Shown here in pieces: positions 1-64,000 of a stretch of 64,000 nt of DNA. The notes below the pieces were generated by a model. That model did not search any database, was not told the origin of the DNA, and saw only the letters and a program-made list of their open reading frames with translations. Numbering within the stretch: position 1 is the stretch's first letter; the number at the start of each line of letters is the position of its first letter. The stretch is from Streptomyces sp. NBC_01351 (GTDB lineage: Bacteria > Actinomycetota > Actinomycetes > Streptomycetales > Streptomycetaceae): the NCBI RefSeq assembly GCF_036237315.1, contig NZ_CP108356.1, positions 8,189,501 to 8,253,500 of the forward strand. Direction: 5' to 3'. The position numbers were made by a program, and so were the translations under genes.

Positions 1-2055
1 GGTGCCCAGCCGGAGCGCCGCCGAGCAGTAGGCCGTGTAGGCGAGGCCCAGCAGATTGCCCTTGCGGAGCAGACGTATGCGTGTCGCGTGCAGTGCCTCA
101 CCCACAGTGACACCCTCATGGAGGCGCCGCCAGAACTCTTCCCCGAATTCGGCGGCCAGCGCCTGGTGTACGACCGTTTCCGTGCCGATCACCCCCGCCG
201 CGTACACGTCGGCGAACGCGTCCACGAAGCCGACCAGCGATTCCGGGCCGATCTCCACGGTCTCGCATCCGTTGATGAACACCAGGGGCGAGGTGTGTGT
301 CCAGTGGCCGACGGGCCACACGCCTTCGGCGAGCGCCTGCACATCCACCGGGGTCAGGCGTTCACCCCGCCCGAGTTCCAGGTGGAGGTCGGTGTGGGGC
401 GGGCGTCTTCGGCCGTGGCAGTAGAAGTAGACGAACTGCACGTCCGGCCGCGCCAGTTCGGCCACCATCCGCTCGCGGGAGTCGCACGCGTCGACCGGGA
501 ACACCGCCTTCAGTGCTTCGACGTGCCGCGCCGTCACCGTGCCGTCGAGATCGAGGCTGTACCCCATCACCATCCGCGGGCCGTCGGAACCCGCCGCGAT
601 CACCACGGGCAGCGTGCGAGCCGAGGGCATGGAGGGAGGCTGCTCGATGCTGTGGCGGTAGCCCCAGAAGCCGAACGGGCACACCGTGTTCATCCGGTGC
701 CCGGACTCGTGCGGGCACCGGTTCACGACGTGGTCGGGCGCCTGCCGGTTGCCAAGCCACTCCTCCACCACAGGGCAGATCGTGTGTGCCTCCGGCCGCC
801 CGTCCTCCAACGGAATGTCGTACACCGCGGCCCACGGGAACACCAGGTTGCTCGATCCGGCACGCGCGACCTGAAGGGTGGCGGGTTCACGCAGCAGCCG
901 CTCACGCAGCAGCCGCCGTCGCTCAGGCTGTCCCGACAGGAGCAGCGTCCACAGTCGGCGTCCCAGCGGCGCCAGACGGAGCAGATCCCGAGCGAAGTCG
1001 TGCACGCTCTTGCCGTTGCCCGGGTCCAGCCGACTGCGCAGTCGCGGCCTGCTGCCCAGCCTTCCTCCGTACTGCTCCACGTGGATGTCGCGTAATGCCT
1101 CACGGACGGCCTTCGACGCACCACTCATCTGGTCCTCGGTGAGACTGAAGACGAACGGTTCACCGATGTCCCCGTCCACCACGACCATATGGCTTCCACG
1201 CTCGGCCGGCCGCGTCATCACATTGACGCTTCTCGGGGGGAGCCGGCCGATCCCTCGCAGGCCCCCTGACAGACTGAAATCGATCTCGGCACGGCATCCG
1301 GAACCGAAGGACTCCTCGGTGTCGATGCGCGCGATCACCCGTTGCGACTGCATCAGGTTCCGGCTCGAGTACACCCCCAGCCACAGCCACGCCAGCCCCG
1401 GAGCAGCCGGCGCCACGACCGGGACGTACAAGTACGCCGCACGCTCCTCCCGTGCGCACATGTGGCCGATGCCGGGGGCGCAGGCACACGCCCAGCTCGG
1501 CCCCCGGGACGGCAGGAAGAACCGATGGGCGACGCCCGGTACGTGGAAATCATCACTGACGACCAGCACTGACAGCCAAGTGCCGCTCTCCGTAGGTGGC
1601 AGCTGGTCGTCTGGGAAAGGCTCGGGATGGTCGAGGATGCTGTCCGGCGAAAGGCTGCCGATGTCCACCCTGAGTGCGTAGCGTTCAGCGGAGCCGAGAT
1701 TCGTCTGGCGGCTGAGTGGCGGCCCGGCCGGCTCCCGGACGAAGCACGTGTTTACATGCCGGAAGGGGACCCCGTCGATGCTCCGCTCCTCCGCGGGCAG
1801 CCACTTCGTCGTACGGCCGGGGGATCCGTCGAGCTCCGAGAGTAATTCCCTCAAACGCCGCTGCGCCTTCGGGTGCTGCACCAGCAGGGCATCCACGAGC
1901 GCCGCTGCCTGGACCTCGCTCAGCGGCCCCGTCTCGATCTCCTGGAGCCGAGCGGTCAGGGCTTCTGCGAGCGCGGGCGCCGCAGCGGGGCCGACCAGCC
2001 AGGGAAGTTCCCGCAGAAGGGAACGGACAGCCGCCGACAGAACACTCCGATGCAT
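1..2055 (-). CDS. CHAT-domain (caspase-like) protein, C-terminus beyond window
   Basis: Reading frame open on the minus strand from ATG at 2055 to the window edge, 685 codons without a stop. The C-terminal third has the caspase/CHAT dyad: His547 in FVYFYCHG after a beta strand and Cys597 in LVFINGCET, with downstream ALxAEFGEEFWRRL and GEALHATR helices typical of CHAT domains. The first 75 residues are a helical, leucine/alanine-rich module that could be an effector-associated adaptor domain; the middle (roughly 100-450) is unassigned beta-rich sequence. A GGGA-type ribosome site precedes the ATG by 6 bases. CHAT proteins are usually proteases activated by a partner; substrate and partner are not visible here. 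The downstream end is outside the window, so completeness is unknown. Confidence 0.85.
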   Translation of the reverse strand, partial: MHRSVLSAAVRSLLRELPWLVGPAAAPALAEALTARLQEIETGPLSEVQAAALVDALLVQHPKAQRRLRELLSELDGSPGRTTKWLPAEERSIDGVPFRHVNTCFVREPAGPPLSRQTNLGSAERYALRVDIGSLSPDSILDHPEPFPDDQLPPTESGTWLSVLVVSDDFHVPGVAHRFFLPSRGPSWACACAPGIGHMCAREERAAYLYVPVVAPAAPGLAWLWLGVYSSRNLMQSQRVIARIDTEESFGSGCRAEIDFSLSGGLRGIGRLPPRSVNVMTRPAERGSHMVVVDGDIGEPFVFSLTEDQMSGASKAVREALRDIHVEQYGGRLGSRPRLRSRLDPGNGKSVHDFARDLLRLAPLGRRLWTLLLSGQPERRRLLRERLLREPATLQVARAGSSNLVFPWAAVYDIPLEDGRPEAHTICPVVEEWLGNRQAPDHVVNRCPHESGHRMNTVCPFGFWGYRHSIEQPPSMPSARTLPVVIAAGSDGPRMVMGYSLDLDGTVTARHVEALKAVFPVDACDSRERMVAELARPDVQFVYFYCHGRRRPPHTDLHLELGRGERLTPVDVQALAEGVWPVGHWTHTSPLVFINGCETVEIGPESLVGFVDAFADVYAAGVIGTETVVHQALAAEFGEEFWRRLHEGVTVGEALHATRIRLLRKGNLLGLAYTAYCSAALRLGT

Positions 2056-2269
2056 TTCCGTTCCCGTCCAGCCGCGTCGCCAGTTCCTCAGGTGAACCTG
2101 AGGTTAGTGCGGCAAGGCCCCTTCGCACCACGGCGGATTCCAGGCTTGATCTTTAACCTCGTCCGTCATCCGACCTGCTGAGATCTACCGTTTCCGGGGG
2201 CAGGCGACGCGCCAGCCCTCCACGCTTCGAGATGTCGAGTAACGAAGTGCCGAGGAACGGCCGCTGAGG

Positions 2270-2455
2270 ATGAGTTTCCCTGCCGACGTTCCCGCCGGCG
2301 GGGCGTTGGGTGTCCTGTCCCGCTTTCGTGTTGAGTTCTACGAGTGCCCGTACGCCCGTGCGGATGCGCTCTTCGAGCTCACCGACGCGGTGCTGTGCAC
2401 GGACGGGCCGGTCAGGACGCTCGTCGAGCTCACGCTGACTGCCGAGCACCGGCCG
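2270..2455 (+). pseudogene. N-terminal fragment of a DDE transposase
   Basis: The first ~60 codons from ATG 2270 resemble the N-terminus of a DDE transposase common in Streptomyces (motifs ADALFELTDAVLC, DGPVRTLVEL, LTAEHR). Similarity stops abruptly near 2455, where the sequence passes into an oppositely oriented acetyltransferase fragment. No catalytic residues remain, so this is a dead remnant. Family assignment rests on remembered motif similarity. Confidence 0.55.
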
Positions 2456-2514
2456 CTCGAAGAAGCCCGCCAGCCGCAGCAATTCCGCCTCCCGTGCCCG
2501 CTTCCGTTCCCGCG

Positions 2515-2690
2515 CCCGCCGAGTTGGTAGCCGGCGAGGCCGACGAGTCGCCCGCCGAGGAACGCGCACACCGTGCGATCGGCGTTCAGGTGGGCTGCGA
2601 TGAAGGGCACCGTCTTCTCCGGAGGGTTCAGCGCGGGGCCGAGTTTACGGCCGAACGCGTTCCAATACAGCTCGGCCGCCCGCCGCTGGC
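2515..2690 (-). pseudogene. GNAT acetyltransferase N-terminal fragment
   Basis: About 58 codons on the minus strand read like the start of a GNAT N-acetyltransferase: AAELYWNAFGRKLG, PPEKTVPFIAAHL, then RLVGLAGYQLGGR, the first helix and strands of that fold. No acetyl-CoA loop (Q/RxxGxG/A) follows; the frame continues as low-quality sequence into the transposase fragment. No good start codon sits upstream. It is a truncated remnant wedged between two transposase pieces. Confidence 0.5.
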
Positions 2691-2739
2691 GATGCTCGCG
2701 GCAACGCAGGGCGACCCGGCTTCCGCACCATCGGAACCG

Positions 2740-3044
2740 GTCACCGTGCCGCCCGAGCGGGTCCTCGCCAGGCTTGTCCGGGAGTTCGCCGCACTGCCGA
2801 CCCACGCTCCCGACAACGACGCCGCACTCACAAAGCGGATCACCGAAGTGAGCGCCGCAAACCCGCCCTACCTGCACGCCTTCGCCAACGGCCTCGAACT
2901 CGACCGCGCGGCCGTGAACGCCGGCCTCACCACCCCGCACCACAACGGTCGTGCACCGAAGGCGTCAACACACGCACCAAGAGAATCATGAGACACGGCC
3001 GAGCCGGGTTCGCCCTTCTCCGCCACCGCATCCTCCTCCGGTGA
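2740..3044 (+). pseudogene. ISL3-family transposase C-terminal remnant, frameshifted
   Basis: The frame up to about 2955 carries the ISL3 transposase C-terminal signature (LHAFANGLELDRAAVNAGLT). A frameshift near 2953-2959 then moves the expected EGVNTRTKRIMRHGRAGF and LLRHRILLR tail into another frame, ending at TGA 3042-3044. Only this tail is present, without the DDE core, so it is inactive debris. Confidence 0.6.
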
Positions 3045-3561
3045 TCACCACGGAGCGCAGCCACCGATTACGGGACAGAGCCAATTGAACGGTGTAACTC
3101 CTGATCGAGGACGATGCATCGATGAGGAGCACGTATGTCCGAGGCCGTTCTTCCCGCTGGGAAGAACGGGAGTTCCAGGACCTGATCGACCGGACGCGTC
3201 TGCCCCGACACCGGCAGCCGGCGCCCAGTAGCCGTTCGTGGCACCGGCTCACGCCACGGCCTCATTTCATGCGGGAGCCCAAGGCGGCTCAGGCGTTACA
3301 GACGTGCCCGTGCGGCGGGCTCGCACCACCAACACCAACGAGCGCAATTCGTCTCCTGGCTTTGCTGCGGGGACTCTGGTCCGCCGCTCTACATTGAGGC
3401 GCCGGAACTGGGTGTCGGCACGAACGTCAGCGGTGCGAGCGACACGCGGGACCGCCGTCCGCTGCCTCCGCCGGCCAGTACGGCAGCCTGGTAGGCGAGC
3501 ACCGTTCACTACGAGCCGATCCGCTCGCAGCGGTCTCGGCTCCCGGCCCGAGGAGCACGGC
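3045..3561. other. Gene-free stretch before the VOC gene
   Basis: No reading frame here shows convincing codon bias or a recognisable motif on either strand. The frame of the following VOC gene stays open upstream to 3238, but that extension is arginine- and serine-rich and looks non-coding. The only structure I see is the hairpin at 3145-3169. Confidence 0.5.
3145..3169. repeat. 11-bp-arm inverted repeat
   Basis: CCGTTCTTCCC, a 3-base loop GCT, then GGGAAGAACGG: a perfect 11-bp stem. It lies in the gene-free stretch after the ISL3 remnant. It could be a terminator stem without a U-tract, a regulatory site or part of a mobile-element end. Confidence 0.6.
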
Positions 3562-3939
3562 ATGGCGATCGAAGGGGTATCCCCCTACCTGCGGTACGAG
3601 GATGCGGACGCGGCTCTCGACTGGATGGAGCGGGTCCTCGGCTTTACCGGTGCGATCCGCTGGCGCGACGATTCAGGGCGGACGTTCGAGGCTGACATCC
3701 ATGCGGGTGTGACGAAGATCGGGGTCAGCGGCGGCGGGGTGAGCGACCAGGGGAAGAACGCCCTGTTCATCGTGCATGTGGACGACGTGGATGCGCATTT
3801 CGAGCTGGTCCGGGCCGCATCCGGAATGGAGCTGGACGCTCCGGTGGATCAGCCGTACGGGCCGCGGACCTTCACGATCACCGATCCCTGGGGGTATCAG
3901 TGGAGTTTCTGGCAGGGCGAGGCCACACCACCCGAGTGA
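3562..3939 (+). CDS. VOC-superfamily (glyoxalase/bleomycin-resistance-like) protein
   Basis: A 125-residue single-domain protein with a vicinal-oxygen-chelate fold pattern: VSPYLRYEDADAALDWMERVLGF at the N-terminus, NALFIVHVDDVDAHFELV in the second half, and the closing PYGPRTFTITDPWGYQWSF typical of the family. ATG 3562 follows GAGGAGC at normal spacing and removes a poor-quality upstream extension. Members are metal-dependent lyases, dioxygenases or antibiotic-sequestering proteins; nothing here fixes the substrate. It is convergent with the NTF2-like gene that follows. Confidence 0.85.
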   Translation: MAIEGVSPYLRYEDADAALDWMERVLGFTGAIRWRDDSGRTFEADIHAGVTKIGVSGGGVSDQGKNALFIVHVDDVDAHFELVRAASGMELDAPVDQPYGPRTFTITDPWGYQWSFWQGEATPPE

Positions 3940-3961
3940 TGGCCGGTGCGCCGCTCCGGTT

Positions 3962-4435
3962 TCACTGAGCGGTCGTCGTCGACGACGTGTCCGCCGCGTC
4001 CGGCGTCGCCGCTGTGATGTGGCTCAGGAGGCACAGCCAGCGGCCGTCCCGCCTCACGAACACGTCCGAGGTCCATTCGTCGGCGTCGAACCGTTGACCC
4101 CCGTAATGGGCGGTGTTGGTGACCCGCACGCTGAAGACCGCGGTGTCGCCGTGCACCCGGACCCGCGGCGTGCTGACGAGGTCCATCGCAGAGTGGGTCA
4201 GCCGGCCGGAGGCGACGAACGCGAGAAAGTCGTCCTTGGAGGCGATGCCGGACTCCGAGACGATGGCCCAGTCGTCGGTCATGAAGCTCGCGATCCGCGC
4301 CGCGTCGTTGGAGACGATCGCCGCGGCCCAGGCCTCCGCGACGGTGGTGAGGGCCGCGTGGACCGCGTCGTCGATCCCGTCTTCTCTGGCTTCGTCCGCC
4401 GGGCCCGTCGGGTCTGCACTGTGGTTCTCGGCCAT
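3962..4435 (-). CDS. NTF2-like / SnoaL-type protein (DUF4440-like)
   Basis: A 157-residue small alpha+beta protein with the NTF2-like pattern: an N-terminal helix (LTTVAEAWAAAIVSNDAARIASFMTDD is spread over residues 29-55), WAIVSESG, a loop with SKDDFLAFV, then strands VRVHGDTAVFSVRV and DEWTSDVFVRRDGRW. Such proteins are ketosteroid-isomerase-like enzymes or small-ligand binders. The C-terminus is a Ser/Thr-rich tail. It is convergent with the VOC gene and transcribed away from the truncated RHS gene, whose 5' deletion lies close to its start. Confidence 0.8.
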   Translation of the reverse strand: MAENHSADPTGPADEAREDGIDDAVHAALTTVAEAWAAAIVSNDAARIASFMTDDWAIVSESGIASKDDFLAFVASGRLTHSAMDLVSTPRVRVHGDTAVFSVRVTNTAHYGGQRFDADEWTSDVFVRRDGRWLCLLSHITAATPDAADTSSTTTAQ

Positions 4436-4464
4436 GACTCGATGCTAGGCCCTGTCCGGGCCCG

Positions 4465-6492
4465 ATGGCCTGGGGAGCAGCGAACTGCTCCTCGGCGGGC
4501 GGTGTGCGAGGACCGCGCGGCAACACCACGCGGCAGACCCACACGCACTTCGACCTACCCGCCACCCGCACCGAACCGGACGGCACGCGGTACGCCTTCA
4601 CCTACGACACCGAGCTACGGCTGAAGCAGGTCACCAATCCCCAGGGTCTGACCTGGAGCTATGACTACGATGCCGCCGGCCGCCTGATGTCCGAGACGGA
4701 TTTCAACGGCCGAACCCTCGGTTATGGCTACGATCCGGCTGGACGGCTGGCCTCCCGCACCAACGGGGCGGGCGAGACGCTCCGCTTCACCCGAGACGCC
4801 CTCGGCCGGGCCACGGTCCGGCGCACCGACGACGGCACCGAGACGGTGCACGCCTACGATGCCGCGGGCCGCCTGGTCATGGCAGCCAACCCGGACGTCG
4901 AGATCCACCGGACGTACGACGTCCTCGGGCGACTCGTCAGCGAGTCGGCCGACGGCGCTACCAGCACCTACACCCACGACGCTCGGGGCCGCCGTACCTC
5001 GCGCCGTACGCCCGCCGGCGCACTGTCCGAATGGACCTACGACGCCGAAGGCCGACCCGTGGCCCTCAGGACCGGCGGCAACCAGCTGGACTTCCGGTAC
5101 AACGCGGTGGGACGCGAGATCTCCCGCACCTTCGGCGACGACATCACCCTCACCCAAACCTGGGACGCAGTCGACCGCCTCACGACTCAGTCGCTCACCG
5201 GACACCCAGACGCCGGCGGCGCCGGCCAGACCCTCCTCCAGCACCGCGCGTACGCCTATCGGGCGGACGACCAGGTCACCGAGATACGCGAGCTGACCAA
5301 CGGGACCCGGCGCTTCGACCTCGATCCCATCGGCCGGGTCACGGCCGTCCACGCGTACGGCTGGACCGAGCGGTACGCCTACGACAACCTCGGCAACCTC
5401 GCGCACACCACCGTGCCCGACCATCCCTCCAACGGCGACCACGAGCTCAGCGGAACCCTCATCCGACGGGTCGGCCGGACGGTCTACGAGCACGACGGCC
5501 AGGGGCGGCTCGTCCGCCGCGTCCGCAAACTGCTGAGTGGGCAGCGACGCACGTGGACCTTCACCTGGAACGCGGAAGACCGTCTCACCGACGCGACCAC
5601 ACCGGACGGCGACCACTGGCGGTACACCTATGATCCGCTCGGCCGGCGCACCGCCAAGGCGCGCCTCGACCCCGACGGCGCGGTCGTGGAACGTACCGCC
5701 TTCACGTGGGACGGCACCCGCGTGGTCGAGCAGGCCACCTTGGACGGTCATACCACCACCTGGGACTACGCACCGGGCACGCACCGTCCCCTGGCGCAGG
5801 CCGACCACCACACCCAGCAGGAGTACGACACCCGCTTCCACGCGATCGTCACGGACCTCGTCGGCACCCCTATGGAGCTGGTGACACCCGACGGCAGCAT
5901 CAGCTGGCAATTCCGTACCACGGTATGGGGCGCAGACCTTCCGACGCCGTCGGACGCGACGTCGGTCGTCTGCCCGCTTCGCTTTCCGGGCCAGTACCGC
6001 GACCAGGAAACGGGCCTCGACTACAACTGCTTCCGTTACTACGATCCCGAGTTCGCCGGCTACGCCTCACCTGACCCACTCGGTTTGAGCGCCGCGCCCA
6101 ACCATCACACCTTCGTGCCCAACCCCTTCGTCTGGTTGGACCCGCTGGGACTGAAGTGCCTCGACCCTGATGACCAGGTCCGGCATGATTCCGCACGCGG
6201 GACCGCCGTCGACAGCGACGGCAATATGAGGGGAGTGGAGGACAACCCCGGCGTCAGGATGGTCGACGAGGTGGAGATGGAGAGGATCCGCTTGGACCTG
6301 CACGCCAAACTCGGCGATCCCGACGTCAGGGAAACGCCGAAGGGCACCATCGAGACATGGAAGTTGTCGGACGACCCGAAGGCGAGCGTGACCTATCGCT
6401 CGTTCAGTAGATCCGGCGGAGCGACCATCGACTACAACGACGTGGACGGCCTTGACATGAAGCGATTCCACATTCCGCAGCATGGGAACTGA
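4465..6492 (+). CDS. RHS/YD-repeat protein, 5'-truncated, with C-terminal toxin-like tip
   Basis: 675 codons dominated by YD repeats (YDxxGRL, GYGYDPAGRLASR, YTYDPLGRR), then the RHS core closing motif (RDQETGLDYNCFRYYDPEFAG, read across residues 513-533, and YASPDPLGL) and PNPFVWLDPLGLKC near residue 560. The last ~110 residues after this core are a variable tip with no motif I recognise (ends MKRFHIPQHGN). Full RHS proteins exceed 1,500 residues and carry secretion signals; here sequence before about 4520 is unrelated, so the N-terminal half is lost. Immediately downstream is a small immunity-like gene. The ATG at 4465 is simply the first in frame; whether it is used is doubtful. Confidence 0.8.
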   Translation: MAWGAANCSSAGGVRGPRGNTTRQTHTHFDLPATRTEPDGTRYAFTYDTELRLKQVTNPQGLTWSYDYDAAGRLMSETDFNGRTLGYGYDPAGRLASRTNGAGETLRFTRDALGRATVRRTDDGTETVHAYDAAGRLVMAANPDVEIHRTYDVLGRLVSESADGATSTYTHDARGRRTSRRTPAGALSEWTYDAEGRPVALRTGGNQLDFRYNAVGREISRTFGDDITLTQTWDAVDRLTTQSLTGHPDAGGAGQTLLQHRAYAYRADDQVTEIRELTNGTRRFDLDPIGRVTAVHAYGWTERYAYDNLGNLAHTTVPDHPSNGDHELSGTLIRRVGRTVYEHDGQGRLVRRVRKLLSGQRRTWTFTWNAEDRLTDATTPDGDHWRYTYDPLGRRTAKARLDPDGAVVERTAFTWDGTRVVEQATLDGHTTTWDYAPGTHRPLAQADHHTQQEYDTRFHAIVTDLVGTPMELVTPDGSISWQFRTTVWGADLPTPSDATSVVCPLRFPGQYRDQETGLDYNCFRYYDPEFAGYASPDPLGLSAAPNHHTFVPNPFVWLDPLGLKCLDPDDQVRHDSARGTAVDSDGNMRGVEDNPGVRMVDEVEMERIRLDLHAKLGDPDVRETPKGTIETWKLSDDPKASVTYRSFSRSGGATIDYNDVDGLDMKRFHIPQHGN

Positions 6493-6495
6493 GAC

Positions 6496-6828
6496 ATGGT
6501 GAATCAGGAGGCGTACCGCCGAGAGCTGGAATATCTGAGCCAGTACGCACACGACGACTGGGTCGGCTTCTCCGTCGTCAGCGGAGCCGTGGGGAGCTTG
6601 CTCGGCCGGGGCGCCTCGTTCGAGGAACAGCTGGGGTTGCTCCTGCGGATCGTCGGCGATCTGTATGACGCCGGGGCGCGACCGGGGGACCTGACGGAAT
6701 CGGAACGGGATCCCTTCTTGCCGTGGAAATCGGACAAGGCCGGGGCCTTGGCGCGCATCGCGGCGGAGGTCGATGCCCAATCCCGGTTGCCCGACTCCGG
6801 TGACATCTGCTGGTTCACTGTGCCGTGA
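6496..6828 (+). CDS. Probable immunity protein for the RHS tip
   Basis: A 110-residue acidic, helical protein beginning 3 bases after the RHS stop codon. No family motif is recognised; it has a Trp/Gly-rich segment (DDWVGFSVVSGAVGSLLG) and helices around FEEQLGLLLRIVGDLY. Position directly behind a polymorphic-toxin tip is the standard place for its cognate immunity gene, so the function is inferred from context alone. Codon usage fits a real gene. Confidence 0.7.
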   Translation: MVNQEAYRRELEYLSQYAHDDWVGFSVVSGAVGSLLGRGASFEEQLGLLLRIVGDLYDAGARPGDLTESERDPFLPWKSDKAGALARIAAEVDAQSRLPDSGDICWFTVP

Positions 6829-6854
6829 TGCCCGTCGCGGCGTTCCACGGCGCG

Positions 6855-7065
6855 AGATTCGAACGGGAGCCCGCCTGCTCGTCGCGTGCCGTCTGCCCGC
6901 CGGGGCCCACGATGCGACCGCCGTCCAGACGCGGACGGTGTCGGCAGCGGTGACCTTCATACCGATGGCGTAGTCGAAGGCAAGGACAGGTCCGTACGGG
7001 GTGGGCTCGGGGCAGGCCCAGAGATTCTCCATGCGCTCGTCGTTGCAGAAGTTCTCGGAACCAGG
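6855..7065 (-). pseudogene. Unrecognised coding remnant
   Basis: About 60 minus-strand codons with good G/C third-position bias (NFCNDERMENLWACPEP, then PYGPVLAFDYAIGMKV and TAADTVRVWTAVASW) but no homology I can name. The N-terminal part has no start, and after about 6880 the frame degrades into arginine-rich sequence. It looks like a fragment of a lost gene between the immunity gene and the IS3/GNAT chimera. Confidence 0.3.
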
Positions 7066-7108
7066 CTACAAAGCCGGGCTGTCAGAGCCTCGCCCTAGGC
7101 TGCGCCGT

Positions 7109-7333
7109 ATGAGCGTGGAGAACATGCCGAAGAAGAAGCCGCGGCTGCGGCGGCAGTTCACGCTGGACTTCAAGGCGGAGATCGCTGCTCTGTGCCGGCG
7201 GCTGGGGAGCGCCGTGGACCACATCGGGCTGCACGTCCGCGCGGACAACGCCACCGCCATCGGCCTCTACCGCAGGCTAGGCTTCACCGACATCACGGAC
7301 TTCACCGAGGCCACCCACGCGGCACTGGCGTAG
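7109..7333 (+). pseudogene. Chimera: IS3-type OrfA start fused to GNAT C-terminus
   Basis: A 74-codon frame. Codons 1-31 match the start of IS3-family OrfA (MPKKKPRLRRQFTLDFKAEI then AALCRR). The remainder (VDHIGLHVRADNATAIGLYR and RLGFTDITDF) is the end of a GNAT acetyltransferase, including the typical NATAIGLYRRLGF motif. The join near 7200 is in frame. Neither half is functional alone: the OrfA part lacks its full helix-turn-helix and the GNAT part lacks the acetyl-CoA loop. Confidence 0.6.
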
Positions 7334-7352
7334 GCGCCCGCCGACCGGCGGA

Positions 7353-8306
7353 TCAGGCATGCCGCGTACGCCGCGTGGTGAGGGCGAGGCCGAGGGTGGT
7401 GACGGCGAGGGTCAGTAGCGTCACCGCGGTGAGGGCGATCAGCGTCTGCCGATCCGGGTGCGCCACGGACTGGCCGCGTCGCGCCTGCCAGGTGAGTACG
7501 GCGAACAACCCCGTGTACCAGCACGCGAACGCGCCGACGAGCAGGGTCCTGACCCCGTCGTCGAGCCGCCGGCGGAAGAGGGTCCCGTACAGGTGCATCA
7601 CGGCGATGAGCAGCAGTAGGAGGTGGATGGCGTGCATGCTGACGAGGTGGGGTACGCGGAGGTCTCCGCCGGTCAGGCTCCAGCCGGTGATCGGCATCCC
7701 CCGCCCGTCGGGATCGCCGATCCCGTGAGCGCCGCTCAGCACGACCGGGTTCCCGGCCGCGTCCGGGACCGTACGGGGCTCACTGGAGAGGGTGCTGAGC
7801 CAGCCCGCCACGGCCATGCCGGCGGCAGCGAGCGCGAGCCCCGCGCCCAGGGCGACGGTGAGTGCCCGGTCGGTGCCGGACTGGAACAGCACCAGCGTCG
7901 CGATGACCAGGGTGGCCACGAGGAGCGGCATGACGCCGATAGAGAAGGCCGCGGCGACGTTCCGGGCGACGGCGTCGGTGTTCTCGTTGAAGTGGCTGTA
8001 GGTGCCGTGGGCGGCGGCGTAGACGACGGCGCAGACGTCGATCACCCCGGCCACCGCGATGACGCTGCCGGTCCACCAGCCCAGCCGCCTCCCCTTGTTA
8101 AGCCTGCTCAGGAGCCAGGCGAGCGTGACTCCATAGATGCCGAAGGCCACGCCGAACTTCATCGGTTTGAACCAGAGCGATTCACCCAGGAGTTGACGGT
8201 CGTCGAGCAGCGCGGCGACGGCGCAGAGCAGCGAAATCGCACACATCAGCGCGGAGTTCAGCATGAGTGGGCGATGCCATCGCGACACTGCCGGTGAGCG
8301 GCTCAC
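7353..8306 (-). CDS. Multi-pass integral membrane protein, unknown function
   Basis: A 317-residue protein with about eight hydrophobic segments (ALMCAISLLCAVAALL; FGVAFGIYGVTLAWLL; VIAVAGVIDVCAVVYAA; GVMPLLVATLVIATLVLF; further pairs near the C-terminus). Conserved-looking motifs include LWFKPMKFG, HFNENTDAVARN and HAIHLLLLLIAVMH. The GTG at 8306 is preceded by GGAGGA at ideal spacing, which fixes the start. It is divergently transcribed from the sensor kinase gene across about 230 bp, a shared control region. I recognise no transporter or enzyme family. Confidence 0.8.
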   Translation of the reverse strand: MSRSPAVSRWHRPLMLNSALMCAISLLCAVAALLDDRQLLGESLWFKPMKFGVAFGIYGVTLAWLLSRLNKGRRLGWWTGSVIAVAGVIDVCAVVYAAAHGTYSHFNENTDAVARNVAAAFSIGVMPLLVATLVIATLVLFQSGTDRALTVALGAGLALAAAGMAVAGWLSTLSSEPRTVPDAAGNPVVLSGAHGIGDPDGRGMPITGWSLTGGDLRVPHLVSMHAIHLLLLLIAVMHLYGTLFRRRLDDGVRTLLVGAFACWYTGLFAVLTWQARRGQSVAHPDRQTLIALTAVTLLTLAVTTLGLALTTRRTRHA

Positions 8307-8538
8307 GGGTCCTCCAGGAGTGGGTGCGGTTCGTGCTCGCCACGCTAGGAAGGGAGCCGCCTCGGCCGCGTCCCCTGCCGGGGGCACCCGGCGGACCCCG
8401 GGAGGGGTGGCTGTCCGGGGGCCGCGTACCCCATAGGGACGATGCGCACCCCGCGGTCCCCGGCTAACGTGCGGGCAACAGGGCAAAGGGGGACAGCCGG
8501 CTTCCGGAGTCCGCCCCGGCTGGAAGGACCTGGCAGCG

Positions 8539-9699
8539 ATGCGCCGACCCGCGAACCAGCTGAGCACGTGGTGGCCGCCCCGTACGTGGCGGATGCCGAC
8601 GGGCGGGCTGCTGCTCGCCCGCCCCGTCGCCGCGGACGTCGTACTCGCCGCGGCCTTCTTCGCCGTCATGCTCGTCGAACAATTGGGGCCGGCCGCAGGG
8701 GCGGACACAGGCACGACGCGCGCCGTCATGTTCGCCGCGGCGGTCGCCGGACCGCTGGCCTGCCGCAGGACCGCGCCGCTGGCCTCGTACCTGGTGGGTA
8801 CCGCGGCCCTGTCCGTCGAAGCGCTGTGGGGTCTGGAGAACCCGCTCTCCCCGTACGCGAACCTGATCGGCCTGTACTCCCTCGGCCTGTACGCGAGCCG
8901 CACCCGGGCCTGGACCGGTCCGTTCGCCGCGTTCCTCGGCATGATCGCCTACTTCACCGGACAGCAGGAACGCGACTTCTGGTCCGTGGTGCCGGCCGGG
9001 GTGCTCTTCCTGTGGCTCCTCGTCTGGGCCATCGGCTTCGGCGCCGCGCGGCGCCTGGAGGAACGCGACGCGACCCAGCTCCGGCTTCGCGAGGAGGTGA
9101 TCGCGGGGGAGCGCGCCCGGATGGCGCGTGAGCTGCACGACCTCGTCGGCCATACCGTCAATGTGATGCTGATTCAGGCCGGCGCCACCCGGCGACTGCT
9201 CAGCCGCGACCCGGAGCGCGCCCGCGAGGTGCTCGGCCAACTGGAAGACTCCGGGCGCGAGGCGCTGGAGGAACTCGACCGGGTCCTGGGCCTGTTGCGC
9301 CGCACCGCGCCGGCCGGATCCCAGCCGAAGCTCGGCGACCTGAGCCGTCTCACGGATCGGATGGCGCAGGCCGGGATCAGCGTGGCGGCACAGGTGGATC
9401 CGGGCCGGGACGAACTCCCCAGCAGCATCGACATGTCGGCGTACCGGATCGTGCAGGAGGCGCTCACCAACACGGTCAAACACGCCCGCGCCGGATCCGC
9501 CGACGTGACCGTCCGCCGGGTGGGGGACCGCCTCGACATCGAGGTCAGCGACGACGGCCAAGGCGCAGGCAACGGCTACGAGCCCGGACGAGGTCTGCTC
9601 GGCATCGCCGAACGCGTTTCGATCCTGGGCGGCAGGCTCGAACACGGGCAGGGCGAGCAGGGCGGGTTCCGCCTGCACGTCTCGCTCCCGGTTCGATGA
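8539..9699 (+). CDS. NarL-type sensor histidine kinase
   Basis: 386 residues: four to five transmembrane segments (residues ~30-170), then a HisKA_3 dimerisation helix with phospho-acceptor His200 in ERARMARELHDLVGH, and a HATPase domain with YRIVQEALTNTVKHA (N box) and SDDGQG/GLLGIAERV (G boxes). This is the usual layout of Streptomyces kinases that phosphorylate a LuxR-type regulator. The ATG start fits the spacing to the divergent membrane gene. It overlaps the response regulator by four bases (ATGA), so the two are cotranscribed and translationally coupled. The signal is unknown. Confidence 0.95.
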   Translation: MRRPANQLSTWWPPRTWRMPTGGLLLARPVAADVVLAAAFFAVMLVEQLGPAAGADTGTTRAVMFAAAVAGPLACRRTAPLASYLVGTAALSVEALWGLENPLSPYANLIGLYSLGLYASRTRAWTGPFAAFLGMIAYFTGQQERDFWSVVPAGVLFLWLLVWAIGFGAARRLEERDATQLRLREEVIAGERARMARELHDLVGHTVNVMLIQAGATRRLLSRDPERAREVLGQLEDSGREALEELDRVLGLLRRTAPAGSQPKLGDLSRLTDRMAQAGISVAAQVDPGRDELPSSIDMSAYRIVQEALTNTVKHARAGSADVTVRRVGDRLDIEVSDDGQGAGNGYEPGRGLLGIAERVSILGGRLEHGQGEQGGFRLHVSLPVR

Positions 9700-10403
9700 C
9701 CTGGCACGCCGACGGAGCGGCCAACCACGATCGCCGGATCAAGATCGTGGTGGCCGACGACGACGCCCTGCTCCAGGCCGGCCTCGAACTGATCCTCGGG
9801 ACCGAGGACGGCCTGGAGGTGGCCGGGCGGGCAGCGGACGGCATCCAGGCCGTCCGCCTGTGCCACGAACTCGTCCCCGACGTCGTCCTGATGGACGTAC
9901 GGATGCCCGGCATCGACGGGGTCGAGGCAACCCGGCGGATCGTGGCCGCCGGTCTGGCGACCCGGGTGCTGGTCCTGACGACGTTCCACCACGATGAATA
10001 CGTATGGAGTGCGATCCGGGCCGGCGCGAGCGGTTTCCTCCTCAAACGCGCCTCCCCCGAACGCCTCATCGACGCCGTACGGACCGTCGCGGCCAGTCAG
10101 GCCGTGCTGGATCCGGCCGTCACCCGCGACATCCTGACCCGGCTCGCCGCCCAGCCCGCACCCACGCGCTCAGGGGGCCTGCGGGCACCGGCCGACGCCC
10201 GCCTGGAGCGACTCACCGCCCGTGAACGCGAAGTGCTGCGGCAGGTCGCTCACGGCCTGTCCAACACGGAAATCGCCGAGCTGCTTTCCCTCGCAGAATC
10301 CACCGTCAAGACCCACGTGAAGCGGATCCTGGCCAAGCTCGACGCCCGCGACCGAGCCCAAGCGGTGGCGATCTCGTACCAGAGCGGCCTGATGCCGACA
10401 TGA
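9696..10403 (+). CDS. NarL/FixJ-family response regulator
   Basis: 235 residues. The receiver domain has the acidic pocket ADDDALLQ, phospho-acceptor Asp67 in VVLMDVRMPGIDG, a conserved Thr in VLVLTTFHHDEY and Lys in FLLKRASPE. A LuxR-type helix-turn-helix follows (LTAREREVLRQVAHGLSNTE, then IAELLSLAESTVKTHVKRI). It overlaps the kinase gene by ATGA and is its partner. The divergent membrane protein gene at 7353-8306 is a natural candidate target. Confidence 0.95.
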   Translation: MTWHADGAANHDRRIKIVVADDDALLQAGLELILGTEDGLEVAGRAADGIQAVRLCHELVPDVVLMDVRMPGIDGVEATRRIVAAGLATRVLVLTTFHHDEYVWSAIRAGASGFLLKRASPERLIDAVRTVAASQAVLDPAVTRDILTRLAAQPAPTRSGGLRAPADARLERLTAREREVLRQVAHGLSNTEIAELLSLAESTVKTHVKRILAKLDARDRAQAVAISYQSGLMPT

Positions 10404-10562
10404 GGGCCCACACCGCGCGCACTCCCGTCCGATGCGATTCTCGGGTTCGGGACAGTGGTTTGAGAGACCGCGAGTCTTGGTGGGTTGGTGCTGGTCAGTG
10501 GCTGTGTTTTGGGCTGTGGGGCCTGTCTTGGGTGTGAGAGATCGTGTCGCTGAGGGGGAGAG

Positions 10563-11150
10563 GTGGACGGCATCTGTGTCCCTCGGCGGGGCATTCGGGG
10601 CCACTGCGACACGTGGATCGGGAACGGGGTCCCCGCTGCGGAGATCGACCGGGCCGTGGCCTTCCAGGACCGCTGGGGCGGCCTCGCCCTGCCACCGGCC
10701 CCGGCGTACGAAGGCGGCCCCCGCATCCTGGACGCCGACTGTCCCGAGGGCTCGGCCGCGGAGGGCTGGCGGTTCCCGGCCGGGAGCTGCCGGGTGTCCA
10801 TGGCCTACCGATTCATGATCGGCCCCGACGGCGCGTTCGGGATCGATGCATACTGCTGGACACCGCTGCACGCCAGCACGGACGGATGGGTCGAATCGTT
10901 GGCGCTGGCCGCCCATGTGGGACGCTGGGCCAAGACCGTCACGAAGATCACCTGCAAAGCGGTCGAGTCTCTGGACCTCGCCGGCTACGAGCCGGTACCT
11001 GAAGTGCAGGGCCTGACTGATGGCTGGTGGCGGGGTAGGGACTCGCTGATCGCCCTCTACCGCGGCGAAGCCATCGGTCTCTACGCCCCTCAGTGTCTCG
11101 AAGGCCACGTCTACGGCAGCCTCGACGAGTGGGGCCTCCACGGCGGCTGA
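10563..11150 (+). CDS. Hypothetical protein, immunity-like
   Basis: A 195-residue soluble protein with many Trp/Gly residues, no signal peptide and no family I can name. Segments such as GYEPVPEVQGLTDGWWRGRD and ALYRGEAIGLYAP followed by GSLDEWGLH recall proteins accompanying RHS or DNase-type toxins, but this is only an impression. GTG 10563 is the first start after an in-frame TGA and follows a purine-rich GGGGGAGAG. It lies alone between the two-component genes and a complete IS5-type element, so a partner may have been lost. Confidence 0.6.
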   Translation: MDGICVPRRGIRGHCDTWIGNGVPAAEIDRAVAFQDRWGGLALPPAPAYEGGPRILDADCPEGSAAEGWRFPAGSCRVSMAYRFMIGPDGAFGIDAYCWTPLHASTDGWVESLALAAHVGRWAKTVTKITCKAVESLDLAGYEPVPEVQGLTDGWWRGRDSLIALYRGEAIGLYAPQCLEGHVYGSLDEWGLHGG

Positions 11151-11197
11151 CCGTCCGCCGACGCCGCCGGATCTGAGCACGTAGTTGGCCCCTGAGT

Positions 11198-12213
11198 GCT
11201 CTAGGCACTGTTTCTTGGATCATGTGCGGAGCCAGATGATGAGGGCTGCGAGGGTGACGGTGCCGAGGTAGATGTAGGCGCGTTTCTCGTATCGGGTGGC
11301 GACGGCGCGGAAACCCTTGAGCCGGTTGATGGCTCGTTCGACGGTGTTGCGTTTTTTGTATCGCTCGCTGTCGAAGCCGGTGGGCCGGCCGCCTCGAGAC
11401 CCGCGGTTCTTGCGGTGTCTTTGCTGGTCGAGACGTTCGGGGATGGTGTGCCGGATTCCGCGTCGTCGCAGGTAGCGGCGGTTCTTCCGCGATGTGTAGG
11501 CCTTGTCCGCCAGGACGTAGTCCGGTCGAGTGCGGGGCCGGCCGACTCCGGTACGGGGTACGGAGACCTGCTCCATCACCCGCTCGAACTGGGGCCCGTC
11601 ACCGTAGTGCCCCGGTGTCAGGACGAGGGCGAGAGGCCGGCATCGCCCGTCCGCGGCGAGGTGGATCTTGGTGGTGAATCCGCCGCGGGAGCGTCCCAGA
11701 CACTCGCCGATCTGACCACTTCCCCGAGTCGGATCACCAGTTTCCGCAACACCGGATCGACCTGGTTCGTCCCCCGAACGTTCCCCTTTTGAGGATCGGC
11801 GGCCGCCGGTGTCTTCCTCGCGCCGGCGGCGTGCTGGTGGGCCCGCACTGCTGTCGAGTCCACCGACACGTCCCAGTCGATCCGGCCCGCGGCGTCCTCG
11901 GCCGCCTGGATCCGAGACAACAACATCGTCCACGTTCCATCAGCTGACCAGCGGCGATGACGTTTATAGACCGTCTCCCACGGCCCGAACCGCTCCGGCA
12001 GATCCCTCCACTGCACGCCCGTCCGGACCCGGTAGAGCACCCCGTTGATCACCCGGCGGTGATCACTCCACCGGCCCCCACGGGCACCGCCAGGAGGCAA
12101 GAACGACTCCAGCCGGTCCCACTCTGCGTTCGTCAGATCCCCACGCCCCATACGGACAGCCTGACCCCAACACCCCACTCCCGTCAGGAGATCCGAGAAA
12201 CAGTGCCTAGAGC
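11198..12213. mobile_element. Complete IS5-family (IS427-group-like) insertion sequence
   Basis: Terminal inverted repeats of 24 bp with a single mismatch bound the element: GCTCTAGGCACTGTTTCTTG at 11198 and, inverted, GCTCTAGGCACTGTTTCTCG ending at 12213. Inside is one transposase in two overlapping frames on the minus strand. I see no clear target-site duplication in the immediate flanks. The length of about 1.0 kb is larger than the usual IS427 size of ~0.85 kb because of an atypical central segment. Confidence 0.85.
11220..12151 (-). CDS. IS5-family transposase, two frames joined by frameshift
   Basis: Frame A runs from ATG 12151 to 11618 (MGRGDLTNAEWDRLESFLPP; first catalytic Asp in DWDVSVDSTAVRAHQHAAGA). 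Frame B, open between 11933 and 11220, holds the rest: RSRGGFTTKIHLAADGR, the second Asp in VLADKAYTS, and the Glu in RYKKRNTVERAINRLKGFRA, ending LIIWLRT. The DDE triad is split over the frames, so only a frameshifted fusion would be active, as is normal for IS427-type elements. The shift probably lies between about 11690 and 11790, where frame A stops matching the family. Confidence 0.85.
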
Positions 12214-12279
12214 CTGTCTCTTGGAAGTGCGGTGCGCATGGTGCTGCATGCCGGATCGAAATCCTGTGGCAGCAGCGCT

Positions 12280-12380
12280 CGCCCCGCAGTGGCTGATCGA
12301 GCGGGTCGTGTGCCTCGACGAGGCGGCAGCGCTGCTGCCTGGCTCGACCGGGCCTCCCATGCCGGGATGACGATGATCGA
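12280..12380 (+). pseudogene. Zinc-type alcohol dehydrogenase C-terminal remnant
   Basis: A short stretch just right of the IS element reads PQWLIERVVCLDEAAALLPG and, after a frameshift, LDRASHAGMTMIDP, which resembles the final helix and strand of zinc-binding medium-chain dehydrogenases. The body of the gene is missing. The assignment rests on about 35 residues. Confidence 0.4.
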
Positions 12381-12469
12381 TCCGCTCCACGGTGAATCCA
12401 CGGCGGACGCGGCTGGGGCGGCGGGCGTGGCGTCGGGATTTGTGTGGGTTGTCGGGTGATGATGGCGCA

Positions 12470-13105
12470 GTGCGACTTGATCACGTGTCCTATGCGGTGG
12501 CCCGCGACAGCTTCGTCTCGACAGTCCAGTGGATCGGATCGGCCCTGGGCGCCGGGTTCGTCGACGGGGGCGTGCACCCGCGATTCGGCACCCGCAATTT
12601 TATTCTCCCGCTGAGCGGCGGCACCTACGTCGAGGTCGTCACCACACTCGACCACCCCGCCGCCGACCGCGCACCCTTCGGCCAGGCGGTCGCGCGTCGC
12701 GCCGCCGAGGGCGGCGGCTGGCTCGGTTGGGTGGTCTCCGTCGACGACATCGCCCCGGTCGAGGCCCGCCTCGGCCGCGCCTCGGCCGAGGGCCACCGTG
12801 TCCGCCCCGACGGGTTCGACCTGAGGTGGAAGCAGATCGGCCTGCTCGAACTGCTGGAGGAACCGCAACTGCCCTACTTCCTTCAGTGGTTGGTCCCCAT
12901 CGAGGAGCGCCCGAGCGCCGACCCGCGCACCTCCAGCACCATCCACGGGGTCTCCATCGCCGGCGACGCCGCCTCCATCGCCGAATTCCTCGGCGAACCG
13001 GCCGACCACCCCCTCGACCAGATCGACGTCACCTGGGTCGAGGATGAGGAACCGGGCCTGGTCTCGGTCGAGTTCGCCACCGCCCACGGCCCGGTCACGA
13101 TCTGA
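12470..13105 (+). CDS. VOC-family (glyoxalase-like) protein
   Basis: About 211 residues beginning VRLDHVSYAVARDSFVSTVQ, the classic first strand-helix of a VOC protein, with FGTRNFILPLSGGTYVEVV, a YFLQWL segment and a second module (STIHGVSIAGDAASIAEFLG). It looks like a two-module glyoxalase-like protein of unknown substrate. GTG 12470 gives the family-like N-terminus. The frame is open to GTG 12392, but that extra part is arginine-rich and probably debris from the IS side, so the native promoter may be lost. No strong ribosome site precedes 12470. Confidence 0.75.
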   Translation: MRLDHVSYAVARDSFVSTVQWIGSALGAGFVDGGVHPRFGTRNFILPLSGGTYVEVVTTLDHPAADRAPFGQAVARRAAEGGGWLGWVVSVDDIAPVEARLGRASAEGHRVRPDGFDLRWKQIGLLELLEEPQLPYFLQWLVPIEERPSADPRTSSTIHGVSIAGDAASIAEFLGEPADHPLDQIDVTWVEDEEPGLVSVEFATAHGPVTI

Positions 13106-13192
13106 CCAGGGCCCGACTGCCCCGCGGGAGCAGCCGGCTGGGGTCTCCTGACCAGCGCGTGTCTCTTTGATGGGTTGGTCAGTTGATCGGAT

Positions 13193-13532
13193 GTGTCTGC
13201 CCGATTAGTGATCACCGATGCGATGTGGGGCCGGATCGAGCCGCTGCTGCCGGCCGATCCGGTCCGTGGACGCCGGTGGGCTGATCACCGCCGAACACTC
13301 GAGGCCATCGTGTGAAAGTACCGCACCCACTCGCCCTGGCGGGACCTGCCCGACGAGCTCGGCCCGTTCCAGACCGCCCACAAACGGCTGATCAGATGGG
13401 CCGTCGACGAAACCTGGCAGAACATCCTGACCGCCGCACCGGCGGCCGCGGACGCCGATGACGACATCGGCTGGACCGACTCGGTCGACTTCACCGTCGT
13501 CCGCGCCCACCAGCATTCCGCCGGAGCACGGC
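13193..13532 (+). pseudogene. IS5-family transposase N-terminal fragment with in-frame TGA
   Basis: Starts at GTG 13193 (VSARLVITDAMWGRIEPLLP) and continues SPWRDLPDELGPFQTAHKRL, ending with the first catalytic Asp region WTDSVDFTVVRAHQHSAGA. A TGA at 13313-13315 replaces a residue that is normally Trp in the family (EAIxWKYRT). Similarity ends at 13532, where an opposite-strand transposase fragment begins. Both the internal stop and the missing C-terminus make it inactive. Confidence 0.75.
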
Positions 13533-13734
13533 GATGGGCGGCCTGCCACGACGCCCCGAACATGGGTGGGAGCTGCCGCCATGTGCAGCCAGAGGTGGCA
13601 ACGAACAGAATCGCGGCCAGAATTCCGCGGTCGCCAGCCCTCCGGCGTCCACCGCCTTGCGGACGCACCGGCACTTCGGGCATCACTCGGAGGAAAAGCT
13701 CCCACAACCAGTCTGGCACCAGCTGCCGCACCAT
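13532..13734 (-). pseudogene. Second IS5-type transposase N-terminal fragment, opposite strand
   Basis: From ATG 13734, preceded by GGCAGGGAG: MVRQLVPDWLWELFLRVMP, then GGGRRRAGDRGILAAILFVA and TSGCTWRQLPPMFG. This is the N-terminal domain of a different IS5-group transposase. It ends at the same junction (13532) as the plus-strand fragment, so two truncated elements meet head-on by their broken ends. Confidence 0.7.
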
Positions 13735-13837
13735 CTCCCTGCCATGACAACGAGGACCCCGGCCAACCGTCGACAGGAGGATGCTCGAAGCTGGCACGAA
13801 CGATTCCCGGCAAGCATCTTCGAGGGGCATGACCGCC

Positions 13838-14446
13838 ATGACCGACTACCTGCAGGCCGTCTTCGCCATGCTCGGCCCCGGAGAGGAACGCTACGCCGAC
13901 CCCGCCGCCTGGCTCAGCCTGGAGGAAGAACTCGGCAGGACCTTTCCGACGGACTACAAACAGATCGTCGACGCCTACGCACCAGTGCAGATCAACGGAC
14001 ACCTCACCCTGTCCCACCCCGCGTCAGGCTGGTGGAACCTGGGCGAGGAGATCCGCTCGGCATCAGAAGTCTGGGCCGACAGCAAATGGGAGTCCTACAT
14101 CACTGGGCCAGACGACGATCCCCGCGTCTTCTGCCAACTCCCTCAGCTCAGCTTCGGAACCACCGAAGGCCTCATACCCATCGCCGCCACCGATCAAGGA
14201 GCCGCAGTCTTCGGAGCCCTTCGGGTCCACGGGTTCCCCGACGGTGTGGTGGTACAAGGGTCGGAGGGCGACTGGGTCGGACACCCCATGACCTTCGCCG
14301 AGTGGCTGTACCGCCACCTCATCGGCGAGGAGATGGTCGGCTGGGACAGCACAACCTTCTACCCCGGCCCCGTGCGGCTGGAGTACCCACCCACAGGACC
14401 AGGCCAACCCACTCGCGAGGCATACGGCCCAGACCGCGGCATGTGA
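13838..14446 (+). CDS. SMI1/KNR4-family protein
   Basis: About 202 residues with SMI1/KNR4 (SUKH) features: an N-terminal helix, WLSLEEELGRTFPTDYKQIVDAYA, then GWWNLGEEI, a strand-rich middle and FAEWLYRHLIGEEM. SUKH proteins frequently act as immunity proteins against secreted nuclease or RHS toxins. ATG 13838 has GAGGGG ten bases upstream; ATG 13829 is an alternative with poor spacing. No toxin gene is adjacent, only transposase debris, so it may be an orphan immunity gene. Confidence 0.8.
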   Translation: MTDYLQAVFAMLGPGEERYADPAAWLSLEEELGRTFPTDYKQIVDAYAPVQINGHLTLSHPASGWWNLGEEIRSASEVWADSKWESYITGPDDDPRVFCQLPQLSFGTTEGLIPIAATDQGAAVFGALRVHGFPDGVVVQGSEGDWVGHPMTFAEWLYRHLIGEEMVGWDSTTFYPGPVRLEYPPTGPGQPTREAYGPDRGM

Positions 14447-14579
14447 CTTCCGCACCAACCGGGACGACCTCTTATGCCGTCCTGGCCACCCTGGGTTGCT
14501 CCGCACCAGAGTGGCTCCAGGGCGAAGTGCTGTCCGGGTCGGGGAGGGTCATCATGGAAGTGCCCGGAAGGGGAGTGGG

Positions 14580-15524
14580 ATGGAGCTGTTCCCGGCGGTA
14601 CCGCTCGCCGAGTGGCGGGACACCAAGGAGACGCTGCACCGCTTCGCGCAGATCGTCGGCAAGATCCGGCTCGCCTCGAGTGTCCGGCGCAACCACTGGT
14701 GGAACGTACCGTTCCACCTCACCGGGCGCGGCTTGACCAGCCGTCCGATGGGCCAGGTCGACGGGAATCCGGTCTTCACGATCGACTTCGACTTCGTCGA
14801 CCACCGGCTGGTGGTCGCGATGCTGGACGGCCGGACGGTTTCGTTCCCGCTGTTCGGCCAATCCGTGGCGTCCTTTCACGACGAGCTCCTGGCCACGCTG
14901 GCCGCGCTGGACGTCCGGGTGGAGATCGATGTTCCCCGGCCTTACCGACTGCCCGATGCCACCCGGCCGTTCGCCAAGGACACCGAGCACGCGGCCTATG
15001 ATCCCGTGCAGGCCAATCGGTACTGGCGGGTGCTGAGTCAAGTGGCACTCGTCCTTGAAGAGTTCTCGGCCGGATTCTCCGGGAAGGCCAGCCCGGTGCA
15101 CCAGTTCTGGCACAGCCTCGACCTTGCGTACACCAGGTTCTCCGGGCGGGAGGCCGATCAGGCGCCGCACATCGATCCGGTGACCAGGGAGGCGTACTCG
15201 CGGGAGCTGATCAGCTTCGGATTCTGGCTCGGTGACGACACTCTCGGCGAGCCGGCCTTCTACGCGTACGCCGCCCCCGAGCCTGCGGCGCTGGCCGCCG
15301 AGCCGCTCGTGCCGGCGTCGGCACGCTGGGTCGCGCTCGGTGGCAGCCACCTGGCTGTGCTGCCGTACGACGGGGCCCGTGCCCAGAGTGATCCTCGTGC
15401 CGCAGTCCTCGCCTTCTACGAGGGCTTTTACCAGGCCGCAGCCGCCCACGCCGACTGGGACGTCGCCGGCTTCGCCTGCCCTGGCGGGATCACCGATCCG
15501 CAGCTGCGGGCCCCGGGCGCGTGA
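14580..15524 (+). CDS. DUF5996-family protein
   Basis: 314 residues starting MELFPAVPLAEWRDTKETLH, with NHWWNVPFHLTGRGLTS, a central HQFWHSLDLAYTRFSGREA and ISFGFWLGDDTLGEPAFYAY near residue 225. These are signatures of DUF5996, a cytosolic family of unknown function widespread in Actinobacteria. The start is fixed by GGGGAGTGGG before the ATG. It is convergent with the zinc-finger gene, whose original stop lies one base beyond this gene's stop codon. Confidence 0.85.
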   Translation: MELFPAVPLAEWRDTKETLHRFAQIVGKIRLASSVRRNHWWNVPFHLTGRGLTSRPMGQVDGNPVFTIDFDFVDHRLVVAMLDGRTVSFPLFGQSVASFHDELLATLAALDVRVEIDVPRPYRLPDATRPFAKDTEHAAYDPVQANRYWRVLSQVALVLEEFSAGFSGKASPVHQFWHSLDLAYTRFSGREADQAPHIDPVTREAYSRELISFGFWLGDDTLGEPAFYAYAAPEPAALAAEPLVPASARWVALGGSHLAVLPYDGARAQSDPRAAVLAFYEGFYQAAAAHADWDVAGFACPGGITDPQLRAPGA

Positions 15525-15525
15525 T

Positions 15526-15885
15526 TCAGTGTAGGTGCCGCTGCCAGTCTGCGGGGACCTTGCCGCGCGGGCCCGGGGTCGGTTGGGAGGCCGGGTGGGA
15601 GATGGGCGGGTGCAGTTGAACGCCCTCGTAGTACTGCTCGGTCTCGATGTTCCACAATCAGCTCTCGCCGGGTTCGCAGCTGGCCAGGGAGGGGTGTCCG
15701 GCCGCGCGGGCGTGCTCGGTGTCGTGCTGCGAGGGAGAGGAGTCGCAGCATCCTATGTGCCCGCACGCGGCGCAGCGCCGCAGGTGGAGCCACCAGCCCG
15801 GTCCGTCGCCGGCCAGGCACTCCACGCAACCGTCTCCGGTCGGGACCTGCGTCGTGTCGATTCCCGGGATCTGTTCGTATCCCAT
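15526..15885 (-). pseudogene. UBP-type zinc-finger protein interrupted by in-frame TGA
   Basis: From ATG 15885 (GAGAGG seven bases upstream) the frame reads MGYEQIPGIDTTQV, then the zinc-binding UBP pattern CVECLAGDGPGWWLHLRRCA, CGHIGCCD, H and H (SQHDTEHARAAGH), and EPGES. A TGA at 15658-15660 follows where family members have Trp (EPGESWxW). Beyond it the same frame continues coherently as LWNIETEQYYEGVQLHPPIS to TGA 15526-15528. Only the C-terminal tail is lost, so the truncated protein might still fold; a recent nonsense mutation or a base-call error are both possible. Confidence 0.7.
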
Positions 15886-16003
15886 GGCAGAGCCTCTCGG
15901 GTGAGGCTTCGGGTGCCGTTTGCGGCGACCCGCCTTCTTGGACGGTGGACGGGCCTCGATCCTCTTGGACATCAGAGGGTGAGCGACCGTCGGCCACCGC
16001 TCG

Positions 16004-16579
16004 TCACCCGGCGAGGGCCGAGGCGCTGCGCAGCGGTGCGAGCGCGGTGCTCCAGGCGATGACCTGGTCGAGCATCGTGTTGAGCGCGGGCAGGTTGTAG
16101 TCGCCGGGCTTGAAAACGTTGTAGTTCTCGAATTCGGTGATCAGCGACAGCGCGACCTGCTGGCGCACGTCCGCCATCTGGAGTTCGGCGGCGACCTGGC
16201 GCAGGTGTTCGGCGGCCCGAACGCCTCCGACCCCGCCGTAGGACACGAAGCCGACCGCCTTGTTGTTCCACTCGGCATAGAGGTAGTCGATGGCGTTCTT
16301 CAGCACGGCGGGGATGCCGTGGTTGTACTCCGGTGTCACGATGACGAACCCGTCGAACGATGCGATCTTGGCTGCCCACTGCCTCGTGTGCTCGTGCTGG
16401 TAGCGGCCGAGGGACGGCGGCAGTGGCTCGTCGAGGTGCGGCAGCGGGTGGTCGCGCAGGTCAATGAGCTCGAACTCGGCGTCGGCGCGGCGCGAGGCGA
16501 TGTCGAGCACCCACTTCGCGACCTGTTCGCCGTTGCGGTTGGGGCGGGTGCTGCCGAGGATGATGCCGATCTTGGTCAT
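16004..16579 (-). CDS. NADPH-dependent FMN reductase
   Basis: 191 residues with the flavodoxin-like fold: the phosphate-binding loop IGIILGSTRPNRNGEQVAKW, the PEYNHGIPAVLKNAIDYL motif that contacts the flavin ring, and YGGVGGVRAAEHLRQV. Such enzymes reduce FMN, quinones or azo compounds in the cytosol. Divergently transcribed from a MarR regulator with a palindrome between them, so it is the likely regulated target, perhaps in quinone or electrophile stress. ATG 16579 gives the canonical N-terminus. Confidence 0.9.
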   Translation of the reverse strand: MTKIGIILGSTRPNRNGEQVAKWVLDIASRRADAEFELIDLRDHPLPHLDEPLPPSLGRYQHEHTRQWAAKIASFDGFVIVTPEYNHGIPAVLKNAIDYLYAEWNNKAVGFVSYGGVGGVRAAEHLRQVAAELQMADVRQQVALSLITEFENYNVFKPGDYNLPALNTMLDQVIAWSTALAPLRSASALAG

Positions 16580-16637
16580 GACGTGCCTTGCCTTCTCCTT
16601 TGCGGCGCTCCACACCGGGGGAAGGTGTGAGACGTAC

Positions 16638-16664
16638 CAGATCATCTGACGATCCGATGATCTG
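16638..16664. promoter_or_regulatory. Palindromic operator between FMN reductase and MarR genes
   Basis: CAGATCATC, nine spacer bases, then GATGATCTG: a perfect 9-bp dyad in the divergent intergenic region, 59 bp from the reductase start and 34 bp from the MarR start. Size and placement fit a MarR dimer site that would control both genes. A TATCAT hexamer nearer the MarR gene (about 16682-16687) may be its -10 element. Confidence 0.7.
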
Positions 16665-16697
16665 TCCAACATAGGGTTGGCTGGTATCATTCCCGTC

Positions 16698-17204
16698 ATG
16701 AACAGCCAGACGCCGACCACGGCGGCAGCCGAGTGTGTCGATCTCGCGGGGGACTTCGGCTTCTCACTGCTTGTGCTGGCCCACACCTATCGGACCGTCG
16801 TCGCTTCGGCGCTCGAGGACGTTCCGCAGGGCGCCCGCGGCTACCAGACGCTCGCCGCCGTGGTTCAAGGTGACCAGCCAAATCAGCTCGCCCTGGCCAC
16901 CTACCTGCGGATCGACCGCACCGTGATGACCTATCTGATCGACGACCTCGTTGCAGCGGGCCTGGTCGAGCGCCTGATCGACCCCGCCGATCGACGCCAG
17001 CGCAAGATCGTCGCCACCGCCCAGGGCATCAATACCCTCCGAGATCTGCAGCGCCAGGTACGAGAGGCCGAGGACAGGCTCCTCGATGCGCTCGACGAGG
17101 GCGAGCGCCAGACATTCCGCAGCATGCTCGGTCGGATCGCCCACGGCGTCCGAGATGTCGAATCGACCGGCGAGCCGTGCGACATCGCAGATCCCGGTTG
17201 CTAG
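16698..17204 (+). CDS. MarR-family transcriptional regulator
   Basis: 168 residues with a winged helix: GYQTLAAVV, QNQLALATYLRIDRTVMTYL-type recognition region (here PNQLALATYLRIDRTVMTYL), then LVAAGLVERLIDPADRRQRK, the wing signature DPADRRxRKIVAT of the MarR family. Long helices at both ends form the dimer interface. ATG 16698 is favoured over the in-frame ATG 16677 because of its position behind the operator. It is predicted to repress itself and the divergent FMN reductase gene. Confidence 0.9.
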   Translation: MNSQTPTTAAAECVDLAGDFGFSLLVLAHTYRTVVASALEDVPQGARGYQTLAAVVQGDQPNQLALATYLRIDRTVMTYLIDDLVAAGLVERLIDPADRRQRKIVATAQGINTLRDLQRQVREAEDRLLDALDEGERQTFRSMLGRIAHGVRDVESTGEPCDIADPGC

Positions 17205-17383
17205 TGCTCTGGCCGCATGGGTTCACCGGGTGAGGGCGGAGCTGGGTCGAGAGCGACGGTGATCGCCGATGGAACGTTGGTGTTCGGGCGGGGAGGTCGG
17301 CATGAGGCGATCGAGGTTCCGGGACCTGAGCTGACTAATCCCAAGAGCGTCACGTTTGCTCCCGTAGCGTTGAGCATGTCCAT

Positions 17384-18231
17384 TCAAAGCTGGCTGCTGT
17401 GCTTATCGGACCCTGGTGTCCCGTCCTCGTCGGAGGAGCGGGACACCTCCGTATCGCTGTGCAGGGTGTCGGGGTGATCGTGGCCGACGACCTGTTCGTA
17501 CGCGCTGAGGACCTGCTGGTGGAGGTCGGCTGCTTCCCGATGCCGGCCGAGGTCATCGAGCGCGAGCGCGAGGTTGTTGCGGCTGTTCAGGCTGTCGGGA
17601 TGGTTGGCGCCGAGGACGCGTTCGTAGCCGACGAGCGCCTCTCGGTGGAGGTCGGCCGCTTCTTGGTGGTGGCCGAGGTAGCCGAGCGCGAGGCCTAGGT
17701 TGTTGCGGCTGTGCAGGGTGTGAATGTGGTTGGGGCCGAGGATGCGGTCGCGGGCGGTGAGGATGTGCCGATGGTGGTCCGCCGCCTCTTGGTGGCGACC
17801 GAGGTGGTCCAGCGCGTTGGCGAGGTTGCTGCGGCTGAGGAGGGTGTCAGGGTGGTCCGCGCGGAGGATGCGTTCACGGGCCGTGAGGACCTGGTGGTGG
17901 AGGTCGGCCGCCTCCTGATGCCGGCCGAAGAGATCGAGCGCGTTGGCAAGGTTGTTGCGGCTGTACAGGGTGTCGGCATGGTCGGGGCCCAAGGAGCGGG
18001 CAGTGATCTCGTGCGCCGCATGACGCAGCTGGAGTGCGCTGCCGTAATCGCCCGCTTCCGTGAGGGACTGGCTGATGTGATCGACGGCGTCGGCGAGGTG
18101 GCGGTTGCGCTCGTTGGCGGTGTGCTCTGCGGCGACGAGGAGGTGAGGGGCGAGGAGACGAGCAGCAGAGCCGGAGGTTGGTGTGATGCGTCGCCCGCGC
18201 CGATGGACACTTCCACGGTCCGAACGCTCTC
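17384..18231 (-). pseudogene. TPR-repeat protein remnant, N-terminus missing
   Basis: The frame is open from about 18231 to TGA 17384. It encodes a lead-in (DAVDHISQSLTEAGDYGSAL) and then at least four 42-residue tetratricopeptide repeats of the LGPDHxDTLxSRNNLAxAL / LGRHQEAADLHxQVL type, as in NB-ARC/TPR proteins of Streptomyces. No ATG or GTG occurs in frame upstream of TTG 17992, and no NB-ARC or other N-terminal domain precedes it. I read it as the surviving C-terminal part of a larger signalling ATPase, although expression from the TTG is conceivable. Confidence 0.65.
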
Positions 18232-18514
18232 ACGCGGAAGCCACTACTTCACCGGCCATGACCTGAGGAGGGTTGGGGAGCAGTGATGCGAGGTTCTCCC
18301 GCACGAACTCTGCCGCCCTCACCACCGATTCCTCGGCGCCGGCCCGGTCCTGGAAGACGCTGGTCGAGACCATCACTCCATCCCCGGCATCAACCCAGTA
18401 GTAGGCCACGAAGCCGGAGACCTGCCGGATGAGCGGCACGAACCCCTCCTCCACCAGGCGCCCTGCCTCGCTCGGATTGCTCACCCCTTCGTACCGCCGG
18501 ACTGCTGCGTACAT
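18230..18514 (-). CDS. Small antibiotic-biosynthesis-monooxygenase-like protein
   Basis: 94 residues: MYAAVRRYEGV, EEGFVPLIRQVSGFVAYYWV and VMVSTSVFQDRAGAEES, the ferredoxin-like dimeric alpha/beta barrel pattern of ABM-type proteins. Many such proteins have no known reaction. It lies directly upstream of the TPR remnant on the same strand, its stop abutting the open end of that frame. Confidence 0.75.
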   Translation of the reverse strand: MYAAVRRYEGVSNPSEAGRLVEEGFVPLIRQVSGFVAYYWVDAGDGVMVSTSVFQDRAGAEESVVRAAEFVRENLASLLPNPPQVMAGEVVASA

Positions 18515-18994
18515 CGTCGAGCTCCCTACTGGGGTTGCGGGTTCATCACTTGCTGGGTGCTTGTACCCCTAGAGCAGCGGCCTGGCTCGTCTGAGGTCCG
18601 GTAATCACCTGAAGGGCGGCCTCAGGTGATCCCGAGGGCGGCTTCCGCCCTCCTGGCCACCCACGCCGAACTCGCAGGCGAGCCATGGGAGAGGAGCGCA
18701 GGGCTACCGGGCCCCCGCCGGGCTGCTACGACTCCCGCGGTGCAGACGCTCCTGGGGTGTGCCGCACGTTCACTTCGCTCCGTATTTGCACAGCAGCAGT
18801 CCCGGCGTACTGGGCGGATCCCCGACTACGTGCGCCAGCGCTTGGACGCGGCCGTCGATGACATGCCCCGGTTCGGCGGGGGCCCGGCCGGCCGCAGCCG
18901 CGGGGTGACCTAATCAGCTCCGTAGGGCGCACCGACTGGTTCTGTCCCTGGCAGCATCCGTGCCGAAGTTATGTCGACCGGTAGAAGGCACGGC
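18515..18994. other. Gene-free stretch upstream of ABM-like gene
   Basis: This stretch probably contains the promoter of the minus-strand ABM-like gene near 18520-18600. The remaining frames on both strands lack consistent third-position bias or known motifs. Confidence 0.4.
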
Positions 18995-19133
18995 ATGAAG
19001 CAAACACTCAATGAACGGCTGGCGGTGCTGGAGTGGCTCGGAAAGGGCTGCCCCGAAGGATCTTGGGCCTCCACCACCTACAAGACCAGCTGCCAGGCCC
19101 TGCAAAATCGTGGGCTGGTCACGGCACTGCCTT
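18995..19133 (+). pseudogene. Small conserved-looking remnant
   Basis: From ATG 18995: MKQTLNERLAVLEWLGKGCP, then YKTSCQALQNRGLVT. This resembles the start of short Streptomyces hypothetical proteins of the type 'QxxVLxWIxxGCPDGVW...ALxxRGLV', but the frame then loses sense. The identification is from memory and weak. Confidence 0.25.
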
Positions 19134-19239
19134 GCATGTGTGCTGTCGGTCAGTCGTCCCTGATCAGGCCGGCGCCGACCAGGCAGCCGTCGACCAAGTC
19201 CGGACGGTGCTGGATCTGCTTGAGCCTGGGTTTGACGGC

Positions 19240-19492
19240 GAGCCCCGCACGCACCCTCGCCGAGACCCTCGGCGACATCGATCCCGCCCTTGGAGACCGT
19301 CGCGGGCTGGCATGCGCTGGCGTCCCTGCCGGCCCGGAGTGGACGAGCGCTCCAGCCGGGCCTGCGACTGAGCTTGGGCAGGAGATGACCCAGGCGGGGA
19401 TAGGGGCCGAGATAGGACTCTCCCAGACGCACGTCTCCCGCATCCTCTCGCGCACCCTGCGCGAACTGCGCCCTCAGCTGCTGCACGGCTGA
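19240..19492 (+). pseudogene. Sigma-B/F/G-type sigma factor C-terminal remnant
   Basis: Reads ARTLAETLGDIDPAL, then a frameshifted interval, then LGQEMTQAGIGAEIGLSQTH and VSRILSRTLRELRPQLL before TGA. The last part is sigma region 4.2 (helix-turn-helix) and matches the end of the intact sigma factor at 24800-25720 (FGQDKTQAEIGAELGISQMQ). Regions 2 and 3 are absent, so it is a decayed paralogue. Confidence 0.65.
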
Positions 19493-19566
19493 CGTGCCCG
19501 GCGCGGTCTCGCATGGCGCCGGCCGGACCGGGCAGGTGCAGCGTGGGAGACCATCAGAGGTGACTC

Positions 19567-20382
19567 ATGTCGGCATCCATCGGCGGAACCCGGGCCCGCG
19601 GCACGCACACGGCAGTGGCAGTGGCTGCCCGGTGCGGCCTGGCCACGCGCGGGGTGCTCTACGTACTGGTGGGCCTGCTGGCCCTGCAGATCGCGGGCGG
19701 GGACGCCGGGGAGGTGGCCGACAGGTCGGGGGCGCTCAGCGAGCTCGCCGGCCGCCCCTACGGGCGGGTGCTCGTGTGGGCCATCGGCATCGGCCTGGTG
19801 GCGATGGCGCTGTGGCGGCTTTCGGAGGCCGTCTTCGGTGCAGCCGGACCCGACGGACGGAAGCTCACCAAGCGGGTCGCGTCCGCCGCACGCGCTGTCT
19901 TCTATGCGGCGGTGGCCTTCTCGGTACTGGTCTTCGCCGCCGGCGAGGGCGGCGCACGCTCCAGTGACGAGCAGTCGCGGGACGTGACTGCCAAGGTGCT
20001 GGAGGCCCCGGCGGGCCAATGGCTTGTGGCGCTGGCGGGCCTCGCCATCGCCATAGGCGGCATCGTGATCATCGTGGGCGCGGCCCGGCTCACCTTCCGC
20101 GAGGAGATGGACATCGGCCACCTGCCCGAGCGCCTCCGCCAGGGCGTGGAGGCGCTCGGTGTCATCGGCGGCATCGCACGTGGCGCCGTGTTCACGGCTG
20201 CCGGCGGAACCCTCGTCTACGCGGCCATCTCCTATGACCCGGGGAAGGCCAAGGGCTTGGATGACACGCTCCGCTCCTTCGCCCAGACCCCCGTCGGCCC
20301 GTGGCTGCTGCTCGTCGTAGCGACGGGCCTGTTGCTGTTCGGTGTGTTCTCCTGGGCCATGGCTGCATGGCGGCGGGTGTGA
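19567..20382 (+). CDS. DUF1206 membrane protein
   Basis: 271 residues with three internally similar modules, each containing two hydrophobic helices and a motif like ARCGLATRGVLYVLVGLLAL, AARAVFYAAVAFSVLVF and IARGAVFTAAGGTLVYAA. This triple arrangement defines DUF1206, an actinobacterial membrane family of unknown role. Six transmembrane segments are expected. It is followed by about 500 bp of apparently non-coding DNA. The start is ATG 19567. Confidence 0.9.
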   Translation: MSASIGGTRARGTHTAVAVAARCGLATRGVLYVLVGLLALQIAGGDAGEVADRSGALSELAGRPYGRVLVWAIGIGLVAMALWRLSEAVFGAAGPDGRKLTKRVASAARAVFYAAVAFSVLVFAAGEGGARSSDEQSRDVTAKVLEAPAGQWLVALAGLAIAIGGIVIIVGAARLTFREEMDIGHLPERLRQGVEALGVIGGIARGAVFTAAGGTLVYAAISYDPGKAKGLDDTLRSFAQTPVGPWLLLVVATGLLLFGVFSWAMAAWRRV

Positions 20383-20885
20383 GGAGACGTCCCTTGGTTC
20401 GCCGGTCCGCAGGCGCGCTCACCGTTGATCCCCAGACCGGCCCGACTCGAACGCCGGGACCGCGCTGTCCTCGCTCATCGAGCCTTCGCACCCAGCTTTC
20501 CACCCGGACCCAGCGGCTTTCACTCCTCACCCCGAGACCACACAGGCAGGCAGGTCCGGAGGAACTGACCTCACGTGAACTGGGAACTCCGGAATCACCC
20601 CGGTGGGGAATGGGCTTCGGAGCGGATCGGGCTGATCGGCTTCGTGGCGCGCCCGCCCGCGGGCGCTGATGGCGCTGTAGCAATGCAAAAGGGCGGCCGC
20701 ACGCGGCGCCCGGGGGGACGGGGCACGGCGCGCGGCCGCCGATCTCGGCGGGTCGCCGCCCCGCTCGAACGGCGACCCGCCGACATTCATGCGTATGGCC
20801 CCGAACCGGGGGCTCAAACAGGAACACCGGAAAAGATTCGGCGCCCGGCCGGCGCCCCTCCGCGTATGGCGCGGCAACTGCAGAC
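20383..20885. other. Intergenic stretch after DUF1206 gene
   Basis: No supported gene. The section 20690-20790 is almost entirely G/C with several short inverted repeats that probably include a terminator for the DUF1206 gene. No convincing codon pattern appears until about 20886. Confidence 0.4.
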
Positions 20886-21059
20886 CTGACCGCACACAAC
20901 AGCGTTCGGCTGAAGGGCAGGGTCAGCGTCACCCTCCAGGGAGACCCCCGCGCGGTGGAGCGGGTGCATGCCGCGCTCGCCGGGCACTTCGCCATCGAGG
21001 ACACCGGGGCCGTCTCGGGTGACCAGGAGAAGGAGATCGGACTCCGCCTCCGCTCCTGA
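20886..21059 (+). CDS. Short hypothetical frame without a standard start
   Basis: 58 codons with strong third-position G/C bias: NSVRLKGRVSVTLQGDPRAV, ERVHAALAGHFAIEDTG, EKEIGLRLRS, stop at 21057-21059. It reads like a small alpha/beta protein (strand-helix-strand), yet no ATG, GTG or TTG lies at its front; CTG 20886 would be the only candidate. It may be the tail of a truncated gene, a gene with a rare CTG start, or suffer a local sequence error. Confidence 0.35.
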   Translation: MTAHNSVRLKGRVSVTLQGDPRAVERVHAALAGHFAIEDTGAVSGDQEKEIGLRLRS

Positions 21060-21087
21060 CCAGCCGGGGAGGACAGACAGGCACCGC

Positions 21088-22476
21088 TTACGGGAGGCGT
21101 CCGGCGCGCAGTGAAGCCGTGTGCTCGCGCACTTGTTCGGGCGTCAGGTATGCGTCGGTGTGCTCGAACTCCCGCAGTGTCGGCGGCCTCCACGTCTGGA
21201 AGCCCGTCCGTACGAAGTCGTCTCCCGCGATTGCGTTGAGCATCCAGTTCGTCAGCACCCGCGTCTTGGCCACGTTCGTGCGCAGCGCCGCCCAGTGGTA
21301 GCCCCGTGCCACCGCCTGCGCCGGCAGGCCGCGCAGCTCGATGCCGAGCGGCCTGGAGACACCGTCGCGTCCTCCCAGGTCCACCACGAGCCCCAGGTCC
21401 TTGTGCCGGTAGGGCACGAGCGGCTGGTGGCGCAGGATCGCGATGAGGTTGTCGGCGGCAGTGCGCCCCTGCCGCTGAGCGTGCTGGGCGGTGGGCGCAC
21501 AGATCGCCCCCTCCCCGCCCGCGGCCACGTCCGGCACCGCGGCCGCGTCGCCGAGCGCGAAGACTCCCGCAAGGCCGGGCACCGTCAGGTCGGGGGCGAC
21601 CACGAGCCGCCCGCGATCGGTTTCGGCCTCCAGGGCGGCGATGAGCGGGCTGGCGGCCACCCCGGCGGTCCAGATCAAGGTGCGGCTGTGCAGGACACGG
21701 CCGTCGGTGAGCGTCAGCTCGTCGGGACCGGCTTTGGCGACGGACACGCCGAGCGAGACCTCGACGCCCCGTCGGCGCAACACGTCCAGGGCGGACTTGC
21801 CCAGCGCCTCGCCGAGTTCGGGCATCAGCGCCGGCGCGATGTCCACCAGGTGCCAGCGGATCTGTCGCGGGTCCAGGCGCGGATAGCGCCGGATCGCGTG
21901 GTGGGTGAGCCGCTGCAGGCAGGCCGCCGTTTCGGTGCCGGCGTAGCCGCCGCCCACGACGACGAAGCAGAGCCGTGCCGCCCGCTCCGCCCCGTCCTCG
22001 CAGGCGTCGGCGAGATCGAGCTGGGCGATGACGTGGTCGCGCAAGTGGGCGGCCTCGGCGAGGGTCTTCATGCCGCGGGCGTGCTCGGCGAGCCCGGGGA
22101 TGTCGAGGGAGCGGGTGACGCTGCCCGGGGCCAGGACCAGGTGGTCGTAGGCCAGGGAGGTCGGCTCGCCCGAGATCTTCCGTACGACGCACACCTTCCC
22201 TCGCGTGTCCACACCGACGGCGCCGCCCGGGACGATGCGTGTACGGTGTGTGCGGCTGCGGCGCAGGGACACGGCGATCGACTGCGGGGTCAGGACCCCG
22301 GCGGCCACCTGCGGCAGCAGCGGCAGGTAGAGCTGGTAGGAGGACGGGGTGATCAGGGTGATCTCGGCCTCGGTGGGGGAGAGCCGCCGCTCCAGGCGTC
22401 GTACGCACTCCACACCGGCGAATCCGGCTCCCACCACGAGAATCCTCGGACGTGCCACGGCTGTCATGGCTGCCAC
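21088..22476 (-). CDS. Type II NADH:quinone oxidoreductase (NDH-2-like)
   Basis: 462 residues, two-dinucleotide-fold flavoprotein. The FAD site ILVVGAGFAGVECVRRL is at the N-terminus, the NADH site VVVGGGYAGTETAACL near residue 170, and the second FAD contact VFALGDAAAVPD near 300; AQHAQRQGRTAADNL is also typical. It would oxidise NADH and reduce menaquinone at the membrane face without proton pumping. GTG 22476 has AGGGAG seven bases upstream and is preferred over ATG 22467. A 41-residue membrane peptide gene lies just upstream on the same strand. Confidence 0.9.
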   Translation of the reverse strand: MAAMTAVARPRILVVGAGFAGVECVRRLERRLSPTEAEITLITPSSYQLYLPLLPQVAAGVLTPQSIAVSLRRSRTHRTRIVPGGAVGVDTRGKVCVVRKISGEPTSLAYDHLVLAPGSVTRSLDIPGLAEHARGMKTLAEAAHLRDHVIAQLDLADACEDGAERAARLCFVVVGGGYAGTETAACLQRLTHHAIRRYPRLDPRQIRWHLVDIAPALMPELGEALGKSALDVLRRRGVEVSLGVSVAKAGPDELTLTDGRVLHSRTLIWTAGVAASPLIAALEAETDRGRLVVAPDLTVPGLAGVFALGDAAAVPDVAAGGEGAICAPTAQHAQRQGRTAADNLIAILRHQPLVPYRHKDLGLVVDLGGRDGVSRPLGIELRGLPAQAVARGYHWAALRTNVAKTRVLTNWMLNAIAGDDFVRTGFQTWRPPTLREFEHTDAYLTPEQVREHTASLRAGRLP

Positions 22477-22541
22477 GGCGTTTCTCCCTTCCCTGGGCTT
22501 GCTGGTCCACTGACTGCGCGTCTGCCCCGGCCGGTGGATTC

Positions 22542-22667
22542 CTACCGGTGCCGGGCCAGGGAGTGGACGAGTACGAGGAGGGCGAAGGCGATGACGATCA
22601 GGTGGAGCCAGGCGGGGCCGGGCGCCGGGGTAAGGGACAGGTTGACGACGGGCGGATTCGATGTCAT
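22542..22667 (-). CDS. Small single-pass membrane peptide
   Basis: 41 residues: a short polar, proline-rich N-terminus, one hydrophobic helix (WLHLIVIAFALLVLVHSLA) and a basic end RHR. It sits about 65 bp upstream of the NDH-2 gene in the same direction and may be cotranscribed. I have no family for it; composition and length suggest a genuine membrane peptide. Confidence 0.5.
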   Translation of the reverse strand: MTSNPPVVNLSLTPAPGPAWLHLIVIAFALLVLVHSLARHR

Positions 22668-22782
22668 GCCGCGCGCCTGCCCCCATCCGCCGGATTGACG
22701 CTCCCGAATGTGCAAGCACGCCGATCAGCGGCACTCGGTGGGCGGAATCGACCGGCCTTCCGAACGGGCGGACCCGGCCGGG

Positions 22783-23247
22783 TCACCGGCCCGTGGACCT
22801 GCCCGAAACCAGCCGGGACGCCTCGATCTCGGCCCAGACGGCTTTGCCGTTCTCATGGGTGCGGGTGCCCCAGCGATCGGAGATGCGCTCCACGATGTAG
22901 AGGCCGTGTCCGCCCGGGAGTCCCCGCTGCGGGGAGGGGTGGCGGCGGGGCGGCGTCGTCGTACCGTCGAAGACCTCGATCCGCAGGACCTCACCGGCCG
23001 TGAGCGCGAGCTCGATGCAACCACCCGCGTGCAGCGACGCGTTGGTCAGCAGTTCGGACACGAGGAGCAGGGTGTCCTCGGCGGTCTCGGTCCCGTCCCA
23101 GCCCCAGTCCAGCAAGGCCTGGTGCGTGAAGTCGCGGCCCTTGGCCACGTGGCCGCGAACGCCGGACAGGGCGAGTCGACGGCGCTGCCCCGCGACGGAA
23201 AGCCCAGCGCGCAGTGGATCGCGTGCTTCCGGCCCGATGGTTTCCAC
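22783..23247 (-). CDS. RsbW-like anti-sigma ATP-binding protein
   Basis: 154 residues, a stand-alone GHKL ATPase of the HATPase_c_2 type. N box: AEDTLLLVSELLTNASLHAGG; G1/G2: LRIEVFDG and PGGHGLYIVERISDRWG. Such proteins are serine kinases or anti-sigma factors that phosphorylate STAS antagonists in partner-switching systems. It heads a minus-strand group of regulatory genes and is closely similar to the protein at 36774-37229. ATG 23247 gives the shared METIGPEA-type start. Confidence 0.9.
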   Translation of the reverse strand: METIGPEARDPLRAGLSVAGQRRRLALSGVRGHVAKGRDFTHQALLDWGWDGTETAEDTLLLVSELLTNASLHAGGCIELALTAGEVLRIEVFDGTTTPPRRHPSPQRGLPGGHGLYIVERISDRWGTRTHENGKAVWAEIEASRLVSGRSTGR

Positions 23248-23414
23248 TGTGGTCTCTTACCCCCCACCGTTGACACTGGTCTCTGCTCGTGGGAACCGTC
23301 GCGGTCCCGGCCGGAGCGGCCGGCGACTTCACGGCCCCGCTGTTCTGGAGCCCGCCCACGACCCGGGAACGAGGACACCTGAGCAAGTCCGTGCAGTCTA
23401 GGCGACCGCCGCTC

Positions 23415-24365
23415 TCACGGGGCTGTCATGTGCAGCCTCAGAGTGAGGTCGTCGGCCGAGGCGCGGATCTCCACCAAGTCGCACAGCTGATGGATCATCC
23501 ACAGGCCGCGGCCTCCATGGGGCGACGCCAGCGAGGGGCGGCGGCGCCCCGCCAGCGGATCGGCCAGGTGGCCGCCGTCGCGGATCTCGGCCACGACCCC
23601 GGAGCCGGCGGAGTGCCACAGGCGCAGGGTGCCCTTCCCGCCCCCGTGGGAGAGGGAGTTGGCCGCGGCCTCGCTGACCGCGAGGACGAGATCGCCGCGC
23701 CGCGCCGCGCTCAGGGCCGTGCCGCGGGCCCAGGCCTCGGCGTACTCGCGCACCTCGCCCAGCTGCCCGTGGGCGTACTCGAACCGGAGGGCGGCGCCGT
23801 CGGGTTCCGGCAGCGGGTGATCACAGTCGGAGCAGACCGCCGAGGCATTGGCGTAGGCCGGGCTGACCACGTCCTCGCCCTTCTCGATCAGCGTGGGGTG
23901 GGTGCGCCGGGCATCGGAGACCACTGCGGCCGAAAGGCCCAGGACGTCGTACGGGCACAGGATGGTGGCCCGCCGCTCCGCGAAGGCGGTGTTGATGAGG
24001 GCCTCGTGGCGCGTGGCCTCCAGCACCTCGGCCTGCGAGCGGCCCGGCCAGATCGGCTCGCCCACGATCCGGGCGGACCGGCCTGCGTATCGGTCCGCGA
24101 AATCCTGCAAGTCGGCCAGGATGCGGCCGGGATTGCGGCCCAACCGCGTCATGTCCGTCCACGTGACCTCGGCCGCGTCCACGTCGAGGCTTTCGCGCAG
24201 GGCATCCAGACGCGCACCGGGCACGGCCACGAGCACCGGCTCGTCGGCCGCGAGAGCGGTACGTACGAATGCGCCGACTCCTGCCAGGTACTCCGCCTGA
24301 CCCTGATAGAAGAAGGCGGGGTGGACGAAGGCTCCGGAGGCGGTGGACGCAGGAAGGTTGATCAT
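23415..24365 (-). CDS. MEDS-domain protein with C-terminal anti-sigma ATPase (RsbA-like)
   Basis: 316 residues. The N-terminal MEDS sensory domain (residues ~10-170) contains FVHPAFFYQGQAEYLAGVGA, VLVAVPGARLDALR and EALINTAFAERRATILCPYD. The C-terminal GHKL ATPase has LVLAVSEAAANSLSHGGG (N box) and GGRGLWMIHQLCD (G box). The combination is known as a regulatory anti-sigma factor in actinobacteria. A paired Cys motif CSDCDH lies between the domains. It overlaps the STAS gene by ATGA, so the two are translationally coupled and likely interact. Confidence 0.9.
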   Translation of the reverse strand: MINLPASTASGAFVHPAFFYQGQAEYLAGVGAFVRTALAADEPVLVAVPGARLDALRESLDVDAAEVTWTDMTRLGRNPGRILADLQDFADRYAGRSARIVGEPIWPGRSQAEVLEATRHEALINTAFAERRATILCPYDVLGLSAAVVSDARRTHPTLIEKGEDVVSPAYANASAVCSDCDHPLPEPDGAALRFEYAHGQLGEVREYAEAWARGTALSAARRGDLVLAVSEAAANSLSHGGGKGTLRLWHSAGSGVVAEIRDGGHLADPLAGRRRPSLASPHGGRGLWMIHQLCDLVEIRASADDLTLRLHMTAP

Positions 24366-24790
24366 GCTGCGACCTTCAGCGTGGCACATTCGTCCGGGAA
24401 CATCTCCGCCACCTTGCGGAGCGAGTAGGGCGGGTGGTGGAGCAGCAGGCGACGCCCCTGCCCGGTGACGGTGGCGGTGGCCTGTACCAGGGCGGCGACG
24501 GCGGCCGTGTCGAGGAAGGCCACGGCGGAGAGATCGAGGTGGACGATCCGGCCGGGGATCCGGGTGACGACACCGAGCGCCGCGCTGAGGATCGGCCGGG
24601 TGTCGAAGTCGCAGCTGCCGCTCAGGAGGGCGCCGGGACGGTCGCGCAACGGCTCGGCGGTCAGCGACGGAGTCGTCCCCGGTCCCGCGTTCGCGCACCG
24701 CACGACCGCGTCCGCCCACACCACGTCGTCGTAGAGCGCCTGCGCGGCCGTGGGCGGGACGGACCCGTCGTGTCGGTGATGCGATGGCAT
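24362..24790 (-). CDS. STAS-domain anti-sigma factor antagonist
   Basis: 142 residues. The C-terminal STAS domain has IVHLDLSAVAFLDTAAVAAL, in which the usual phosphorylatable position after the D (D-S/T) is D-T in FLDTAA, and GRRLLLHHPPYSLRKVAEMF. The first ~45 residues are a variable extension. Anti-anti-sigma proteins of this class are switched by kinases such as the ATPase module encoded next to it (ATGA overlap). It follows the sigma-factor gene by nine bases, forming one unit of sigma factor, antagonist and ATPase. Confidence 0.85.
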   Translation of the reverse strand: MPSHHRHDGSVPPTAAQALYDDVVWADAVVRCANAGPGTTPSLTAEPLRDRPGALLSGSCDFDTRPILSAALGVVTRIPGRIVHLDLSAVAFLDTAAVAALVQATATVTGQGRRLLLHHPPYSLRKVAEMFPDECATLKVAA

Positions 24791-24799
24791 GGCCGCTGC

Positions 24800-25720
24800 C
24801 TACTCCGAGAGCATCCCGGCACGCAGCCGGGTCAGGGTCCGGGACAGCAGACGCGAGACCTGCATCTGCGAGATGCCGAGTTCGGCGCCGATCTCGGCCT
24901 GGGTCTTGTCCTGGCCGAAGCGCAAGCGCAGGATCAGCCGGTCGCGTTCGTCCAGCTCTTCCAGCAGGGGCGCGAGGGTGTGGAAGTCCTCGAAGAGTTC
25001 CATGGCCGGGTCGACCTCACCGAGCCGGTCCGCCGGCGGCCGCGCCGTCCGGCTCGTCGTCGACGGCTCGTCGCTGTCGGCGGTGTCCAGGGAGCCACTC
25101 GTATAGCCGTTGGCGGCGACCAGCCCGTCGATGACCTGCTCCTCCGTCAGTTCGAGGTGCTCGGCGACCTCCTTGACCGTCGGCGCACGGCCCAGGACGT
25201 CGGTCAGGGCCTCCTGGGCCTTGGCGAGCTCGATGCGCAGTTCCTGGAGGCGCCGCGGGACGTGCACGGCCCAGGTGGTGTCGCGGAAGTAGCGCTTGAT
25301 CTCACCGGTGATGTAGGGGAGGGCGAGGGTGGAGAACTCGACCTCGCGCTCGGGGTCGTAGCGGTCGATGGCCTTGATGAGGCCGATGGTCCCCACCTGG
25401 ATGATGTCGTCCATGTCGAGGCCGCCCCCGACGGCGCGGGAGCGGAAACGTCGCGCGGCGAACTGGACGAGTGAGAGGTTCATCTCGATCAGGGTGTTGC
25501 GGGCGTACTGGTACTCGCGCGTGCCCTCCTCCAGGGTGCGAAGGCTCCGGAAGAAGAGCTTCGAGAGCTCGCGCGCGTCGGCGGGCGCCATCTCCCCGGC
25601 GTTCTTCACCTCGGGCAGTGCCACGTCCTGCGCCGTGGCTTCCACCGTGTCGGGCACAGCGGGGGCGGTCTGCACGCCTGTTGCACGAATGGGGCTTACG
25701 GCGATGGCCGAGCGAGACAT
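24800..25720 (-). CDS. RNA polymerase sigma factor, SigB/SigF/SigG subfamily
   Basis: 306 residues. Region 2: RNTLIEMNLSLVQFAARRFR, GLDMDDIIQVGTIGLIKAID and FSTLALPYITGEIKRYFRDT; region 3: VPRRLQELRIELAKAQEAL; region 4: LILRLRFGQDKTQAEIGAEL, SQMQVSRLLSRTL. This is the stress/development sigma-B-type group of Streptomyces. GGAGGGAA precedes ATG 25720 at good spacing. Downstream on the same strand are STAS and MEDS-ATPase genes, and divergently an additional STAS gene, so its activity is probably controlled by partner switching. A decayed copy of its C-terminus lies at 19240-19492. Confidence 0.95.
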   Translation of the reverse strand: MSRSAIAVSPIRATGVQTAPAVPDTVEATAQDVALPEVKNAGEMAPADARELSKLFFRSLRTLEEGTREYQYARNTLIEMNLSLVQFAARRFRSRAVGGGLDMDDIIQVGTIGLIKAIDRYDPEREVEFSTLALPYITGEIKRYFRDTTWAVHVPRRLQELRIELAKAQEALTDVLGRAPTVKEVAEHLELTEEQVIDGLVAANGYTSGSLDTADSDEPSTTSRTARPPADRLGEVDPAMELFEDFHTLAPLLEELDERDRLILRLRFGQDKTQAEIGAELGISQMQVSRLLSRTLTRLRAGMLSE

Positions 25721-25940
25721 GTGGCCGTTCCCTCCCGATTGACTGACGGCTGCTCGGGCGCTCCTGCCCACTCCCCTCGGTCCTACACGCCTCGCGCCGA
25801 AGATCGGTGTTCGGCCTTCGTCGGACAGGGTGTCGGCCACCTCAGCGCGTGTGCCGCGATCTGGGCGGCCTCGTCCGGTAGACGAGCAGGCATACTCGCT
25901 TGCGGAGGCCGTACAGGTGACGATCCGGGGAGGCGCGGAG

Positions 25941-26288
25941 ATGACCGGAGCAAGGGACGCGAAGGGTGAGGGCGTGGTCGGGGAAAGCTACCTGGCGGGT
26001 GCCGGGTGGGTGGTGGCCGCGCACGGCGAGCTCGACCAGGACACGCTGGGCCCCCTGGAGGAGGCGCTCGCCTCTGCCGCGGATCAGCACCAGTTGGTGG
26101 TGCTCGACGCCGGCTCCGTCACCTTCGGCGACTCGTCGTTCTTGAACCTGTTGCTCCGGCTGCACCATCTCACCACGCTGCGCATCGCCGCCCCCGGAGA
26201 TCAGCTCCGCCGCCTCTTCGCCCTGACGGGCGCCGATACCGTCCTCTCCCTGCACCCGAACGTCGAGGACGCCGTCCGCGCGTCATGA
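25941..26288 (+). CDS. STAS-domain protein (anti-anti-sigma-like)
   Basis: 115 residues, essentially one STAS domain: GWVVAAHGELDQDTLGPLEE, LVVLDAGSVTFGDSSFLNLL (phosphorylatable Ser in FGDSSFL) and LRIAAPGDQLRRLFALTGAD. ATG 25941 follows GGGGAGGCGCGGAG. It is divergent from the sigma gene with about 220 bp between, and convergent with the RsbW-like gene, overlapping it by six bases. It probably exchanges partners with one of the neighbouring ATPases. Confidence 0.9.
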   Translation: MTGARDAKGEGVVGESYLAGAGWVVAAHGELDQDTLGPLEEALASAADQHQLVVLDAGSVTFGDSSFLNLLLRLHHLTTLRIAAPGDQLRRLFALTGADTVLSLHPNVEDAVRAS

Positions 26289-26741
26289 CGGGCGAGCCCC
26301 GCCCCGGCCGGGAGGTGGGCCGGTGTGAGGGGCGGGTCCGCCCCAGGGGCGGAAGCAGGCGGTGATCGCCTTGCCGCCGTGGAACGCGTGGACGTCCCAG
26401 GAGTCGGCCAGGGTGGCGACGATGGCCAGCCCCCGGCCGCCCGTGGCGCCGGCGTCGGCCGAGCTCGGGCCGGGCAGCCGCGGATCGGAGTCTGCGACGC
26501 TCACATGGAGGCAGCTGCCGTCCCACGTCAGCACGAGGTGGGCGGTGCACGCCGCATGCAAATGGGCGTTCGTGACGAGCTCGGAGACGCTCAGAAGCAC
26601 GGAATGCACCGTGTCCGCAGCCGAGTTGTTCCACGAGAGCGATGCCAGGTGCCAGGCGGTCCACTGCCGTGCCGCCCGCACTCCCTTCGAAACCGGAAAC
26701 GAGCGTGCCCAGCCCACTGCCTTGACCGCCAATGCCCTCAC
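26283..26741 (-). CDS. RsbW-like anti-sigma ATP-binding protein
   Basis: 152 residues with HATPase_c_2 motifs: HSVLLSVSELVTNAHLHA (N box), HVSVADSDPRLP and TGGRGLAIVATLADSW (G box). The C-terminus is a proline-rich tail. It overlaps the convergent STAS gene by six bases. This ATPase is less similar to the other two RsbW-like proteins in the window and probably serves a separate target. The GTG start at 26741 is the best in frame, without a strong ribosome site. Confidence 0.85.
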   Translation of the reverse strand: MRALAVKAVGWARSFPVSKGVRAARQWTAWHLASLSWNNSAADTVHSVLLSVSELVTNAHLHAACTAHLVLTWDGSCLHVSVADSDPRLPGPSSADAGATGGRGLAIVATLADSWDVHAFHGGKAITACFRPWGGPAPHTGPPPGRGGARPS

Positions 26742-26806
26742 CCCACTTCATCGGTTGTGTCGTTCGTCACCGGTTCGTCTACCCGCTGTTTGGGCAAGCA
26801 CCCGCT

Positions 26807-26830
26807 GCTTCCGCGGCAGTCCGCGGAAGC
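26807..26830. repeat. Inverted repeat upstream of large hybrid kinase
   Basis: GCTTCCGCGG, loop CAGT, CCGCGGAAGC: a perfect 10-bp stem in the divergent region between the RsbW-like gene and the HAMP-repeat kinase gene. It could be an operator or a stem limiting read-through. Confidence 0.6.
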
Positions 26831-26997
26831 GCTGCCTCCGAATGATCGGGTGTGCCTTATGGTCCATTTGGCGGTGCCGGCCCTCACCGACTGGTTGTGG
26901 GCTTGCAGTTTCCCGGCCCGGGCCGGGGGATACGGTGCGCTCCCGTGCCGATTCCTCCGTGCCCGGAGCGGTCGATGTCTAGAGTGAGGTGGGCGGG

Positions 26998-29900
26998 ATG
27001 GCTGAGCGGACGGACGCGGAGTCACTGAGCGGGTCAGCTGCGCTTCCGTGCGAGGACGGGATCGGCGAATCGGAGTTGCGCCGGCTGCTGGCCGGCCTGA
27101 CAGCCGTGCGGGACGGGGATTTCCGTACGCGGCTGCCCGATACGGCGGACGGGCTGCTCGGCGAGATCGCCACGGTCTTCAACGGGATGGCCGATCAGCT
27201 GTCGCTGTTCACGTCCGAAGTGACGCGGGTGGCACGCGAAGTGGGTACCGAGGGAACGCTCGGTGGTCAGGCGGACGTACCGGGTGTCGGAGGCGCGTGG
27301 CTGGACCTCACGGATTCGGTCAACTTCATGGCCGGGAACCTCACGGCCCAGGTGCGCTCCATCGCCCAGGTTGCGACCGCCGTGGCCAAGGGCGACCTCT
27401 CCCAGAAGATCAACGTCGACGCGCGCGGGGAGATCCTGGGGCTGAAGGAGACCATCAACACGATGGTCGACCAGCTCTCCGGTTTCGCCGGCGAGGTCAC
27501 CCGGGTCGCCCGGGAGGTCGGCACCGAGGGCCGGCTGGGTGGTCAGGCGGACGTCAAGGGGGTCTCCGGCACCTGGAAGGACCTCACGGAGTCGGTCAAC
27601 GTCATGGCCGACAACCTGACCGCGCAGGTCCGCTCGATCGCGGAGGTCACCACCGCGGTGGCCCAGGGCGACCTGACACAGAAGATCCGGGTGGACGCGC
27701 GCGGGGAGATCCTGGAGCTGAAGGAGACCATCAACACGATGGTCGACCAGCTCTCCGGTTTCGCGGACGAAGTCACTCGGGTCGCCCGCGAAGTCGGCAC
27801 CGAGGGAAACCTGGGGGGCCAGGCCACGGTCCGCGGCGTGGCGGGAACCTGGAAGGACCTCACCGACAACGTCAACTCCATGGCGAGCAACCTCACCGGG
27901 CAGGTCCGCAACATCGCCCTGGTCACGACGGCCGTGGCCAACGGTGATCTGTCGAAGAAGATCGACGTGGATGCCCGTGGCGAGATCCTGGAGTTGAAGA
28001 CCACCATCAACACGATGGTCGACCAGCTCTCCTCCTTCGCGGCCGAGGTCACGCGCGTCGCCCGCGAGGTGGGCAGCGAAGGCCGCCTGGGGGGCCAGGC
28101 CGAAGTGGAGGGCGTCTCCGGCACGTGGAAGCGTCTGACGGAGAACGTCAACGAACTGGCCGGGAACCTGACCCGCCAGGTCCGGGCCATCGCCGAGGTC
28201 GCCAGCGCGGTCGCCGAGGGCGACCTCACCCGTTCGATCACGGTCGACGCCTCCGGCGAGGTCGCCGAACTCAAGGACAACATCAACTCGATGGTCGGCT
28301 CGCTGCGGGAGACCACCCGCGCCAATCAGGAACAGGACTGGCTCAAGACCAATCTGGCTCGCGTCTCGGGCCTGATGCAGGGCCACCGCGACCTCGCCGC
28401 CGTCGCCGAACTCATCATGGACGAGCTGACGCCGCTGGTCGCCGCCCAGTACGGGGCCTTCTACCTCGCCGAGGACGGCCCCCACGGCACCGTCCTCACT
28501 CTGGTCGGCTCCTACGGGCGCCCCGCCGGCGCCAGGGGCACCGGCTTCGCCCTGGGGGAATCCCTGGTCGGGCAGGCCGCGCGCAGTCACCGAGCCATCT
28601 TCACGGACCAGGTCCCCGGCGACTACGTCATCTCCTCGGGCCTCGGCCACACCACCCCCGGCAGCCTGATCATCCTGCCGATCGTCGTGGATGACCAGGT
28701 CCTCGGAGTGATCGAGCTTGCCTCCTTCGGGGCCTTCACCCCCGTGCACCGGGACTTCCTGGGCCAGTTGATGGAAACCATCGGCGTCAACCTCAACACG
28801 ATCGTCGCCAACGCCCGCACCGACGAGCTCCTCGGCGAGTCCCAGCGACTCACCGGCGAACTGCAGGCCCGCTCGGAGGAACTCCAGATCCAGCAGGAGG
28901 AACTCCAGCGCTCCAACGCCGAGTTGGAGGAGAAGGCGGCCCTCCTCGCCAGCCAGAACCGTGACATCGAGACCAAGAACCTGGAGATCGAACAGGCCCG
29001 GCAGGAACTGGAGGACCGTGCCCGGCAGTTGTCGCTGGCCTCCACCTACAAGTCCGAGTTCCTGGCCAACATGAGCCACGAGCTGCGCACACCGCTCAAC
29101 AGCCTCCTCATCCTCGCCCAGCTGCTCGCCCAGAACCCCGCCCGCAACCTCACCCCGAAACAGGTCGAGTACGCGGGCGTCATCCACTCGGCGGGCTCGG
29201 ACCTGCTCCAGCTGATCAACGACATCCTCGACCTGTCGAAGGTCGAGGCCGGAAAGATGGACATCAACCCCGAGCGGGTGCACCTGTCGCAGCTGTTGGA
29301 ATACGTCGAGGCCACCTTCCGCCCGATGACCACGCAGAAGAGCCTCGACTTCACCGTCACCACCGCCCCCGACGCCCCGGCCGACCTGTACACCGACGAC
29401 CCGCGGCTGCGTCAGATCCTGCGCAACCTGCTGTCCAACGCGGTCAAATTCACCGAACGCGGCGGCGTCGAGCTGCGGATCGAACCGGCGACGGGTCCCG
29501 ACGTCCCCGCCAGGCTCGCCGGCCGCGCGCCCCTGGTGGCCTTCCGGGTACGGGACACCGGCATCGGCATCCCCGAGCAGCAGCTGGAGTCCGTCTTCGG
29601 CGCGTTCCAGCAGGCAGACGGCACCACCAGCCGCAAGTACGGCGGCACCGGCCTCGGGCTCTCCATCACCCGCGAAATCGCCCAACTCCTCGGCGGCGCC
29701 GTCACCGCGGAGAGCACACCAGGGCAGGGCAGCACCTTCACCTTCTACCTGCCGGCCGTCCGCGCGGACCACGATCGGGCCGCCCTCGCCGACGCTCCGG
29801 CGCCCGCCTCGCACGGCGCCGCCGAAACCGAGAACCCCGAACGCGGTCGTGCGGGTATCGCCCTGCCGCCGCAGCGGCAGGCCCGCCGCCTCCTGGTGAT

Positions 29901-30738
29901 CGAAGAACGTCAGGGCGGCCTGCTCTCCCTCGTCGCCGAGAGCGCCGACCGGGACTTCGCCCCCAGCCACCGACCGACCGGCGACCGCGGGGGCATCCAG
30001 GTGGTCAACGCCACGAGCTCACGGGAAGCCGCCGCTGCCCTGGCATCGGCCTCCTTCCACTGCGTGGTCCTCGAACTCGACATGCCCGGCGGCGAAGCCT
30101 TGCGCTTCCTTGACGCGCTCGACGGGGACCCGGCGCTCTCCTCCCTGCCCGTCCTGGCGCACGACAACTCCCGTCTGAAGACGGGGCAGGAGCAGGCGCT
30201 GCGGGATCGGGCCGGGTCACGCCACTTCGAACTGCTGTCGAGTCTGGACGAGCTCCGGGAGCGCATCGTGCTGCACCTGTCTTCCGATCAGCCGGGGGAT
30301 GTGCTGCCCCTCGTACAGGGGGGCGCGGAGCCGCAGCATGTCGCCCAGCCGCTCGATGACGACCTGGCCGGACGTACCGTCCTCGTCGTCGACGACGACG
30401 CGCGCAACCTGTACGCCCTCAGCGGCGTGCTCGAACTGCATGGTGTACGCGTGCTCCACGCCGAAGACGGGCGCAAGGGCATCGAGATGCTCACCCACAA
30501 CGAGGGCGTCGATCTGATCCTGATGGACGTGATGATGCCGGAACTGGACGGCTACGCGGCGACCGCGGAAATCCGGCGGATGCCGGCCTACGCCGGTCTG
30601 CCGATCATCGCGGTCACCGCCAAGGCGATGCCCGGCGACCGGGAGAAAAGCCTCGCCGCCGGGGCCAGTGACTACGTGACCAAGCCGGTCGACGCCGACG
30701 ACCTCATCGCCCGCGTCCGGCCCTGGCTCACGAGATGA
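26998..30738 (+). CDS. HAMP-repeat hybrid histidine kinase, soluble
   Basis: 1246 residues, no transmembrane segment. Layout: about five tandem HAMP units (residues ~30-450) with recurring [18 protein letters not shown] and [20 protein letters not shown]; a GAF domain (~460-620); a coiled coil rich in Glu/Gln (~625-690); HisKA with His694 in [14 protein letters not shown]; HATPase with [13 protein letters not shown] and GTGLGLSI; a degenerate receiver (~960-1080) lacking the acidic pair; and a complete C-terminal receiver with [12 protein letters not shown] and Asp1177 in [16 protein letters not shown] 26998 has GAGG at good spacing. Such cytosolic hybrid kinases relate to osmotic and stress signalling in Streptomyces. 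The SpoIIE-phosphatase gene follows by 91 bp. Confidence 0.95.
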
Positions 30739-30829
30739 CCGCCGTCCCGTCGGAAGTGTCCGCGGGCCCGCACCCCACCGGGCCCGGACTGCAGAGCCAA
30801 GACCGTCCCGGCAAGGAGTGGGCAGCACG

Positions 30830-33271
30830 GTGAATACGCCCGACGCACAGCAGCACGAGGACGCGCGGTACCCGGGAGCGGCCGTCGAGGAGCCCTCCCG
30901 CGGTGCCCTCCCGCACCGGACTCCGACGCCTCTGGGGCGCCTGGCCGCCACGGTCGAACGCCTGCGCCGCGAGGTCCGGGAGGCGCACGCGGCCGCGGAC
31001 GGCCGGGCCCTGGTCGAACTGGCCAAGGGCATTCTGATCGGACAGCTGAGCTGCACTCCCGCCGCGGCGGCACGGCAGCTCGATGAGCTGTGCCGCGATA
31101 CCGGGATGTCCCCGCTCGAACTCGCCGCCGACATCGTCAACCAGGCTGCGCGCGACCACGTGAGCGAGGTCGCCGCCGAGTTCGTCGAGCGCACCGGCAC
31201 GCGGGAGCCGTCCCAGCCGTCCCAGCCGTCCGCACACCCGGCCACGGTGGCGGTACGGCTTCGTACCGCCGAGAGCGGGGTGCTGGCCGCCGCCGGCGAC
31301 ACCCAGGCGGTGGCCGAGTCGCTCCTGACGAACGCACTGGGGCCCCTGGGAGCGGTGGCCGTCGCGGTGTGGGCCGCGGCTCCCGACGGTTCCCTGGCCC
31401 TCGCGGGCCACGCCGGTTTCCCGCCGGGGGAAGCCGCGCGCTGGCGCCACGTCCCCCCGGGCGTTTCGACCGTCGCCCGCCTCGCACTCCGGGACCGGCG
31501 GCTGGTCGGCCTCGCCCGCCTGGGGCACGCCGGACTTCCCTCGATCGGCCACCTCCACTGGCCCGACGGCGGGCGGATGGCCGTACCGGCCGGGACCGGC
31601 GGCCGGATACACGGCGTCCTCGAAATCTGCTGGCCGCAGCCCCTCGCACCCCAGCCCCCGCAGATCGAGCGTCAGATCGAGGTACTCGCGGAGCTGTGCG
31701 CCCGCACGATGGACATCGCGCCGCCGCACGACCCCGCAGCCCCCGAGGCAGTGCTTCCGGACGTCTCGGAGCTGATCGACCTGGCCGAAGGACTGCACGA
31801 TCCCGCCGTCGTGCTCACGCCGGTACCCGATCCCGAAGGCCGGCTGACCGACTTCCGCGTCCGCCACGTCAACAGCCGCTTCGTCGATCCCGTAGGGCGG
31901 CCGCGCGGCGAAGTGAACGGAGCGCTGCTGCTGGAGGCCTACCCGATGGCCGCCGGCGAGAGCGGACTGTTCGACATCATCGAACGCGTGCACGCGACGG
32001 GCGAGCCCTTCCGCGCCGAACGCATGAGCCTGACCGCGTTCGTCGACCAGATCCCCCTCACCTCGGTCGCGGACATCAGCGTCAGCCGGCACGGCGCGGC
32101 CGTCCTGCTGATCTGGCGCGTCGAGGACGAGACGGCGCGCCTGGCCGACCTCCTCCAGCACGCCCAGCGCCTGGGCCGGATCGGCGGCTTCGAGGAGAAC
32201 CTCGTCACTGGCGAGGTCACCTGGAACGCGCAGCTGTACGCGCTGCACGGACTGCCGGCCACCGCGTCGCCCGTGCCGTTGCGGGAGCTGCCCGGCTACG
32301 CCCACTCCGACGACTCCGCCGCCCTGGGGCGTTTCCTGCGTACGGTGCTGCGCTACCGCCGTTCCGCATCCGTCAACCTCCGCCTCCAGCGGGCCGACGG
32401 GATCACCCGCCACATCCGCGTCGTGGCCGAGCCGGTCCTCGACGCCGACCTGCGCCTGCACGCCGTCCGCGGCGCCTACCAGGACATTTCCGCCCAGCAC
32501 TGGACCGAGGTCGCCCTGGCCGCCACCCGGGACCAACTCGCCCACACCGAGGCCGAGTCCGCAGAACGCAACCGGCTCGCCCTCCAACTCCAGCACGCCA
32601 TCATGCCGCCCGTCCCACCGGCCATCGAGGCGCCGGGCCTGCGGGTCGCCGTCCGCTACCGGCCGGCGGAGACCGAGTCGCTGGTCGGCGGCGACTGGTA
32701 CGACACGGTGGTCCTGCCCTCCGGGCTGATCATGCTGTCCGTGGGCGACGTCGCCGGGCACGGCATCGAGGCCGCCACCGGCATGGTCGTCCTCCGGAAC
32801 GCACTGCGGGGCCTCGCCGTCACGGGCGCCGGACCGGCTCAGCTGCTGTCCTGGCTCAACACGGTCACCCACCACCTGGCCAAGCACGTAACGGCCACCG
32901 CCGTCTGCGGGCTCTTCGACCCCGACACCAGGGTGATGCGCTGGGCGCGCGCCGGACACCTGCCGCCCGTCCTCGTCCGCGGCGGCGAGGCCCAGGCCTT
33001 CCCGCTCATCGAGGGCCTGCTCCTCGGCGCTCTCCCCGATGTGGCGTACGCCGAGCGGGAGGTGCAGCTCGAACGGGACGACACCCTGCTGATGTTCACG
33101 GACGGGCTGGTGGAACGGCGTGATTCCTCGGTGCAGGACTCGCTCGGCCACCTGGTCAACGCAGCGGCCGCGGGCGCCGGGGACCTGGACCGGCAGCTGG
33201 ACCGACTCCTCGCCGAGAGCCGGTCCGACACGGACGACGACACCTGCCTGATCGGCATCCAGGTCGGCTGA
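30830..33271 (+). CDS. ANTAR-GAF-PAS-SpoIIE (PP2C) phosphatase
   Basis: About 813 residues. An ANTAR-like RNA-binding module lies near the N-terminus (ALVELAKGILIGQLSCTPAA, LDELCRDTGMSPLELA), then GAF (~100-265), two PAS-like regions (~290-560) and a PP2C/SpoIIE domain: LVGGDWYDTVVLP, VGDVAGHGIEAATGM, RAGHLPPVLVRG, LLMFTDGLVERRD, DDDTCLIGI. The metal-binding aspartates are intact. Such proteins dephosphorylate STAS antagonists, closing the switch run by the RsbW-like kinases nearby. AAGGAG lies 11 bases before GTG 30830; GTG 30818 is too close to that site. Probably cotranscribed with the hybrid kinase. Confidence 0.9.
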   Translation: MNTPDAQQHEDARYPGAAVEEPSRGALPHRTPTPLGRLAATVERLRREVREAHAAADGRALVELAKGILIGQLSCTPAAAARQLDELCRDTGMSPLELAADIVNQAARDHVSEVAAEFVERTGTREPSQPSQPSAHPATVAVRLRTAESGVLAAAGDTQAVAESLLTNALGPLGAVAVAVWAAAPDGSLALAGHAGFPPGEAARWRHVPPGVSTVARLALRDRRLVGLARLGHAGLPSIGHLHWPDGGRMAVPAGTGGRIHGVLEICWPQPLAPQPPQIERQIEVLAELCARTMDIAPPHDPAAPEAVLPDVSELIDLAEGLHDPAVVLTPVPDPEGRLTDFRVRHVNSRFVDPVGRPRGEVNGALLLEAYPMAAGESGLFDIIERVHATGEPFRAERMSLTAFVDQIPLTSVADISVSRHGAAVLLIWRVEDETARLADLLQHAQRLGRIGGFEENLVTGEVTWNAQLYALHGLPATASPVPLRELPGYAHSDDSAALGRFLRTVLRYRRSASVNLRLQRADGITRHIRVVAEPVLDADLRLHAVRGAYQDISAQHWTEVALAATRDQLAHTEAESAERNRLALQLQHAIMPPVPPAIEAPGLRVAVRYRPAETESLVGGDWYDTVVLPSGLIMLSVGDVAGHGIEAATGMVVLRNALRGLAVTGAGPAQLLSWLNTVTHHLAKHVTATAVCGLFDPDTRVMRWARAGHLPPVLVRGGEAQAFPLIEGLLLGALPDVAYAEREVQLERDDTLLMFTDGLVERRDSSVQDSLGHLVNAAAAGAGDLDRQLDRLLAESRSDTDDDTCLIGIQVG

Positions 33272-33285
33272 CCCCCCTCGACGGC

Positions 33286-33513
33286 TCACCTCCGCCGCAC
33301 GCCTGCGGGGGGCTCGGGAACGGCCGTCATGTCTCCGGTTCCAGGCCCTGAGCGGGCGTGGTGCGGCGGCGGCCGATGTCGCCGTGCCACGCCTCGAAGG
33401 CGACCCCGGGTGCTGTGTGATCGGGTCGGCCAATCCCGTCCGTACGGCCTCCAGTTGGGCGGCGTGGCCGTGCGGGCGCGGAAGCTCAGTCCACGGCGGA
33501 GAAGGCGGCTCAT
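33286..33513 (-). CDS. Doubtful small Arg/Pro-rich frame
   Basis: A 75-codon frame that overlaps the stop of the PAP2-kinase gene by ATGA and has GGAGGG just before its ATG, which would suit a coupled gene. Against it, the product is arginine- and proline-rich without domains and third-position bias is modest. I keep it only as a possibility. Confidence 0.2.
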   Translation of the reverse strand: MSRLLRRGLSFRARTATPPNWRPYGRDWPTRSHSTRGRLRGVARRHRPPPHHARSGPGTGDMTAVPEPPAGVRRR

Positions 33514-35258
33514 CCCTCCGTTGTCGGCTCGTCCGACGTACTGACCCGCGCCGGCGCGGGTATGGGCGCAGGCAGGTACACCCGCAGCGCTCCCGGCTCG
33601 ACCTCGGCGGTCAGTCGGGTGCCGGGCGCGAAGGCGTCACCGTCGAGCTCGCGCGGCTGGGGGCGGGCGAAGCGGAGGTCGATCCGTGCTGCGCTGAAGT
33701 ACTCCAGCGCGCCTCCCGCCACGCGCCGGGTCGGCCCACCGGAAGCCCGTGGCGGCTGGCCGGCCGGTGCGCGCGAGACGAGGTGCCCGGCCACCGCAAG
33801 CCATCCGGTGGCCCCGCGCGGGTCGAGCAGCAGCACCTCCAGCAGGCCACTGTCGGGCCGGGCGTCCGGAAGGAGCGGCAGGCTGCCCTGCAGGGAGCCG
33901 ACGTTGCCGATGAGGACCATGCGGGCCCGCCGCTCCAAGGGGGCACCCCCGTCGAGCCGGATCGACAGCCGCATCCGGGGGTCGCGCAGGTGGCGCACGG
34001 CGGAGACGAGGTAGGCGGCCCAGCCCAGGTGCTCCTTGAGCCGCGCCGAGGCATCCCGCACCATGGCCGCGTCGAACCCGGCGCCCGACATGACCGTGAA
34101 CCGGGCCGGCGCCAGGCCGTCGCCCCGTACCCGGCCCACGTCGAGCGCGATGGGCTGCCCGGACAGGGCCTCCCGGAGGGCGGCGGCGGGATCGGAGGGC
34201 AGCCTCAGATTGCGGGCGAGCAGGTTCCCGGTGCCACAGGGGACGATGGCCAGGGCGATCCCCGTACCGGCCACCACGTCGGCGCAGGCACGTACGGTGC
34301 CGTCCCCTCCGCAGACCACGACCAGCTCGGTCTCAGCCCCGGCCACGTGCGCGGGCAGGGCGCCGCACGGGTCTTCGACGGAGGTCAGCGTCCACACCTG
34401 GTCCTCGTATCCGTGGCGGCGCAGCACGGCCCGCACCCGGGCTGCCGACCCCTCACCGCATGCGTGCGGATGGCGGACCACCACGGCCCGGGCCCGACGG
34501 GCCCCGAGCCCGGCGGTGCCGTCGTCCTCGCAGGTCCGGGCCGCGGGGAGGCCACCTCCACGGGCTGCCGGGGCCGGGGCGGCGGAAGCCCTCGTCTCTC
34601 CGGGGCGCGAGAGCAGCACCGCGTACGCCACGACGAGCAGAGTGCAGGCGCCGTTCAGCACCCCCGCCACCACGTCGGAGGGGTGGTGCATGCCCCGGTA
34701 CAGCCGGGAGACCGCCACGGCCAGGGGGATCAGCAGGAGCGTGCCCAACACGAGACGCCGCCGGACGCCGCGGAGCCGGAGCGCGGCGAGCACGGCCAGC
34801 CCGCCGAACAGTGCCACGGAGGCCCCCACGTGGCCGGAGGGGAAGCTGGACGTCGGCGGTGCCGCGTCCAGGTGGGCCACGTCGGGGCGGGGGCGGTCCA
34901 CTGCGAGGGTGACGAGCAGGAAGACGGCGGACTGCGCGGCCACGGACCCGGCCAGGAACGCCGCATCCCGCCACCGGGGCGCGCGGGGCACCAGCAGCAG
35001 TGCGACCGTGCACAGGAGCGTCAGCGCGATCACGCTCTGGGTGCCGGCCACCAGGGACAGCCAGTCCGAGAGCATGGTGGCGGGGTCACTGCGCCGCTCG
35101 GCCAGGAAGCGGTTGACACCGTCCTCCGCCGACACCGGCAACCGGTGCGCCATGGGGCCGGCGACCAGCAGCCCCAGGCCCGCGACCGTGGCCAGCTGCA
35201 ACGGCAGCAGCAGGAGAGGGCGGCCGGGTCTCATACCTGCACGGTGTGCGTTCGTCAT
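33510..35258 (-). CDS. PAP2 phosphatase-diacylglycerol kinase fusion
   Basis: 582 residues. The N-terminal half is a membrane PAP2 phosphatase with five to six helices and the triad VDRPRPDV, SSFPSGHVGAS and SRLYRGMHHPSDVVAG. The C-terminal half is a DAGK-catalytic lipid or sphingoid kinase: VVVCGGDGTVRACADVVAGT, IVPCGTGNLLARNL, MSGAGFDAAM. One protein thus carries both a lipid phosphatase and a lipid kinase, a fusion seen in actinobacteria, likely acting on phosphatidate or related lipids at the membrane. Divergent from the SsgA-like gene. Confidence 0.9.
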   Translation of the reverse strand: MTNAHRAGMRPGRPLLLLPLQLATVAGLGLLVAGPMAHRLPVSAEDGVNRFLAERRSDPATMLSDWLSLVAGTQSVIALTLLCTVALLLVPRAPRWRDAAFLAGSVAAQSAVFLLVTLAVDRPRPDVAHLDAAPPTSSFPSGHVGASVALFGGLAVLAALRLRGVRRRLVLGTLLLIPLAVAVSRLYRGMHHPSDVVAGVLNGACTLLVVAYAVLLSRPGETRASAAPAPAARGGGLPAARTCEDDGTAGLGARRARAVVVRHPHACGEGSAARVRAVLRRHGYEDQVWTLTSVEDPCGALPAHVAGAETELVVVCGGDGTVRACADVVAGTGIALAIVPCGTGNLLARNLRLPSDPAAALREALSGQPIALDVGRVRGDGLAPARFTVMSGAGFDAAMVRDASARLKEHLGWAAYLVSAVRHLRDPRMRLSIRLDGGAPLERRARMVLIGNVGSLQGSLPLLPDARPDSGLLEVLLLDPRGATGWLAVAGHLVSRAPAGQPPRASGGPTRRVAGGALEYFSAARIDLRFARPQPRELDGDAFAPGTRLTAEVEPGALRVYLPAPIPAPARVSTSDEPTTEG

Positions 35259-35391
35259 TGACGGCGTGTTACCGGACAGAGCCCGGTCATGCGTGCACGG
35301 CCGAAAGCCGGGGCGGGCCGCCTATCGCGCCCGAGTGGGGGAAGCGTCGTTTGGGATGGGCACGAGTGAACAGACGGGAGGAGGGGCACCG

Positions 35392-35904
35392 GTGCTTCCC
35401 GGTGCCCTCCGGGCAGGGGACCGCTCCCTGCAGCCCGGCCGCCGGTCCGCCCTCTCGCAGAAACGAGTCACCATGGCCTTCCGGTCTTCCGTCGCCGAGC
35501 ACGACCTGACCCGCACGATCGAGATCCATCAACTCCGGACACGGCTGCGGTTCCCTCTCCGGGCCACGTTCCGGTGGCGCCCTGAGGCCCCCCTGGAAGT
35601 CGCGCTCACCTTCCACGCGCAGGCCGGCCGGGCCGACGTGACCTGGGTGATCGGCCGCGACCTCCTCGCCCGGGGCGTTCGCACGCTGACGGGAGAAGGA
35701 GACGTACGGATCCAGCCCACGGCCGGGCCCGGGCGGAGGGGGCAGGTGCTGCTACGGCTGGGGACCAGGTCCCCTGCCCTCTTCACCCTGGACCGGGCCG
35801 AGCTGCACTCCTGGCTGGAGGACACGTGGGCGGTGGTTCCGGCCGGTACCGAGGCGGAATGCCTGGACTGGGAGTTCTTCGACGGCCTCCTCGCGGACCG
35901 CTAG
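35392..35904 (+). CDS. SsgA-like sporulation and cell-division regulator
   Basis: About 170 residues. From LTRTIEIHQLRTRLRFPLRA onward it follows the SsgA/SsgB family: ATFRWRPEAPLEVALTFHAQ, ADVTWVIGRDLLARGV, GEGDVRIQPTAG, VLLRLGTRSPALFTLDRAEL, SWLEDTWAVVPAGTE. Family members control septum siting in aerial hyphae. GTG 35392 has GGAGGAGGGG five bases upstream and is chosen for that; ATG 35473 would give a family-typical 143-residue protein but lacks a ribosome site, and ATG 35356 is also in frame. The family is confined to morphologically complex actinomycetes. Confidence 0.85.
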   Translation: MLPGALRAGDRSLQPGRRSALSQKRVTMAFRSSVAEHDLTRTIEIHQLRTRLRFPLRATFRWRPEAPLEVALTFHAQAGRADVTWVIGRDLLARGVRTLTGEGDVRIQPTAGPGRRGQVLLRLGTRSPALFTLDRAELHSWLEDTWAVVPAGTEAECLDWEFFDGLLADR

Positions 35905-35935
35905 GCCGTCCGCGGCCGTGTTCAGGTCCGCGCCG

Positions 35936-36116
35936 TCAGGCGACGGCGCGGGCCCGCAGTACGCGGGCGGGCTCCTGGCCGCCCCCGGTCCCCGGCACCC
36001 GCACCTCGCCCTTGCCGCTGATCTCCGCCCGGACGATGCCAGCGGCGTCCTCGTAGACGGGGTCACCGGCGTCCGAGTCGCGAAGTGCGCCGCGCGGACG
36101 CGGCGCGGCCCCGGTC
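35936..36116 (-). pseudogene. DUF6296-like C-terminal fragment
   Basis: About 60 minus-strand codons: ALRDSDAGDPVYEDAAGIVR, AEISGKGEVRVPGTGGGQEP, ARVLRARAVA, stop at 35936-35938. The GxPVYEDxxGxxRxEI pattern recalls small DUF6296-type proteins. The expected N-terminal portion appears in other frames further up to about 36200, suggesting frameshifts. No start can be assigned. Confidence 0.3.
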
Positions 36117-36322
36117 CGGCATACCGTACGGCCCGGAACCTGGACGCGACGACGGTGCGCGCTTCCAGTGATCTCTGCTCCGGTCGGAGGGGGACTTCGT
36201 GATCGTCGTCCGGTACCGCGCGCGGATCACCCCCGTAAGGGCCGGTTGAGCGGCTCGCCGTCGGATGCGTGCCACGGCAGGTCGTGGGCATGCGCGGGGG
36301 AGAGGCCGCCGAAGGGACACCC

Positions 36323-36640
36323 ATGTTCATCGCTGCGCTGCTGCTCCTGCCGGCTCTCCTGTGCGCCGTCCTCGCCCTCGGCCGGTACGAGGAGTTCATG
36401 CTCGGGCCCCGCGATCCCTCCCCGCCGGCAGCCCGTCCCGCCCGGCCCCCGGAAGCGCGTCCCGCCGCGGCGCGGCCGGGCCGTCACCGGGCACGTCGGC
36501 GGGCCCGTCACCGACATGCCGCCCCTCCCGGTTCGGTGATGGCGGACCGGGCTCGACACGGCACTGGCCGACCGGGGCAGGGGCAGCGGCCAACCGCCGC
36601 AGGCGGGCAGGATCGGGGAACCGTCTTCGGCAACCGGTGA
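36323..36640 (+). CDS. Small membrane protein with basic C-terminal tail
   Basis: 105 residues beginning MFIAALLLLPALLCAVLALG, one N-terminal transmembrane segment, followed by YEEFMLGP and a long Arg/Ala/Pro-rich cytosolic tail. Similar short proteins are frequent in Streptomyces without known function. GAAGGG seven bases before ATG 36323 supports this start over the in-frame ATG 36269. The second half of the tail has weak codon bias, so the true end may be disturbed. Confidence 0.5.
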   Translation: MFIAALLLLPALLCAVLALGRYEEFMLGPRDPSPPAARPARPPEARPAAARPGRHRARRRARHRHAAPPGSVMADRARHGTGRPGQGQRPTAAGGQDRGTVFGNR

Positions 36641-36773
36641 GGGCCGAGGCCGTGGGCGAGGCACGGGGACCTGCTGAACGTCCGCCCCGAGACCTCAAGG
36701 GGCCGGGCCGAGGTGATCACCCCGGCCCGGCCTCCTGACGTCGGTGCGTTGCGGTCGAGCCGGCGGAGCCGGT

Positions 36774-37229
36774 TCAACCGCTCGCGACGCGCCGGGGCCG
36801 GCCCGTCCGCAGACGCTCGGCATCGATCTCGGCCCACACCACCTTGCCGTGCTCGTGGGTCTCGGCGCCCCAGCGGTCGGCGAGCCGGCGCACTATCTGC
36901 AGGCCGTGCCCGCCCGGGGTGCCCGGGCGTGACGCGGGCGGCAGCCGCGGCAGATCGCCGCAGCCGTCGTGGACCTCGACGCGGAACACGTCCCCGGCCC
37001 GGAGCATGAGCTCGTGGCAGCCGCCGGCGTGCAGGCCGGCATTGGTGACGAGCTCGGACACGACCAGGAGGGCGTCCTCGGCGGTGTCGCGACCGTCCCA
37101 CCCCCAGTCCTTCAGCGCCTCACGCGCGAACTCGCGGCTCCGCGCGACCTGTCGGCGGGCCCCGCGCAGGGCGATCCGGCGGCGCTGGCGGATGGCCGGG
37201 CCCGCGGCCTCCGGTCCGATGGTGTGCAC
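36774..37229 (-). CDS. RsbW-like anti-sigma ATP-binding protein
   Basis: 151 residues from GTG 37229 (VHTIGPEA). N box AEDALLVVSELVTNAGLHAGG; FRVEVHDG; G box PGGHGLQIVRRLADRWG; VVWAEIDAERL. It is strikingly similar along its length to the protein at 22783-23247, including the shared KDWGWDG/LDWGWDG block, pointing to an intra-locus duplication. Probably another STAS-directed kinase or anti-sigma factor. Divergent from the YihY-type gene. Confidence 0.9.
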   Translation of the reverse strand: MHTIGPEAAGPAIRQRRRIALRGARRQVARSREFAREALKDWGWDGRDTAEDALLVVSELVTNAGLHAGGCHELMLRAGDVFRVEVHDGCGDLPRLPPASRPGTPGGHGLQIVRRLADRWGAETHEHGKVVWAEIDAERLRTGRPRRVASG

Positions 37230-37454
37230 TGAGTTCGCACCCCGCTTCTTCGTGTTCCGTGATCTCGTGGTGCGCGTGTACCCGCCCTGCCGAAACGGAC
37301 ACTCAGTGCGAGCCACCGGGATGGCCCTGTCGCTGGTCGGGAAGTCGGCGGTGGCCCAAGGACGGGGCCGACATCCGCGCCACCTCGGCCGCCGCGCGCC
37401 CACTGGTCGGACCCGTAGGCGCATGAGTGTCGCCGAGACGGAAAGCCGCAGGGT

Positions 37455-38498
37455 ATGAAACGCACCGTGAAGCCGGGCAGTGGATTGGAAGAGGAACGTC
37501 CGGACACAGGCCGCAACGCAGGCAGCGGCCTGGACCATCAGGTACGCGAACACGCCCCCGATCGACCCACCGAACTGCCGAAACGAGCGTGGCGAGCCGT
37601 GCTGCGCGGCACGATGAGGGAGTTCAGGAACGACGAGTTGGCCGACCGCGCAGCGGCCCTGACCTATTACGGGGTGCTGGCACTCTTCCCCGCCCTCCTG
37701 GTCCTCGTGTCTCTGCTGGGCATCGCCGGCGAGTCGACGTTGCAGCGGGTGCTGGACAGCCTGCGGAAACTGGCGCCAGGCTCGGTCCAGGACGTGCTCA
37801 GCGACGCCGTGACGCAGCTTCAAGGACACAGCAGTGTCGGATCACTGGTCGCGGTCGTCGGCCTGGTCGTGGCCCTGTGGTCCGCGTCCGGCTACGTCGC
37901 GGCGTTCATCCGTGCCTCGAACGCCGTCTACGACGTGCTCGAAGGCCGGTCGATGTGGAAGATCCTTCCGCTTCGCCTCGCCCTGACCGTCACGCTCATG
38001 CTCCTGGCCTGTGCGAGCGCGCTGATCGTGGTCTTCACCGGAGGGCTGGCCCGGCAGGCAGGCGAGGCCCTCGGCATCGGTGACAGCGCTCTCACCGTCT
38101 GGTCGATCGCGAAGTGGCCGGTCTTGGTACTCCTCGTCACGATCATGATCGCGCTCCTGTACTGGGCCGCGCCGAACGCCAGGGGCCGCGGTTTCAGATG
38201 GGTCACTCCCGGCAGCGTCCTGGCCCTGGTGATCTGGATGGTCGCGTCGGCCGGATTCGCCTTCTACGTCGCGAACTTCGCCTCCTACAACAGGACGTAC
38301 GGCACGGTCGCGGGTGTGATCGTCTTCCTGGTGTGGCTGTGGATCACGAACCTCGCCATCCTTCTCGGGCTGGAGTTCGACGCGGAGATGACCCGCCAAC
38401 GCGCCATCGCGGGAGGACTGCCCGAGGGCGAGGAGCCGTACGTGGAGCCCCGGGACACCAGGGCATGGAGCGACGAGGACCGTCGCCGCATGGACTGA
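37455..38498 (+). CDS. YihY/virulence factor BrkB family membrane protein
   Basis: 347 residues. After a polar N-terminus come six transmembrane segments with the family motifs NDELADRAAALTYYGVLALF, LVVALWSASGYVAAFIRASN, PRxxGRGFRWVTPGS (here ARGRGFRWVTPGS) and GTVAGVIVFLVWLWITNLAI, LLGLEFDAE. These are integral membrane proteins of unsettled function, once misnamed RNase BN. The C-terminus is charged. ATG 37455 is preferred although no strong ribosome site is visible. Confidence 0.9.
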   Translation: MKRTVKPGSGLEEERPDTGRNAGSGLDHQVREHAPDRPTELPKRAWRAVLRGTMREFRNDELADRAAALTYYGVLALFPALLVLVSLLGIAGESTLQRVLDSLRKLAPGSVQDVLSDAVTQLQGHSSVGSLVAVVGLVVALWSASGYVAAFIRASNAVYDVLEGRSMWKILPLRLALTVTLMLLACASALIVVFTGGLARQAGEALGIGDSALTVWSIAKWPVLVLLVTIMIALLYWAAPNARGRGFRWVTPGSVLALVIWMVASAGFAFYVANFASYNRTYGTVAGVIVFLVWLWITNLAILLGLEFDAEMTRQRAIAGGLPEGEEPYVEPRDTRAWSDEDRRRMD

Positions 38499-38609
38499 CC
38501 CCGGTTTCGTCCGGCTGCCGGGAACGAGGGGCATCTGATCGGCTCGAGGGCGGGGCGGAGGAATCGCGGCCACGACCGAACAGAGGTATCGCCCCACTGT
38601 GGATTCGGG

Positions 38610-39560
38610 GGGTGCCCCTATGTCTTTGGTCAAGGTGGATGGGTGCGGGTTCGGGCAGGGCCTGCAACGGACCGGTCTCCTCGCCCCCCGGCCGCTCTTG
38701 ACGAGACTGGACCGGGACGTCGCCGGTGATGGTCCGGCGGCCCTTGCCGGTGGGCAGGCCGTCCCAGTACGTCTCGTCGACGACACGTGCACCGCGTCCG
38801 ATGGCCGGGGGATGTGCGGCCAGAGGGTGCTGCCGTGGGCGTCGGCGACGGTGGCTGCAGCATGACCTGGGATTTAGTGGCCCGGATCGCGACCAGCCGG
38901 CGAGCGCGGACTCGGCGGGCCGGCACGGAGTGGAGGTTGCCGTCGAAGGCGACCAGGCAGTCCTAGCCAACGTGCCGCAACTGCCGCTCGGCCACCAGAG
39001 AGGGGGTCGGCGGCAGCGGTTTGAGAGCCGCGTGGTCTCTCGCAGCCCGCTCCGCGATGACCTCGCGGTGGGTCTTGCGGATCTGGCCCCGCCGCAGGGG
39101 CACCCAGGCGGTGCACGCGGCGTCCATCTCCTCGAGAGACGAGAACGACCTGCCCGAGAGAACGTGGTCGCGGACGATCAGTACTTGTCGCTCGACCCGG
39201 CCCTTGCCCTGCGGTCGGTAGGCGGCCAGGACGTCGATGTCGAAGTCGTAGTGGCCGGCGAAGCCGACAGCTTCGGGATGCAGCGGGACACCGCGGGACA
39301 GGAACGCGAACGCCGACGGTGCGTGGGCGAACCGCCCGCGGTCCCGCCACAGTTGCACGGTGTGCGCCGCGCGCGGCCTGTCCGGGTGTCTGGCCGGGAC
39401 CGTGCGAGCGGCCGGGGCCTGGGTGGCGTTGTCGCGGCACGGGGTGACGCACTCCGGCGTTGGAGAGGAGTGCCGGTGTACGCGGCACGATTGCGGCGGC
39501 ATCGTTCCGGCCGCGTGGTGCGAGGGGCACGGGAGCGCCTCGCCCGCGATGGAGTGGCAT
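38610..39560 (-). pseudogene. Degenerate IS21-family IstA transposase remnant
   Basis: From about 39390 down to 38963 the frame reads FAGHYDFDIDVLAAYRPQGK, GRVERQVLIVRDHVLSGRSF and EMDAACTAWVPLRRGQIRKT, the C-terminal part of an IS21-type IstA. A TAG at 38964-38966 interrupts it; the same frame resumes as DCLVAFDGNLHSVPARRVRA and RRLVAIRATKSQVML, then shifts frame to ARVVDETYWDGLPTGKGRRT. The N-terminal helix-turn-helix is absent. No IstB partner is present. Confidence 0.7.
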
Positions 39561-39639
39561 CCCGGAGGCGGCATCCGCTGTGCGCAGCTCGCAGGGGCTC
39601 GCACCCGACTGCTTGCCTCAGGGTGATGTCCATGGCGCT

Positions 39640-39941
39640 CGCGGCGTGGGAGAACCGCAAGCGGAGGACTTCTAGGAGGCGGTGGGGCGGGCGCGCCCAC
39701 CGTCGACCCGGACCTGGAAGCCCCCCTCGCGCGAGACATCGCCCCCAGGGACGCCGAAGTGCAGCTGAACAAGATGACGGCCGCCGAGCAGAAGGAGATG
39801 TGCACCTCGTACAAGACGCTTGGACCTGAGCTGGTGACGATGATGTTCCTGTCAGGGATCAGCCCGGCAGCGACGGGCTACCAGTACAAGGACATCCTCG
39901 GGGGCGCGTTCATCACCGTCCTCGCCAAGCGCTGGAGCTGA
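39640..39941 (+). pseudogene. Exported/lipoprotein-like remnant without N-terminus
   Basis: The frame is open from about 39630: a glycine-rich lead GGLLGGGGAGAPTVDPD, then APRDAEVQLNKMTAAEQKEM, CTSYKTLGPELVTMMFLSGI, ATGYQYKDILGGAFITVL. It resembles the C-terminal part of small Streptomyces lipoproteins, with the lipobox and signal peptide replaced by foreign sequence next to the IS21 remnant. GTG 39759 is the only possible start, giving 60 residues. Confidence 0.45.
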
Positions 39942-40109
39942 CTGATCCCGCGAACGAAGCCCTCCGCCCCCGGCAACAGTCCGGACCAGGCGGGGCTTCG
40001 TCATACCCATCTCACGATCCGTGCTCACCGATAGACACCTTCAACATTCTGTGTACGCTCCGTGCTTGGGTGGCAATCCATGTCAACTTCCCCGCGAAGG
40101 AACACACCC

Positions 40110-40455
40110 ATGCCGAGCTCTCGCCGGGAGTACGATCCCTTCTCCCACATGCGGAGTTCGTTGTGGGAGAACAAGCCCCGGCACGAGTGGACCGGCCATT
40201 CCGCCATCGGTCTCGTGCTGCTGATGATTGCCAGCTGTACGGCCGCCGTCGTGACGGCCGACCCGAAGTCCACGCCCACGCCGAGCGCATCCGCCTCGCC
40301 CACCCCGTCCGCGAGCCCGTCGCCGTCCGTGAGCCCCACGCTTTCACCGATGACCATGCCGACCCTGGTCGGGTCTTCCCCGAGTGACATGCCGCAGGAG
40401 ATGCGGACGCGCCACCGAGTCTCCGTCAAGAACGTGTACAGCGACAGCACTGTCG
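40110..40455 (+). pseudogene. Membrane-anchored Ser/Pro/Thr-rich protein, 3'-truncated
   Basis: ATG 40110 has GAAGGA nine bases upstream. The product begins with a polar cytosolic head (EYDPFSHMRSSLWENKPRHE), one transmembrane helix (IGLVLLMIASCTAAVV), a Thr/Pro/Ser linker of the external type (PTPSASPSPSVSPTLSP) and the start of a PASTA-like extracellular domain (MPTLVGSSPSDMPQEM, VKNVYSDSTVG). At about 40455 the sequence switches to transposase-associated DNA, and the frame continues senselessly to 40748. A transposon insertion has removed the C-terminus. Confidence 0.55.
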
Positions 40456-40511
40456 GTGGGGTTGCTTCGGTTTGGCGGACATCCGGAGATCTGGGGTTGC
40501 ACCCGGAGAGG

Positions 40512-40990
40512 GATGTCCATGATGGCTCTGTCTGTCGCTGCCGAGTTTCTGCGCCGGCTGGAGCTGGCCGGGACCTCGACCGGTTGTGCCCGGGCCGAGA
40601 GATCGCTCACGTGACGCATGGCGAGGTCATCGAGACGCTGGTTGCCAACCGGCTGAACGCGCCCGCCCCGCTGTGGCGGGTGGATGACTGGGCCCGCGAC
40701 TGGGGCGGTAGAGGAAGTCTTCGGGGTCGACGCGGAGCTGCTCAATGACGACCGCCTCGGCCGGGCGCTGGACGCCATCGTCTCGCACCTTGAGGAGATC
40801 ACCGCGATCTTCGGGGCCCACGCGATCGCCGAGTTCGGCATCGATGTGTGAACGTTCCACTGGGACATGACGTTCATGTCCCAGCACGGCGCCTATCGGG
40901 CCGATGGCCAGGACGAGGAGTACCTCCGGATCAAGCACGGGCATCCCAAGGACCGCAGGTTCGACCTCAAGATGTTCACGGTCACCTAGT
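40512..40990 (+). pseudogene. IS1634-family transposase N-terminal remnant, multiply frameshifted
   Basis: Pieces in three frames reconstruct the start of a DUF4277/IS1634 transposase: LSVAAEFLRRLELAGT; DRLCPGREIAHVTHGEVIET, LVANRLNAPAPLWRVDDWAR; EEVFGVDAELLNDDRLGRAL; then a TGA at 40848-40850 in place of a codon before TFHWDMTFMSQHGAY and RIKHGHPKDRRFDLK. The remainder of the gene is missing. Confidence 0.7.
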
Positions 40991-41099
40991 GGCCCGCAGT
41001 AATCAGGGCGGAAGCGGTGACGGAGCCATCGGCGGGATCAGCGCCCTGCTCCTGCAATCCCTGCACCCGCTGGCGGTGGCCGCCGTGGCCCGGCACTCC

Positions 41100-41339
41100 G
41101 CGTACCGGGAAGATCCCTGGACCAGGCCCTGGCGGCCCCAGACCAACGGCAAGGTCGAACGCTTCCACCGCACCCTGCTCGAGGAATGGGCCTGCCAACA
41201 GCCCTACGAATCAGACCGGCAACGCCAGCAAGCCTTCACCGACTGGATCGACTGGTACAACTACCACCGACCCCACACCGGCATCGCAGGCCAAACACCC
41301 GCCAGCCGCGTCACCAACCTGTCCGAACAACACACCTAG
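41100..41339 (+). pseudogene. IS481/IS3-type integrase-core C-terminal fragment
   Basis: RPWRPQTNGKVERFHRTLLE, EWACQQPYESDRQRQQAFTD and WYNYHRPHTGIAGQTPASRV form the end of an rve-type transposase, including the final catalytic Glu in GKVERFH. The first two catalytic acidic residues are absent. The TAG stop at 41337-41339 coincides with the stop region of the convergent UbiA-like gene. Confidence 0.75.
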
Positions 41340-42214
41340 CCCCTGAGCTGGACCACCAGCAGGGCGACATCGGCTCCGGCGAGACCCATCACGGCCAGGA
41401 AGGGGAGCGGTCCGGCCGGGCTGCGGACCACGAGGACCGCCGTCGCCGCCGTTATGGCCAGCAGCGCCCAGCCGTAAGCCGTCACGGGCCCCGGCGGTCC
41501 CACGACCAGGGCGGCCGTCGAGCCGACAGCGAGGAGCGCGGCGACGGAGGCCGAGCGGCGGGCGCCGAGGCGCTGGGGCAGGCCCGTGACCCCGGTGGCC
41601 AGGTCGTCCTCGATGTCGGGGAGTACGTTGGCGAAGTGCGCGGCGGTGCCGAGCAGGGCCGCGCCGGCCGTGAGCCACGGAGGCGGCCAGGGTGCCCCGG
41701 GCAGGCCCAGGGTGACGAAGGCGGGCAGCAGGCCGAAGGCCAAGGCGTACGGGAGCCAGGAGGCGGCCGTACGCTTCAGCCGGAGGTTGTACGCCCAGGC
41801 TGCCGCCACCGCGACTAGATGCGCGGCTCCGGCCGCGAGCCCGGCGGCCAGCGACAGCGGGACGCAGAGCAGCAGGGCCAGACCCGCGGCGCATGTCACG
41901 GTCCGGGGGCGCACCGCACCGGCGGCCAGGGGCTTGTTCCGGCGGCCGGCGGCGAGGTCGCGCCTGAGGTCCGCCCGGTCGTTGCACCAGCCCACCGAGA
42001 GCTGACCGGCGGCCACGGCGCCGACAGTGGCGGCGGCCCCCGGAAGACCCCGCCCCACGGCGGCCGTCAGCGCGGCGGCGAACAGGGTGACCGCAGCCGC
42101 CGGAAGCGGGTGGCTGGCGGCGAGCAGACCCAGGGCCGCGGAGCGGCGCCCGGAACCGTAGGTGGCGAGGGCGGCCGTGGCGTCGGGCCGGGGTTCTGCG
42201 ATGCGCGAGGGCAT
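41336..42214 (-). CDS. UbiA-family prenyltransferase-like membrane protein
   Basis: 292 residues, about eight transmembrane helices. The two Asp-rich loops of the UbiA superfamily are visible: VGWCNDRADLRRDLAAGRRN (first, ND-x-x-D type) and NVLPDIEDDLATGVTGLPQR (second). Members transfer a prenyl or similar lipid diphosphate onto an aromatic acceptor at the membrane. It is divergent from the type III PKS operon across about 90 bp; together they suggest an aromatic polyketide lipid that may be prenylated or otherwise joined at the membrane. Its stop codon overlaps that of the transposase fragment. Confidence 0.85.
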   Translation of the reverse strand: MPSRIAEPRPDATAALATYGSGRRSAALGLLAASHPLPAAAVTLFAAALTAAVGRGLPGAAATVGAVAAGQLSVGWCNDRADLRRDLAAGRRNKPLAAGAVRPRTVTCAAGLALLLCVPLSLAAGLAAGAAHLVAVAAAWAYNLRLKRTAASWLPYALAFGLLPAFVTLGLPGAPWPPPWLTAGAALLGTAAHFANVLPDIEDDLATGVTGLPQRLGARRSASVAALLAVGSTAALVVGPPGPVTAYGWALLAITAATAVLVVRSPAGPLPFLAVMGLAGADVALLVVQLRG

Positions 42215-42301
42215 GGGGTCACGCTATGCGGCGCCGCGCCCGGACTGCCGGATTTGTTACGAAGTGTCAGTTTCTTTCTCTCGTTTTCCTATGGTGAATC
42301 C

Positions 42302-43363
42302 ATGACACGTGTCCTGGCAGTGAGCAGCGTGTTCCCTCCCCATCGTCACCCGCAGGCCGAGATCACGGCAGCGCTGGCCCGCTTCCTGCCGGCCGGCGCG
42401 AACACTGCCCTCCTGCACCGGGTCCACGCCTCGGCACGCGTGGAGTACCGACACCTCGCGTTCCCCCTGGAGCGGTATGGGCCCTCGAACGACTTCGGCG
42501 CCACCAACGCGCTCTTCGTGCAGGCGGCCTTCGAACTCGGCACTCGGGCCCTCGAACTGGCCCTCGTCGAAGCCGGTCTGACAGCGCGGGAGCTCGACCT
42601 GGTCATGTCGACCACGGTGACCGGGCTCGCCACCCCCTCACTGGAGGCCCGCCTCGTCACCCGGGTGGGCCTGCGCCCCGACGTGAAGCGTCTGCCGCTC
42701 TTCGGACTCGGCTGCGCGGCGGGCGCCGCCGGTCTCGGCCACACCCACGACTATCTGTCGGGCCATCCGGACCACGCCGCCCTGCTGCTGTCCACCGAGC
42801 TCTGCTCGCTCACCTTGCAGTCCACCGACACCTCGATGGCGAACCTGGTGGCCGGCGCCCTCTTCGGCGACGGCGCCGGCGCCCTGATCGCCGTGGGCCG
42901 CGACCACCCGCTGCACGGCAACGCTCCCGGACCCGCCGTGGTGGCCTCGCGCAGCCGGCTCTACCCGGGCACCGAGCACCTGCTCGGCTGGGACATCGGC
43001 CACTGGGGTTTCCGCATGGTCCTCGGCCGCGAACTCCCCGACCTGGTCCGGCTGTACGTCGCCGAGGAGATCGAGAGCTTCCTCGCGGAGCACGACCTCA
43101 AGCCCGGCGACGTCGACGCGTGGATCTGCCATCCTGGCGGACCCAAGGTCCTCGACGTCCTCGAGGAGGCGCTGGCGCTCCCCGAGTCGGCCCTCGCCGC
43201 GAGCCGTCGCTCGCTGGCCTCGGTCGGCAACCTCTCCTCCGCCTCCGTCCTGCACATCCTGAGTGGCCTGCGGGAAGCAGGGCCGCCACCGCCCGGATCG
43301 GTCGGACTGATGCTCGCTTTCGGCCCGGGCTTCGCGTCCGAACTCGTCCTGCTGCGGTGGTGA
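42302..43363 (+). CDS. Type III polyketide synthase
   Basis: 353 residues with the chalcone-synthase-like thiolase fold. Catalytic Cys138 in LFGLGCAAGAAGLG, His277 in AWICHPGGPKVLD and Asn310 in SVGNLSSASVLH form the complete triad; GPGFASELVLL ends the protein. Bacterial enzymes of this type extend fatty acyl-CoA with malonyl or methylmalonyl-CoA to resorcinols, pyrones or related phenolic lipids. It leads a three-gene operon with a methyltransferase and a flavin hydroxylase, the same order as srsA-srsB-srsC of Streptomyces griseus. The next gene starts five bases after the stop. Confidence 0.95.
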   Translation: MTRVLAVSSVFPPHRHPQAEITAALARFLPAGANTALLHRVHASARVEYRHLAFPLERYGPSNDFGATNALFVQAAFELGTRALELALVEAGLTARELDLVMSTTVTGLATPSLEARLVTRVGLRPDVKRLPLFGLGCAAGAAGLGHTHDYLSGHPDHAALLLSTELCSLTLQSTDTSMANLVAGALFGDGAGALIAVGRDHPLHGNAPGPAVVASRSRLYPGTEHLLGWDIGHWGFRMVLGRELPDLVRLYVAEEIESFLAEHDLKPGDVDAWICHPGGPKVLDVLEEALALPESALAASRRSLASVGNLSSASVLHILSGLREAGPPPPGSVGLMLAFGPGFASELVLLRW

Positions 43364-43367
43364 CCCC

Positions 43368-43928
43368 ATGACCTGGTACCTGCTCCTCATCGGGCTCGTC
43401 GGCGCCGAGCGCCTCGCCGAGCTGGCCACGGCCCGCCGCCACACCAGGTGGAGCCTGGCGCGCGGCGGCGTCGAGTACGGCCGCGGCCACTATCCGGCGA
43501 TGGTCGCCCTGCACACCGCCCTGCTGGCGGGATGCGCGGTCGAACCCTGGGCCGCCGACCGCCCGTTCCTCCCCGCGCTCGGCTGGCCCGCCCTCGCCCT
43601 GGCCCTGGCCGCCCAGGCGCTTCGCTGGAGGTGCATCCACACCCTCGGACCTCGCTGGAACACCCGCGTGCTCGTCGTGCCCGGACTGCCTCTGGTCTCC
43701 TCCGGACCGTACCGGCTACTGCACCACCCCAACTACGTGGCGGTCGTACTGGAGGGGCTCGCGCTGCCGCTGGTGCACACCGCCTGGCTGACCGCGCTCG
43801 GCTTCACCATGCTCAACCTGGCACTGCTGCGCGTAAGGATCCGCTGCGAGGAGGCCGCCCTGGCCCAGGGAGGCGGGCTGCGCGCGCCCGCCTCCGTACC
43901 AGCGGCGACGACGGGCCCGGCCCGGTGA
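43368..43928 (+). CDS. Isoprenylcysteine carboxyl methyltransferase-like membrane enzyme
   Basis: 186 residues with four to five hydrophobic segments and the ICMT/PEMT-type SAM-binding region RVLVVPGLPLVSSGPYRLLH (approximate span; here TRVLVVPGLPLVSSGPYRLL) followed by HHPNYVAVVLEGLALPL, with RCEEAAL near the end. In srs-type loci the homologous protein (SrsB) O-methylates alkylresorcinols. It lies five bases after the PKS gene and overlaps the next gene by GTGA. A Glu/Arg pair and the HPNY motif typical of the family are intact. Confidence 0.9.
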   Translation: MTWYLLLIGLVGAERLAELATARRHTRWSLARGGVEYGRGHYPAMVALHTALLAGCAVEPWAADRPFLPALGWPALALALAAQALRWRCIHTLGPRWNTRVLVVPGLPLVSSGPYRLLHHPNYVAVVLEGLALPLVHTAWLTALGFTMLNLALLRVRIRCEEAALAQGGGLRAPASVPAATTGPAR

Positions 43929-44950
43929 TCGACCTGCTGATCGCGGGCGGCGGCCCGGCCGGGCTGGCCACCGCCATCCACGGCGCCCTGGCCGGGCTGG
44001 AGGTGGTGGTCGCGGAGCCCCGTCCCACCCCTATCGACAAGGCCTGCGGGGAGGGACTGATGCCCGGCGCGGTCCGCCGCCTCCTCGAGCTGGAGGTGCC
44101 CGTGGCGGGCCAGCCCTTTCACGGCATCCGCTACGTGGACGCAACGAGCGGCCGGCAGGCGGAGGGATTGTTCCGCCGCGGCCCGGGCCTCGGCGTCCGC
44201 CGGACCGCCCTCCAGGCCGCGCTGGCCGAACGCGCCGCCCGGCTCGGCGTACGGGTGGTCCCGCGCCGTGTGGCCGAGGTCCGCCAGGACGAGCACGGCG
44301 TCTACGCGTCGGGGTTCACCGCCCGCTACCTCGTGGCGGCAGACGGGCTGCACTCCACGGTCCGGCGCGGCATGGGCCTGGCCGCGCCGGACGTGGCCGG
44401 CCTCCCGGCGCGGTACGGCCTGCGGCGGCACTATGCCGTCGCGCCGTGGAGCGACCTCGTCGAGGTCCACTGGGCGGCGCACTGCGAGGCCTATGTCACC
44501 CCGCTGGCGCCCGACCGGATCGGTGTCGCCCTCCTGACCTCGGAGCACGCACCGTTCGACGTTCAACTCGCCGGCTTCCCCCTGCTGTCGGCGCGACTGC
44601 CCGCCGCTGCCGGGGCGGCGGTGCGCGGGGCCGGGCCGCTGCGCCAGGGCTCGCGGGTGCGGGTGGCGGGGCGCGTGCTCTTCGTGGGCGATGCCGCCGG
44701 GTACGTCGACGCGTTGACCGGTGAGGGCCTCACCCTGGCCGTGACCGCGGCCGGGGAATTGGTGCGTTGCGTACGGGCGGGGCGGCCGCAGGCGTACGAG
44801 CGAGCCTGGCGGGAGCTGTCGCGCAGCTATCGCACGCTCACCACGTCCCTCCTCTGGGCCCGCCACCAGCCTCCGCTCGCCCGCCGGATCGTCCCGGCGG
44901 CCGCCCGGCTCCCGCGCGTGTTCACGGGGGCGGTGAACCTGCTCGCGTGA
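43925..44950 (+). CDS. FAD-dependent aromatic hydroxylase (geranylgeranyl reductase/SrsC-like)
   Basis: 341 residues. N-terminal FAD fold IDLLIAGGGPAGLATAIHGA, a CGEGLMPGAVRRL block, the DG motif YLVAADGLHSTVRRGMGL, and the second FAD contact VLFVGDAAGYVDALTGEGL. These identify a group A flavin monooxygenase/reductase-like protein. In the srs pathway the counterpart hydroxylates the aromatic ring to a hydroquinone that oxidises to a quinone lipid. GTG 43925 overlaps the methyltransferase stop (GTGA), so the three genes form a coupled operon. Confidence 0.9.
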   Translation: MIDLLIAGGGPAGLATAIHGALAGLEVVVAEPRPTPIDKACGEGLMPGAVRRLLELEVPVAGQPFHGIRYVDATSGRQAEGLFRRGPGLGVRRTALQAALAERAARLGVRVVPRRVAEVRQDEHGVYASGFTARYLVAADGLHSTVRRGMGLAAPDVAGLPARYGLRRHYAVAPWSDLVEVHWAAHCEAYVTPLAPDRIGVALLTSEHAPFDVQLAGFPLLSARLPAAAGAAVRGAGPLRQGSRVRVAGRVLFVGDAAGYVDALTGEGLTLAVTAAGELVRCVRAGRPQAYERAWRELSRSYRTLTTSLLWARHQPPLARRIVPAAARLPRVFTGAVNLLA

Positions 44951-45494
44951 CGGTTCCCCATGATGGCCGGGGCTCAGCTTGCCGTTCAACCTCGGCGAGC
45001 GGGTCGGCTGTGCTTGAAGAGGACTTGCTGGTCTATGAATTGTCGGGGCAGTCAACCGCGGGTCCAGGTCGCGACGAGATCACGGCATACAACGGTGAGT
45101 GAGCCGTTCCAGAACGCGATCTCGTGGCTGCAACCGTGCTGGTGGGGCAGGACCTCGTCGGGGATTACCGTCCCGACGGTCGCCCAGTCGGTGTCCTCGA
45201 TGCTTCCGTTTTCGAAGCTGGACCAGGTCTTCCTCGTGCTTCCGGCAGTTGTGCTGGAACCTGCCTGGCGGACCTACGGACTGATGCCGCTGGCCATTCG
45301 AGTGGGTCGTAGTGACGGCTGGGCCTGGTAGCGACCGGCTCTGCCGGCTCCGTCTCCTTGCCCGGGCCCGGGCAAGGAGACACGTCACCACACCCCTGTC
45401 CCTGGCCGTGCCTCCTGGGCCGGGGTGTACGACGTGGCCGTGGCACTGCTTCCTTCACCGCTGCTCGTACCCGTGTTCCTCGGACCGGCTCGCC
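44951..45494. other. Gene-poor stretch between lipid operon and glycan locus
   Basis: Contains one possible minus-strand coding remnant at 45052-45262 (FENGSIEDTDWATVGTVIPD, GCSHEIAFWNGSLTVVCRDL) ending in TGA, with good codon bias but no start and no recognised family, and the 30-bp palindrome at 45352-45381. Otherwise I see nothing coding. Confidence 0.4.
45352..45381. repeat. 30-bp perfect palindrome, probable bidirectional terminator
   Basis: GTCTCCTTGCCCGGG followed directly by CCCGGGCAAGGAGAC, 15-bp arms with no spacer. It lies between two convergent transcription units (the type III PKS operon and the AftD-type operon), the right place for a bidirectional terminator. There is no T-run, as is common in Streptomyces. 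A smaller CCGGC..GCCGG inverted repeat lies just before it (about 45335-45349). Confidence 0.7.
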
Positions 45495-45734
45495 TCACGA
45501 GGCGGGAGATACGCGCCCCTCGATTCTGGAGAGGAGATCCTGGTGCCCGACGTCGTCGAGGGTGATGGCGTCGAGCGGGCGCAGGTAGGGGAGGTTGTCG
45601 CGGATCGGGTAGGCGCGCCGTAGGCGGGGGTTGTAGAGGAGTTCCTCTTCGGGGACGTGGACGAGCGGTCCCTTGTCCACCGGGCAGGCGAGGAGGGGGA
45701 GGAGGCGAGGGTCGGGCTCAGTGGGTGGTTGCAT
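45495..45734 (-). CDS. Trm112-family protein
   Basis: 79 residues: RLLPLLACPVDKGPLVHVPE, then LLYNPRLRRAYPIRDNLPYL with the conserved R-x-A-Y-P-I-R-x-x-I/L-P pattern of Trm112/YcaR-like proteins. Only one Cys of the usual zinc set is present, common in bacterial members, which are thought to assist methyltransferases or glycan enzymes. It overlaps the end of the EamA gene by 17 bases and is the last gene of the operon. Confidence 0.9.
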   Translation of the reverse strand: MQPPTEPDPRLLPLLACPVDKGPLVHVPEEELLYNPRLRRAYPIRDNLPYLRPLDAITLDDVGHQDLLSRIEGRVSPAS

Positions 45735-46653
45735 GGTGGGGTTCTCCTTGGTGGGTCGGCGCGGGTGACGGTTCGTCGTGGCGCGGAAGGGTGAGCAGGA
45801 CGACGACGGCGAGTGCGGTGCCGCCGAGGCGCAGCGCCAGCCGGAGTGGTTCGGTGGGGAGGTGTTCGTCGAACACCACGGTGCCCGCGATGACGGTGAA
45901 GATGCTGGACACGGTGGTGGTGACCGGGACGATCACGGAGGCGCGGCAGCGTTGGAGCGCGGTCTGGGACAGGGCCAGGCCGGCTGCTCCGGTGGCGATG
46001 AGCAGCCAAGGGTGGGGTCCACGCAGGAGATCGGGCAGGGCTGCCGCCACCGACCGGTCGGCGAGTGTGGCCGACGTGCCCTTGATGGCGAGCGAGCTCA
46101 CCCCGTACAGCAGCCCGAGGGCGACGCCGTACGGCACGCCGGAGCTGCTGCGGCGGTGCCGGCGGCCGGCCCGGCGCAGTGAGGCTAGGAACAGCAGGAG
46201 TCCGAAGGCGAGGCAGGGGAGGCAGACGGCGAGCAGGGGCAGGACGGGCGCCTGCGCTCCCACCCGGTTGCCTTCGGCGTCGCCGTCGCCGAGCGAGCCG
46301 ATGACGGCGAGCAGGGCGAGCAGGATGACGCCGGTGGCGAGGAGTTCTCGGCGGCCCGGGCGCTCGCCCAGTGCGGCGGCGGAGAGGGCGATCAGGAGCA
46401 CCGTCCCGGAGAGGAACACCCCCTGGGCGGCGGCGATCGGGAGCAGTTGGTAGACCTTCAGCTGGGCGCCGAAGCCCAGGCCCAGCACGGTGAAGCCCAG
46501 CAGCCAGCCGGGACTGGAGGCCAGCGCCCGGAGCAGGTGTAGCGGGCGGCGGGGGTCCAGTGCGGGGAGGGAGGCCAGTGCGCGCTTCTCGAGGACGAAG
46601 CCCGCGCTGTAGAGGGCGTTGGCGAGCAGGGCGACCGCGACGCCGAGGATCAT
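45718..46653 (-). CDS. EamA/DMT-family transporter
   Basis: 311 residues with about ten transmembrane helices in two similar halves, e.g. MILGVAVALLANALYSAGFV, VFLSGTVLLIALSAAALGER and SVIVPVTTTVSSIFTVIAGT, VVFDEHLP. In envelope-glycan loci such proteins can move lipid-linked sugars across the membrane; drug/metabolite export is the other possibility. Its ATG overlaps the stop of the condensation-domain gene (TGATGA region at 46650-46653), and its end overlaps the Trm112-like gene, so all are cotranscribed. Confidence 0.85.
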   Translation of the reverse strand: MILGVAVALLANALYSAGFVLEKRALASLPALDPRRPLHLLRALASSPGWLLGFTVLGLGFGAQLKVYQLLPIAAAQGVFLSGTVLLIALSAAALGERPGRRELLATGVILLALLAVIGSLGDGDAEGNRVGAQAPVLPLLAVCLPCLAFGLLLFLASLRRAGRRHRRSSSGVPYGVALGLLYGVSSLAIKGTSATLADRSVAAALPDLLRGPHPWLLIATGAAGLALSQTALQRCRASVIVPVTTTVSSIFTVIAGTVVFDEHLPTEPLRLALRLGGTALAVVVLLTLPRHDEPSPAPTHQGEPHHATTH

Positions 46654-47963
46654 CGGCGTCGTCCTTCCTCGGCCAGTGCGTCAAGGGTCTCGGCGCAGCG
46701 CCGGGCGAGCTCGGCGGCGGCGGATTGGTCGAGCAGCTGGTGGCAGTGGCGGACGGCGAGGTGGAGGCGGTCGTCGAGGGTGAGGGCGCTGACGGAGAGT
46801 CCGCGGGGCATCCGAACGGGTGCCGAGAACCACAGTGCGTCGGGCGGGCCTGCGGGGCCGAAGTCGAGCGGGTGGGTGACCCGGCCGATGTTGCTGACAA
46901 GGGCGGTGGACGTCCAGGGCGCGGCGACACGGCGCAGTGTCCTCGTCAGCGGGGCCTTGGCGCCGACGGGCAGCCAGGGGGTGCTGACCAGCCTGGCGAC
47001 GAGGCCGCCGCCGGTAACGGGGGCGGCCTTGGCGGCGCGGGTCTGCGCGCTGATCCGGCCCAGCAGCGCGGCGGCACCGGCGTCGGGGGCGGGTGTACCG
47101 GCTCGGATGGTTGTCAGGTGGTTGTGGTTGCCCATGGGGGCGCCGGGGGCGAGTGGTCCGTACGGGCGGTCGTCGATCGGCATCGACAGGTGGATCGGGC
47201 CGGTGGGGTGGTCGTGCCGGTGGTTCCACTCGGCCAGGGTCAGCTGAACCGCCGTCAAGAGCAGGTCGTTGACGGTCGGGCGGAGCCGGTCTGCGCCGGT
47301 CCGGGTGAGCGGGAGCACGCTGAGGTGGACACCGGTGCCAGGAGAGGGGCTTGCGGCGGGCGCGATGCGCACCGGTCGGCCTCCCCGGGCGGTGGCTGCG
47401 GTGGAGGCGTCGGCCGGACCGGCGGAGCGCTGCCGGGCCGGACCCGCGGAGCGTTCCCCGACCGGGGAGCCGGAGTAGTGGTCGGCGAGGTCGCAGAGCA
47501 GCCGAAGGCAGGTGCCGGCGTCCGCGAGGGTGTGCGCTGCCGTCAGGAGCAGGGCGGTGCCGCCGCCGGGTGCGGGTGCGGTCTCCAGCCGGAGTGGTGG
47601 GCCGGCCGCCAGCGGGGGCGGTTCGGTGAGGGCACGGTGGCGGGTGGTGCCCAGGTCGGCGGTGGCGGCCACGGCGGCGGGGTCGATCGGTGCCGGCTCC
47701 CAGTGGTAACGGCGGTGCCACCAGCGAGAGTCGGACTGCCGTACCTGGAGCGTCGGGTGGCCGGCCAGGGTCCGGGTGAAGGCGGCCCGGAGCCGCTCGA
47801 CGTCGACGGTGCCGGGGAGGTGGGCCTCCACGTGGACGGTGTCCGCGTCCAGGTGCTCTTGGAGCAGGTGGCGCGAGTACTCGTCCATCGCGGGGAAGGG
47901 GACGCGCCCCTGCCGCCCGGACGCGGTCCGGGCGGCAGGGGCGGCGAAGGACGGGCGGGTCAC
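46650..47963 (-). CDS. Condensation-domain (Pap/WES-like) acyltransferase
   Basis: 437 residues, CoA-dependent acyltransferase fold. The active-site region is ALLLTAAHTLADAGTCLRLL, a variant of HHxxxDG keeping the second His and the Asp but with Ala for Gly; DFGPAGPPDALWFSAPVRMP and the DxxxG-like C-terminal strand region LVSNIGRV are also family-like. Such proteins acylate sugars or lipids (PapA in mycobacteria) or condense peptides. GTG 47963 overlaps the AftD stop (GTGA), giving an N-terminus of ~25 residues before MDEYSRHLL. Inside this operon the likely role is acylation of a glycolipid or glycan. Confidence 0.85.
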   Translation of the reverse strand: MTRPSFAAPAARTASGRQGRVPFPAMDEYSRHLLQEHLDADTVHVEAHLPGTVDVERLRAAFTRTLAGHPTLQVRQSDSRWWHRRYHWEPAPIDPAAVAATADLGTTRHRALTEPPPLAAGPPLRLETAPAPGGGTALLLTAAHTLADAGTCLRLLCDLADHYSGSPVGERSAGPARQRSAGPADASTAATARGGRPVRIAPAASPSPGTGVHLSVLPLTRTGADRLRPTVNDLLLTAVQLTLAEWNHRHDHPTGPIHLSMPIDDRPYGPLAPGAPMGNHNHLTTIRAGTPAPDAGAAALLGRISAQTRAAKAAPVTGGGLVARLVSTPWLPVGAKAPLTRTLRRVAAPWTSTALVSNIGRVTHPLDFGPAGPPDALWFSAPVRMPRGLSVSALTLDDRLHLAVRHCHQLLDQSAAAELARRCAETLDALAEEGRRR

Positions 47964-50900
47964 GGAGCCTCGGCCCGGTGCCGGGGCACAGTGTCCTGGC
48001 CGCCCGCAGTGACCAGCGTGGCGGCGACTGCCAGCAGCGCGAGCACCTGGGCGGTCGGGGCGAACGCCCCGCTCGGGGGCGCGAGGACCGCAAGTAGACC
48101 GGCGGCGGCCATGGCCGCCCCGGCGACGTACGGCAGCAGGTTCGGCCACCGGAACGCGATCAGGACCAGCGGTAGCGCCAGCAGTGCGAGCGGACCGCCG
48201 ACGACGCCGAGGACCAGCAGCGGGAAGACGAGGCCGAGCAGCCACCGGGGCGCGTCGGCCGCGTCCCAGTCCTGCGCACCGGGGACGTCAGGTCCGCCGC
48301 TCCGCCGCCGCAGCGCCGGTACCACGACCAGCCCGGCGAGCACCAGGAGGGCGAGGCCGCCGAGGACGAGCCCGAGGTCGTACGTGGTGTCGGGGGCGTA
48401 GGAGAGCAGTACGGTTCCGCCGGCGCCCGCCGGGACCACGTAGCCCTGCTGCCAGCCGTCGAGTCGGACGGACTGCAGCGGCTTGCCGTTCAGGGTCGCG
48501 CGCCAGCCGGAGTTGGCGTTTTCGTGCACCTGGACGTAGGCGGCATCGCCCACGCCGATCCGTACCCTGCGCTCGTCTCCGGACCAGGACAGGACTTCCA
48601 CCGTCCGCCGCGAGCCGGGACCGGCGGCCGGGTTGGCGGCGCGAGTGGAGAGGGTGAGGTCGGTGACGGCCAGTGCGCCGTCGTCGGAGGCGGACACCCG
48701 GTGCTCGCCCTGACCGAGGGTCAGGGTGGGCTCGGTGGCCGGGCACAGGTTCACGGTGACGGGGTGCCGGTTCCGCAGGGAGGCGACCGTGCCGGACACG
48801 GAGGTCTGGTGGGCGACTCCGTCCACGGTGACGACCGGGCCCTTGCCGCACGGCAGAGTGAAGCCGGCGCCCTGGGTGTCCGGGGCCTCCTGGCGGATCA
48901 TCAGGTCGGCCAGGGCCGGGATGTGCACCTCGCTCAGGCCCGCTGGCAGCTGGAGGCTCTGCCCGGCGAGCGGGTTGTGGACGACGACGGGGGCGGTCGC
49001 GGTGACCGTGATCGTCAGCTGGTCGGTGGTCAGCGGGGCGAACCGGACCAGACCGTTGGCGTCCACCCCCGCGCTGACGGCGTCGGTCGGGGTGCTGAGC
49101 TGCACCTGGGTCGGCCGGGAGGAGAGACCACCGGCGGCACCGAGCACCAGCTGGTCGATGCTGCGGCTGCCCTGCCAGGCGAGGCGGACGGTGGGCTTGC
49201 CGCCCGCGATCCAGGCGGTGGTGAGGTCGCCGTCGAGCAGATTGCGTGGGCTGCCGGAGGTGGTGGATTCGGACTCGATGCCGATCCGCCCGGTGGCCCG
49301 GCCGGGGGCGACCTGGTCCAGCAGGGCGTCCAGAGCCGGGCCGGGTAGGGCGACGGCGCTGCCGGTGACCGTGAAGGCCCCGGCGTCGGTGGTGAGTTGA
49401 CGGTTGAGCCCGGTCTCGACGGTTCCCGACTGGGAGCCGCCGAGGTCGAGGGTGCGGTGCAGCGAGTAGGTGTCGGCCGTAGCAGCCGGGAGGGCCAGCA
49501 CACGGGTGGCCTTGACGCCGGGGATCGAGATCTCCGAGAACCCGGCCCCGCCCACGCCGGTGGCGGCGGTGACGGCGCCTTCGATGGTGATCTTGACCCA
49601 TGCGGCGGGCCCCGCCGGGGCGTTGACGGTCTGCGCGACGGCCTGCGGCTGCAGCACGCTCACCTGAGAGCCCCGGTCCGTGGTGATCCGCACCTTGGTG
49701 ATGGTGGGCCGCAGGGAACCCCCGGCCAGCGGGGTGACCTTGAGGGTCGCGGGGAGGTCCACCGACCCGTTGAAGTCGAGCCGCAGCCACTGGCCCACCG
49801 GGTCCGCGCTGCTGCCCTCAGCCCACGCCGTGCCGGAGTTCCCGTCGAAGGCCCCGACCGGGTCGTACTGCGGCAGGGCGAACAGCCAGGAGCCGTACGA
49901 GGAGGCGGAGACCGACTTGGCGCCCTCGATCACGGAGGTGGTCTGTTCGGCGGTGGAACCGGCCGGGCCCGAGGGCAGGATCTGCCGCGGCGCGCCGCCC
50001 GGGTCCTGGCCGGCGTCCGCCGGGTTGGTCTCGGTGGCTGTGTAGGTGTACGAGTTGTTGCCGTTGACCAAGCCGAAGAGCGTGTCGCCTCGGCGCTGCC
50101 CGTCGGCGGTGGCCCGCAGCGCGGCGCCGGTGCCGGATGGCAGGGGGTCGCCGGAGAGGATCACCGGACGGTCCGTCACCGTACCGCTCGCGGAGAGCTG
50201 GAGCAGCGACTCGGGGCCGCCGCTGACCACCGCGGTGTCGGCGACCGGGCGGGTGGTGACCCGGCCGGGTGCGGCGTCGCCCCCGGTGGGGGCGAAGATC
50301 TCCACCGCGTCGTACTGCCGGTACAGGCCCTGGACCTGGACCGGGGTGTCGGGCGGGAGCTGCCCGGAGGTTATGGGGGAGCCGAAGCCGGTCACCCGCT
50401 CGTAGCCGGAGGCCAGCAGGGTGGCGCGCACCGTCTGCGGCGGGATGTAGCCGGCCTGGGTGGGATCGAGGTCGTTGCGGACCACCAGGTGGTGCACGCC
50501 GGACCGCTCCAGGAAGGCGCGGAGCCCCGGCACCCGGGTGCCGGTCGTCAGCGCCTCCTGGATCGCCTCCAGGTAGCGTCGCTCGCCGGCCTGGCCGAAG
50601 GGCACGAAGTTGTACTGCGCCCATGGCGAGTCTGCCAGCACGTCGAGCGGCTCGTCGATGGTCGAGCCCCAGGTGTAGAGGCCGTGCGCGTCGGCGGGGA
50701 CCACCAGGGCCCGGCTGTCGGATGCTTTTGCGGTCAGGTAGGCGGCGGTCTGCTTCCACTGCGAGGGCAGCGCCTTGAAGGAGCCCGGCTGGACGATGTT
50801 GCCGTTCAGGTAGGGCAGCGCGAGGCCGGGCAGTACCGCGAGTGCGACCAGCGCCGGGACCAGCCGCGGTCGGGCGGCCACCCGGGGCAGTGGCCGGCCG

Positions 50901-52066
50901 CACAGGTGCGCCAGGCCCAGGGCCAGCGCCAGCGCGAGGCCGGTCTGGAACTTGTAGATGTTGCGCAGCGGCGCCAGCGCACCGTCGAGCAGCTGCTGCA
51001 CCGCACCGTGGAAGGGCGCCCCGAGGGAGCCGCCGTATCCGGCGAGGGTGATCAGCGTGACCGTGCCGACGACCAGCAGCAGCCAGCGCCGCTCGGGCAG
51101 GTCGCGGCGGGCGAGCCCGGCCAGGCCGAGCGCTGCTGCGAGCGCGGAGCAGGCGATCACCAGGACGTTCGCCGCGACGTCCCAGCCGGCGGGCAGCCAG
51201 GCCGAGCCGAAGTGCAGGTAGGCCACCCAGTTCCCGGCCCCGCGCAGCAGCTCGGTGGCGGACATGGTGGCAGTGGTGGTGGACGCCTGCTCGATGTAGC
51301 GCAGGAAGTCGGCGCCGTAGGAGTTGAGCAGTACCAGCGGCACGGCCCACCAGGCGGTGGCGAGCAGCACGCCGGGCACCCACCAGGCGATCAGGCGCCA
51401 CTTGCGGCTGCCCCCGGGCCGGCTGAGCAGGTAGAGCCCGACCGGAAGCAGTGAGGCCGCGACCGAGGTCGCGTTGACGCCGCCCATCAGCGGGATGACC
51501 AGTGCGGAGCGGAGTGCGGCGGCGCGCGCCGAGGCAAAGCGGGTGAGCGGCAGCAAAACCCAGGGCAGGACTGCGCCGGGCAGCGCGGCGGCGGAGGTGG
51601 AGCCGACCACGATGGTGAACACCGGCCACAGCGCGTAGCACGCCGCGCCGAGCAGCCGGCTCGGCCGGGTGCCGTACCCGAGGCGTTCGGCGAGCCGCAA
51701 CGCGCCCCAGAAGGCGGCGGTCACCACCAGCGACAGCCACAGCCGCTCCGCCAGCCAGACCGGCAGCTGGAGCAGATCGGTGATCAGGTAGTACGGCAGC
51801 ATCGGGAAGGCGTAGCCGACGTACTGGTTGGACAGACCGCCGAAGCTGCCCTCGCTCTGCCAGAGTGTTCCGAGCGAGCCGAGGAACCCGACCGGGTCGA
51901 GCGCGACGGCGAGTTTGGTGTCGAAGGCGATCCGTCCGGGTGCGGCAGCCAGGAAGGCGGACAGGACCAGCAGCCAGAAGACGGCGAGCCAGCGGCGGCC
52001 GATACGCGACTCGGGGCGCGGCCTCGAGGGCGGCGCGGCGGGGAGCTGCAGAGTGGGGGCGCTCAT
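47960..52066 (-). CDS. aftD: AftD-like alpha-(1->3)-arabinofuranosyltransferase
   Basis: 1368 residues, the size of mycobacterial AftD. N-terminal GT-C membrane domain with 11-13 helices (residues ~25-440), the usual GT-C acidic site early in the first external loop (APGRIAFDTKLAVALDPVGF), then a large extracellular region with several beta-sandwich, carbohydrate-binding-like modules (e.g. SASSYGSWLFALPQYDPVGA, NLLDGDLTTAWIAGGKPTVR, the discoidin-like 'FDGNSGTAWAEG' pattern), and C-terminal transmembrane helices (~1240-1350). AftD adds branching arabinofuranose to arabinogalactan/lipoarabinomannan in mycobacteria. It overlaps genes on both sides (ATGA and GTGA). Confidence 0.9.
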   Translation of the reverse strand: MSAPTLQLPAAPPSRPRPESRIGRRWLAVFWLLVLSAFLAAAPGRIAFDTKLAVALDPVGFLGSLGTLWQSEGSFGGLSNQYVGYAFPMLPYYLITDLLQLPVWLAERLWLSLVVTAAFWGALRLAERLGYGTRPSRLLGAACYALWPVFTIVVGSTSAAALPGAVLPWVLLPLTRFASARAAALRSALVIPLMGGVNATSVAASLLPVGLYLLSRPGGSRKWRLIAWWVPGVLLATAWWAVPLVLLNSYGADFLRYIEQASTTTATMSATELLRGAGNWVAYLHFGSAWLPAGWDVAANVLVIACSALAAALGLAGLARRDLPERRWLLLVVGTVTLITLAGYGGSLGAPFHGAVQQLLDGALAPLRNIYKFQTGLALALALGLAHLCGRPLPRVAARPRLVPALVALAVLPGLALPYLNGNIVQPGSFKALPSQWKQTAAYLTAKASDSRALVVPADAHGLYTWGSTIDEPLDVLADSPWAQYNFVPFGQAGERRYLEAIQEALTTGTRVPGLRAFLERSGVHHLVVRNDLDPTQAGYIPPQTVRATLLASGYERVTGFGSPITSGQLPPDTPVQVQGLYRQYDAVEIFAPTGGDAAPGRVTTRPVADTAVVSGGPESLLQLSASGTVTDRPVILSGDPLPSGTGAALRATADGQRRGDTLFGLVNGNNSYTYTATETNPADAGQDPGGAPRQILPSGPAGSTAEQTTSVIEGAKSVSASSYGSWLFALPQYDPVGAFDGNSGTAWAEGSSADPVGQWLRLDFNGSVDLPATLKVTPLAGGSLRPTITKVRITTDRGSQVSVLQPQAVAQTVNAPAGPAAWVKITIEGAVTAATGVGGAGFSEISIPGVKATRVLALPAATADTYSLHRTLDLGGSQSGTVETGLNRQLTTDAGAFTVTGSAVALPGPALDALLDQVAPGRATGRIGIESESTTSGSPRNLLDGDLTTAWIAGGKPTVRLAWQGSRSIDQLVLGAAGGLSSRPTQVQLSTPTDAVSAGVDANGLVRFAPLTTDQLTITVTATAPVVVHNPLAGQSLQLPAGLSEVHIPALADLMIRQEAPDTQGAGFTLPCGKGPVVTVDGVAHQTSVSGTVASLRNRHPVTVNLCPATEPTLTLGQGEHRVSASDDGALAVTDLTLSTRAANPAAGPGSRRTVEVLSWSGDERRVRIGVGDAAYVQVHENANSGWRATLNGKPLQSVRLDGWQQGYVVPAGAGGTVLLSYAPDTTYDLGLVLGGLALLVLAGLVVVPALRRRSGGPDVPGAQDWDAADAPRWLLGLVFPLLVLGVVGGPLALLALPLVLIAFRWPNLLPYVAGAAMAAAGLLAVLAPPSGAFAPTAQVLALLAVAATLVTAGGQDTVPRHRAEAP

Positions 52067-52794
52067 TCGGAGGTTCTCCGCATCACCAGGAGAAGATTCC
52101 AGGAAGCGATCTCGCGCAGGCCTGGAATACGGACGAGGGTCTCGGCCAGGAACGGCCAGTAGCGCGATCGTGCGGAAAGGATCTCGACATCGTCGCGCCC
52201 GCGTACGTGACGCAGCACCGGGCCGATGTGCACCCGGTGGAGGTTCTCGCCGAGGGTGTGCTTGGCACTGTGCCCGGTGCGCCGCTGGTAGCGGCGCCGG
52301 GCCCGGTCGGCGCCGAGCAGGTGCCAGGGCGAGGTCTCGTGGCCACCCCAGGGGGAGAACCAGTTGGTGTACGAGACGTACACCAGGCCGCCGGGGCGGG
52401 TGACCCGCACCATCTCGCTGATGAAGGTCGCCGGGTCCGGCACGTGCTCCAGCACGTTGGAGGAGAAGCAGACGTCGGCGGCGCCGTCGCTGAGCGGTAG
52501 CCAGTACCCGTCCGCGACGACCGCGTGGTCGGGTGGGAGTCCGCCGCGCGAGTGCAGCTCGGCAAGGTCCGGTTCGAAGAGGAAAGCGTGCGCGCCGCGG
52601 GCCCGGAACGCCTCGGTGAAGTGGCCGGCGGCGCCGCCGACGTCGGCCACCACCGCCCCTGCCAGGGGTGTGTACCGCTCGACCTGGTCGGCGGCGTCCT
52701 CGGCCAGCAACGAGTAGAACGTCTCCGGGTCGCTCTGCTCGCTACGGAAGGCGCGGAACAGCGCGAGGGAGCGTCGCAGAGAGGGGTCTTTCAC
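52063..52794 (-). CDS. SAM-dependent class I methyltransferase
   Basis: 243 residues. Motif I VVADVGGAAGHFTEAFRARG, acidic residue after the second strand in AFLFEPDLAEL, VCFSSNVLEHVPDPATFISE (motif around the UbiE/Methyltransf_11 type) and RPGGLVYVSYTNWFSPWGGH. Mycobacterial aftD regions carry a methyltransferase next to the GT (Rv0224c), to which this corresponds by position and type. GTG 52794 overlaps the GT4 stop (GTGA), and its stop overlaps the AftD start (ATGA). Confidence 0.9.
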   Translation of the reverse strand: MKDPSLRRSLALFRAFRSEQSDPETFYSLLAEDAADQVERYTPLAGAVVADVGGAAGHFTEAFRARGAHAFLFEPDLAELHSRGGLPPDHAVVADGYWLPLSDGAADVCFSSNVLEHVPDPATFISEMVRVTRPGGLVYVSYTNWFSPWGGHETSPWHLLGADRARRRYQRRTGHSAKHTLGENLHRVHIGPVLRHVRGRDDVEILSARSRYWPFLAETLVRIPGLREIASWNLLLVMRRTSE

Positions 52795-53990
52795 GAGCGC
52801 TCCGCCGTGGTCGGGGCCGGGGGCTCGGCCATGGTGCGTCCGGACCCGGCCCGCCCGGAGGAATGCAGGGCCACGGCCTCGGCGGCAGCGGCCTGGAAGC
52901 GGTCGACGCTGTGCTCCCAGGTGAACTGCTCCGCGTGGCGGCGGGCCGCCGCACCCATCGCGGCCCGGCGTTCGGCGGACAGCGCCAGCGCGCACCAAGC
53001 CGCCGCGAACCCGCTCTCCGCCCGGGCGAGCAGACCGGTGCGACCGTGGACGACGGAGTCCCGCAGGCCCGGAATCTCGAAGCCCACCGCGGGCGTGCCG
53101 CGGATGGCGGCCTCTGTGACCACCAGGCCCCACCCCTCCAGTGAGGAGGGGTGCAGCAGCAGCCAGCTCCGGCAGAGCAGCCGGTGCTTCTCGGCTTCGT
53201 CGACCCGCCCGGCGAAGACCACGTCGGGCCCGGCCTGCGCCTCCAAACGGTCCCGTTCCGGGCCGTCGCCGACGATGACCAGCTTGCCGCCGGTGATCGG
53301 GCGGACCCGCTCCCACAGGCGCAGCAGCAGGTCGATCCGCTTGTACTCCACCAGCCTGCCGACGGCGGTGAACAGCGGTTCGTCGGATTCGGGGAGCAGC
53401 GGCGCGGGGGCCTCGACCCCATTGGGAACGAGATGGATGCGGTCGGCCGGAACGCCGATCCGCGCCATCGCCTCGGCGGTGGAGGGGGACACCGCGACCA
53501 TCAGGCTGCGGCGGTGGGTCCGGGTCAGCGCCCGGTGTTCCAGCATCCGGCCGGCCCGGGCGACCGGTCCGGGCAGGCGCTGGTCCCAGAGATCGGTGTG
53601 CACGTGGTTGACAAGGCACATCACCGGTCCCCGGTGCCACAGCGGCGCCAGGTACGGGACGCCGTTGCAGACCTCGACCAGCAGGTCGGTCTCGCCGACG
53701 CTGCGGCTGAACGCGCCGGGGGTACGGAGGAAGTGGTCGTACGTGCCGCCGGAGGAGACCACGCGGTAGTTGCGGTCGACGGACGGTTCCGGGCCCCCGC
53801 AGAGCAGGGTGACCTCGTGCCCGCGATCGGCCAGTCCGGAGGACAGTCGGTCGATGAGCAGTTCGGATCCGCCGGCGGCGGGGTTGGCCAGGTCGCGCCA
53901 GGCGAGGACGGTGATCCGGCGTGGGGCCTCCGGCGACGGTCGCACGGCTGTGACGGCCGGAGGTGGGTGGGGGGATATCCGATGTGCCAT
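52791..53990 (-). CDS. GT4-family glycosyltransferase
   Basis: 399 residues with the GT-B fold: N-terminal acceptor domain with AWRDLANPAAGGSELLIDRL and EVTLLCGGPEP, then the nucleotide-sugar domain VGRLVEYKRIDLLLRLWERV, LVIVGDGPERDRLEAQAGPD and the E-x7-E motif SSLEGWGLVVTEAAIRGTPA. Cytosolic transfer of a sugar onto a lipid carrier or glycan is expected. It is the first gene of the overlapping five-gene unit, so the promoter lies in 53991-54257. Confidence 0.9.
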   Translation of the reverse strand: MAHRISPHPPPAVTAVRPSPEAPRRITVLAWRDLANPAAGGSELLIDRLSSGLADRGHEVTLLCGGPEPSVDRNYRVVSSGGTYDHFLRTPGAFSRSVGETDLLVEVCNGVPYLAPLWHRGPVMCLVNHVHTDLWDQRLPGPVARAGRMLEHRALTRTHRRSLMVAVSPSTAEAMARIGVPADRIHLVPNGVEAPAPLLPESDEPLFTAVGRLVEYKRIDLLLRLWERVRPITGGKLVIVGDGPERDRLEAQAGPDVVFAGRVDEAEKHRLLCRSWLLLHPSSLEGWGLVVTEAAIRGTPAVGFEIPGLRDSVVHGRTGLLARAESGFAAAWCALALSAERRAAMGAAARRHAEQFTWEHSVDRFQAAAAEAVALHSSGRAGSGRTMAEPPAPTTAERS

Positions 53991-54257
53991 GGGAGCTCCT
54001 GGGAGGGGCGGTGCTCAAGGCATTGAGGGCATTGAGGGCAGGGATATGCGGGGCGTGCAGGGTTCAGGGGACCGGGGGTGACCGGTGGGGCAGTCGCACG
54101 GGAGGGACCGGGGGATGTGCGTCTGGCGGCGCGCGGATGGCGCGCGCCGCCAGTCTGGGCTGTTGCTACCGCCCGGTACTACTCACCAAATTGCTAAATT
54201 CCCGTGGAGTTCACGTGGAATAGGTGAACGCTCTATCACTTCTGCGAGCGACGGGTC
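53991..54257. promoter_or_regulatory. Probable promoter region of the glycan operon
   Basis: A gene-free interval between the GT4 gene and the DUF3068 gene, both on the minus strand. It includes an A/T-rich patch at about 54175-54235, unusual for the window, and a tandem GGCATTGAG repeat near 54014-54040. I could not fix -35/-10 boxes. Confidence 0.4.
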
Positions 54258-55253
54258 TCACCGCGAGGAGCGACGGCGCAGCAGCACGCCCGCCGCCAGC
54301 AGGCACACGAGGCCCGCGACGCTGGCGGCGACGGGGGCGGTGGTGCCCACCAGATCCAGCTTGCGGGCGGCGGCCTGCGCGGTCCGCACCTGGCCGCCCC
54401 GGCTCTCCGCCGTCATGGTGAGATCCGCCCGCAGCAGGGCCAGCAGGTCAGGACCCTCCGCCGAGGTCCGCAGGGTCACCAGCGGTTGCGTACGGGCGTC
54501 CATCACGGTGCCGGTGACCGGGTCCACGACCACGCTGAATCCGCCGTTCGCGTAGTACCGGTCGGCGACGACCTGACTGCGATCGGCCAGTCCGAGCAGC
54601 TTGCCGGGGACCTGCTGGGTCCCGACCTTCGTCGCGGCGAGCACGGTCCCGTAGCGGTAGCCGGTCCGGCCGTTCACGGCCGCGGTGCCCTGGAAATCAA
54701 GGGTCACAGTGCCGCCCAGCGTGGAGTCCCAGTAGACGTACGGGCGCTTGGCCAGGCCGAACGGGAACTTCAGGTACGCCTCGCCGGAGAAGGCGGGGCT
54801 CTCGCCGTGCGAGTGCAGCGGCAGGTTGGTGCGGCGGTCGGTCACCCAGCGTTCCACCGTCCATTGGACGGACTTGCGCGGGTCGCGGAACTCGAGCGTG
54901 GCGGCGGTGTCGATCTGTGTGGAGATGTCCATGACCGCGCGGGTCGGGCCGCTCTGTGAGACGTTGCCCACCACCCGCCGGGTGAGCGTGAGCTCCTGGA
55001 CCGGGCTCACGGCGACGGACTTGGTGTCGAAGACGGTGCCACTGCCGGTGAAGACGGTGGTGGTCCTGGTGTCGATCGGCGTCTTGCGCAGGTTCGGCAG
55101 CGCGTACCAGTGCAGGAGCGGGGCCAGCACCAGGAGGAAGGCCGCGACGGCGGTCAGCACCAGGCCGGTGCGGGAGAGGCGCAGGGGAGCCGGAGCAGGT
55201 TCGGGGAGTTCCCCCGCGGGCTGGTCGAGGATCTGACCTGTGGGCACGGGCAT
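54258..55253 (-). CDS. DUF3068 family membrane-anchored protein (porin PorA-like family)
   Basis: 331 residues: an N-terminal transmembrane helix (LVLTAVAAFLLVLAPLLHWY), a long extracytoplasmic beta-rich domain (ERWVTDRRTNLPLHSHGESP, YLKFPFGLAKRPYVYWDSTL, YYANGGFSVVVDPVTGTVMD) and a C-terminal helix (VAASVAGLVCLLAAGVLLRR). The FPFGxxKxxYxYWD motif marks DUF3068, an actinobacterial family encoded near aftD in mycobacteria (Rv0227c, as I recall). Function unknown; it may form or guard an envelope structure. ATG 55253 has GGAG seven bases upstream. Confidence 0.9.
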   Translation of the reverse strand: MPVPTGQILDQPAGELPEPAPAPLRLSRTGLVLTAVAAFLLVLAPLLHWYALPNLRKTPIDTRTTTVFTGSGTVFDTKSVAVSPVQELTLTRRVVGNVSQSGPTRAVMDISTQIDTAATLEFRDPRKSVQWTVERWVTDRRTNLPLHSHGESPAFSGEAYLKFPFGLAKRPYVYWDSTLGGTVTLDFQGTAAVNGRTGYRYGTVLAATKVGTQQVPGKLLGLADRSQVVADRYYANGGFSVVVDPVTGTVMDARTQPLVTLRTSAEGPDLLALLRADLTMTAESRGGQVRTAQAAARKLDLVGTTAPVAASVAGLVCLLAAGVLLRRRSSR

Positions 55254-55513
55254 GATTACGCTCCGTAAGGGGTTGGGGTCGGCACAGACCGTGCGGTGCT
55301 GAAGGCAGTGGTGCGACGAAAGGTCCCCAACGGCTGCCGAAGGTGAGGCAGGCCCCGTGTACATCCCCTGAGCGCGGAACCGTAGGTCCCCCCTTGACGG
55401 ATTGTCAACGCCAGGGCAAAACTGTGCGGGCACGGGACCGGGCCGGTGCGAATGCTGTCGCCTGTCGTACCGCCCCGCTCGCTCGGGGCTCACGAAAGGG
55501 ACATTCCGCAGCC

Positions 55514-55660
55514 ATGCGTACCCGACGCCCCGTTCTCGCCATCGTCCTCACCGCCGCGACGGGGGCACTCCTTGCCATCGCCGCCGTACTCGGCCTGGTT
55601 GCCCTCACGACCGCCGCTCCCGTCCGACCCGACGTGCCGCTCGTCTCCTTCACAGGCTGA
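55514..55660 (+). CDS. Small exported/membrane peptide (DUF2613-like)
   Basis: 48 residues: basic start MRTRRP, one hydrophobic helix (VLAIVLTAATGALLAIAAVL plus GLVALTTAA), and a short external tail PVRPDVPLVSFTG. Length and layout recall DUF2613, the small secreted protein encoded beside aftD in mycobacteria (Rv0236A). AAAGGG lies about 12 bases before ATG 55514. It is followed by the PucR-type regulator after 30 bases, so both may be one transcript, divergent from DUF3068. Confidence 0.6.
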   Translation: MRTRRPVLAIVLTAATGALLAIAAVLGLVALTTAAPVRPDVPLVSFTG

Positions 55661-55690
55661 TCCCGACTCACTCCCAGGGAGGCTGCCCGT

Positions 55691-56995
55691 ATGAGCGTAC
55701 GAACCGAATTTGCCCCGGCTGCCGCGGCGCTGCGGTCGGCCTCCCTGTGGAGCACCGTCAGCGCCGCCGACACCGAGCGGTTCATCAGCCTCGCCTCCAA
55801 CGAGATCCCCACGCTCTCGCTCGAGGTGATGCAGCAGATCCACGCCCAGTTCCCGCAGGTCGTGGAGATCTTCGACGACCACGGTGTCTCGGGGGTCCTC
55901 ACTCGGATCAGGCTGGCCCTCGGCCCCTTCGTCGAGAGTGTCCGGGCGGCCGGCGGCCCGAAGATCGCGGGGGACGGCGCCGTACGCTTCCGCGAGGTCG
56001 CCGCCTCCCTCGACCGGTGCGAGACCCTGCCCGGACCGGCGCTCGACTTCATGCGTGCGGTCTACCGCTTCGGAGCCCGGGTGTCCTGGCGCAGACTCAC
56101 CGAGATCGCGGACGGAGTCGGGATCCCGCCCGCCGCGATGTACGAGCTAGCCGAGGCCGGCTTCGACTACATCGAAGCCCTCGTCGGCGAGGCCGCCTGG
56201 GACCAGCTCAGCAACGAGTCCCTGGCCGCCGGCGAACGGCTCCGCCGCCAGTGCCGCCTGGTCGGGCTGCTGCTGGCGGACCAGCCCACCGACCTTGAGG
56301 CGACGGCCCAGTACGCCGCCAACATCGGCTGGCGGCTCCCGGACACGGTTGCGATCGCAGTCCTCCACCGCAACGAGAACGTGCTCCTGCCGCCAGCACT
56401 CGGCGCCGGCGTCCTGCTCGACTGGGAGAGCGAGCAGCCCCGGCTGGTCGTCCCAGGCTCCGCACAGGCCGGCCGGGCTGACGCGCTGCGCCAGGCACTC
56501 CCGGGCTGGACCGGCGCGCTCGGGCCGACCGTACCGCTGGCCCAGGCGGCTCGCTCGTTGCACTGGGCGCAGACGGCGATCGGGCTCATCACGGCCGGGA
56601 TCCTGCCGTCCCGTGGTGTGCTCGACTGCTCCGAGCACACAACGGCACTGCTCCTGCTGCCCCCCGCCGAACTGATCGACGACATGGCCGCCGGTTGCCT
56701 CGCACCACTGGCCTCGTGCAGGCCGGGCCAGGCGGACCGGCTCGCGGACACGCTGCTGGCCTGGCTCCAGACCCGGGGCGGCGCGGCGGAAGTGGCGGCG
56801 CGGATCGGCGTCCACCCCCAGACGGTCCGCTACCGGATGCGCCAGCTCAGGGAGCTGTGGGGAGACGCGCTGGACGACCACGACCAGCGCTTCGCCCTGG
56901 AGCTGGTGCTCCGCGCCCGGAAGCTGCAGTCGCAGCTCTCGCCGGTCGGGCCGTTGCGCGATCTGGCGACGGGCCGTCAGGCGGGAGTCGAGTAG
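55691..56995 (+). CDS. PucR-family helix-turn-helix regulator
   Basis: 434 residues. The N-terminal ligand-type domain has LASNEIPTLSLEVMQQIHAQ and a central GGDEF-like/RsbRD-like part; the C-terminal PucR helix-turn-helix is LADTLLAWLQTRGGAAEVAA, RIGVHPQTVRYRMRQLRELW followed by RFALELVLRAR. Such CdaR/PucR regulators commonly activate neighbouring operons. Situated at the end of the glycan locus and divergent from DUF3068, it is a candidate local regulator. AGGGAGG before ATG 55691 supports the start. Confidence 0.9.
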   Translation: MSVRTEFAPAAAALRSASLWSTVSAADTERFISLASNEIPTLSLEVMQQIHAQFPQVVEIFDDHGVSGVLTRIRLALGPFVESVRAAGGPKIAGDGAVRFREVAASLDRCETLPGPALDFMRAVYRFGARVSWRRLTEIADGVGIPPAAMYELAEAGFDYIEALVGEAAWDQLSNESLAAGERLRRQCRLVGLLLADQPTDLEATAQYAANIGWRLPDTVAIAVLHRNENVLLPPALGAGVLLDWESEQPRLVVPGSAQAGRADALRQALPGWTGALGPTVPLAQAARSLHWAQTAIGLITAGILPSRGVLDCSEHTTALLLLPPAELIDDMAAGCLAPLASCRPGQADRLADTLLAWLQTRGGAAEVAARIGVHPQTVRYRMRQLRELWGDALDDHDQRFALELVLRARKLQSQLSPVGPLRDLATGRQAGVE

Positions 56996-57102
56996 GCCCA
57001 CAAAACTATAGCCGCCGCCGGGGAGTCGTTCGACGTGGCCGCGCCCCGGCATGATGCGAGGCGTCCAGCCGCGGAGTCCGCTGAGTCACACGTGGAGGAG
57101 GC

Positions 57103-57345
57103 GTGGGGCGTGACGACTGGACCGGGCCGCGGCGGCCTGTCGTGGTCCGGGTGTCGGGGGAGATGGACACGGACCGTGCCCAGGCGTTTCGCGCGGACCT
57201 CGCCGCGGCGATGGAGCGGGCGACCGGCGGCCGCGAGGTGGTCGTCGACCACTGACCTGTCCTTCTGCGACTCCTCAGGTCTCAACGTGCTCCTGGGTGT
57301 CCGCCTCTATGCCCAGCACGCCGGCCTGCTGGAGGTGACGGGGTG
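57103..57345 (+). pseudogene. Frameshifted STAS-domain gene
   Basis: GTG 57103 follows GGAGGAG. The frame gives VVVRVSGEMDTDRAQAFRAD and LAAAMERATGGREVVVD, then TGA at 57252-57254. The rest of a STAS domain, TDLSFCDSSGLNVLLGVRLY, AQHAGLLEVTG, is in another frame. The domain is also cut short about 57346 where IS21-type sequence begins. It is an inactive anti-anti-sigma gene. Confidence 0.65.
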
Positions 57346-57439
57346 ATCGACCTGTTCCCTATCGTTCCGGTCCCGCCGTTCTGACCCGCTCTATCGCGAT
57401 CCGGCATGTGCCGGACTCGGCGCGGCGGACGCCGGTGGG

Positions 57440-57989
57440 GCCGGTGCGCCGACCGGTGGGCATCAGCCGGCCAGCGCGACTGGAGCTTCCGTCTGGCCGT
57501 GAGGTGGACGTGGACATCCGTGAGGAACTCCCGCAGGGCGGTGAAGGCGGCCGCATAGGACTCCTCCGGCTCTCCGGCCTGGGACGGCAGAAGATCAGTA
57601 GCCGGGCGGAGCCGAATCCGGCGGTCGTTGTCCTGGCGATCCCACTGCTCGACCAGCAGATTCAGTTCCGCGAGGGTGTCCACCTGCGGGACGGGGACCA
57701 GGTGGTTTCTGCGGAACCAGCCGATCTGTCCCTCGACCCCGCCCTTCTCGTGGGCGCCCTCGATACCCGGGTGGCAGTAGAAACTGGTGATCGAATAGTG
57801 CGAGCGGAATGCGGTCCACCGCTCGGACTCCACCCGGCGGCGGGTCAGGCCCAGCACCTGGGCGACCGCCGCCCGCAAATTGTCGTAGCGGATCTTCCCG
57901 TACGGGACGCCACCAAGCGTGTTCAGCGCGTGGACATGGCCTTCGAGGAAAGCCTCCTGCCCGCAGGACGCGAAAATCTTTTTCTGCAC
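57440..57989 (-). pseudogene. IS21-family IstA transposase fragment
   Basis: MQKKIFASCGQEAFLEGHVH, NTLGGVPYGKIRYDNLRAAV, FYCHPGIEGAHEKGGVEGQI and WFRRNHLVPVP are the central integrase core of IS21 IstA (third catalytic acid in EKGGVEGQIGWFRRN). The frame continues in recognisable form to about 57470 (REFLTDVHVHL) before turning into unrelated sequence. N-terminal helix-turn-helix and the first catalytic Asp are missing. Confidence 0.75.
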
Positions 57990-58016
57990 TTTCGAGGGTG
58001 CCTGAGCAGATCCCAG

Positions 58017-58724
58017 TCAGAGTGCGATCGGGAGCTCCTCGATCCAGCAGTCGACTGACTTCGCGGTGATCACGGCTTGGGCGTCCTCGGCGTCGGCTCT
58101 GGTCAGGAAGATGCCCGCTCCGGTGACGTCGGGTCCCTCGGGGCGGATCACCCGTGTCATGACGACGTAGACGTGGCGGTGACGCTCTCGTCGGATCGTG
58201 GGGTTCTCAGCCAGCAGTGCGTCGATGAGTTCCTGGGCCGAGGCGATGTTGAGGCCGGCGTCGACTCCGAAGAGAGGCTGGCTGGGCCAGATGATCGGCC
58301 TGGCGGGGTAGAAGTCGTTGAAGAAGCTCTGTTGCGTGCGGCCGAGCACCCCTTCGGTCCAGCCGACGGCCATGGCGACCACGTAGTCGGACTCGCCCTG
58401 GCTCTCCAGAACGAAGACGCGATCGTCTCTGCCGAAGGACATGCCGGCGTGATCGGCCTTGACCTGCTCGCTCTCGGCCGCGGTCGCGCATCTGATCGCC
58501 AAGCCGCGGTAGCCGGTGCTGATCTTCACCACAGCGGCGGGCTTGAAGAGCAGGTCAATGGTTGTCTCGGGCTCGCCGGGTTCATCGGGCTGGCCGACGC
58601 TCCGCATCAGGAGTTGGCTGTGGCTCGCCGTGTAGGCCAAGAGGTGGAACCTGCGTTCGCTGCGAAATAGCTCCTTGCCAGGGATGAGCTGGTGATCGCG
58701 GTTGAGCCAGGTGCTGTCCGTCAT
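58017..58724 (-). CDS. Hypothetical protein, 235 residues
   Basis: No family recognised. The protein is soluble, mixed alpha/beta, beginning MTDSTWLNRDHQLIPGKELF; FHLLAYTASHSQLLMRSV suggests a first strand pair, and repeated Trp/Pro segments follow (FNDFYPARPIIWPSQPLFGV). The C-terminus AIFLTRADAEDAQAVITAKS-type region (GIFLTRADAEDAQAVITAKS) looks like a small ferredoxin-like unit. Codon bias is that of a real gene. It sits between an IS21 fragment and an integrase tail, so it may be cargo. ATG 58724 is the best start. Confidence 0.7.
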   Translation of the reverse strand: MTDSTWLNRDHQLIPGKELFRSERRFHLLAYTASHSQLLMRSVGQPDEPGEPETTIDLLFKPAAVVKISTGYRGLAIRCATAAESEQVKADHAGMSFGRDDRVFVLESQGESDYVVAMAVGWTEGVLGRTQQSFFNDFYPARPIIWPSQPLFGVDAGLNIASAQELIDALLAENPTIRRERHRHVYVVMTRVIRPEGPDVTGAGIFLTRADAEDAQAVITAKSVDCWIEELPIAL

Positions 58725-58768
58725 GGGCTTACGATCTCTGTGCCGCCCACGCTGGTCAATGTGATTGT

Positions 58769-59215
58769 TCAGCTGAGGGAGCTGGCTCCGTTCTCTCCCT
58801 GCCCTGCTTGTGCCTGTAGGCGTTCGGCCTGCTGCTTCTTGACGGCGATGTGCCGCAGGCTCTCCTGTAGTCCGGCGACCTCGCCGAGCCACTGCATCCG
58901 CTGGGCCTCCCCGAGACGGTCGCGCGTGTTGAACTCGATCTCCAGCAGCCGGGGCTCCTGAGCCAGGTCCAGGCGGAGCATGGGACATCTGACGCAGGCG
59001 TTTTCATGCCGGCAAGGGGTCCCATAGGGCCGGTCGCAGGTACCGAGGGCAACCTTGCGGAGGCTGAAGTGGTCACGGAAATCCTGCCACTCGGTGTCGC
59101 TGGGGTCTATCCACTGTCGTTGAGCGAGAGACGCCCCGGTCGCGTACTGACGTGAAAGCGAGAGATCGTATTCAGGTCCGAGCCGCTGTCCCCGCTGGGC
59201 TACACCCGAGTCCAC
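58769..59215 (-). pseudogene. Site-specific integrase C-terminal fragment
   Basis: WIDPSDTEWQDFRDHFSLRK, VALGTCDRPYGTPCRHENAC and VRCPMLRLD match the zinc-binding tail found after the tyrosine-recombinase domain of transposon-type integrases, followed by a coiled-coil end (LGEVAGLQESLRHIAVKKQQ). The catalytic Arg-His-Tyr region is absent; sequence upstream of about 59160 is unrelated. It is the relic of an integrated element. Confidence 0.6.
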
Positions 59216-59274
59216 AAGTACGACCTCATGGACTGGATGCGCCCGGCACCCGGCAAGAACCCGGGAGCTGCCGC

Positions 59275-59457
59275 GTGACCACGCCTGGTGGGCCGATCGT
59301 GTCCCTGCGATCCGCCCTCATCCTTTTCGGCGGCGTGATCGTCGCGGCTGCGGCTGGCATCTGGACCTGGCGCTTCGATCCGGCTGTCGCGGCCGGTACT
59401 GCAGTGGTTTCCTTCGCTGGAACCGTCATGTTCCTCAGCAGCATCATCGAGTCCTGA
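59275..59457 (+). CDS. Small two-helix membrane protein
   Basis: 60 residues, two hydrophobic helices: ALILFGGVIVAAAAGIWTW and AVAAGTAVVSFAGTVMFLSS. GTG 59275 overlaps by GTGA the end of an upstream frame (EPLSPLGYTRVHKYDLMDWM, then RPAPGKNPGAAA), itself only a short tail whose start is lost near the integrase fragment. The overlap suggests it once belonged to a two-gene unit. A strong terminator hairpin follows 18 bp after the stop. Confidence 0.6.
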   Translation: MTTPGGPIVSLRSALILFGGVIVAAAAGIWTWRFDPAVAAGTAVVSFAGTVMFLSSIIES

Positions 59458-59474
59458 GGCGGCTCGACCCTACA

Positions 59475-59523
59475 GATCGGCCCCGCCGAGCCTCCGGATC
59501 CATGAGGCTCGGCGGGGCCGATC
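59475..59523. terminator. Strong hairpin terminator
   Basis: GATCGGCCCCGCCGAGCCT, an 11-base loop, AGGCTCGGCGGGGCCGATC: a perfect 19-bp, G/C-rich stem just after the small membrane-protein gene. No U-tract follows, as in many Streptomyces terminators. Confidence 0.85.
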
Positions 59524-59613
59524 CAACTTCAGAATCTAGTCAGGGCGACGCGAGAGCGTCTCGCTCGATCTCCTCGGTGACAGCCATCTGGTGAAGGGCG
59601 GGACAGCCACACG

Positions 59614-59730
59614 GTGGCCCGCCAGATGTTCGTCTCCGAGCACACCGTGCAGGACCACCTCAAGTCGGTGTTCGCCAAGACCGCGACGAACAACCGCAGA
59701 ATGCTGCTGGCCCGCGCACTCGGAACGTGA
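59614..59730 (+). pseudogene. LuxR-type helix-turn-helix C-terminal remnant
   Basis: 38 codons, VARQMFVSEHTVQDHLKSVF, AKTATNNRRMLLARALGT, then TGA: the second half of a LuxR helix-turn-helix and the terminal helix. The rest of the regulator is missing; sequence before 59610 does not fit. Confidence 0.65.
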
Positions 59731-59741
59731 ACCGCGGGCCG

Positions 59742-61313
59742 CTACCCTGCCTGCTTGACGCAGGTCCGGTCCCTCGCCGGCAACTTGCCGGTGGCCAGGT
59801 ACTGGTTGACCTGGTCGTCCACGCACGCGTTGCCGTAGCGCCCGAAGAGGGCGTGCCGGTTGGCGCCCTCGAGGGTGACCAGCCTGGAGCTCGGCAGCTG
59901 CTTGTGCAGCTCGACGCTTCCCTTGTACGTCGTACGCGGGTCACCAGTGGCGGCGACGATCAATGCAGGGGCATCGCGCCGCACCCGGGTGGGCTCTTCG
60001 CGCGGCGAGTCCCAGAAGGCGCACGGGTTGATGTTGTTGGTCAGAGCGCCGAACAGCGGGTGCGCGGTGCGGTTGCGCTCGATGTCCCGCCAGTAGAGCT
60101 CGGGATCGCGCGCGGCGGCCACGTCCCCGCAGATCACGGCGGACTGCGCGCCGGTGGGCTCGCCCTCACCGCGCAGCACGTACCGGAGCTCCGGGACGAG
60201 CATCGGCGGCACGATCGTCGGCCGGCCCTCCGCGGCTTTGGCCAGTACGGAAAGCAGCTCGCCGAACGACGCCCGCGCCGGGGCGGTGTCGTCCGCTATG
60301 CCCGAGAAGAGGAGGAGCGGCACCTGGCTGTCGTCGATCCGGAAGGCATCGGCGCCGGCGCCGATGGTCAGCGGACCGCGCGCGGCCGCCGCGACGATGC
60401 GGTCGACGGCGGCGAGCACCTCGGCGCGGCTGCGGCCGAGGCCGTAGGTGTCGTGGTGCTCCGCGGCCCAGGAGGCCCAGTCGGACAGCGCCTTCTCGTT
60501 CTCGCGCTCGGTGCCCTTCAGCAGCCGGGGGCGGTAGTCGCTCGGGTTGATCGCCCCGTCCAGCACCATCCGGTCGTGGCGGCCGGGGAACATCTGCGTG
60601 TAGACCGTGCCCAGGTAGGTGCCGTACGAGTAGCCCAGGAAGGAGATCTTCCGCTCGCCGAGCGTGCCGCGGATGACGTCCATGTCGCGGGCCGTGTTGC
60701 GGGTGGTGATGTGGGGGAGCACCGCGGCGTCGGTGGCCCGGCACTTGTCGGCCAGGCTCTTCTGCAGGGCGACCTGGCGGTCGAAGCCCGCCCGGCCGGT
60801 GCCGGCGGACAGCCAGGTCATGCCGACGGGCAAGCCGCAGTCCAGCGCGGTGCTGCGCCCGATGAAGCGCGGGTCGAAGCCGACGATGTCGTAGCGCGCA
60901 CCGACCTCCTTCATCGACGCGCGGGCCTGCGGCGGGGACTGGAGCGCGGGACCGCCCGGACCGCCGTTGTTGAGGAGGATCGCGCCGATGCGGTGGCGGG
61001 TGTCGGTGGCCTTGAGCCGGGAGATCGCCACGGTGATCGTGCGCCCCCGGGGGTCGGCGTAGTCCAGGGGCACGGTCACGTCCGCGCACTGCACGCCTGC
61101 CTGGTCCAGATCGCGGCCCGTGGTGTCGTCGGGGCCCTTGATGCAGCTGCCCCAGCCGAGGTGCTGGCGGTAGTACCGGTCCAGTCCGGCCCCGGAGCTG
61201 TCCTGGGCGGGAGTCTCGGCGGCCGTGGCCAGGACGGGGGAGGACGTGAGGCAGGCGGCGAGGGTGAGGCCCACGGCCAAGGCGCGGCGTGCGGCGGGGC
61301 TGACAGTGGTCAC
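59742..61313 (-). CDS. Secreted tripeptidyl-aminopeptidase-type alpha/beta hydrolase
   Basis: 523 residues with a signal peptide (RRALAVGLTLAACLTSSPVLATA). The hydrolase core has the oxyanion region LLNNGGPGGPA, the nucleophile elbow LGYSYGTYLGTVYTQMFPGR, the acid in ATGDPRTTYKGS and the base in GANRHALFG, with two C-terminal cysteines (NACVDD, RTCVKQAG) for a likely disulphide. This is the TAP/SCO-type serine peptidase family, cutting tripeptides from substrate N-termini outside the cell. GTG 61313 follows AAGGAG at ideal spacing and gives a clean signal sequence. Confidence 0.95.
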   Translation of the reverse strand: MTTVSPAARRALAVGLTLAACLTSSPVLATAAETPAQDSSGAGLDRYYRQHLGWGSCIKGPDDTTGRDLDQAGVQCADVTVPLDYADPRGRTITVAISRLKATDTRHRIGAILLNNGGPGGPALQSPPQARASMKEVGARYDIVGFDPRFIGRSTALDCGLPVGMTWLSAGTGRAGFDRQVALQKSLADKCRATDAAVLPHITTRNTARDMDVIRGTLGERKISFLGYSYGTYLGTVYTQMFPGRHDRMVLDGAINPSDYRPRLLKGTERENEKALSDWASWAAEHHDTYGLGRSRAEVLAAVDRIVAAAARGPLTIGAGADAFRIDDSQVPLLLFSGIADDTAPARASFGELLSVLAKAAEGRPTIVPPMLVPELRYVLRGEGEPTGAQSAVICGDVAAARDPELYWRDIERNRTAHPLFGALTNNINPCAFWDSPREEPTRVRRDAPALIVAATGDPRTTYKGSVELHKQLPSSRLVTLEGANRHALFGRYGNACVDDQVNQYLATGKLPARDRTCVKQAG

Positions 61314-61584
61314 GGGGTCTCCTTGAGCATCGTCCGCTTCGTGTGATCGCATGCCCCGAGGCTAGGAACCCGCCCCGGTACGGCACATCACCCAAGGGCA
61401 CGAGGACCGCGGTCCCGTCCACCCCTGGTCCGGGACCTGCGGCCCGGTCCGGCCTCCTCCTCCGGGAGGAGACCGTCGGCGGGGCTGCGCCGAGGGCCGT
61501 CCCGGCCACGCCCCTGCCGCAAGAGGAGATCGCCGCACTGGCATGCTGTCAGGAGTTCTTCGGCTCCAGAATCGAGACGACCCT

Positions 61585-61855
61585 GTGTCTGCTTCCCAGA
61601 TCCTCTTGCTCTTCGCATAGGTCTTCACCGCCGCGGGGTCGGTCATCGGCGTCGTCGCCTCCCTCAAGATCCGACGCGTCCGGTTCCTGCTGAGGGAGGG
61701 CGGTACTGCGCGGGGCGTGGTGACCCGCCTTGAGGAGACCCGGATCGCGCCGGCCTCGGATGCCGGCAGCACCAGCCGGAGCGTCGGAACCACCGTGTAC
61801 TACCCGGTCATCACTTGGAGCACGGGCGACGGCCGACCGCCGCTGCTGACTGGGA
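61585..61855 (+). pseudogene. DUF3592-type membrane protein, broken
   Basis: GTG 61585 begins SASQILLLFA, interrupted by TAG 61618-61620, then VFTAAGSVIGVVASLKIRRV, LLREGGTARGVVTRLEETR, VGTTVYYPVITWSTGDGR. The helix followed by 'GxxxxGVVxRLE...YYPVIxWxTxDG' is the DUF3592 pattern. Similarity ends near 61850, so the second half and second helix are gone. Confidence 0.6.
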
Positions 61856-61982
61856 CTGGGAGGTCTACCACCAGCAGCCCGGCACCTGCGGCAACGATCA
61901 CCTGATGCCCCTGACCGGGACATCCCCAACCCCCGAAGACCTGCGCGACGCCTCACGGGTCCTGCGTCTCTTCGGCACCTGA
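61856..61982 (+). pseudogene. Unidentified C-terminal fragment
   Basis: A frame with good bias: DWDWEVYHQQPGTCGNDHLM, PLTGTSPTPEDLRDASRVLR, LFGT, TGA. It begins exactly where the DUF3592 remnant ends, so two broken genes have been joined. I do not recognise the family. Confidence 0.3.
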
Positions 61983-62259
61983 CCGGCCTTTCCGGGCTGC
62001 CCGCCAGTCCGGAGGCCGGCTCTTACAGGGTGGACGACACCTTCATGCAGGATGTCAGCACCGCTGACTACCGGACGGTGAATCCGTCACCTCGTTGCAC
62101 CGGTCGGCGTCACTTCGCTGACGCTGGCCTTCCAGCAGACGCGAAGCTCACTGGGCATGAGGGACAGTCAGTGGCCCAGCTGCGAGGTCGCATTCGCACT
62201 CGCCGTGTATGTCGCGGGTCAGTGAAACCGAGAAGCCGTTGCCATGCCGATCATCGAGT
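61983..62259. other. Non-coding stretch before the first direct repeat
   Basis: No convincing reading frame or motif; base composition is slightly lower in G/C than the neighbouring genes. It leads into the repeat at 62260. Confidence 0.4.
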
Positions 62260-62291
62260 CTGTCGATCGAACGGGAGTCTCGATCGGGTGA
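62260..62291 (+). repeat. Direct repeat copy 1 flanking GNAT gene
   Basis: CTGTCGATCGAACGG-G-AGTCTCGATCGGGTGA, 32 bases, identical to the copy at 62918-62949 except for one base (G versus A). In both copies the repeat reads as VDRTxVSIG followed by TGA. Weaker similarity (CCGATC..., AGCAGGGC) extends on either side. Confidence 0.75.
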
Positions 62292-62384
62292 TCGCGGGCC
62301 CTGCCCGGCATGAGAGCAGGGCTTGGCGGTATACGGGGAAAATCCAGGGGAGCGGACGGCTGCGCGCTGCTACGGTCGGGCGCT

Positions 62385-62888
62385 ATGAGCTGGCTTCCCG
62401 ATGACTTCGTCCACCCCGTCCTGGTACCGCTGCCGGGCGGTGGCCATCACCTGCGGCCGATCCGGGAGGCGGACACCCCGCTCGACTATCCGGCTGTGAT
62501 GGGTTCGCGCGAGCGGCTGTGGACCATCTTCGGCCCGGCCTGGGGCTGGCCCGCGGCCACCATGACCTACGAGGCCGACCAGGCCGACCTGTTGCGGCAC
62601 GAGAAGGAGATCGCCGCACACCAGTCCTTCAACTACGCGCTGTTCGACGCGGCGGAGACAGCTCTGCTCGGCTGCGTTTACATCGACCCACCGGAAAGGG
62701 CCGGCGCGGACGGCGAGATCTCCTGGTGGGTGGTGGACGAGCTGGTGGGCAGCAAGGTCGAGCAGGCCCTCGACGCGCTGGTGCCGCAGTGGATCGCCGC
62801 CGACTGGCCGTTCGAGCAGCCGCGCTTCCTCGGCCGCGAGATCTCCTGGTCGGACTGGCTCGCCCTGCCGGAGCATCCGGACACGTAA
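62385..62888 (+). CDS. GNAT-family N-acetyltransferase
   Basis: 167 residues from ATG 62385 (MSWLPDDFVHPVLVPLPGGH is approximated by MSWLPDDFVHPVLVPLPGGG). LRPIREADTPLDYPAVMGSR is the first helix region; FNYALFDAAETALLGCVYID and DGEISWWVVDELVGSKVEQA are the GNAT strands and acetyl-CoA-side helix, although the usual Q/RxxGxG loop is altered to VVDELVGSKVE. It may be a divergent acetyltransferase or a non-catalytic relative. Directly repeated sequences flank the gene at 62260 and 62918. Confidence 0.8.
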   Translation: MSWLPDDFVHPVLVPLPGGGHHLRPIREADTPLDYPAVMGSRERLWTIFGPAWGWPAATMTYEADQADLLRHEKEIAAHQSFNYALFDAAETALLGCVYIDPPERAGADGEISWWVVDELVGSKVEQALDALVPQWIAADWPFEQPRFLGREISWSDWLALPEHPDT

Positions 62889-62917
62889 GTGGTTGTTGCC
62901 CGTACCGATCTCGAAGG

Positions 62918-62949
62918 CTGTCGATCGAACGGAAGTCTCGATCGGGTGA
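62918..62949 (+). repeat. Direct repeat copy 2 flanking GNAT gene
   Basis: Second copy of the 32-base repeat, 30 bases after the GNAT stop codon and 658 bases from copy 1. Here the open reading before the TGA is VPISKAVDRTEVSIG. Confidence 0.75.
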
Positions 62950-63138
62950 CTGCGGCGGTTTCCGCGCGTGAAAGCAGGGCCTCCAGGTAGCTCGGGGGTG
63001 CGATCCCATTCCGAGTGGTTCCCGGATGCCCTGTTGTCTTTGTTGAACGTGCCCGAGCATGTTGACTTCAACCCGCCCGCCGTGTCGTGCGATTGCCTCG
63101 CGCACGTGTACGGCAACACGGCCGACCATCCGGACCGG

Positions 63139-64000
63139 GTGCGCCGGTATCCGTCGGACATGACGGACGCGGAGTGGGCGGCCGTCCGGCCGTTGCTGCC
63201 GGTGCCGGCCTGGTTCCAGGGGCGGGATGGACGGCCCGAGGGCTGCTGCCACCGGCAGCTGTTGGACGCGATCCGCTACCTGGTCGCGGGCGGGAGCTCG
63301 TGGCGGGCGATGCCCGCGGACTTCCCCGCATGGGCCGGGTCTACGCCTTCTTCCGCCGCTGGCGCGAGCACGGGCTGATCGCCGAGTTCCACGACCGGCT
63401 GCGCGGGACGGTCCGTGAGCGCGAGGGCCGCGAGGCGAGCCCACTGCGGGGATCATCGACGCGCAGTCGGTGCGGGCCGCCGCGACGGCGCCGGCCGCCT
63501 CACGCGGCTACGACGGCGGGAAGAAGGTGCCGGGCCGCAAGCGGCACATCGTGACCGACACCCTCGGCCTGCTCCTGGCCGTCGCGGTCACGGCTGCGAA
63601 CATCGGCGACCGGGACGCCGCGACGGGCCTGCTGATGCGGCTGCGCCGTCTGCACCGCGACATCACCCTCGTGTGGGCCGACGGCGGCTACACCGGCTCC
63701 CTCGTCGGCTGGTGCCGGGACAAACTCGCCCTGACCTTGGAGATCGTCAAACGCAGCGACGACATGGCAGGGTTCGTGGTACTGCCGAGGCGGTGGGTGG
63801 CAGAGCGCACGTTCGCGTGGTTGATGAACTCCCGCCGTCTGGCCCGGGACTACGAGACCCTGCCCGCCACCAGCGAGGCGATGATCCGGTGGCCGATCGT
63901 CACGCGGATGAGCCGGCGTCTGGGACGGCCACGGTCCGCCGGCCGGCACTGCACGCCCCCGACGCCTCCAGGAGGAGCCACCCGCGCTCCGCCAGGCGCC
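63139..64000 (+). mobile_element. IS5-family transposase, frameshifted, runs off right edge
   Basis: Frame 1 from GTG 63139 / ATG 63160: MTDAEWAAVRPLLPVPAWFQ, LLDAIRYLVAGGSSWRAMPA, DFPAW. A shift near 63335 leads to GRVYAFFRRWREHGLIAEFH; a second near 63445 leads to IIDAQSVRAAATAPAASRGY, GRKRHIVTDTLGLLLAVAVT, WADGGYTG, VAERTFAWLMNSRRLARDYE, the full DDE core (D, D, E) of an IS5-group transposase. No stop occurs before the window end. Two shifts rule out ordinary programmed frameshifting, so the copy is probably dead or the sequence has errors here. Confidence 0.75.

Follow-up and report, generated by a model that had tools for sequence, protein, structure and literature searches.

The stretch of DNA analyzed here (the window) covers 64,000 nucleotides of the genome of Streptomyces sp. 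NBC_01351. An earlier sequence-only reading had described five genes overlapping end to start together with a Trm112-like gene, with a DUF3068 gene, a 48-residue peptide and a PucR regulator alongside, and all of them are present and correctly placed. The GT4, methyltransferase, AftD, condensation-fold and EamA-like genes lie on the minus strand with a 4-base overlap at each junction, and the Trm112-like gene shares 17 bases with the EamA-like gene. A type III PKS gene group adjoins the operon. The features of the locus are as follows:

52791..53990, minus strand: GT4 glycosyltransferase, at the head of the operon (Pfam Glycos_transf_1, 88.8 bits)
52063..52794, minus strand: class I methyltransferase (MT1), syntenic counterpart of MtrP and of Rv0224c, which we take to be the mycobacterial counterpart of MtrP (Methyltransf_11, 55.4 bits; tree)
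47960..52066, minus strand: AftD-family GT-C glycosyltransferase of 1368 residues with an F5/8-type carbohydrate-binding domain (PF11847, 699.7 bits)
46650..47963, minus strand: predicted stand-alone condensation-fold acyltransferase (profile matches, model, co-occurrence with AftD)
45718..46653, minus strand: EamA/NIPA-like multi-pass membrane protein, candidate flippase (EamA, 24.2 bits, cut-off 28.2)
45495..45734, minus strand: small Trm112/YcaR-like protein, possible methyltransferase partner (Trm112p, 53.8 bits)
54258..55253, minus strand: DUF3068 (PorA/PgfA/LmcA) protein (Pfam PorA/DUF3068, 203 bits; NCBIfam PgfA)
55514..55660, plus strand: 48-residue peptide, either exported or in the membrane, found across the genus as a conserved gene (end of an open reading frame)
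55691..56995, plus strand: PucR-type regulator, divergent from the operon (Pfam HTH_30, 61.8 bits)

The largest protein belongs to the AftD family over almost its full length and is not merely a generic GT-C protein, in line with the sequence-only reading. Its match to GT-C_AftD far exceeds the cut-off of 26 bits, an F5/8 type C domain is found at 34.6 bits (cut-off 28.2), and the solved AftD structure 6W98 is matched at 440.6 bits with residues 20-849 and 905-1327 aligned. We rejected its identification as MmpA, for which the best blastp segment has 22 bits. D49 (Asp or Glu in the AftD alignment) and E259, which together with the acids of the DTKLD loop we take to be the putative active-site residues, are conserved, as are binding-domain residues and two cysteines. 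The DTKLD loop follows the first helix, and its second Asp is present in 24 of the 24 other loci with the motif but absent from all 82 streptomycete and Embleya loci where the motif was found, which have DTKL followed by Ala, Gly or Pro (the motif was not found in 11/93 and 4/28 loci of the streptomycete/Embleya and other sets, respectively, and both sets count some genomes twice).

The DUF3068 protein passes the cut-off of the NCBIfam family PgfA (NF053601, 235.4 bits for a cut-off of 160). It consists of a transmembrane helix, a beta-barrel ectodomain, and a second transmembrane helix, with a predicted CD36-like fold (model pLDDT 89). The best structural match of this model is LmcA (7SHW, E 1.5e-17, TM-score 0.84 on the target), followed by CD36/LIMP-2. 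The genome encodes a second DUF3068 copy, in a stretch that looks unrelated and gives no clue to the pathway.

The organization of the locus is very stable. We found 276 relatives, and among the best 80 named Streptomyces loci of these no gene order deviates, so that chance is excluded; Embleya has the same order. Among these best 80 named loci, the EamA-like gene was found in 79, the Trm112-like gene in 78, and the PucR gene in 72. A few genes were not detected although the available stretch should reach them: DUF3068 in L122 and L165, PucR in L162 and L165, and the EamA-like gene in L162. Apart from these and from two loci without MT2 (see below), the gaps among the named loci stem from truncation at a contig end. 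Most of the Streptomyces operons (best 80 of 276) carry a second methyltransferase (MT2) and an FkbM methyltransferase, two genes that the sequence-only reading had missed and that are both absent from the operon of the window. MT2 was also not detected in L092 and L093, where the stretch should reach it. A tie between Trm112 and MT2 was rejected, as the window, L092, and L093 keep Trm112 without MT2. The operon is patchy in its distribution, with AftD in 13 of the 31 sampled genomes of the genus. An AftD identity of 93-95% to two named Streptomyces supports the assignment of this sampled genus (g1) to Streptomyces. Carriers of the operon include S. coeruleorubidus ATCC 13740 (L103) and S. griseorubiginosus DSM 40469 (L166).

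In 78 of 83 Streptomyces loci (at least two genomes being counted twice), the PucR and DUF3068 genes flank a peptide like that of the window, which, as judged from sequence, is a conserved gene. Its proposed correspondence to the mycobacterial DUF2613 peptide did not hold. The window peptide matches no Pfam family up to E 0.1, and three peptides from congeners have no match to DUF2613 (PF11021) up to E 10, whereas three peptides of the mycobacterial family (f4) do match. The profile match between the peptide and DUF2613 (83% probability) lies mainly over the membrane helix. We thus rejected this assignment.

Across 296 genomes of the class, AftD was found in 150, DUF3068 in 146, and both in 126, with presence thresholds of E 1e-3 for AftD, DUF3068, and MmpA, 1e-30 for DPPR synthase, 1e-50 for DprE1, and 1e-20 for the condensation gene. 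The two genes lie within 25 kb of each other in 87 of the 94 genomes outside the genus where both places are known. In eight loci from families other than f4, the surroundings of AftD contain a GT4 (8/8), DUF3068 (7/8), and a methyltransferase (6/8). DUF3068 is missing from 19 of the 28 f16 genomes with AftD. The GT4 is 64-71% identical in 12 of 12 loci of the same genus, and the GT4 near AftD in other families has 31-39% identity. MT1 is 44-45% identical to the methyltransferase of the f4 loci L033, L038, and L040, and in the trees of AftD and of MT1 alike, the genus and f4 form separate clades. This linkage to AftD across families bears out the idea that the GT4, the methyltransferase, and DUF3068 correspond by synteny to the genes of mycobacteria, and the search for DUF3068 elsewhere in the class did not refute the correspondence.

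The product of the operon's fourth gene scores 15.2 bits for Pfam Condensation (PF00668), under the curated cut-off of 30.6, and reaches the curated cut-off of none of the families it matches; a congener's protein reaches 43.8 bits for acyl_WS_DGAT. The profile of an alignment of condensation-fold proteins (A1) matches NRPS C domains, and the predicted model, of low confidence (pLDDT 64), matches C domains and PapA5 (1Q9J) with a fold match of E 8e-15. H144 and D148 of the HxxxD motif are kept, with the next Gly replaced by Ala (AHTLADA in the window protein, NHTALDG in most relatives). The gene is present in 13/13 congeners with AftD and in 0/18 without it. Hence, the suggestion of an acyltransferase-fold enzyme inside the operon stands in outline, on the predicted fold and this co-occurrence.

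The condensation gene and MmpA were never found together. Of the 150 genomes with AftD, 108 have MmpA, 34 have the condensation gene, none has both, and eight have neither. This split is largely one clade effect and not 142 independent events, as the AftD tree places the single f16 row with the genus. MmpA (NF053599) has no match in the window genome, and no f1 genome is among the 115 with a match (four of which are below the family cut-off). MmpA is described as a trehalose-mycolate delivery protein. Our class-wide search also found it outside the mycobacterial family, e.g., in Nonomuraea, which, at the level of sequence matches, contradicts the statement, in an excerpt of PMC8698533, that it lacks homology outside corynebacteria and mycobacteria. 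Pfam revealed no TmaT-type acyltransferase 3 in any of the nine proteins encoded by the locus of the window; in three of the best 80 named loci of the 276, an acyltransferase-3 match lies outside the operon, past its far end.

The sequence-only reading had spoken of an arabinan/glycolipid locus with an unclear product. An arabinan product was not supported: searches of the window genome revealed no match for DPPR synthase at E 1e-5, DprE1 matches of at most 48 bits, and no Emb. A UbiA gene in the window (41336-42214) was rejected as DPPR synthase, with 24 bits in a genome without a DPPR synthase match. Because these searches did not detect the known arabinose-donor pathway in this genome, AftD here probably does something other than arabinan synthesis. 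At the scale of the class, DprE1 and DPPR synthase occur together in 68/150 genomes with AftD vs 34/146 without it (p 8e-5), the pair thus being missing from 82 of the 150. The association has p 0.08 when f4 is left out and p 0.04 when both f4 and the genus are left out. Among congeners, the pair is not associated with AftD (5/13 with AftD vs 8/18 without, p = 1). In two further congeners with AftD (G035 and G187), a DprE1 relative is present and no clear DPPR synthase; at the thresholds used, G128 and G288 match DPPR synthase and do not match DprE1. The pair was found in 0/14 f17 and 0/6 f28 genomes with AftD. The DprE1 and DPPR synthase genes adjoin AftD in some genomes of f15 and f22, which argues for an arabinose donor there.

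Most likely, the locus is an operon for the assembly and trafficking of an acylated glycolipid, in which AftD would use some lipid-linked donor, perhaps of a sugar other than arabinose. On the cytoplasmic face, the GT4 would glycosylate a lipid of the membrane, MT1 would then methylate the intermediate, and the condensation-fold enzyme would transfer an acyl group in place of TmaT and MmpA. The EamA-like protein is, at a guess, the flippase for the product or for the sugar donor. AftD, which combines a GT-C domain with carbohydrate-binding domains, may add a sugar on the outside, and polyprenyl phosphate is our guess for its carrier. The CD36-fold DUF3068 protein would carry the lipid outside the membrane, and PucR would regulate the operon. 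Streptomyces are not known to make trehalose monomycolate. From comparative sequence data, we consider it fairly likely that the locus is a streptomycete, mycolate-free version of the actinobacterial envelope locus described in Corynebacterium glutamicum, and that it serves the synthesis and export of an acylated glycolipid or lipoglycan.

We regard it as unlikely that the locus is instead a specialized-metabolite cluster producing a secreted acylated and methylated glycoside, which the EamA-like protein would export and whose pathway PucR would control. Its patchiness in the genus, the condensation fold, the Trm112-like protein, the additional methyltransferases of relatives, and the neighboring type III PKS group would fit such a cluster. 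However, the core of GT4, methyltransferase, AftD, and DUF3068 is common to envelope loci class-wide, a single gene order prevails in the best 80 named loci of the 276, the DUF3068 fold is that of a putative lipid binder, and, the weak Condensation match aside, Pfam assigns no PKS or NRPS module family to the operon proteins. Another account, to which we give a lower probability still, is that AftD acts as a non-catalytic membrane scaffold anchoring the other enzymes, a role suggested for MmpA, a partial AftD homologue, in an excerpt of PMC8698533; the absence of the second Asp of DTKLD in 82/82 Streptomycetaceae loci with the motif agrees with it, but the conservation of D/E49, E259, the binding-domain residues, and the two cysteines does not. 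A true arabinan locus, where AftD would transfer arabinofuranose from decaprenyl-phosphoryl-arabinose to a glycan that is acylated, is very unlikely despite the near full-length homology of AftD, its class-wide association with DprE1 and DPPR synthase, and their adjacency in some f15 and f22 genomes, given the missing Asp, the donor enzymes and Emb not found in this genome, and the distribution of the pair within the genus, f17, and f28.

Searches of the open-licence PMC literature listed no described Streptomyces AftD system, and nothing for DUF3367; the excerpts of PMC2610374, PMC2440535, and PMC2157549 name Streptomyces only for a resistance marker or in a reference title. We give less than even chances to a more tentative proposal: AftD would in essence not be an arabinosyltransferase but would form the GT-C core of an old actinobacterial machine for envelope glycolipids that depends on neither arabinan nor mycolates. 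This machine would come in two types that exclude each other, the first with MmpA and in some loci acyltransferase 3 (e.g., Nonomuraea and mycobacteria), the second with the condensation-fold acyltransferase (Streptomyces, Embleya, and f16), and Corynebacteriales would have recruited the first for trehalose mycolates and lipoarabinomannan. Work on AftD, PgfA/LmcA, MmpA, and MtrP has treated them as components of the mycobacterial envelope with its mycolates and arabinan, and our results suggest that their present functional labels may describe a derived use. The same machinery without a detected arabinose-donor pathway offers a genetically simple and non-pathogenic setting for learning the roles of these proteins.

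Compared with mycobacterial AftD (6W98), the window protein shares near full-length homology, the F5/8-type binding domain, D/E49, and E259; it differs by an altered DTKLD, by an identity of 31-32% to four f4 AftD proteins, and by a genome without detected DprE1, DPPR synthase, or Emb. The DUF3068 protein has the fold and topology of LmcA/PgfA of M. smegmatis (7SHW, 7N3V) and passes the PgfA cut-off, but is only about 20% identical to it; PgfA is reported in trehalose monomycolate trafficking in an excerpt of PMC9678360. The condensation-fold protein resembles the superfamily of PapA5, WS/DGAT, and NRPS condensation domains in its predicted fold and in the H and D of HxxxD, yet it is stand-alone and below curated cut-offs. 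AtsA of Actinoplanes was rejected as a member of this system (13% identity with TmaT, from an excerpt of PMC11064477). Finally, the C. glutamicum order aftD-tmaT-lmcA-mmpA-GT4-mtrP (cg3161-cg3168), as given in an excerpt of PMC7775120, and its mycobacterial equivalent share AftD, DUF3068 (LmcA/PgfA), GT4, and the methyltransferase with the Streptomyces operon, which lacks MmpA, the acyltransferase 3 (TmaT), and DUF2613, occurs in a genome where the known arabinose-donor enzymes were not found, and adds the condensation-fold acyltransferase, the EamA-like and Trm112-like proteins, PucR, and another peptide.

All nine genes described in the sequence-only reading were located in the window, at 45495..56995, and Pfam and NCBIfam matches bear the observation out:

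Minus strand: GT4, methyltransferase MT1, AftD (1368 residues), condensation-fold protein, EamA-like and Trm112-like genes, six genes in a single overlapping operon
Minus strand: DUF3068 gene, directly upstream of the operon
Plus strand: gene for a 48-residue peptide and PucR regulator, divergent from the operon

Most of the proposed families hold: AftD, DUF3068, GT4, methyltransferase, Trm112 and PucR exceed the Pfam cut-offs, and NCBIfam assigns the DUF3068 protein to PgfA (235.4 bits, cut-off 160). The Condensation and EamA labels score under the cut-off on the window proteins. The assignment of the peptide to DUF2613 was rejected by Pfam. The peptide is very likely encoded by a real gene, because 78 of 83 Streptomyces loci carry, between PucR and DUF3068, a membrane peptide whose tail resembles PNxPL. 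Elsewhere in the window, UbiA prenyltransferase, chalcone/stilbene-synthase-like type III PKS, ICMT methyltransferase and FAD oxidoreductase genes are adjacent at 41336-44950, next to the operon, and resemble a cluster for a phenolic lipid or meroterpenoid. What by eye resembles an IS21-type transposase fragment lies beside PucR (57282-57989, minus strand; no Pfam match at 1e-5). A PAP2 phosphatase is fused to a diacylglycerol-kinase-type domain with a YegS C-terminus at 33510-35234 (minus strand).

Judged by its sequence, the large protein is a member of the AftD family, as had been proposed: it reaches 699.7 bits in Pfam (cut-off 26), carries an F5/8-type binding domain and aligns to the solved AftD 6W98 with 440.6 bits over residues 20-849 and 905-1327. 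An identity as MmpA was rejected, as the two do not align. Positions D/E49 and E259 are kept across 17 aligned AftD proteins (the row of locus L036 begins past position 49). The DTKLD loop motif was found in 24 of 28 non-streptomycete loci, each with the second Asp, and in 82 of 93 streptomycete and Embleya loci, each with Gly, Ala or Pro in its place; some genomes were entered twice in both locus sets. These acids are putative catalytic residues.

AftD occurs in 150 of the 296 genomes sampled in the class (47 of 105 genera) and in 13 of the 31 Streptomyces genomes. The 12 other AftD-positive congeners share the order PucR, DUF3068, GT4, MT1, AftD, followed by the condensation, EamA and Trm112 genes in the 11 loci fetched far enough to show them; in the twelfth (G286), the condensation gene starts a different contig. 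In those 11 loci a second methyltransferase gene (MT2) sits between the condensation and EamA genes, and in 9 of them an FkbM methyltransferase gene follows Trm112. Scanning the condensation alignment against named genomes gave 276 relatives. The 80 top matches, each from a named Streptomyces, showed no deviating gene order and had EamA in 79, Trm112 and MT2 in 78 each, GT4, MT1 and AftD in 76 each, PucR and DUF3068 in 72 each, and FkbM in 68. For genes other than FkbM, absences were checked for contig ends, and those that a contig end does not explain are MT2 in L092 and L093, DUF3068 in L122 and L165, PucR in L162 and L165, and EamA in L162. Both MT2 and FkbM are absent from the window and from L092 and L093, the loci most closely related to it; among the fetched loci, only these two share the altered condensation motif of the window. 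Embleya has the operon with MT2 and FkbM. The genus and the mycobacterial-type family f4 form separate clades in the AftD and MT1 trees, consistent with vertical descent plus some loss.

The condensation-fold protein matches condensation domains of NRPS by profile (6e-8), and its low-confidence model (pLDDT 64) matches condensation domains and PapA5; H144 and D148 are retained. We infer that it transfers an acyl chain to a glycolipid. Condensation enzymes draw acyl chains from acyl carrier proteins. An excerpt of PMC12041299 describes an acyl carrier protein-binding surface on the cytoplasmic side of AftD, and a bolder thought is that this surface might be linked to the condensation enzyme.

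The condensation family is found in 34 genomes: all 13 AftD-positive congeners, none of the 18 AftD-negative ones, and 21 genomes of family f16. The AftD place was printed for 17 of these 21 f16 genomes: in 14 the two genes are at most 10 kb apart, and in the other 3 they are on separate contigs. MmpA (NF053599) matches 115 of the 296 class genomes (111 over cut-off), none of them in Streptomyces. The 150 AftD genomes divide into 108 that carry MmpA, 34 that carry the condensation gene and 8 in which both are missing; no genome combines the two. The 8 are seven f16 genomes and G227, which matches AftD only weakly. In the AftD tree the f16 row groups with the genus on one side, so this split reflects one evolutionary switch or a few rather than many. 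The other type is exemplified by Nonomuraea, with the order MmpA-GT4-AftD-acyltransferase 3-DUF3068 by tblastn; this locus of the streptosporangial N. gerenzanensis (L174, 5241-14247) comes from a record labelled plasmid, yet 11.8 Mb long. Nonomuraea is not known to have mycolic acids. The MmpA there contradicts the statement, in the excerpted part of PMC8698533, that MmpA has no homologues beyond corynebacteria and mycobacteria.

The arabinan role first proposed for the operon is not supported. With queries picked by eye in the emb region of an f4 genome for the donor enzymes DprE1 and DPPR synthase, the genome of the window gave DprE1 matches of at most 48 bits and no DPPR synthase; a search of it for Emb found none. 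Among congeners, 5 of 13 with AftD and 8 of 18 without it carry the two donor genes (p = 1); in G035 and G187, which are AftD-positive, a DprE1 relative is present but no clear DPPR synthase. Across the class, the pair is complete in 68 of the 150 AftD genomes and not in the other 82 (complete in f4 27/27, f15 22/27, f22 5/20, f16 1/28, f17 0/14, f28 0/6). The non-arabinan reading is opposed by the positive class-wide association (p 8e-5; 0.08 without f4; 0.04 without f4 and the genus) and by donor genes adjoining AftD in some f15 and f22 genomes (G074, G224, G248, G099). AftD may therefore be an arabinosyltransferase in such genomes, its role changed or lost in Streptomyces sp. NBC_01351; the donor may also be made here by another route. 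As a separate observation, DprE1 and a DPPR synthase relative are adjacent in 13 of 31 congeners, of which 5 are AftD-positive and 8 AftD-negative (e.g. G050, G278, G246). Some Streptomyces may thus produce a polyprenyl-linked arabinose that has a different use.

The DUF3068 model (mean pLDDT 89) has a beta-rich ectodomain between two membrane helices. Its top PDB match is M. smegmatis LmcA (7SHW, E 1.5e-17, target TM-score 0.84), followed by CD36 and LIMP-2. Excerpts of PMC8972800 report this kinship for LmcA and propose lipid binding; those of PMC9678360 report PgfA in trehalose monomycolate trafficking and question its orthology with corynebacterial LmcA. The genome has a second copy (L172, 8802-9782, G000:C1:6308817; 258.9 bits to PF11271), isolated among genes that by eye resemble housekeeping ones. 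DUF3068 is also present in 10 of 18 AftD-negative congeners, and in f15 genomes such as G074 and G132 a second copy adjoins DPPR synthase and DprE1 (L031 998-1909 and other f15 loci). The association of AftD with DUF3068 is strong (both 126, AftD only 24, DUF3068 only 20, neither 126), although DUF3068 is missing from 19 of 28 AftD-positive f16 genomes. Outside the genus, the two are no more than 25 kb apart in 87 of the 94 genomes with both places printed; the exceptions have them on separate contigs (G077, G158, G241, G243, G265) or only a paralogue printed, the linked copy being seen in fetched loci (G112, G201). In the eight fetched loci of families other than f4 and that of Streptomyces (L024-L031), GT4 is near AftD in 8, DUF3068 in 7 and MT1 in 6.

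Among the open-licence papers listed by our searches, none studied such an operon in Streptomyces. The locus is best read as a variant of a known envelope locus, an operon for assembling and trafficking an acylated glycolipid. The C. glutamicum order excerpted from PMC7775120 is AftD, hypothetical, TmaT, two membrane proteins, glycosyltransferase, hypothetical, MtrP; by their place, the membrane proteins are NCgl2760 (Rv0227c, named LmcA in the excerpt of PMC8972800) and NCgl2761 (MmpA), both described in PMC8698533. According to excerpts of the latter, maturation and transport of trehalose corynomycolate are impaired when TmaT, MmpA or MtrP is lost, and LM/LAM is impaired when NCgl2760 is lost. 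The Streptomyces operon has counterparts of AftD, LmcA, GT4 and MtrP but lacks MmpA and TmaT; acyl transfer by the condensation-fold protein would replace the action that TmaT has in corynebacteria.
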